The notes below the pieces were generated by a model, which was given only the letters and a program-made list of their open reading frames with translations, had not been told where the DNA came from and did no database searches. This document shows, piece after piece, positions 1-21,383 of a stretch of 21,383 nucleotides of DNA. The stretch covers positions 978,236 through 999,618 of the forward strand of contig MU646358.1 of the NCBI GenBank assembly GCA_026770585.1. Direction: 5' to 3'. This stretch comes from Baffinella frigidus (taxonomy: Eukaryota > Cryptophyceae > Cryptomonadales > Baffinellaceae). A program made the position numbers and the translations under genes. Position 1 is the first letter of the stretch. Each line of letters opens with the position of its first letter.

Positions 1-9
1 GTCATAGCA

Positions 10-150
10 GGCGCCTCATTCTGCGCGGGTTCAGTGCCGTCTCTTCAGACAACTCGTTCCTACCCCACCCATCCCCACAACCCTTTCGGGGTACCCTGGC
101 GGGAGCGGAATGAGGCGCCTCATTCTGCGCGGGTTCAGTGCCGCCTCTAC
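10..150. repeat. Direct repeat of about 38 bp, two copies
   Basis: Positions 13-50 and 114-151 share GCGCCTCATTCTGCGCGG and the following GTTCAGTGCCG with few changes. The second copy is preceded by an ATG at 110-112 that opens a 38-codon frame, which could be an exon start, but nothing confirms it. It resembles the partial exon copies seen elsewhere in the window. Confidence 0.6.
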
Positions 151-347
151 TGACAGTTCGATTCTTCGGGTCGCGCCTCTCTCGAAGGAGGCTCGACCCT
201 CCAGTCCCGGACAGAGAGATTCATAATTCATTGCCAAACAACCAGCGTCAGCGCCGCACATGCTCGACGCATTGTGCCACTACTGTACCCCGTGTCGGCC
301 GCTCATACGAGCATTTTCCGGATGGATTCTAACTCCACCTCCTACAG

Positions 348-385
348 TCCCGGACACGCGCTTTGGAAGCTCCAACACCCCGGGC
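348..385 (+). CDS. Possible upstream micro-exon
   Basis: A pyrimidine-rich stretch ends in CCTACAG at 347, followed by an open stretch reading P-D-T-R-F-G-S-S-N-T-P-G, then a GT donor at 386. Its end phase (0) fits the exon at 1178. The start TCCCGGACA is also found after CCTCCAG at 204-212, and its end CCAACACCCCGGGCGT recurs at 429-444, so it shows the same edge duplication as better-supported exons. CCCGAAA-type heptamers begin just after the donor. It is short and weakly supported. Confidence 0.3.
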
Positions 386-567
386 GTCGGGTTTCGAGTT
401 CCCGAAACCCGAAACCCGAAATGTGTCCAACACCCCGGGCGTGTTGCGAACCTCAAACTCAAGCTACCATAGATATTTGAAATTCGCCTAGTAACGGAGA
501 AGCTCTCGTCTTTGAGAGCGGGTTCCCGAGTGCTCAATCACCCCATCCCGGGGGCGTTGCGAACCTC

Positions 568-648
568 CGAAGTTGACTTACCGACTTCGTTTCCAAAGAT
601 CGATATGTACCAGGGAGCTGCCCCGATGGGGCAACTTCTCCATACAGG
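568..648. repeat. Dispersed repeat, second copy at 4018-4102
   Basis: About 80 bp beginning near GAAGTTGACTTACCGA and ending near GGCAACTTCTCCATACA is shared between 568-648 and 4018-4102 with moderate divergence. No terminal inverted repeats or reading frame are evident. Elsewhere in 1-1177 I see only short repeats and the items listed separately. Confidence 0.65.
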
Positions 649-805
649 CTTTCTAGGTCTCCCTGAGTCAATGTGGTCTCCTGGAAATGAGGAGACCGGA
701 AGTTGATTGCCCGGTTCTGCGGTACAAATCCGTCGAATGTTGTTGTGAAAACGATCAGTCAACCCGACCTAGGCAGAGCTAGAACCTCCCCCCCCTGCCT
801 CGCAG

Positions 806-864
806 TTGCTTGCGGCGCCCATCGACAAAGGGGTGTGGCCGCGACACCCTTGTTCCAACCTTGC
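806..864 (+). pseudogene. Degenerate copy of the 1178-1273 exon with its acceptor
   Basis: CGCAG at 801-805 precedes a stretch matching the first 60 or so bases of the exon at 1178, including GCCCATCGACAAAG. About eight bases (GCGTGGTT in the exon) are missing and the frame is broken, so this copy is not usable as coding sequence. Confidence 0.65.
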
Positions 865-1177
865 AACTTCCACCCTGAAGATAGCACTATCCGACGTGGT
901 TTGAAGGTGGAGAGGCAACTTCCTCCCCACCAAACGCCAACCATCTCTCAACTTGCAATCACGTCTCATGCTATCTCACTCATGCTATCTCACAGGTGCA
1001 ACTTGCCATCTTCGCCTCGACATAGCCCTGGGCCTTACCACAAAAAACCCTGCCTCCTGGCGACCCGTGATCCAAAATTCTATGTTCGCCCCTTCCCTGT
1101 GGGCCTGAGGCGGTGGAGGTGGGGGCGTGCGACCCCCCCTTGGGTTGAGTAATCTAAAAGTCTACGGGTCTTACCAG

Positions 1178-1273
1178 GTGCTAGCGGCACCCATCGACAA
1201 AGAGGAGTGGGCGTGGTTCCGCGACAACCTCCTCTCAACCTTCGTGTGGTTTGCCCCGTCGTCGTCTGTCCAG
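1178..1273 (+). CDS. Micro-exon (32 codons)
   Basis: The acceptor CTTACCAG ends at 1177 and the donor CAG|GTCCCT starts at 1274. The phase is 0 at both ends. The peptide includes A-A-P-I-D-K-E-E-W-A-W-F-R-D-N-L-L, which looks like real protein with aromatic and charged spacing unlike the repeat translations next to it. No family is recognised for this segment. A degenerate acceptor-bearing copy lies at 806-864. A CCCGAAA-rich array starts within about 10 bases of the donor. Confidence 0.6.
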
Positions 1274-4200
1274 GTCCCTGACCCGAACACCGAAACTCGA
1301 AACCCGAAACCCGAAAACCGAAACCTGAAAGCCGAAAGCCGGAAGCCGAAAACCGAAAACCGAAACCCGAAACCCGAAACCCGAAGCCCGAAGCCCGAAA
1401 CCCTGAACCCTGAACCCTGAACCCTACACCCGAAACCCTCAACCCTCAACCCTCAACCCTTAACCCTCAACCCTCAACCCCAAACCCCAAACTCTAACCG
1501 GCCCAACTTATCCCCCCCCCTCCCCGCACCACTTGATTCGGAAGCGCCGTGGTACCCACACGGTGGGCTACGAGGGTTTCGTTGACCCCAGATTCTGGGG
1601 GGTAACGTGACCAAAATTACACCAGAAAAGCCTTAAAGTTAATTGACTCGAGGCAAGTTGACTTTTGATGAAAGGTCCGTAGTCCACCGCGTGGATCCCT
1701 CCAGAGATCGATCGGCCCCCCAGAAATGAAACTGGTTGCCCTGGGATGCAGGGTACCTTCGTGTACGAGACGCTCCTCCAGATCGCTGAGGTCTCTCCCC
1801 ACGCACCCAACGCCATGATCGATTCGTGCTGCTGATAGAGAGGGACCCCGCATGGTCCCAACGAACCCGAAAGGCATGAATGCGTTTCGGGTTCGTTGGG
1901 ACTTCAAAACCGGTTTTCCGGTTTTGAAAAGGGACTTATAGGACGTGACAAGGATTTTAAATAGTACCAAGAGGCGCAATTCTGGTACTCAGCAGCTTTC
2001 ATCCGAGCTCAAGGGGGGTCCACCAGTTCTTTCCTGTATTTCCCTTCAGGAAAAAAACGGCGAGAGCTTGCTGGTGGCACAGGAGGATCTGGGGGTGGAA
2101 CTCTGTTGAAAGAAAATCAAGAAGCGTGCTCCGCAGCAGCAAGTAGACTGATGAGAGCTTGCCTCACTTAGCAGCGGCCAAGGTCCTGTTCTCCTCAAAA
2201 GCATGGCGAAATTCCGGTTGGAATCCAGGGCAATGAACAAGATTCTAGTACACATATTTTAGATGGACTGTATCCGTGAAGCCCCCGGTGGTTGCTACGT
2301 GGACGGCGCACCACCTCTCGATTCACCATAACCTGTTCGTACCACACAGGCGGAGCTGGGGCAAACCCCAAACCCGAACCCCTTAACACAGGAGGAGTTG
2401 GGGCGGCTGGCGCTAATTGCAGACGCCCTTCAGTTCCAGGAACTCCAAGGTCTGGCTCTGCCTCACTCGGGTTCACCGGCTTTTCTCAACTTGAGATGCT
2501 GGCTTCGTGGTAGAAATCCGTCAACCTTTGAGCGAATTTGAGTCCGGGCCCAGCAAATTGTTGGGTCCCAATAGGCTAAGACAGAGCTAGACGGTCTGTG
2601 CAGTGTCCGCTTTGCACAGCGTATGAAGCTTCACGGAGACATCATCCATCTAATTTCGGAACAAGACAGATTCTGTCCCGCTATCTTAGGCTTCCGACGC
2701 CGAAAATAAGGGTGCATATGCTCTTTTCGGCATACAATGATGCTATCTTACGCCTTTTTATGTGGACAGATTTTGGTATGTTGCGAGATGAGATCTCACG
2801 GGATCTGACAACGACTGTGTACTGCTGCCCAGGCCGCACCAGTGCGCCCGTCAGGTCGAGCTCAATGAAACTGAAGGTAGCTTCGGGACACGCCGAAGCG
2901 GAGACATCATCTATCGCACGGGATCTCACAAAGACTGTGTACTGCTGCCCAGGCCGCACTGCAACTGACGCTAGCTTCGGTAGAGCGTTTGCGGTAATTG
3001 TTGTCCGTTTTGGACGTACGGTTTTCCGGTTTTCCGGTTTTGAAAGGGACTTCTAGGACGTGACAAGTATTTTAAACAGTACCAGAATTGCGCCTCTTGG
3101 TACTATTTAAAATCCTTGTCACGTCCTATAAGTCCCTTTTCAAAACCGGAAAACCGGGAAACCGTACGTCCAAAACGGACAACAATTACCGCAAACGCTC
3201 TGCACGCGTGCGGCAGGCATCCAGTCCGTGCTGCTTCTCCCGGGTGGTACCGCTGATACATAGGTTACACTTTGACAGTCGCGCCCGCCAGCCCCTGGAG
3301 GGCTGCCGGGCGCCCTGCTGCAGCATACCATACATTCTGATACGAGTGATAGCGAGCCCGCATCGCGTTAGCCTGCGTCGCTCTGCCCTCACAACGACTT
3401 CATCTCTCAACGATGCTGCACCCCCGCGCGCGCATTGAAATGATCAATACATTCATTTTCTCGCTTATTTGCGGATTTTCTGGTTTATTTACTAATTCTC
3501 TGGTTTATTTACTGATTTTTTGGTTTATTTACTGAGGTTTATTTACTGAGCGTGCGGCAGGCATCGAGAGCGTGGTGCTTCTCCCGGGTGGAGAGGCCGA
3601 GTGTCGGCAGGACCACCGCAGGTCCCCCCTAGCCCTGCCTCACTCGGGTTGACCGATGATTCTCAAGCTGACATGCTTGGGTTGGCGGTGCGAATCCGTC
3701 ATCTTTGGGGCGGGAAAGAGCCCGGGATCACCTCACTCGCTCTTATCTCAGAAAACGAGTTCTAAAACTCGTTTTCTGAGATAAGGGCGGGAAAGTGCCC
3801 GGGATCACCTGACTCCCTCGCGGGTTCATCTCCACAAAAGTATCTATTAATTGCTTTTGGCGCAACGAAATTTACTACACAAATGCTCTACTATTACTTG
3901 TATAAGCAAATCGTGTAGTAATTTTCGTTGCCAGAAAGCAATTAATTAATACTTGTATGGAGATTAGGCGAGGCCGAGTGTCGTCAGGACCACCGCAGAT
4001 CCCGGCCCCCGAACCAAGACTCTGAAGTTGACTTACCGAGTTTGTTTCCAAATGTTGATTTGAACCAGGGAGTTGCCCTGATCTGGCAACTTCTCCATAC
4101 AAATCCCTCTTCAGTGTCCCAAGGACACTGCAGCCATACATATGCATGGCTCTCACCACACGGTGGGCTTCGAGGGTTTCGGGACCCCTAGATTTAGCGG

Positions 4201-5619
4201 TAACGTGACCAAATTTGCATTAGAAAATCTTTAAAGTCAACAGCCCAACAGGGTAAGTTGACTTTTGATGAAAGGTCCGTAGTCCACCGTGTGGAGAGTG
4301 GCGTGCAACGCCTGTCTTCCTTACAGATTATTCCGTTACCTGAAAACCACACCACATCGAGACTATTCCTCGATGTGGTGTGGTTTTCAGGTTTGGCTTC
4401 ATTACCTGAACACCACACCACATCGAGGCGTGAGCATATGTTCCATTTTGATAGGAGCGATAGTGACTGTCAAAGTGAATCCTATACATCGCACTCCGCA
4501 CCCGCACACGAACCGGGATACGTCATTTTAAATTCGTGTCTTCATTTCGGAGAAATATTTCAAATCTGGGATTGTTTTTGATAATTCCGATCAATCTTGC
4601 CAAATTTCGCCCTTTTATATAAAACAACGCAACGTTTCCGTAGACATAAATAGTGTCTTCGCAGCCCTCTTTGCCTCCGGGTGCGGAAATCAAACCGAAC
4701 GCAGAGCCTGCGTTCGGTTGCAGATGAGTGCCTCTCACGAGTGGATTGGCAGGGTCGGAAACGCGGTGAGCGGGGAAGCGATTTGATTCGCTTCAGGGCC
4801 CAGAAAGCCATCCAGGACTGAACGGTTCCGTGACGAACTTGGGGGCAGGGTTGGGAACGCGGCGGCGATCAAGCCGCAGCTGCTCCAGACGCCCGACAAC
4901 CGCGAGTTCTACGGTCGACGCCCCTGTCTGCCTAAGTAGAATCAGAGCCTAACACACAAGTGTATCTTAGTCGCACGGTTGTACTAGGCTTCCTGCTCTA
5001 ACTGCATTTTATGGCGAGTCCAGTTGTACGCAGGCAGTGCTAGGAGTTGGCCGAATTCTCCCTCTGCCGCCCAATGAACACCCCGGGCCGCGAAACCCGG
5101 TGGGAATCCCTCTGATCAAATGATCAAATCGTATCTGGCGAGAGATCGCCGACAATCCGCTTGGAATATCCCGGAGATCCCAGCTCGTTAGTTAACCTTA
5201 CACACCAAGCCTGGGGCGCTGAACAGCGCCCATAGGGGGGTTCCTAAGGACAAGGTGTGGGGATGCTGCCTCTTGTAAAACGTCTCAGCCCTGCAACGGG
5301 ATCCCCAGTGGGGATCCCGCCGACTGTTGCGACCTGGACCTTGAACCCTAAACCCTAAAACCCTCAACCCTCAACCCCCAACCCTCAACCCTAACCCCCA
5401 ACCCCGCAGACCTGAACGTGTACCTGAAGCAACTGCGGTGCATGGGGCGCGTTGGGCACCACCCACTGGTGGTTAGTGGTGTGGCTAACACTAGTTGGGG
5501 TCCTTCTTTTGCTGCGCAGATCTGAACGTGTACCTGAACCTTCAGATACCTCAACCCTCAACCCTCAACCCTACACCCTACACCCGTCACCCTTCACCCT
5601 CAACTCTCAACCCTGAACC

Positions 5620-5651
<32 letters not shown>

Positions 5652-8600
5652 ACGCTATCCCCGCAGATCTGAACGTGTACCTGAACCAGCTGCGGTGCAT
5701 CGCCAACCTCGTCGATCCTCCGTTCCAGGCGAGACTCCTTTCCTTCCATCCACTCGGTGGGCTACGAGGGTTTCGTTGACCCCGGATTCCGGGGTGATAC
5801 GTGACCAATTTGCATCAGAAAAATCCTCAAAGTTAATTGTCTTCAGGTGAGTTGACGTTTGATGAAAGGTTCGTAGTCCACCGTGTGGATAAGGTAACGT
5901 CCTGAAAATCGGGTAGTTAGGCCTACGGTATTGCCTACGGTAGTCCGTAGGGCCCCTAGGACCTAATTTTGTTAGGAGGGACCTTTATCCGGGGAAACCT
6001 ATGTTTCCTTCATTTGATGGCCCCGTGTGGGAGTACTAAAAAAGTCCTGAGAGTAATATAGAAGTAGTATATAACACTCTCTACTTGTGGACCACGCATT
6101 ACTAGGCTGAGAGTAGTATCAAAGTAGATAGAGTATATCCCTTAAGTGGCGAGTAGGCGCATACGCCCTACGGTAGGGCCCTAGGACCTGCCTAGGGCGA
6201 GTTAGGGCGATTAATCACCCGTCCGCCACTTAAGGGATAGGAAGAAGACGAAGAAAGCTGCGGTGGATCGCCACTATCGTCGATCCTCCGTTCCAGGCGA
6301 GACTCCTTCATCTTCTTCTTCTTCATCATCATCTTCCTCTGAGAGTGATATAGATCATCTTCCTCTGAGAGAAATACAGTTGATGCCGGCTCGTCGATCC
6401 TCCGTTCCAGGCGAGAGTCCTTCCTTCTTCGATGCATAATATACAAGTCCAGTTCACACGCACGACACCTCTTGAAATCAGTCGCTTTACACGCACCAGC
6501 CCTGGGAGGTGGCTCAAATATTGGGCTGAAACATTTTCGATTTGCCTTGCCGGAGGGTCGAATTCGACCCCGCTGTGTTAACCATTGCCCTATTTTCGGT
6601 ACAAAATCAACTTTTGGGATTTCCGTTTCAAAGCACAATTTGTGTCACCTCTGAGGGCTAGTGGACACCAGCGCTGTCAGTGGCGTTGCGAATGAAGCGG
6701 TTTGCACAGCAGTCGCGCGCTGACTTAGGCATCCCCTGCGGGTGTCGCTACGCGACTGCAAAGCGAAGCGAAGCAGTCACGGGACCTCTTCTAACAAGTC
6801 CTCTTCTCACACCTCGTTGCCCTGTCGGATGCAACTCACTCTTTCACTCTCTCTCTCTCTCTCTCTCTCTCGCTCTCTCTCTCGCTCTCTCTCCCGCTCA
6901 ATCTGCCACTGTCTCTCGCAGAGGACGCTCCGGCAAGTGTTTGAGCCACTTGGGTCCAACGTCACCTTCCAGTCCGGTGAGCCTTCCCACACAGAGGGCT
7001 ACCAAGGGAATTTCGGGCGCCGAGTGCCCAAGTTTCCGTTACCTTGTCCTTAGGAACCCCCCTATGTCCCTACCGGTTGCCTACCGTAGGGTCCTAGGTC
7101 TTATCACTTAGGGGTGATTCAAAATCCCTTCGAAGTCCGCTGTGTGGTTCTTCTTTTTCTTCTTCTTCTGAGTTACTCTCAAAAAAAGTCCTAGATAGGC
7201 CCTTTAGCCTTGAGTTGAGTGATACAATAGTCTACGAGCCTTAATAACGAGCCCGCTTCGGCGCCCCCAACCCTCTGAGGAGGGTGAGAGGGGGGATCAC
7301 GTGTTCCGGGGATGTTGTCCCGTCCAGGATGACCGGAGTCACTTTCGGGGGATACAGTCCCGTGTAGGATGACCGGAGTGATTTTTGGGGGATACAGTCC
7401 CGTGTAGCATGACCCATGTGACACCAAGCACCTTGGCGAGGCTGCAACCCGAGGCTGACCGTGGCCTTTTCGTACATGTTACATGTGCCTTTTCGTACAC
7501 GTGGCCTTTTCGTACATGACGCTCGCGTCCAAGTTTGTACGAGAGTTGGTCACGTTGCCGACCGAATCCACACAGCGGGCTACCAACAGATTCTTGCTGG
7601 CTGAGAATCGGTTATAATATCCGTAGGAACGACCCTGTGTCCCTACGGATGATCTACCGTAGGGTCCTAGGATGATTCACTTATGAGGTACTCACGAAAT
7701 TCCTTTGTATTTGGCTGTGTGGCTTGGGCGCCCTGCGTGCTGCAGTTCACTTGATTCAGCCCCCTTCCCTCCGAAGAGGACTAGCTGTCGAGCGACTTTG
7801 GCACGAAATCAAAAGCCAGAGCCGGAAATCCGGTCCCCAAATCCGTTACCTCATCCGTAGGAACCCCCCTATGTTCCTACGGTGTTGAATCCGTAGGGCC
7901 TATGGATTACGTTTAGATGGACTGTTTTTTTTTTTGGAATTTTGCTGGTTCAGCCCACGCCCTCCGAAGAGGAGTACTTTCGTCGTTTTGGCCTGACGGA
8001 TTTGTGCTAGCTGTCGCCGATTTCTGGCGACCCAGGGTACAAACCAGAGGGTTGGCCAAACTATATCAACACACTCTCCAGAATTCGGCGAGAATTCTAC
8101 GAATCGGGGTTTGGCCAAAATGGTCAAACCATATTGTTGCTGTTTTCTCCGACGGGTGAGTGGCCATTTTTTTCTGTTTTCGTTGGGTGAGTGGGCTTAT
8201 CCGGGAACAAGTATTTTTCTTTTAAAAGCTGGCAATGAAAATTACTACACAACTGGTCACGTCCGAAGCAATTGTGTGGTAATTTTCGTACGGATTTTTT
8301 AAAAGAAAAATACCTGTTCCCGGATAAGGGCTGAGCGCTGGGCCCCGTGGCATGGCGAGGATCGTACCAGCCGGGGGTTTGCCAAAACGATCAAGACCTT
8401 TTTTGGTTTTGGACCTATGGGCAGGGCGCAAATTCTACGAACCGGGGTTTGACCACAATGGTAAAAAAAACACTATTTTCTTCGACGCTGGATGGGTGGG
8501 CTGAGCGGTGGGCCCCTCTTGCCACCAGGGCCGCTGAAGAACGTGGTGCGGTCCCGCGCGAAAGCCCAGGCACGCCCCCTGCCCCGCCCTCTTGCGAAAC

Positions 8601-10573
8601 AAAACTTCTGGATTTGACCAGCTAATCCAGAAACTTTTGGATTTGACCAGCAAATCCAGAAATGTTATCCCGGAATAGTATTATAGTGCTGAACCCCCCC
8701 AAACCCCAATGCAGTCTGACTACGGTGAGTGCCAGTGGCCGACGAGCGCCCACCTCATCGACCTCATCAGGTCTCACCCCTCAATCCTGACCCCCCAACC
8801 CTGACCCCTAAACCCTGATCCCTGACCCCTAAACCCTGATCCCTGAGCCCTGGACCCTGGACCCTGGACCCACGCTTTAAGACAGAAGCTTTGTGATTCC
8901 AGAGTCGCCACCCTCTACCCCCCCCCCCCACGGTACGCATGCGTAGGAGGCACAGCACGTGGAGATAGGTTTCTTGGAGACAGTTTTTTTTGGAGACAGG
9001 TTTTGTGCGCAGGAGCGCTGCGTTTAGCGTTTTTGAGTATTTGAAGAGGTTTGAGCATAAATGCCCTACGGTTGGCTGAGCCAGACAGGTTATGGGTTTG
9101 CAGGTGTTCGGTGACGTTCCAGACAGCTGCGGAGCTGGCGGAGGGGCTCTCGCTCCTGCAGGTGCTTTTGTACACCAGAGAGAGAGGGAGGGAGGGAGGG
9201 AGAGAGAGAGAGAGACACCAGAGAGAGAGGGAGGGAGAGAGAGAGAGAGAGACCAGAGAGAGAGGGAGGGAGGGAGAGGGAGGGAGAGAGAGACACCAGA
9301 GAGAGCCTTGCTCTAGCGGTGTTCTCCGAGTAGACCGAAGCAGCCATGTTGAGAGGTTAGGGGCGGATCTCCTAACGAGGGCTTTCCCAGTAGGCAGCGG
9401 GGGGGCAGGGGACGGCGGACAAAGAGATTCCTTGCTCTAGCGGTGTTCTCTCGGATAAGAATTTATTAAAAGGATTAAGAGAAAACCTCAACTGCAACCA
9501 TTTAAGAAGATACGGGAAGTTACTATAACCACTTAAGAAGATAAGGGAAGTTACTATAACCATTCAAGAAGATCTGATTTTTCCTCGTAATCTTTTTAGT
9601 AAATTCTTTTCTCAGTGCGACTGAGAGAGATCCGAGTAGACCGGAGCAGCCGTGTCGAGAGGTCAGGCACGGGTCTCCTTAGGAGACCCCAGCTTTGCTT
9701 TGAGAGAGGGCTTTGCCTTTCCTTTCCGTCCCTGACTCATCTCCTGACGAGGGCGTTCCCTGCAGGCTCAAAAACCCCGCTTCCGTTTCAAGTTAAGTTT
9801 CAGCAGCAGGGTGCAACCACGCAACCCCTGTTCTTCCACTGAAGAGGGCTTTCCCTGGCGGCGGCGGGGACACCCTACACCCTACACCCTACACCCTACA
9901 CCCTACACCCTACACCCTACACCCTACACCCTGCACCCTACGCCCTGCACCCTACACCCTACACCCTACACCCTACGCCCTACACCCTACACCCTACACC
10001 TTCGGCTTTCCCTGCAGGCCGCCGCGGGGGGGCAGGGGGCGGCGGACGAATAACTTTAGAGGCGGCTTTAGAGTTGTTGGTGTTCAGCCTTCCTGGTTTT
10101 AGCGGTGTTGGTGTTCTCCTAGTAGACCGGAACAGCCATGTTCAGAAGTCAGAGACAGGTCTCCTAACGAGGGCGTTCCCTTTCCTTTCCGTCCCACTTA
10201 GCAGCCGCCGAGGGCTTCATGGATACAGTCCATGAAACGATTTGTAGTAGAATCTTATCCATTGCCCTCTAACCTAACCGGAATTTCACCTTGAATTCAA
10301 GGCGAAAAGATCCTCGGACGCTGCTAAGTGGCCTGATCTATCTCCTAACGAAGGCGATCCCTGCAGGCTGCCGCGGGGGGGCAGGGGACAGCGGATGATA
10401 TGAATGGGGGGAGCTTTGAGATCGCCCGGGTCAAGAATGGGTTCGCCGCCGGGAAGGGAGGGTGCGCGTCTAAACCCTAAACCCTAAACCCCAGACCCTG
10501 AATGCGAAACCCGAAACCCGAAACCGAAACCCTAACCCCGAAATCTATGCACACACACGCACACACGCGCACG

Positions 10574-10618
<45 letters not shown>

Positions 10619-13600
10619 TCCTAGGACTGCATCTCTTCTGGGAGTCCCTCTCAGGACCCACCACAGTGTACAACCGTGAAGCCGGCTGGGGCAATCTCCC
10701 ACACTCATCTCATCAATAAGTATATGAATATGCTGTTAAAATCAGTCATAAAACTGTTCCTTTCCCACTCGAGAATACTTGAGGGGCCTATTTACATGTG
10801 GGGTTGTAAAACTTTGTACCAGGATAGGGTGTTTCAACCTCGTAACTGGCTTATCCAGAGCTTCAGTGGCTCCAAGGGCAATGAAATTTACTACACAAAT
10901 GCTACATATAAAATTTTCTTGGTTTTTAATAGGCCCCGCTTCCATTCTCGTGTGGTCCCCTGAATAGTGAACATGGAAAATAAGGCGGCTGAGACACACC
11001 CGCCGTCTCTCTTTCGAAGGCTGGCTGCTGAGGCACGCTTGCATTCTCCCCATGAAGGCGGCTGATGCCACTTAGCAACGTTCGAGGTCCTTTTCGTCTT
11101 GAAATCAAGGCGAAATTCCGGTTGGAATCCAGGTTAATGGATAACATTCTAGTACATATGGTTTAGATGGACTGTATCCGTGAAGCCCCCTATGGCTGCT
11201 AAGTGGCGCGCCCGGCCCAAATCCTCTGCACGTGTGCCCCCGTTTGCAATTGCTTAAAACACTCGCATTCACCCATTTTCGTGCAGGCATCGGGGCGTGA
11301 AAGTGAACATAGTATTCCTTTCCGCCCAGGGCTTCGCACTCATTATCGCCATCTATCCACACCCCATAGGGAATCCCTAGGTCCCTAGGGATTTGCTACC
11401 GTACGGTCCTATGGACCGAACAATACGTTCCGAGACCCGGATTTGATCCGCTTCGGGGTTTGCTGGTGGCAGGTATCGGGACGTTACAACATCTTCTATG
11501 GGTTGGAACACGCAAGGCAGTCACGACCGACCGTCTGGCTTCGGCGTCCGCGTGACCGGTCACGTGGGCGTTCACGAGCCTGCCGGCGGGGCTGTTCCAC
11601 GGGGCTGTTCCTGTTCCTGCCTTGCGTGTTCCAACCCATAGAAGATGTTTGCTGGTGTCAGGTATCGCGACGTCAAAGTGAAGGTAGTCTTCCCCTGAGG
11701 AAGACCCCTATTCGGTCGGCTCACACACAATTAACCACGATCCTGAAGAAGCTTCCGGGGGGTCAGAAGCATATCCCATAACATGGTATCCCTTAAGTGG
11801 CGAGTAGGCTCATACGCCCTACGGTAGGGTCCTAGGACCTGCCTAGGACCTCTTACGGGTCAAATTTGACCCGCTCGCCACTTAAGGGATAGCTGAATTA
11901 TGCCTTGTTCCGCGCTTGCGTGCAGGTATCGGGACGTGAAAGTCAACGTGGTGTTCCTCTCAGCCCAGGGCTTTGCCCTCATCGGGGAGGTGGCTCTCTG
12001 CCTCACCCCCCTCGTCGAGTACAAGGTGCCTCACACCCTACACCCTCCACCCTCCACCCTCCACCCTCCACCCTCCACCCTCCACCCTCCACCCTCCACC
12101 CTCCACCCTCCACCCTCCACCCTCCACCCTATACCCTACACCCCACACCATACCCTCTCAGCCTAGTCCACTTTCACCTCGCTTGTCCATTTCAGCTGAG
12201 GCTATCCATGCGAACAGATTCATAAGTCAATTATTGGATTATTGCCCAGGAAACACGCCAAAAATCAGCAATTGATCACGTTTCCGCCCGAAAAAGCAGG
12301 AGAAAACGTGATCATTTCCCACATTTTTTAAAAATGTACTTTTATTCTGTTCGCATGGATAGCCTCGTGTGGTTTGAAGATTTTTTTTGATGCCCATAAA
12401 ATCGCGAAAACCCCTCAGCACTCTGAATTTGGCGCTGTGAGGGCGAATGCGAGCTTTGTGTCTGCGTACTTGGTGCCAGCGGGTGCTAGGAACACGCAAG
12501 GCAGTCACGACCGACCGTCTGGCTTCGGCGCCGTTCACAAGCCGCCATTGAATTTTTTGATGCCCATAAAATCGCCATTGAATTTTTTTGATGCCCATAA
12601 AATCGCGAAAACCCCTCAGCACCCTGAATTTGGCGATGTCCGACATTGTTGAATGGTGCTGAGTTTTTGGCGTGGCGTGTTGCAGGAACGCACGCACGAA
12701 CTCTACGAAATTCTGCGCGAGAAGGCGTTCTTCCGAGAGGTAAGCGATGCCCCCCGTTTCCTTGATGTCAGGGTTAAATAGCCTATACATCAATTATACA
12801 TTCCTTTCCTGGTACAAACCGGCCCGGATTGGTCAACTGGGACTAATAAATAAGAGTGGCTTGGAGCACGCTGCGAGAGACCTTTATTACTACCACCACG
12901 GCCGCGATGTATGCTCCCCCACCGAGGCTGTTTTTGAGCAGAACTTAGAGGTGAGCAGGGGCCGAGAGAGCGTCTGGTGGATTCTGTTAACGAAAGATGT
13001 CTGGGGGTGTTGCGCGCTGTCGCACGTGGAACAGCCCCGCCGGCAGGCTTGTGACCGGCGCCGAAGCCAGACGGTCGGTCGTGACTGCCTTGCGTGTTCC
13101 TAGCACCCGCTGGCACCAAGTACGCAGACACAAAGCTCGCATTCGCCAAGCCTTGTCTTCGTCCATGCTCATGGAGAAACCGATATCTGTTTTTGATTAG
13201 TGCGAGCTCCGGGGACAGGTTCTTCTCAGGACAGTTGTTTCTCGCCAGTCAGGACGCCTGTGGGCAATTACCCTAGACTCATAACCTGCGATTCTAGGGA
13301 AATGAACCACAACACTCTCCGTCTCTAGGGGGGTCCTACATTCCTAGGAATGGGTCTACCGTGGTCCTGATTCGCCAGTAACCCCTGGTGTGAGGACCTA
13401 GTCTAGGACGAGCCTCGGGCCGTTAGACCGTTACAGGGGTACTTCGCTCATCAGAAACCGCCCCCCCCCCAGGACCGAGCCTTGGGCCGTTAGACCGTTA
13501 GATCCATTGAACAGAGGTACCTCGTTCATAAGAAAACGACGCCCCCTAGGACCCTATAGTAGGCCCATGCCTAGGGCCCTGTGGTGGTCCTAGGGGGGGG

Positions 13601-14483
13601 GGCAGTTTCGTATGAGCCCTGTGGTGGTCCTGGGGGGGGGGCAGTTTCTTATGAGCGAGGTACCCCTGTAGTCCATGACGAGCCTCAGGCCGTTAGACTG
13701 TTAGATCGACTGTACTCGGGGTGTACTCCTCACACCTGTGGTTCTTGCTAGCTACCTTTCCGTCCCACTTAGCAGCCACCGGGGGCGTCACGGATACAGT
13801 CCATCTAAACGATTTGTACTAGAATAGTATCCATTGCCCTGGAACCTAACCGGGATTTCACCTTGAATTCAAGGCGAGGCCGAGGTTTTACGATAGGGTT
13901 GAGGGTACAGGGCGTGGCATTTCTCGTACCGTGTGTTCCGTGATAGGTGACCACACATCGTAAAACCGCGGCCTCTTAGGGTCCAGGATAGGAACAGTCC
14001 TGATGCGCCAGTAACCTGTGTGTTCCGTGGTAGGTGCCACCAAATCGTAAAACCCAAGCCTCTTAGGTGTCAGCCTCGTATGGTTGATACGGCTTGGCAT
14101 TTCTCTGACCGTGTGTTCCGTGGTAGGTGCCAGCAAATCGTAAACCCCAAGCCTCTTAGGTGTCAGCCTCGTATGGTAGATACGGCTTGGGATTTCTCTG
14201 ACCGTGTGTTCCGTGGTAGGTGCCAGCAAATCGTAAAACCTTGGCCTCTTGGGTTTCAGCCTCGTATGGTTGATACGGCTTGACATTTCTCTGACCGTGT
14301 GTTCCGTGGTAGGTGCCAGCAAATCGTAAAACCTCGGCCTCTTGGGTTTCAGCCTCGTATGGTTGATACGGCTTGGGATTTCTCTGACCGTGTGTTGCGT
14401 GGTAGGTGACGGCGAGCCTCGGAGAGAGGGGGTCGATGCAGTTCTCGCAAGGCCCTGCAGGCTCCTTCGACGAATTCGAGTAG
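1178..14483 (+). CDS. Spliced gene of about 15 micro-exons; RelA/SpoT-like nucleotidyltransferase-fold protein (putative)
   Basis: The candidate exons are 1178-1273, 2392-2449, 3561-3621, 4327-4427, 4797-4913, 5667-5728, 6922-6976, 8529-8569, 8715-8770, 9104-9161, 10367-10461, 11926-12025, 12686-12739, 12855-12950 and 14442-14483. They total 1092 nt, keep one open frame and end in TAG. The best-supported part (8715-12739) reads in order: H-L-I-D-L-I-R followed by C-S-V-T-F; an acidic loop; A-R-V-K-N-G-F; G-Y-R-D-V-K-V-N-V; G-E-V-A-L; and H-E-L-Y-E-I-L-R. In RelA/SpoT synthetase-type domains the corresponding elements are the metal-binding D of the D-x-x-x-R strand, R-x-K-D, G-Y-x-S/D-L/V, E-x-Q and a later H in a helix. 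Those proteins use ATP and GDP/GTP to make (p)ppGpp, but many eukaryotic relatives have no known activity. Function is inference. Ends are uncertain: the true start may lie upstream, and the first four and last two exons are weaker than the middle. Some donors were chosen partly because they keep the frame. Confidence 0.6.
1283..1500. repeat. Degenerate telomere-like heptamer array (CCCGAAA, then CCCTCAA)
   Basis: The array drifts from CCCGAAA and CCGAAAG variants to CCCTGAA, CCCTACA and CCCTCAA. The minus-strand ORFs of 92 and 120 residues here are just translations of this repeat (GFRVSGFG-type peptides). Confidence 0.95.
1556..1694 (+). mobile_element. MITE family A, copy 1 (139 bp)
   Basis: It starts CCACACGGTGGGCTACGAGG and ends GTCCGTAGTCCACCGCGTGG, giving imperfect terminal inverted repeats of about 25 bp. 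Three more copies of near-identical length lie at 4156-4294, 5750-5888 and 14495-14629, all in the same orientation. It carries no coding capacity beyond the conserved stretch encoding V-D-F-R on translation, so it is a non-autonomous element. The superfamily is unknown. Confidence 0.85.
1855..1902. repeat. 18-bp stem hairpin
   Basis: GTCCCAACGAACCCGAAA at 1855-1872 is perfectly inverted at 1885-1902, with a 12-base loop. It lies directly left of the half-foldback at 1905-1985. Confidence 0.9.
1905..1985. mobile_element. Solo half-arm plus loop of the 2979-3203 foldback
   Basis: This stretch contains CGGTTTTCCGGTTTTGAAAA, GGACTTATAGGACGTGACAA and GATTTTAAATAGTACCAAGA, then the loop GGCGCAATTCTGGTAC. 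It matches one arm and the loop of the palindrome at 2979-3203. The opposite arm is absent. Confidence 0.85.
2164..2302 (-). mobile_element. MITE family B, copy 1 (139 bp)
   Basis: It is bounded by CACTTAGCAGC on the left and GTTGCTACGTGG on the right. The interior is shared with 10194-10331, 11068-11206 and 13765-13877, including GGATACAGTCCAT on the opposite strand and GAAATTCCGGTTGGAATCCA. Orientation is reversed relative to the 10194 copy. Confidence 0.8.
2350..2362 (+). pseudogene. Short upstream copy of the 2392 exon edge
   Basis: CACACAG at 2343-2349 followed by GCGGAGCTGGGGC mimics the acceptor and first bases of the exon at 2392 (CACAG, GAGGAGTTGGGGC). A second possible copy is CACAG followed by GAGGATCTGGGG at 2078-2094. 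The short length makes each match weak on its own. Confidence 0.4.
2392..2449 (+). CDS. Micro-exon (19 codons)
   Basis: The acceptor CTTAACACAG ends at 2391 and the donor CAAG|GTCTGG starts at 2450. It begins in phase 0 and ends with one base of a split codon. The peptide E-E-L-G-R-L-A-L-I-A-D-A-L-Q-F-Q-E-L-Q is helix-like and amphipathic. The sequence after the donor belongs to a dispersed repeat (also at 3634-3700), which supports ending the exon here although the frame stays open. Confidence 0.5.
2456..2530. repeat. Dispersed repeat shared with 3634-3700
   Basis: Both places contain CTGCCTCACTCGGGTT, then ACCG, TTCTCAA, TGACATGCT or GAGATGCT, and AATCCGTCA near the end. No element boundaries are clear. 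Confidence 0.6.
2797..2964. repeat. Pair of about 42-bp direct repeats
   Basis: ACGGGATCTGACAACGACTG and TGTACTGCTGCCCAGGCCGC near 2798-2838 recur at 2918-2959 with three differences. The intervening 80 bases show no clear structure. The 152-residue ORF across this region is probably an artefact of the duplication. Confidence 0.75.
2979..3203. mobile_element. Foldback palindrome of about 225 bp
   Basis: The left arm (AGAGCGTTTGCGGTAATTGT through AGTACCA) is inverted on the right (TTGGTACT through GCAAACGCTCTGC). Arms are about 105 bp with a loop of roughly 12 bases centred near 3091. Mismatches are few, so it is either young or maintained. A solo arm with the loop lies at 1905-1985. Confidence 0.95.
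3217..3252 (+). pseudogene. Acceptor-bearing 5' copy of the 3561 exon
   Basis: GTGCGGCAG followed by GCATC, then GTGCTGCTTCTCCCGGGTGG, parallels the exon at 3561 (GTGCGGCAG, GCATC, GTGGTGCTTCTCCCGGGTGG). It diverges after the GGTGG and meets a stop soon after. Confidence 0.65.
3466..3550. repeat. Tandem repeat of a TCTGGTTTATTTACTGATT-like unit
   Basis: Four A/T-rich units of roughly 17-24 bp, each with GGTTTATTTACT, stand immediately upstream of the 3561 exon acceptor. Confidence 0.85.
3561..3621 (+). CDS. Micro-exon (19 codons plus split codons)
   Basis: The acceptor CGTGCGGCAG ends at 3560 and the donor CGCAG|GTCCCC starts at 3622. The peptide reads I-E-S-V-V-L-L-P-G-G-E-A-E-C-R-Q-D-H-R, strand-like then charged. 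The leading GC completes the split codon from 2449, and the trailing AG passes on to 4327. Its 5' edge is duplicated at 3217 and its 3' edge at 3970-3998 (GAGGCCGAGTGTCGTCAGGA). Confidence 0.5.
3707..3815. repeat. 20-bp stem hairpin between 30-bp direct repeats
   Basis: CTTATCTCAGAAAACGAGTT at 3742-3761 is inverted at 3766-3785. The direct repeat GCGGGAAAG-N-GCCCGGGATCACCT-N-ACTC lies at 3710-3739 and again at 3787-3816. The layout looks like a hairpin insertion with a long target duplication. Confidence 0.9.
3828..3964. mobile_element. Foldback element (137 bp) with ACTACAC core
   Basis: ATCTCCACAAAAGTAT through AACGAAATTTACTACAC is inverted at 3913-3964, ending TGTATGGAGAT. The loop is about 33 bases. 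The ends of the inner arms (TTACTACACAA) are shared with the foldbacks at 8196-8328 and 10765-10955. Confidence 0.9.
3970..3998 (+). pseudogene. 3' edge copy of the 3561 exon
   Basis: GAGGCCGAGTGTCGTCAGGA followed by CCACCGCAG matches the end of the exon at 3561-3621 with one difference, but ATCCC rather than a GT donor follows. Confidence 0.65.
4156..4294 (+). mobile_element. MITE family A, copy 2 (139 bp)
   Basis: Same ends and length as 1556-1694: CCACACGGTGGGCTTCGAGG and GTCCGTAGTCCACCGTGTGG. It ends 32 bases before the candidate exon at 4327. Confidence 0.85.
4327..4427 (+). CDS. Candidate exon containing an in-frame hairpin insertion
   Basis: The acceptor GTCTTCCTTACAG is strong. The peptide begins L-F-R-Y-L-K-T-T-P-H-R and ends L-N-T-T-P-H-R: the same 25-bp segment occurs at 4337-4361 and 4403-4427, with an inverted copy at 4369-4392 between them. 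The spacing is 66 bp, so the frame stays open through the hairpin. Either a GC donor after CGAG (4428) or a GT donor after CGAGGC (4430) could end it. Only the first fits the phase of 4797. It may be a disrupted exon rather than a working one. Confidence 0.4.
4338..4432. repeat. 24-bp stem hairpin plus third direct copy
   Basis: ACCTGAAAACCACACCACAT at the start of the arm 4338-4361 is inverted at 4369-4392, with a 7-base loop ACTATTC. A third copy in direct orientation follows at 4404-4428. Confidence 0.95.
4797..4913 (+). CDS. Micro-exon (38 codons); 5' boundary uncertain
   Basis: The donor TTCTACG|GTCGAC at 4914 leaves one base, which with the AT at 5667 makes an Asp codon. The frame is open back to 4787, and CGCTTCAG ends at 4796. 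The peptide includes A-A-A-I-K-P-Q-L-L-Q-T-P-D-N-R-E-F-Y. An 18-bp segment, GGCAGGGTTGGGAACGCG at 4844-4861, has an upstream partner at 4748-4765 that follows GTTGCAGATGAGTGCC in the same frame. The original exon may therefore have begun at 4724 and been split by a 96-bp duplication. Confidence 0.55.
4914..5338. other. Intron sequence with no recognised content
   Basis: I see no element, array or exon here apart from short complementary stretches such as GGGATCCCCAGTGGGGATCCC at 5299-5319, a perfect 10-bp stem with a single-base loop. Confidence 0.5.
5339..5406. repeat. Heptamer array (CCCTAAA, CCCTCAA)
   Basis: C-strand telomere-like heptamers run straight into the acceptor-like CCCCGCAG at 5409, so the array doubles as its C-rich tract. 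Confidence 0.95.
5410..5542 (+). pseudogene. Two acceptor-bearing 5' copies of the 5667 exon
   Basis: CCCCGCAG at 5402-5409 and GCTGCGCAG at 5511-5519 are each followed by A-C/T-CTGAACGTGTACCTGAA, the start of the exon at 5667. The first copy matches for about 40 bases (through CTGCGGTGCAT). The second matches for about 20. Confidence 0.8.
5548..5655. repeat. Heptamer array (CCCTCAA, with CCCTACA)
   Basis: About fifteen C-strand heptamers lie between the second exon-edge copy and the exon at 5667. The last repeat is about 10 bases from the acceptor. Confidence 0.95.
5667..5728 (+). CDS. Micro-exon with GC donor (20 codons plus split codon)
   Basis: The acceptor CTATCCCCGCAG ends at 5666. 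The exon ends CCGTTCCAG at 5728, followed by GCGAGA, a good GC-type donor. The peptide is L-N-V-Y-L-N-Q-L-R-C-I-A-N-L-V-D-P-P-F-Q. Two 5' copies (5410, 5520) and two 3' copies with the same GC donor (6258-6296, 6390-6410) flank it, so both splice edges have been duplicated. The intact version is the only one with both edges. Confidence 0.65.
5750..5888 (+). mobile_element. MITE family A, copy 3 (139 bp)
   Basis: It starts CCACTCGGTGGGCTACGAGG and ends GTTCGTAGTCCACCGTGTGG. It sits 21 bases downstream of the GC donor at 5729. Confidence 0.85.
6136..6239 (+). mobile_element. MITE family C, copy 1 (104 bp)
   Basis: The terminal inverted repeats are TATCCCTTAAGTGGC and GCCACTTAAGGGATA in most copies; here the right end reads CGCCACTTAAGGGATA. 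The interior CGCCCTACGGTAGGG, CCTAGGACCTGCCTAGG is shared with copies at 11787, 14683, 14915 and 15548. The flanking TA at both ends would fit a TA target duplication of the mariner/Stowaway type, which is inference. Confidence 0.85.
6258..6410 (+). pseudogene. Two donor-bearing 3' copies of the 5667 exon
   Basis: 6258-6296 matches the last 39 bases of the exon and stays in frame (L-R-W-I-A-T-I-V-D-P-P-F-Q). 6390-6410 matches only the last 21. Both are followed by GCGAGA. Neither has an acceptor copy. Confidence 0.75.
6840..6898. repeat. (CT)n microsatellite
   Basis: A run of CT with occasional G and C substitutions ends about 20 bases before the acceptor at 6921, so it may act as a polypyrimidine tract. 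Confidence 0.95.
6922..6976 (+). CDS. Micro-exon (18 codons plus one base)
   Basis: The acceptor TGTCTCTCGCAG ends at 6921 and the donor TCCG|GTGAGC, close to consensus, starts at 6977. The peptide is R-T-L-R-Q-V-F-E-P-L-G-S-N-V-T-F-Q-S. Its last base joins the GG at 8529 to give Gly. A MITE begins 10 bases past the donor. Confidence 0.65.
6987..7147 (+). mobile_element. MITE family D, copy 1 (161 bp)
   Basis: The ends are CCACACAGAGGGCTACCAAG and CTTCGAAGTCCGCTGTGTGG. The interior has TAGGAACCCCCCTATGTCCC and CTACCGTAGGGTCCTAGG. Other copies are at 7568-7722 and 15304-15465 (reversed). Confidence 0.85.
7300..7425. repeat. 40-bp minisatellite, about three units
   Basis: CAGTCCCGTGTAGGATGACC-type units recur with a 40-base period; the CGT in each falls at 7321, 7361 and 7401. 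Confidence 0.85.
7459..7520. repeat. Short tandem repeat, CCTTTTCGTACA
   Basis: Three copies of GCCTTTTCGTACA, the first and third preceded by GTG, occur within 62 bases. Confidence 0.85.
7568..7722 (+). mobile_element. MITE family D, copy 2 (155 bp)
   Basis: It starts CCACACAGCGGGCTACCAAC and ends TTTGGCTGTGTGG, a diverged right end. The interior CCGTAGGAACGACCCTGTGT and CTACCGTAGGGTCCTAGG matches 6987-7147. A related interior fragment without ends lies at about 7838-7905. Confidence 0.75.
7838..7905. mobile_element. Fragment related to MITE family D interior
   Basis: ATCCGTAGGAACCCCCCTAT, GTTCCTACGG and CCGTAGGGCC match the centre of family D, but no terminal repeats are visible. Confidence 0.5.
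8040..8528. repeat. Diverged tandem repeat containing GGGGTTTGGCCAAAATGGTC
   Basis: Units with ATTCTACGAA, CGGGGTTTG-CCA-AA, GGTCAA and a GGGTGAGTGG or GGCTGAGCGGTGGGCCCC tail recur three to four times. The foldback at 8196-8328 interrupts one unit. The last unit ends at the acceptor of the 8529 exon. Confidence 0.65.
8196..8328. mobile_element. Foldback element (133 bp) with ACTACAC core
   Basis: CTTATCCGGGAACAAGTATT through ATTACTACACAA is inverted at about 8272-8328, ending TACCTGTTCCCGGATAAG. Arms are about 57 bases and the loop about 19. Confidence 0.9.
8529..8569 (+). CDS. Micro-exon with GC donor (13 codons)
   Basis: The acceptor CTTGCCACCAG ends at 8528. The exon ends AAAGCCCAG, followed by GCACGC, a GC-type donor. 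The peptide is P-L-K-N-V-V-R-S-R-A-K-A-Q, basic. Related domains carry a comparable L-K-S-x-x-R-x-x-x-K segment just before the D-Y-G and D-x-x-R part, which matches its place here. Confidence 0.6.
8606..8665. repeat. Two adjacent short hairpins, TCTGGATT...AATCCAGA
   Basis: CTGGATTTGACCAGC-T/A-AATCCAG occurs twice in tandem. Each copy can fold into a stem of 7-8 bp. Confidence 0.85.
8715..8770 (+). CDS. Micro-exon with D-L-I-R strand
   Basis: The acceptor CCAATGCAG ends at 8714 and the donor ATCAG|GTCTCA starts at 8771. The peptide is S-D-Y-G-E-C-Q-W-P-T-S-A-H-L-I-D-L-I, with a trailing AG that joins the G at 9104 to make Arg. D-Y-G followed by D-L-I-R is typical of the strand carrying the metal-binding Asp in RelA/SpoT-type nucleotidyltransferases. 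A CCCTGA-type array begins within five bases of the donor. Confidence 0.7.
8775..8872. repeat. Heptamer-like array (CCCTGAC, CCCTAAA, CCCTGGA)
   Basis: Degenerate C-strand repeats start almost at the 5' splice site of the preceding exon and drift through CCCTGATC to CCCTGGA. Confidence 0.9.
9104..9161 (+). CDS. Micro-exon: C-S-V-T-F strand and helix
   Basis: The acceptor GGGTTTGCAG ends at 9103 and the donor CTGCAG|GTGCTT starts at 9162. The peptide is C-S-V-T-F-Q-T-A-A-E-L-A-E-G-L-S-L-L-Q. Joined to the previous exon it gives D-L-I-R-C-S-V-T-F then a helix, the order expected in this fold. A GA-rich array begins about 15 bases past the donor. Confidence 0.7.
9177..9306. repeat. (GA)n and GGGA-rich tandem array
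   Basis: Purine-only units separated by CACCAG recur four times, each made of GAGAGAGAGGGAGGGAGGG-like sequence. Confidence 0.95.
9394..9420 (+). pseudogene. 5' edge copy of the 10367 exon
   Basis: TTTCCCAGTAG followed by GCAGCGGGGGGGCAGGGGAC matches the exon start (GCTGCCGCGGGGGGGCAGGG) with a small deletion, and diverges after GGCGGAC. Confidence 0.65.
9450..9630. mobile_element. Foldback insertion with internal 31-bp tandem repeat
   Basis: AAGAATTTATTAAAAGGATT near 9457 is inverted near 9586-9610. Between the arms is a 31-bp unit, AACCATTTAAGAAGATA followed by GGGAAGTTACTAT, in 2.6 copies (9496, 9527, 9558). It interrupts the TTCTC/CGAGTAGACC sequence that is uninterrupted at 9322-9340. 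Confidence 0.8.
9877..10003. repeat. Heptamer array (CCCTACA), about 17 units
   Basis: This is a nearly pure CCCTACA array with a few CCCTGCA and CCCTACG units, ending shortly before the acceptor-like CTTTCCCTGCAG at 10016. Confidence 0.97.
10017..10053 (+). pseudogene. Acceptor-bearing 5' copy of the 10367 exon
   Basis: CTTTCCCTGCAG is followed by GCCGCCGCGGGGGGGCAGGG and GCGGCGGACGAATAA. It matches the first part of the exon at 10367, then stops in frame. Confidence 0.75.
10194..10331 (+). mobile_element. MITE family B, copy 2 (138 bp)
   Basis: The ends are CCACTTAGCAGCCGCC and GCTGCTAAGTGG. It splits a sequence, CCTTTCCGTCC and CTGA-TCATCTCCT, that is uninterrupted at 9721-9745 in the neighbouring repeat unit, so full and empty sites can be compared in one molecule. 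Confidence 0.9.
10367..10461 (+). CDS. Micro-exon: acidic loop then R-V-K-N strand
   Basis: The acceptor GATCCCTGCAG ends at 10366 and the donor GGGAGG|GTGCGC starts at 10462. It runs from phase 0 to two trailing bases (GG), which with the G at 11926 make the Gly of G-Y-R-D. The peptide is a Gly/Ala/Gln-rich loop, D-D-M-N-G-G, then F-E-I-A-R-V-K-N-G-F-A-A-G-K-G. R-V-K-N/D preceding G-Y-R-D is characteristic of the family. At least two broken copies of its 5' edge precede it. Confidence 0.7.
10470..10545. repeat. Heptamer array (CCCTAAA, CCCGAAA)
   Basis: Starts eight bases after the donor at 10462 and drifts from CCCTAAA to CCCGAAA. Confidence 0.93.
10547..10616. repeat. (CA)n microsatellite
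   Basis: An imperfect then perfect CA run follows directly on the heptamer array. Confidence 0.97.
10765..10955. mobile_element. Diverged foldback element (191 bp)
   Basis: CCACTCGAGAAT and GGGGCCTATT near the left end pair with AATAGGCCCC and ATTCTCGTGTGG at the right. The interior holds GCAATGAAATTTACTACACA, which is also in the foldbacks at 3828 and 8196. The 95-residue ORF here lies within this element. Confidence 0.7.
11068..11206 (-). mobile_element. MITE family B, copy 3 (139 bp)
   Basis: It runs from CCACTTAGCAACG to GGCTGCTAAGTGG and contains GAAATTCCGGTTGGAATCCA and GGACTGTATCCGTGAAGCCC, as at 2164-2302. Confidence 0.85.
11287..11352 (+). pseudogene. Long degenerate copy of the 11926 exon
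   Basis: TTTCGTGCAG precedes GCATCGGGGCGTGAAAGTGA. The copy follows the exon for about 65 bases (…F-L-S-A-Q-G-F-A-L-I), but Y-R-D has become H-R-G, the G-E-V segment is lost and there is no donor. Confidence 0.8.
11473..11694 (+). pseudogene. Two further 5' copies of the 11926 exon around a hairpin
   Basis: TTTGCTGGTGGCAG/GTATCGGGACGT ends at 11484, and TTTGCTGGTGTCAG/GTATCGCGACGT begins its exon-like part at 11662. The second runs on as K-V-K-V-V-F-P then a stop. The palindromic insertion at 11490-11647 separates them. Confidence 0.75.
11490..11647. mobile_element. Foldback insertion (158 bp) between direct repeats
   Basis: CATCTTCTATGGGTTGGAAC at the left end is perfectly inverted at the right, with arms of 31 bases. 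The direct repeat TTTGCTGGTG-N-CAGGTATCG then GACGT, about 26 bp, flanks it. Its interior, AACACGCAAGGCAGTCACGA and CCGTCTGGCTTCGGCG, recurs at 12489-12532 and, inverted, at 13058-13104. Confidence 0.85.
11787..11891 (+). mobile_element. MITE family C, copy 2 (105 bp)
   Basis: TATCCCTTAAGTGGCGAGTA at the left and TCGCCACTTAAGGGATA at the right. It ends 34 bases before the acceptor of the 11926 exon. Confidence 0.9.
11926..12025 (+). CDS. Micro-exon: G-Y-R-D-V strand and G-E-V strand
   Basis: The acceptor GCTTGCGTGCAG ends at 11925 and the donor TACAAG|GTGCCT starts at 12026. The peptide is Y-R-D-V-K-V-N-V-V-F, then S-A-Q-G-F-A-L-I-G-E-V-A-L, then L-T-P-L-V-E-Y-K. In RelA/SpoT-type domains the second strand is E-V/I-Q-L/I. 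Here the Glu is kept but Gln is Ala. Three degenerate copies precede it (11287, 11473, 11662), and a CCCTCCA array starts about six bases beyond the donor. This is the strongest single exon in the gene. Confidence 0.75.
12031..12150. repeat. Heptamer array (CCCTCCA), about 16 units
   Basis: A nearly pure CCCTCCA array bounded by CCCTACA units, beginning almost at the splice donor. ORFs over it encode S-T-L-H-P-P-type repeats and are not genes. Confidence 0.97.
12198..12366. mobile_element. Foldback element (169 bp) with inner hairpin
   Basis: GAGGCTATCCATGCGAACAG is inverted at the right end (CTGTTCGCATGGATAGCCTC). A second inverted pair, TGATCACGTTT and AAACGTGATCA, lies inside it. Confidence 0.9.
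12377..12640. repeat. Three direct repeats of TTTTTTGATGCCCATAAAATCG
   Basis: TTTGATGCCCATAAAATCGC occurs at about 12386, 12558 and 12588. The first and third continue with GAAAACCCCTCAGCA and CTGAATTTGGCG for about 60 bp. The segment at 12440-12546 lies between them, as if inserted with a long target duplication. Confidence 0.9.
12440..12546 (+). repeat. Element fragment, inverted partner at 13035-13147
   Basis: GGGCGAATGCGAGCTTTGTG, TCTGCGTACTTGGTGCCAGC, GGGTGCTAGGAACACGCAAG and GCAGTCACGACCGACCGTCT all recur on the opposite strand at 13035-13147. Part is also inside the foldback at 11490-11647. The shared ORF peptide is a by-product of the duplication. Confidence 0.85.
12686..12739 (+). 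CDS. Micro-exon: H-E-L-Y-E helix
   Basis: The acceptor CGTGTTGCAG ends at 12685 and the donor CGAGAG|GTAAGC, a full consensus, starts at 12740. Phase is 0 at both ends, 18 codons: E-R-T-H-E-L-Y-E-I-L-R-E-K-A-F-F-R-E. It follows L-V-E-Y-K in register, giving the K-x-x-x-H-x-L-Y-E pattern that closes RelA/SpoT-like domains in eukaryotic proteins. Confidence 0.75.
12855..12950 (+). CDS. Candidate micro-exon (32 codons)
   Basis: The preceding AATAAATAAG is a weak acceptor, while the donor TTAGAG|GTGAGC is strong. The peptide includes G-L-E-H-A-A-R-D-L-Y-Y-Y-H-H-G-R-D-V and F-E-Q-N-L-E. Phase 0 at both ends suits its neighbours. The intron before it would be 115 bases. It is less certain than the exons upstream. 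Confidence 0.45.
13035..13147 (-). repeat. Inverted partner of 12440-12546
   Basis: Reverse complement of the earlier fragment, extended by GGAACAGCCCCGCCGGCAGG, which also matches the inside of the foldback at 11490-11647. Confidence 0.85.
13200..13430. other. No gene seen; MITE-like palindromic fragments
   Basis: Short pieces resembling family D interior (TAGGGGGGTCCTACATTCCT, CTACCGTGGTCCT) occur but lack ends. No exon is evident. Confidence 0.4.
13410..13710. repeat. Rearranged family E repeats
   Basis: TACAGGGGTACTTCGCTCAT, several GGGGGGGCAGTTTCTTATGA stretches, and three copies of GAGCCT-GGGCCGTTAGACCGTTA in mixed orders. They match the ends of the palindromes at 15883-16004 and 17643-17950. 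Confidence 0.75.
13765..13877 (+). mobile_element. MITE family B, copy 4, right end missing
   Basis: CCACTTAGCAGCCACCGGGG, GGATACAGTCCATCTAAACG and TTCACCTTGAATTCAAGGCG match copy 2, but the expected right terminus is replaced by the start of the 93-bp tandem repeat. Confidence 0.85.
13885..14415. repeat. 93-bp tandem repeat, about 5.5 units
   Basis: GTGTGTTCCG starts at 13931, 14018, 14111, 14204, 14297 and 14390 (TGCG in the last): spacings 87, then 93 four times. Each unit also carries GGTAGGTGCCAGCAAATCGT and CAGCCTCGTATGGTTGATAC. Because 93 is 31 codons, both strands show long repetitive ORFs (244 residues on the minus strand). I do not call these genes. Confidence 0.95.
14442..14483 (+). 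CDS. Possible terminal micro-exon
   Basis: GGTCGATGCAG ends at 14441, then 13 codons and TAG: F-S-Q-G-P-A-G-S-F-D-E-F-E. Phase 0 suits the exon at 12950. The ending is repeated downstream as N-S-F-D-E-F-E-stop at 14659-14682 and in weaker form near 14748-14770 and 15047-15061, the same edge duplication seen at other exons. It is short, so chance is possible. Confidence 0.4.
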   Translation, partial: FSQGPAGSFDEFE

Positions 14484-14494
14484 ATCGCGTACAA

Positions 14495-14629
14495 CCACAC
14501 GGCGGGCTTCGAGGGGTTCGTTGGGCCTGGATTCGGGGGTACGTGACCAAATTGCACCAGAAAATGTCTAAAGTTGAATGCATCGAGGCAAGTTGACTTT
14601 TGATGAAAGGTTCGTAGTCCACCCTGTGG
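14495..14629 (+). mobile_element. MITE family A, copy 4 (135 bp)
   Basis: It starts CCACACGGCGGGCTTCGAGG and ends GTTCGTAGTCCACCCTGTGG. It lies 12 bases beyond the candidate stop codon. Confidence 0.85.
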
Positions 14630-14682
14630 GGAGGAAGAGGTCGGGAAAGAGCACCGAAAACTCCTTCGATGAGTTCGAATAG

Positions 14683-14747
14683 TATCCCTTAAGTGGCCAG
14701 TGGGCTCATACGCCCTACCGTAGGGCCCTAGGACCTGCCTAGGACCT
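14683..14747 (+). mobile_element. MITE family C, copy 3, left half only
   Basis: TATCCCTTAAGTGGCCAGTG through CTAGGACCTGCCTAGGACCT matches the left two-thirds of the family; the right terminal repeat is missing. Confidence 0.8.
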
Positions 14748-14914
14748 CCTGCTCCGACAAATTCGGATAGTTGACGAAAGTTGAGAGGTTCGGAGTCCCC
14801 CGAGGGTGACAACACGTGCAAGGCAGAGATTGGAAGAGAGCACCGTCCTCAGGGGACAGTGCTCTAAGGCGCCTGCGACGGATAGTGAATTTTCGGTGCC
14901 AGACCGGCCAATCA

Positions 14915-15018
14915 TATCCCTTAAGTGACCAGTAGGCTCATACGCCCTACCGTAGGGCCCTAGGACCTGCCTAGGGCTTCCACGGGTGATTATTCGCCCG
15001 TTGGTCACTTAAGGGATA
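14915..15018 (+). mobile_element. MITE family C, copy 4 (104 bp)
   Basis: TATCCCTTAAGTGACCAGTA on the left and TTGGTCACTTAAGGGATA on the right. Both ends carry the same compensating change (GTGAC/GTCAC), so the inverted ends remain matched. Confidence 0.9.
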
Positions 15019-15152
15019 CATAGAGGAAGAGATCGAGAGATCGAGAGCCTTCGACGAATAGTGAATTTTCTCGAGAGACATGTACAGCTGTAACCGTGCG
15101 AGACATGTGCGCCCAGTGACAAGACCGAACAAACCTCCTCGGCGGATACATG

Positions 15153-15251
15153 TATCCCTCAAGTGGCGAGGGGGTCATATCTGACGCCCAGCAGGTCGTA
15201 GGCCCCTACCCGACGTAAGAGCGTGAGAGGCTACTCGCCACTGAAGGGATA
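15153..15251 (+). mobile_element. Diverged MITE with family C ends (99 bp)
   Basis: The ends TATCCCTCAAGTGGCGAG and CTCGCCACTGAAGGGATA are family C-like, but the interior (GACGCCCAGCAGGTCGTAGG) differs from other copies. Confidence 0.75.
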
Positions 15252-15269
15252 CGGAAGAGATCGGGAAAG

Positions 15270-15294
15270 AGCACCGTCCCCAGGGGACGGTGCT
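15270..15294. repeat. Perfect 12-bp stem, single-base loop
   Basis: AGCACCGTCCCC-A-GGGGACGGTGCT. A variant with a mismatched stem (AGCACCGTCCTC, GGGGACAGTGCT) lies at 14839-14863. Confidence 0.85.
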
Positions 15295-15303
15295 TTCGAC
15301 CCA

Positions 15304-15465
15304 CCACACAGCGGACTTCGAAGGGATTTCTGAAGAACCCTCAAGCGATAAGACCTACGACCCTACGGTAGGCAAGCCGTAGGGACATAAGGGGGTTCCT
15401 ACGGATTAGGTAACGGAAAGTCGGCCGAAAATGGGCCGAAAATCCCTTCGTAGCCCGCTGTGTGG
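15304..15465 (-). mobile_element. MITE family D, copy 3 (162 bp)
   Basis: CCACACAGCGGACTTCGAAG at the left and CCTTCGTAGCCCGCTGTGTGG at the right are long matched ends. The interior is inverted relative to 6987-7147. Confidence 0.9.
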
Positions 15466-15547
15466 CCTGGGCACCAGGGACGGTGCTCTCTTCTGCCGAG
15501 AAGCAGGTCTCTGTGGGACGCCTGCGAGCCACCCTCTAGCACTTGGC

Positions 15548-15651
15548 TATTCCTTAAGTGGCGGACGGGTGAATATTCACCCTAACTCGCCCTAGGCAGG
15601 TCCTAGGGCCCTACCGTAGGGCGTATGAGCCTACTCGCCACTTAAGGGATA
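15548..15651 (-). mobile_element. MITE family C, copy 6 (104 bp)
   Basis: TATTCCTTAAGTGGCGGACG at the left and CTCGCCACTTAAGGGATA at the right. The orientation is opposite to the other copies. Confidence 0.9.
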
Positions 15652-15843
15652 CGTCTGGAGGTAGTGAATTCACTGTAAAATCAGTGGATTTGTACCAGAT
15701 TACGGCCTGGTCAAACCACCCAGACATAGCCACTAGGGGGGGGGGGGGGATGGTGGGCAGGTTGGTATGAATAAAAGTCCATGTCTGATTGGTGGCCATG
15801 TTGGTGGATGAAGACCCATGTCTCGATTCTAGAGAGGCTGGGG

Positions 15844-16085
15844 TACAGGGGTACCTCACTCTTAAGAAACTGCCCCCCCCCCTACAGGGGTACCTCGCTC
15901 ATAAGAAACCGCCCCCCCCTCTAGGACCACCATAGGGGCCTAGACATAGGCCTGCTGTAGGGTCCTAGGGAGAGGCGGTTTCTTATGAGCGAGGTACCCC
16001 TGTAGGACCACCATAAGGTTCAGGCGTAAGCCTACTGTAGGGTTCTAGGGGGCGTTGGTTTCTTATGAGCGAGGTACCCCTGTAC
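15844..16085. mobile_element. Family E palindromes, nested or chained
   Basis: A complete palindrome at 15883-16004 (TACAGGGGTACCTCGCTCAT to ATGAGCGAGGTACCCCTGTA) overlaps a left-end copy at 15844 and a right-end copy finishing at 16084, with C8-G8 homopolymer runs next to each end. Confidence 0.85.
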
Positions 16086-16128
16086 ACGCAGGCACAGAGG
16101 TGTACAGGGGCAGCACTCGTACGCGAGA

Positions 16129-16470
16129 CCCTAAACCCTAAACCAGAAACCCTACACCGTAAATCCTAGACCGTAAACCGTAACCCGTAACCCGTAAACC
16201 GGAAACCGTAAACCGTAAACCGTCAACCCTAAAACCTAAACCCTAAACCCCAAACCCCAAACCCCGAACCCTAAACCCTAAACCCTAAACCCTACACCCT
16301 TAACCCTAAGCCCTCAACCCTAAACCCTAATCCCTGAACCCCAAACCCTAAATCGCGAACCGTAAACCGTAAACCGTAAACCGCAAAACCTGAACCCCAA
16401 ACCCTAAACCCTTCATCCTAAACCCTAATTCCTACACTCTACACCCTGAACCCTTGACCGTAAACCCTGG
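16129..16470. repeat. C-strand telomere-like array (CCCTAAA, CCGTAAA, CCCCAAA)
   Basis: The longest heptamer array in the window, mixing CCCTAAA with CCGTAAA and CCCTGAA variants. Confidence 0.97.
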
Positions 16471-16527
16471 TTAGGGGAGTCTCCTCGCACCTCGCTCTCG
16501 AGCGAGGCAGGAACAACTTGAAGGGGT

Positions 16528-16692
16528 TTAAAGTTTGTGATTTAGGGTTTTGGGTGTAGGGCTTAGGGATTAGTGTTCATGGTTTAGGGTTCAGGGTTCA
16601 TGGTTCAGGGTTTCGGGTTTCGGGTTTCGGGTTTCGGGTTTCGGGTTTCGGGTTTCGGGTTTCGGGTGTCGGGTGTCGGGTCTCGGGTCCAT
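16528..16692. repeat. G-strand telomere-like array (TTTAGGG then GGGTTTC)
   Basis: Opposite orientation to the array on its left. TTTAGGG variants give way to a homogeneous run of GGGTTTC. Between the two arrays is a hairpin, CCTCGCTC-TC-GAGCGAGG, at 16490-16507. Confidence 0.97.
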
Positions 16693-16694
16693 AC

Positions 16695-17253
16695 GTCATG
16701 ATGGCGGAAGTTCGCTAGTTGCAGCAAGAGATATGGGTGGGTTTGGGGAGAGGTAGCAGGAGGGGCGCGGCTGCGGGAGCTTGCGCGTCAGGTGGGGGTA
16801 GTCGCGGTGCGGAGACTCAGGCGGCTCGGCTAGTAGTTGTCGGGGGGGCGCGGACAGAGAGCGTGCTGGGTCTTGTGTCGGTCAGATGTTGGCCGAGGGT
16901 TGAAGTCGAGGATCATTTTACCTGCGTCGTTTGACCGCGCAGAACAATCGCCTTTTCCGGCAAGATTTGTACTGGATGTCGCCCAGATTCGGGTAATGTC
17001 TGGTACAAATCTTTGAGGTGCTGAGTTCCCAAATAAACCCGATCCTTCAATTGCTCAACTCGCAACTCTTTTGCGGGGGCGAAAGGCTAAAATTAGCAGT
17101 GTGCTGAGTACACCTTGCAAAAGGTCCTTTTTGGCAAAAGTCAACATTTTGATACGATTTGACTTGAATTTGAAACATTTGAATTCCGTTCCCAGAGGAG
17201 GGAGAAGATGCCCGCCTCGTACGAGCGGGACGGCGACAAAGAGGTGCGATCCT
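16695..17253 (+). pseudogene. Truncated duplicate of the divergent promoter region and first exon
   Basis: This matches 18880-19443 almost base for base, from CGTCATGATGGCGGAAGTTC to GACAAAGAGGTGCGATCCTC. It keeps the first codons of the minus-strand gene, the whole promoter region and the first exon (ATGCCCGCC...) with donor of the plus-strand gene, then ends at a GGGTTT array. Neither gene continues, so it is not functional as a gene. Confidence 0.93.
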
Positions 17254-17257
17254 CCGT

Positions 17258-17357
17258 TCCGGGTTTTGGTTTTAGGGTTTCGGGTTTCGGGTTTCGGGTG
17301 TAGGGTGTGTGGTGCAGGGTGTTGGGTTACGGGATTAGTGTTTAGGGTTTAGGGTTT
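17258..17357. repeat. G-strand telomere-like array
   Basis: GGGTTTC and TTTAGGG variants replace the body of the duplicated gene at 17254. Confidence 0.95.
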
Positions 17358-17367
17358 CTAACCGCAC

Positions 17368-17396
17368 AGACGGTCGGTCTTGGAGTTGTAGCGGCA
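17368..17396 (-). pseudogene. Fragment of the PDCD4-like gene's first exon
   Basis: CGGTCGGTCTTGGAGTTGT at 17371-17389 is identical to the end of that exon at 18816-18834. It sits just beyond the G-strand array, separate from the 16695 duplicate. Confidence 0.6.
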
Positions 17397-17417
17397 GCGA
17401 GAACGCTGAGGCCGAGG

Positions 17418-17575
17418 ATTAAGAAACGAGGCTTGCGTTTTTCGTGCGTTTCTTAATAAATAAGAAAGAGAAGGCGGGCGTTTCCCTGCGTTTCTTAATC
17501 ATGAAGAAAGAGAGTGCAGACATTTTCAGGAACCCCGCAATTAAGAAAGAGAGGGCAGGCGTTTTCAGGATTATG
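17418..17575. repeat. Irregular repeats of TTAAGAAAGAGAGGGCAGGCG
   Basis: Four related stretches with AAGAAAGAGA followed by GCGGGCGTTT or similar. ORFs on both strands here are repetitive. Confidence 0.7.
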
Positions 17576-17642
17576 AGCGAGGTACCCCTGTACACGCTCG
17601 AAATTAAGGACACACGCCGCCTTAAGAGTCCTATAGTAGGCC

Positions 17643-17950
17643 TACAGGGGCACCTCGCTCACAAGAAAACGCCTCCTCCCTAGGACAATACAGTAGGGGC
17701 ATATTAATAGCGGCGCAACCTATAATTAGTTTTGTAAAGCAACTCGTTTTGGTACAAATTATAAAACAAGGTCCATTTAAAACTAAAAAGGGCTCCAATT
17801 CCTTTTTAAACGAGGTCTTGTTTTATAATTTGTACCAGAAACAAGTTACTTTACAAAACTAATTATAGGTTGCGAGCCTATGAATATGCCAAGGGCTCTA
17901 CGGAGTTCCTCGGGGAGGGTTCAGTTTCTTATGAGTGAGGTACCCCTGTA
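17643..17950. mobile_element. Nested foldback: family E palindrome containing a 159-bp palindrome
   Basis: The outer ends are TACAGGGGCACCTCGCTCAC and TGAGTGAGGTACCCCTGTA. The inner element, 17715-17873, starts GCAACCTATAATTAGTTTTG and ends with its inverse. GGCATATTAATAG on the left and CTATGAATATGCC on the right pair as well, so the whole 308 bp can fold. Confidence 0.9.
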
Positions 17951-18340
17951 TGCCTAGGAGCCAAGGACCATCCCGGGGCGGTGCGTATCCTTGATTTCGA
18001 GTAACCCCTGTCGGGCTGGGATTGTGCGGGACGGAGAGAGAAAATTGCGTTGATTACGAACGTCGAAACCAGCATGGCGGCAAGTTGCGGGGCCTCTTGC
18101 ATCCTGTACATGTAACGCAGCACTACTTGCAAGCTGTGAGCGCTGAGCAGCCAGACAGACACAGGGGACAGCGATGATTTTGAACAACTCTTTTTGGATT
18201 ATTTTCATATGGTCCTACTGTGGCACACCGCTCGCCTGCACAAGGCAGCCCAGGGCAGTCTCTCGCTTTCTCTACACGCGCGCGCGCGCGCTCCCGAATA
18301 CCCCCCACACCCGCCCCCCCCCCCCTCACTCGCGGAGAAC
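17951..18340. other. Downstream flank of the PDCD4-like gene
   Basis: No gene is seen. There is a GC dinucleotide run near 18280 and a C homopolymer-rich tract at 18301-18325. A polyadenylation signal for the minus-strand gene is not obvious. Confidence 0.4.
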
Positions 18341-18885
18341 TTAACTTTTGTTGAAGAACTCCTCGGCATCGTCCTGGCACTCAGCCACCTCCTTGGTGAC
18401 CTGGGTCAACCAGGCGTCCTTGATGGCAGCCTCGATCTCGTTCATGGCCTCGTTATCGTCGTTGGAGATGTCGTTCACCTGGTCCCAGCTGAAGCCGGAG
18501 GGCGGCGAGGAGCCGAACGCCTTCCCGAAGAGCTCCTCGGCGGAGTCATAGCCGGGGTCGTTCTCGTCGAGAGCCAGGTCCTCATCCAGGTCGTCGCCGG
18601 CCTTGCCCCAGTTGCCCTTGCCGGCGCCGCCCTTCTTCATCGTGCCAGTCCGCTGGGTCTCTGCGAACGCGTGCGCAGGGGTGAGCAGCTGCCGCCAGGC
18701 CAGGGGCCGCGGGGCCAGGGGCATCCCCCAAAAATGCGCACAAAGTATTTCAAAATGCACAAACGCGGGGGGAATTGTGCGCGCGAGCGGGGCTGGAGCT
18801 TACCAACGGTCAAGCGGTCGGTCTTGGAGTTGTGGCGCGTCGCGCGGTTGGGCGCGAGGCCCGTGGCGGTCTTGGAGCGCGTCAT
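18341..18885 (-). CDS. Small protein with PDCD4-like N-terminal motif (two exons)
   Basis: Exon 1 is 18885-18804, starting ATG in CCATCATGA. Its donor is GTTG|GTAAGC, and a 143-base intron ends CGTTCGCAG at 18661. Exon 2 is 18660-18341 and ends in TAA. The product is 133 residues. Exon 1 reads S-K-T-A-T-G-L-A-P-N, then H-N-S-K-T-D-R. The join gives R-T-G-T-M-K-K-G-G-A-G-K-G-N-W-G-K, then an acidic stretch L-D-E-N-D-P-G-Y-D. In PDCD4-type proteins, R-T-G-x-x-x-K-K-G-G-A-G-G-K-G-x-W-G and a D-P-N-Y-D segment precede two MA3 domains that bind eIF4A. Here the protein stops after an acidic helix (E-F-F-N-K-S), so no MA3 domain is present. A role in translation is only inference. The ORF covering it in antisense is a shadow. 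Confidence 0.78.
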
Positions 18886-19397
18886 GATGGCGGAAGTTCG
18901 CTAGTTGCAGCGAGAGATATGGGTGGGTTTGGGGAGAGGTAGCAGGAGGGGCGCGGCTGCGGGAGCTTGCGCGTCAGGTGGGGGTAGTCGCGGTGCAGAG
19001 AGTCAGGCGGCTCGGCTAGTAGTTGTCGGGGGGGCGCGGAAAGAGAGCGTGCTGGGTCTTGTGTCGGTCAGATGTTGGTCGAGGGTTGAAGTCGAGGATC
19101 ATTTTACCTGCGTCGTTTGACCGCGCAGAACAATCGCCTTTTCCGGCAAGATTTGTACTGGATGTCGCCCAGATTCGGGTAATGTCTGGTACAAATCTTT
19201 GAGGTGCTGAGTTCCCAAATAAACCCGATCCTTCAATTACTCAACTCGCAACTCTTTTGCGGGGGCGAAAGGCTAAAATTAGCAGTGTGCTGAGTACACC
19301 TTGCAAAAGGTCCTTTTCGGCAAAAGTCAACATTTTGATGCGATTTGACTTGAATTTGAAACATTTGAATTCCGTTCCCAGAGGAGGGAGAGAGAAG
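18886..19397. promoter_or_regulatory. Shared promoter region of the divergent gene pair
   Basis: 512 bases separate the two start codons. The whole block is kept in the duplicate at 16695. Both copies preserve an inverted pair, AAGATTTGTACTGG and TCTGGTACAAATCTT, near 19148-19199. No TATA box is clear. Apparent ORFs here, such as the 71-residue one at 18905, also occur in the duplicate but have no protein-like character. Confidence 0.55.

Positions 19398-21383
<1,986 letters not shown>

Follow-up and report, generated by a model that had tools for sequence, protein, structure and literature searches.

The window (the whole stretch of 21,383 nucleotides that was analysed) contains all but the 5' quarter of a spliced nuclear gene of a cryptophyte, and structure modelling supports a RelA/SpoT nucleotidyltransferase fold for its product. 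The best explanation is a RelP/RelQ-like pyrophosphokinase, probably with a guanine nucleotide as acceptor, that would form an alarmone resembling ppGpp, inside the plastid or close to it; we infer its activity, product and location and give this reading a probability of about 0.6. The family resembles the RelA/SpoT-homologue (RSH) synthetases by fold and metal site and stands outside them by profile and by three residues of the ATP site.

Gene structure

We detected 14 exons on the forward strand (X1 to X14, 1178–14480), which encode residues 116–420 of the 420-aa protein P0007 with 0 mismatches and are followed by the stop codon TAG at 14481–14483. Comparison of the window with P0007 gave exactly one GT/GC-AG solution for each of the 13 junctions, with GC donors at the two introns starting at 5729 (after X6) and 8570 (after X8). 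The spliced gene, in at least 14 short exons, is genuine; residues 1–115 of P0007 fall outside the window, the earlier exons lying beyond its edge.

The sequence-only reading had proposed, for the span 4797..12739, nine stretches of 41–117 bp, each with an acceptor and a donor, joined in one frame through eight junctions. The reconstructed chain, which starts with 4797–4913 and continues through the exons numbered here X6 to X13, gives 212 aa in a single open frame; every stretch is preceded by AG and followed by GT or GC. All nine stretches are real exons, all eight junctions are correct against P0007 and 17 of the 18 exon ends stand; the 5' end of the first exon lies at 4849 and not at 4797, as judged by the relatives and P0007. 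The chain was incomplete, since four exons precede it and one, with the stop codon, follows it. P0007 agrees with the splice order at every junction, and no differing joins were seen.

The first exon in the window, X1 (1178–1273), is preceded by AG and matches P0007 residues 116–147 exactly. X2 (1752–1790) and X3 (2392–2449) have lone GT-AG solutions, X2 at both of its junctions, and X4 (3561–3621) matches P0007 and carries the invariant RQD motif (RQDHR). P0007 also matches X5 (4849–4913) and, together with the chain, X6 (5667–5728, GC donor) and X7 (6922–6976). The candidate catalytic motifs, assigned by profile-profile register, begin in X8 (8529–8569, GC donor) with K264, R268 and K272 (GPLKNVVRSRAK, the putative phosphate-binding motif) and continue in X9 (8715–8770) with D290 in LIDLIR, the predicted Mg-binding Asp. 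X10 (9104–9161) holds the CSVTF strand and X11 (10367–10461) the RVKNGF motif, both matching chain and P0007. X12 (11926–12025) contains the G-loop Y345 (GYRDV) together with the putative catalytic E365 (GEV), so that the earlier claim of a separate exon for each motif does not hold. The HELYE helix is encoded by X13 (12686–12739; chain and P0007 match), and the last exon, X14 (14406–14483), also matched by P0007, includes the TAG.

P0007 is present on six contigs, each of at most 1,994 nt. As residues 116–420 span 13.3 kb of the genome, these contigs of less than 2 kb should derive from spliced RNA. An intronless gene copy would be the other possible source, but the genome matches found are all exon-sized and all within the window: P0007 has at least 12 matches in the genome, and 12 of 12 fall there. 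For the 212-aa chain 9 of at least 10 matches lie in the window; the tenth (contig C342, E 1.9, 37%) was considered as a paralogue and is taken as chance. Short exons of 39–100 bp, lying amid their own partial intronic copies, were thus readable from sequence alone and later proved by expressed sequence.

Scans of the window with Rfam (gathering scores) and for tRNA genes gave nothing. The window occupies C56:978236–999618 of the genome. The genome has 11 matches to PF02972 (phycoerythrin alpha chain family), all above the cut-off, and none of the 14 control genomes, all prokaryotic, has any. Nuclear PF02972 genes are a mark of cryptophyte algae, and we therefore assign the host to this group.

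Fold and family membership

In structure comparison the best-ranked matches of both the full and the domain model are RSH synthetases. With the full model, Foldseek places them at ranks 1–34 among the best 50 matches listed, at low query TM-scores (0.21–0.30 for these ranks), and with the domain model they hold ranks 1–43 among the best 50 listed. GDP/GTP-using RelQ and RelP are the top matches in two fold comparisons. The 420-residue product is predicted to consist of a helical N-terminal half (about 200 residues) and a C-terminal domain with the RSH-synthetase fold. The fold assignment made by the sequence-only reading is therefore supported by clear structure matches and by a weak profile-profile alignment that has the catalytic motifs in register, fold and register both being computational predictions, while the Pfam RelA_SpoT profile, proposed as a check, finds no match.

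RelA_SpoT (PF04607) has no match above the cut-off in the spliced product or in P0007, and in P0007 no Pfam family at all reaches E <= 1. For the 46 members of our alignment A3, RelA_SpoT is not one of the 25 Pfam families listed out of 51, the other relatives scanned with Pfam have no RelA_SpoT match, and NCBIfam gave nothing for the five proteins tried, P0007 included. E. coli RelA, the positive control, was recognized by RelA_SpoT (E 1.3e-42, 145 bits), and HD_4, TGS and ACT were also found. A six-frame search of the whole genome (382,457,362 bases, 1,364 contigs) with PF04607 gave 0 matches, as intron-split genes also would, in agreement with the earlier statement that no single ORF reveals the family. 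PDB was searched by sequence, using either the chain alone or a profile of 5 rows, and gave no match at E <= 10. Pfam hints below the cut-off (Hen1_L, E 0.08, in the spliced product; Alpha-E, Memo, Nic96 and Trypsin) were dismissed as noise.

The profile-profile alignment to RSH synthetases is weak (E 0.0017, probability 15.7%; best of 20 shuffles 0.017) and despite this score sets the catalytic motifs in register. No hydrolase (HD) domain and no C-terminal TGS or ACT domain was found in P0007 by Pfam at E <= 1; its C-terminus extends 55 residues past E365.

Active-site residues

Residue conservation was counted in the 46-row alignment A3 over the rows with a letter at the position, and correspondence to known enzymes is by profile-profile register. 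Passages of PMC5794853 describe for SaRelP that Asp107 and Glu174 hold Mg, that Lys80, Lys88, Arg91 and Ser84 contact the ATP phosphates and that the G-loop Tyr151 is critical to guanosine nucleotide binding; the metal acids of RelSeq are given as D264 and E323 in a part of PMC7983052. Both acids that would bind Mg are kept in our family (D290 in 43/43 rows and E365 in 29/29, corresponding to SaRelP D107 and E174), as are the candidate phosphate-binding lysines (K264 and K272, 45/45 each, for SaRelP K80 and K88), spaced by 8 in both. The G-loop Tyr (SaRelP Y151) is kept as Y345 in 33/37.

The Gly ahead of the lysines, RelSeq G240, is kept in all 45 rows (G261), and P0074 and P0078, two propeller-fused proteins outside alignment A3, have Ala in its place. 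According to sections of PMC6881373, this Gly is called critical in bacteria and diatom enzymes without it remain active; the same source has models placing SAS1 Arg46 at the adenine and ribose. That Arg is replaced by Pro in our family (P262, 44/45), if the R46 position is assumed to be the residue after the Gly. Arg stands at the position of SaRelP Ser84 (R268, 45/45), nothing corresponds to SaRelP Arg91 (Asn at position 275 in 28/45), and Lys takes the place of the His of bacterial GYxSxH, two past the Ser (K349, 37/39). Directly before the domain R195, Q196 and D197 are invariant (40/40 each). By this pattern of conservation, metal binding and the handling of pyrophosphate appear mostly preserved, and the binding of base and acceptor looks remodelled.

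Proposed activity and alternatives

We suggest that D290 and E365 would hold Mg2+ and K264 and K272 the ATP phosphates, that pyrophosphate would pass from ATP to a ribose hydroxyl of the acceptor nucleotide, and that Y345 would meet the acceptor base. The acceptor is probably a guanine nucleotide, and the product would be an alarmone similar to ppGpp, made within the plastid or close by. By analogy, a pyrophosphokinase working like RelP and RelQ is the likeliest function, the product being uncertain.

Could the chain be a chance series of open stretches, or a pseudogene? The exons are short, the donors of the earlier chain were partly guided by phase, and partial copies of exons occur in the introns, in some cases with an AG acceptor; yet P0007 is identical across 305 residues, in order and on a single strand, the chain has no stop, and the five further relatives found with it (73–39% identity) jointly span all eight junctions. 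The identity with P0007 in effect rules this explanation out, and we give it practically no weight. A non-RSH member of the Pol-beta-like nucleotidyltransferase superfamily (a polymerase, or an enzyme of poly(A)/poly(U) type) is very unlikely: in two comparisons such structures score about 4.6 and 5.7 Z units below the best RSH match, and they align over 102–133 residues, against 139–171 (first 13 matches) and 146–156 (first 11 matches) for RSH.

Within the RSH fold, the product may differ, pyrophosphate being passed to an adenine nucleotide, another small molecule or tRNA, as in other RSH types. We regard this as possible, yet clearly the less probable reading, because RelQ and RelP, which use GDP/GTP, still lead the fold matches and most rows retain the G-loop Tyr. 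A catalytically dead domain, serving as a nucleotide binder (alarmone sensor) or a scaffold, would fit the loss of the R46, S84, R91 and His positions and the fusion of some relatives to WD40-like propellers. A dead enzyme is not expected, however, when both metal acids and both lysines are kept in every row of A3 that reaches them, and we consider it improbable. More speculatively, and with a fairly low probability, the family may be a eukaryote-only RSH-fold branch, unseen by the present RelA/SpoT profiles, in which the remodelled ATP/acceptor site (Arg to Pro, Ser to Arg, His to Lys) would make a nucleotide signal other than ppGpp, in the plastid in cryptophytes and at membranes under the control of WD40 propellers in other protists.

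If this family is active, it would be an uncounted nucleotide-signalling enzyme in cryptophytes and other protists, and the residues that have changed would serve as a natural experiment on how the RSH active site determines its substrate. In the literature consulted, the RSH enzymes of algae were found by querying with RSH proteins of bacteria and plants; this family slips below the Pfam profile.

Relatives and comparison with known systems

In a first protein search the 212-aa chain brought up the five relatives, with E from 9e-72 to 2e-18, and P0006 as a sixth at E 0.15. A profile built from the five then gave 68 proteins at E <= 0.01, P0007 among them, and a further search 55 proteins at E <= 1, overlapping the 68. 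The other 45 proteins of alignment A3 fall into 14 that are 46–69% identical to P0007 and 31 that are 24–39% identical. Two of the closer kind, P0011 (Hemiselmis andersenii) and P0025 (H. rufescens), are named by taxid, and both are cryptophytes.

The N-termini of the closer kind were read by eye. Seven of 11 have a hydrophobic stretch, followed in six (P0008, P0010, P0011, P0015, P0018, P0025) by an Ala-Phe site and in P0019 by Ala-Tyr; a plastid-type signal is absent by eye from the other four (P0007, P0009, P0014, P0020). The Ala-Phe sites of P0008 and the others resemble the AF cleavage site of red-lineage plastid import described in part of PMC6881373, and we infer a plastid location.

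Some proteins of the 24–39% kind carry a WD40-like propeller at the C-terminus. Propeller domains are precomputed for 4 of the 68 rows of the E <= 0.01 search and 10 of the 55 rows of the E <= 1 search; in the proteins scanned by us, the propeller Pfam matches lie below the cut-off, save ANAPC4_WD40 in P0044. The uncharacterised eukaryotic proteins P0071–P0075 share the same kind of N-terminal half and synthetase-like domain (36–39% identity to P0003) and have the C-terminal propeller in addition; P0071 and P0074, the two sequences read, start with MGxxxS, which we take to look like an N-myristoylation site. The same start is found in P0005, P0012, P0013, P0016 and P0017, also of the 24–39% kind. 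P0100 (E 1.3e-12) shows the same motifs in shortened form, which suggests that the eukaryotic group may be wider. Prokaryote genome contigs and viral contigs were each scanned once with two short patterns that distant relatives may escape; these scans gave 31 and 37 pattern matches, respectively, of which tblastn confirmed 0 in both.

RelQ (SAS1) and RelP (SAS2) of Bacillota are 12–15% identical to our protein over the aligned part. Unlike them, this family has Pro for the adenine-site Arg, Arg for Ser84, no Arg91 and Lys for the G-loop His, and the protein is eukaryotic and spliced, with a helical N-terminal half of about 200 residues. With the plastid RSH1 and RSH4 of diatoms and other red-plastid algae it would share the synthetase fold and shares a nuclear gene, a bipartite plastid signal occurring in some proteins of each, in our family as a putative one; according to PMC6881373, RSH1 and RSH4 also have hydrolase domains, which are degraded in RSH4, and regulatory domains at the C-terminus, whereas P0007 has neither by Pfam. 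The divRel group, which sections of Atkinson et al. 2011 (PMC3153485) define as unplaced eukaryotic and archaeal synthetase-only proteins (Dictyostelium, fungi, diatoms), is similar in having a synthetase domain without hydrolase and in being scattered in eukaryotes. Our family may be a further, more diverged branch beside divRel. A literature search by title and abstract start, with thin coverage of subscription journals, found no publication on this family.

Partial exon copies in the introns

Five of the 14 exons (X1, X4, X6, X11, X12) have partial copies in neighbouring introns, all on the forward strand. Queries with the exon bodies detected nine copies, every one including an exon edge. 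The six copies of 5' parts lie upstream of their exon: decayed copies of X1 (807–862), X4 (3217–3247), X6 (5412–5443; with flanks the likeness extends from 5370), X11 (9394–9419) and X12 (11289–11343), and an exact copy of the first 21 bases of X6 with an AG acceptor (5520–5540). The three copies of 3' parts lie downstream, for X4 (3967–3998, decayed) and for X6 (6256–6296, decayed, and 6390–6410, an exact copy of its last 21 bases). Queries that include the flanks add shorter copies of X11 (10009) and X12 (11469, 11659), all upstream, and repeats upstream of X14 that hold its acceptor.

This layout would be expected of tandem duplications with one breakpoint inside the exon: the intact exon must remain on the proper side, which leaves 5' copies upstream and 3' copies downstream. 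A local copy was also found for 145 of 400 random intronic 62-mers; exon edges are thus not shown to be favoured, the introns being rich in local copies overall. A 26-base repeat (2 mismatches) spanning the X12 acceptor and the start of the exon occurs in two copies, at 11459 and 11648; the stretch between them has inverted ends about 30 bases long, as read by eye.

Partial exon copies in the introns

We detected that the adjoining exon edges of the RelA/SpoT-homologue-like gene are found again in its introns as decayed partial copies (window 803-12739), and all of these copies (9/9) lie on the side predicted by tandem duplication. The AG acceptor is retained in some of them, for instance at 5520. 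One exon start of the next gene downstream was also found, by eye, to be partially copied in the preceding intron (20386-20436 and 20569-20670), and therefore partial exon copies may be widespread in the B. frigidus genome.

A stretch of ~160 bases with inverted ends, flanked by two copies of a 26-base repeat, was detected at 11459-11673. The two repeat copies differ by 2 mismatches and the repeat covers the acceptor and the start of X12, the exon at 11926-12025. The stretch between them may represent a mobile element whose target duplication is long.

Repeats and neighboring genes

Two inverted repeats were detected. The 80-base repeat (1910-1989 and 3078-3157, 100% complementary, spacer of 1088 bases) looks like a recent insertion. 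The arms of the 102-base repeat (12442-12543 and 13046-13147) are 99% complementary with a 502-base spacer, and part of this repeat resembles, by eye, the stretch at ~11506-11546.

Numerous short arrays of telomere-type repeats (CCCTAAA-, CCCTGAA-, and CCCTACA-like) were seen by eye in both orientations, within introns and between genes, at 16121-17357 and additionally at 1270-1500, 5340-5660, and 9860-10010. The start of the gene at ~19398 and the region upstream of it are duplicated (16690-17255 and 18880-19440, by eye), the first copy ending abruptly in telomere-type repeats. A neighboring gene on the minus strand (18341-18900) encodes a product, with the exon join guessed by eye, which matches Pfam HABP4_PAI-RBP1 barely above the cut-off (23.3 bits vs 21.8).

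Relatives from the more distant branch

The MGxxxS N-terminus is present in P0005, P0012, P0013, P0016, P0017, P0071, and P0074, relatives of the encoded protein from the other branch of the family, and these members may represent a membrane-anchored form. Some of them (P0071, P0074) carry a WD40-like propeller at the C-terminal end.
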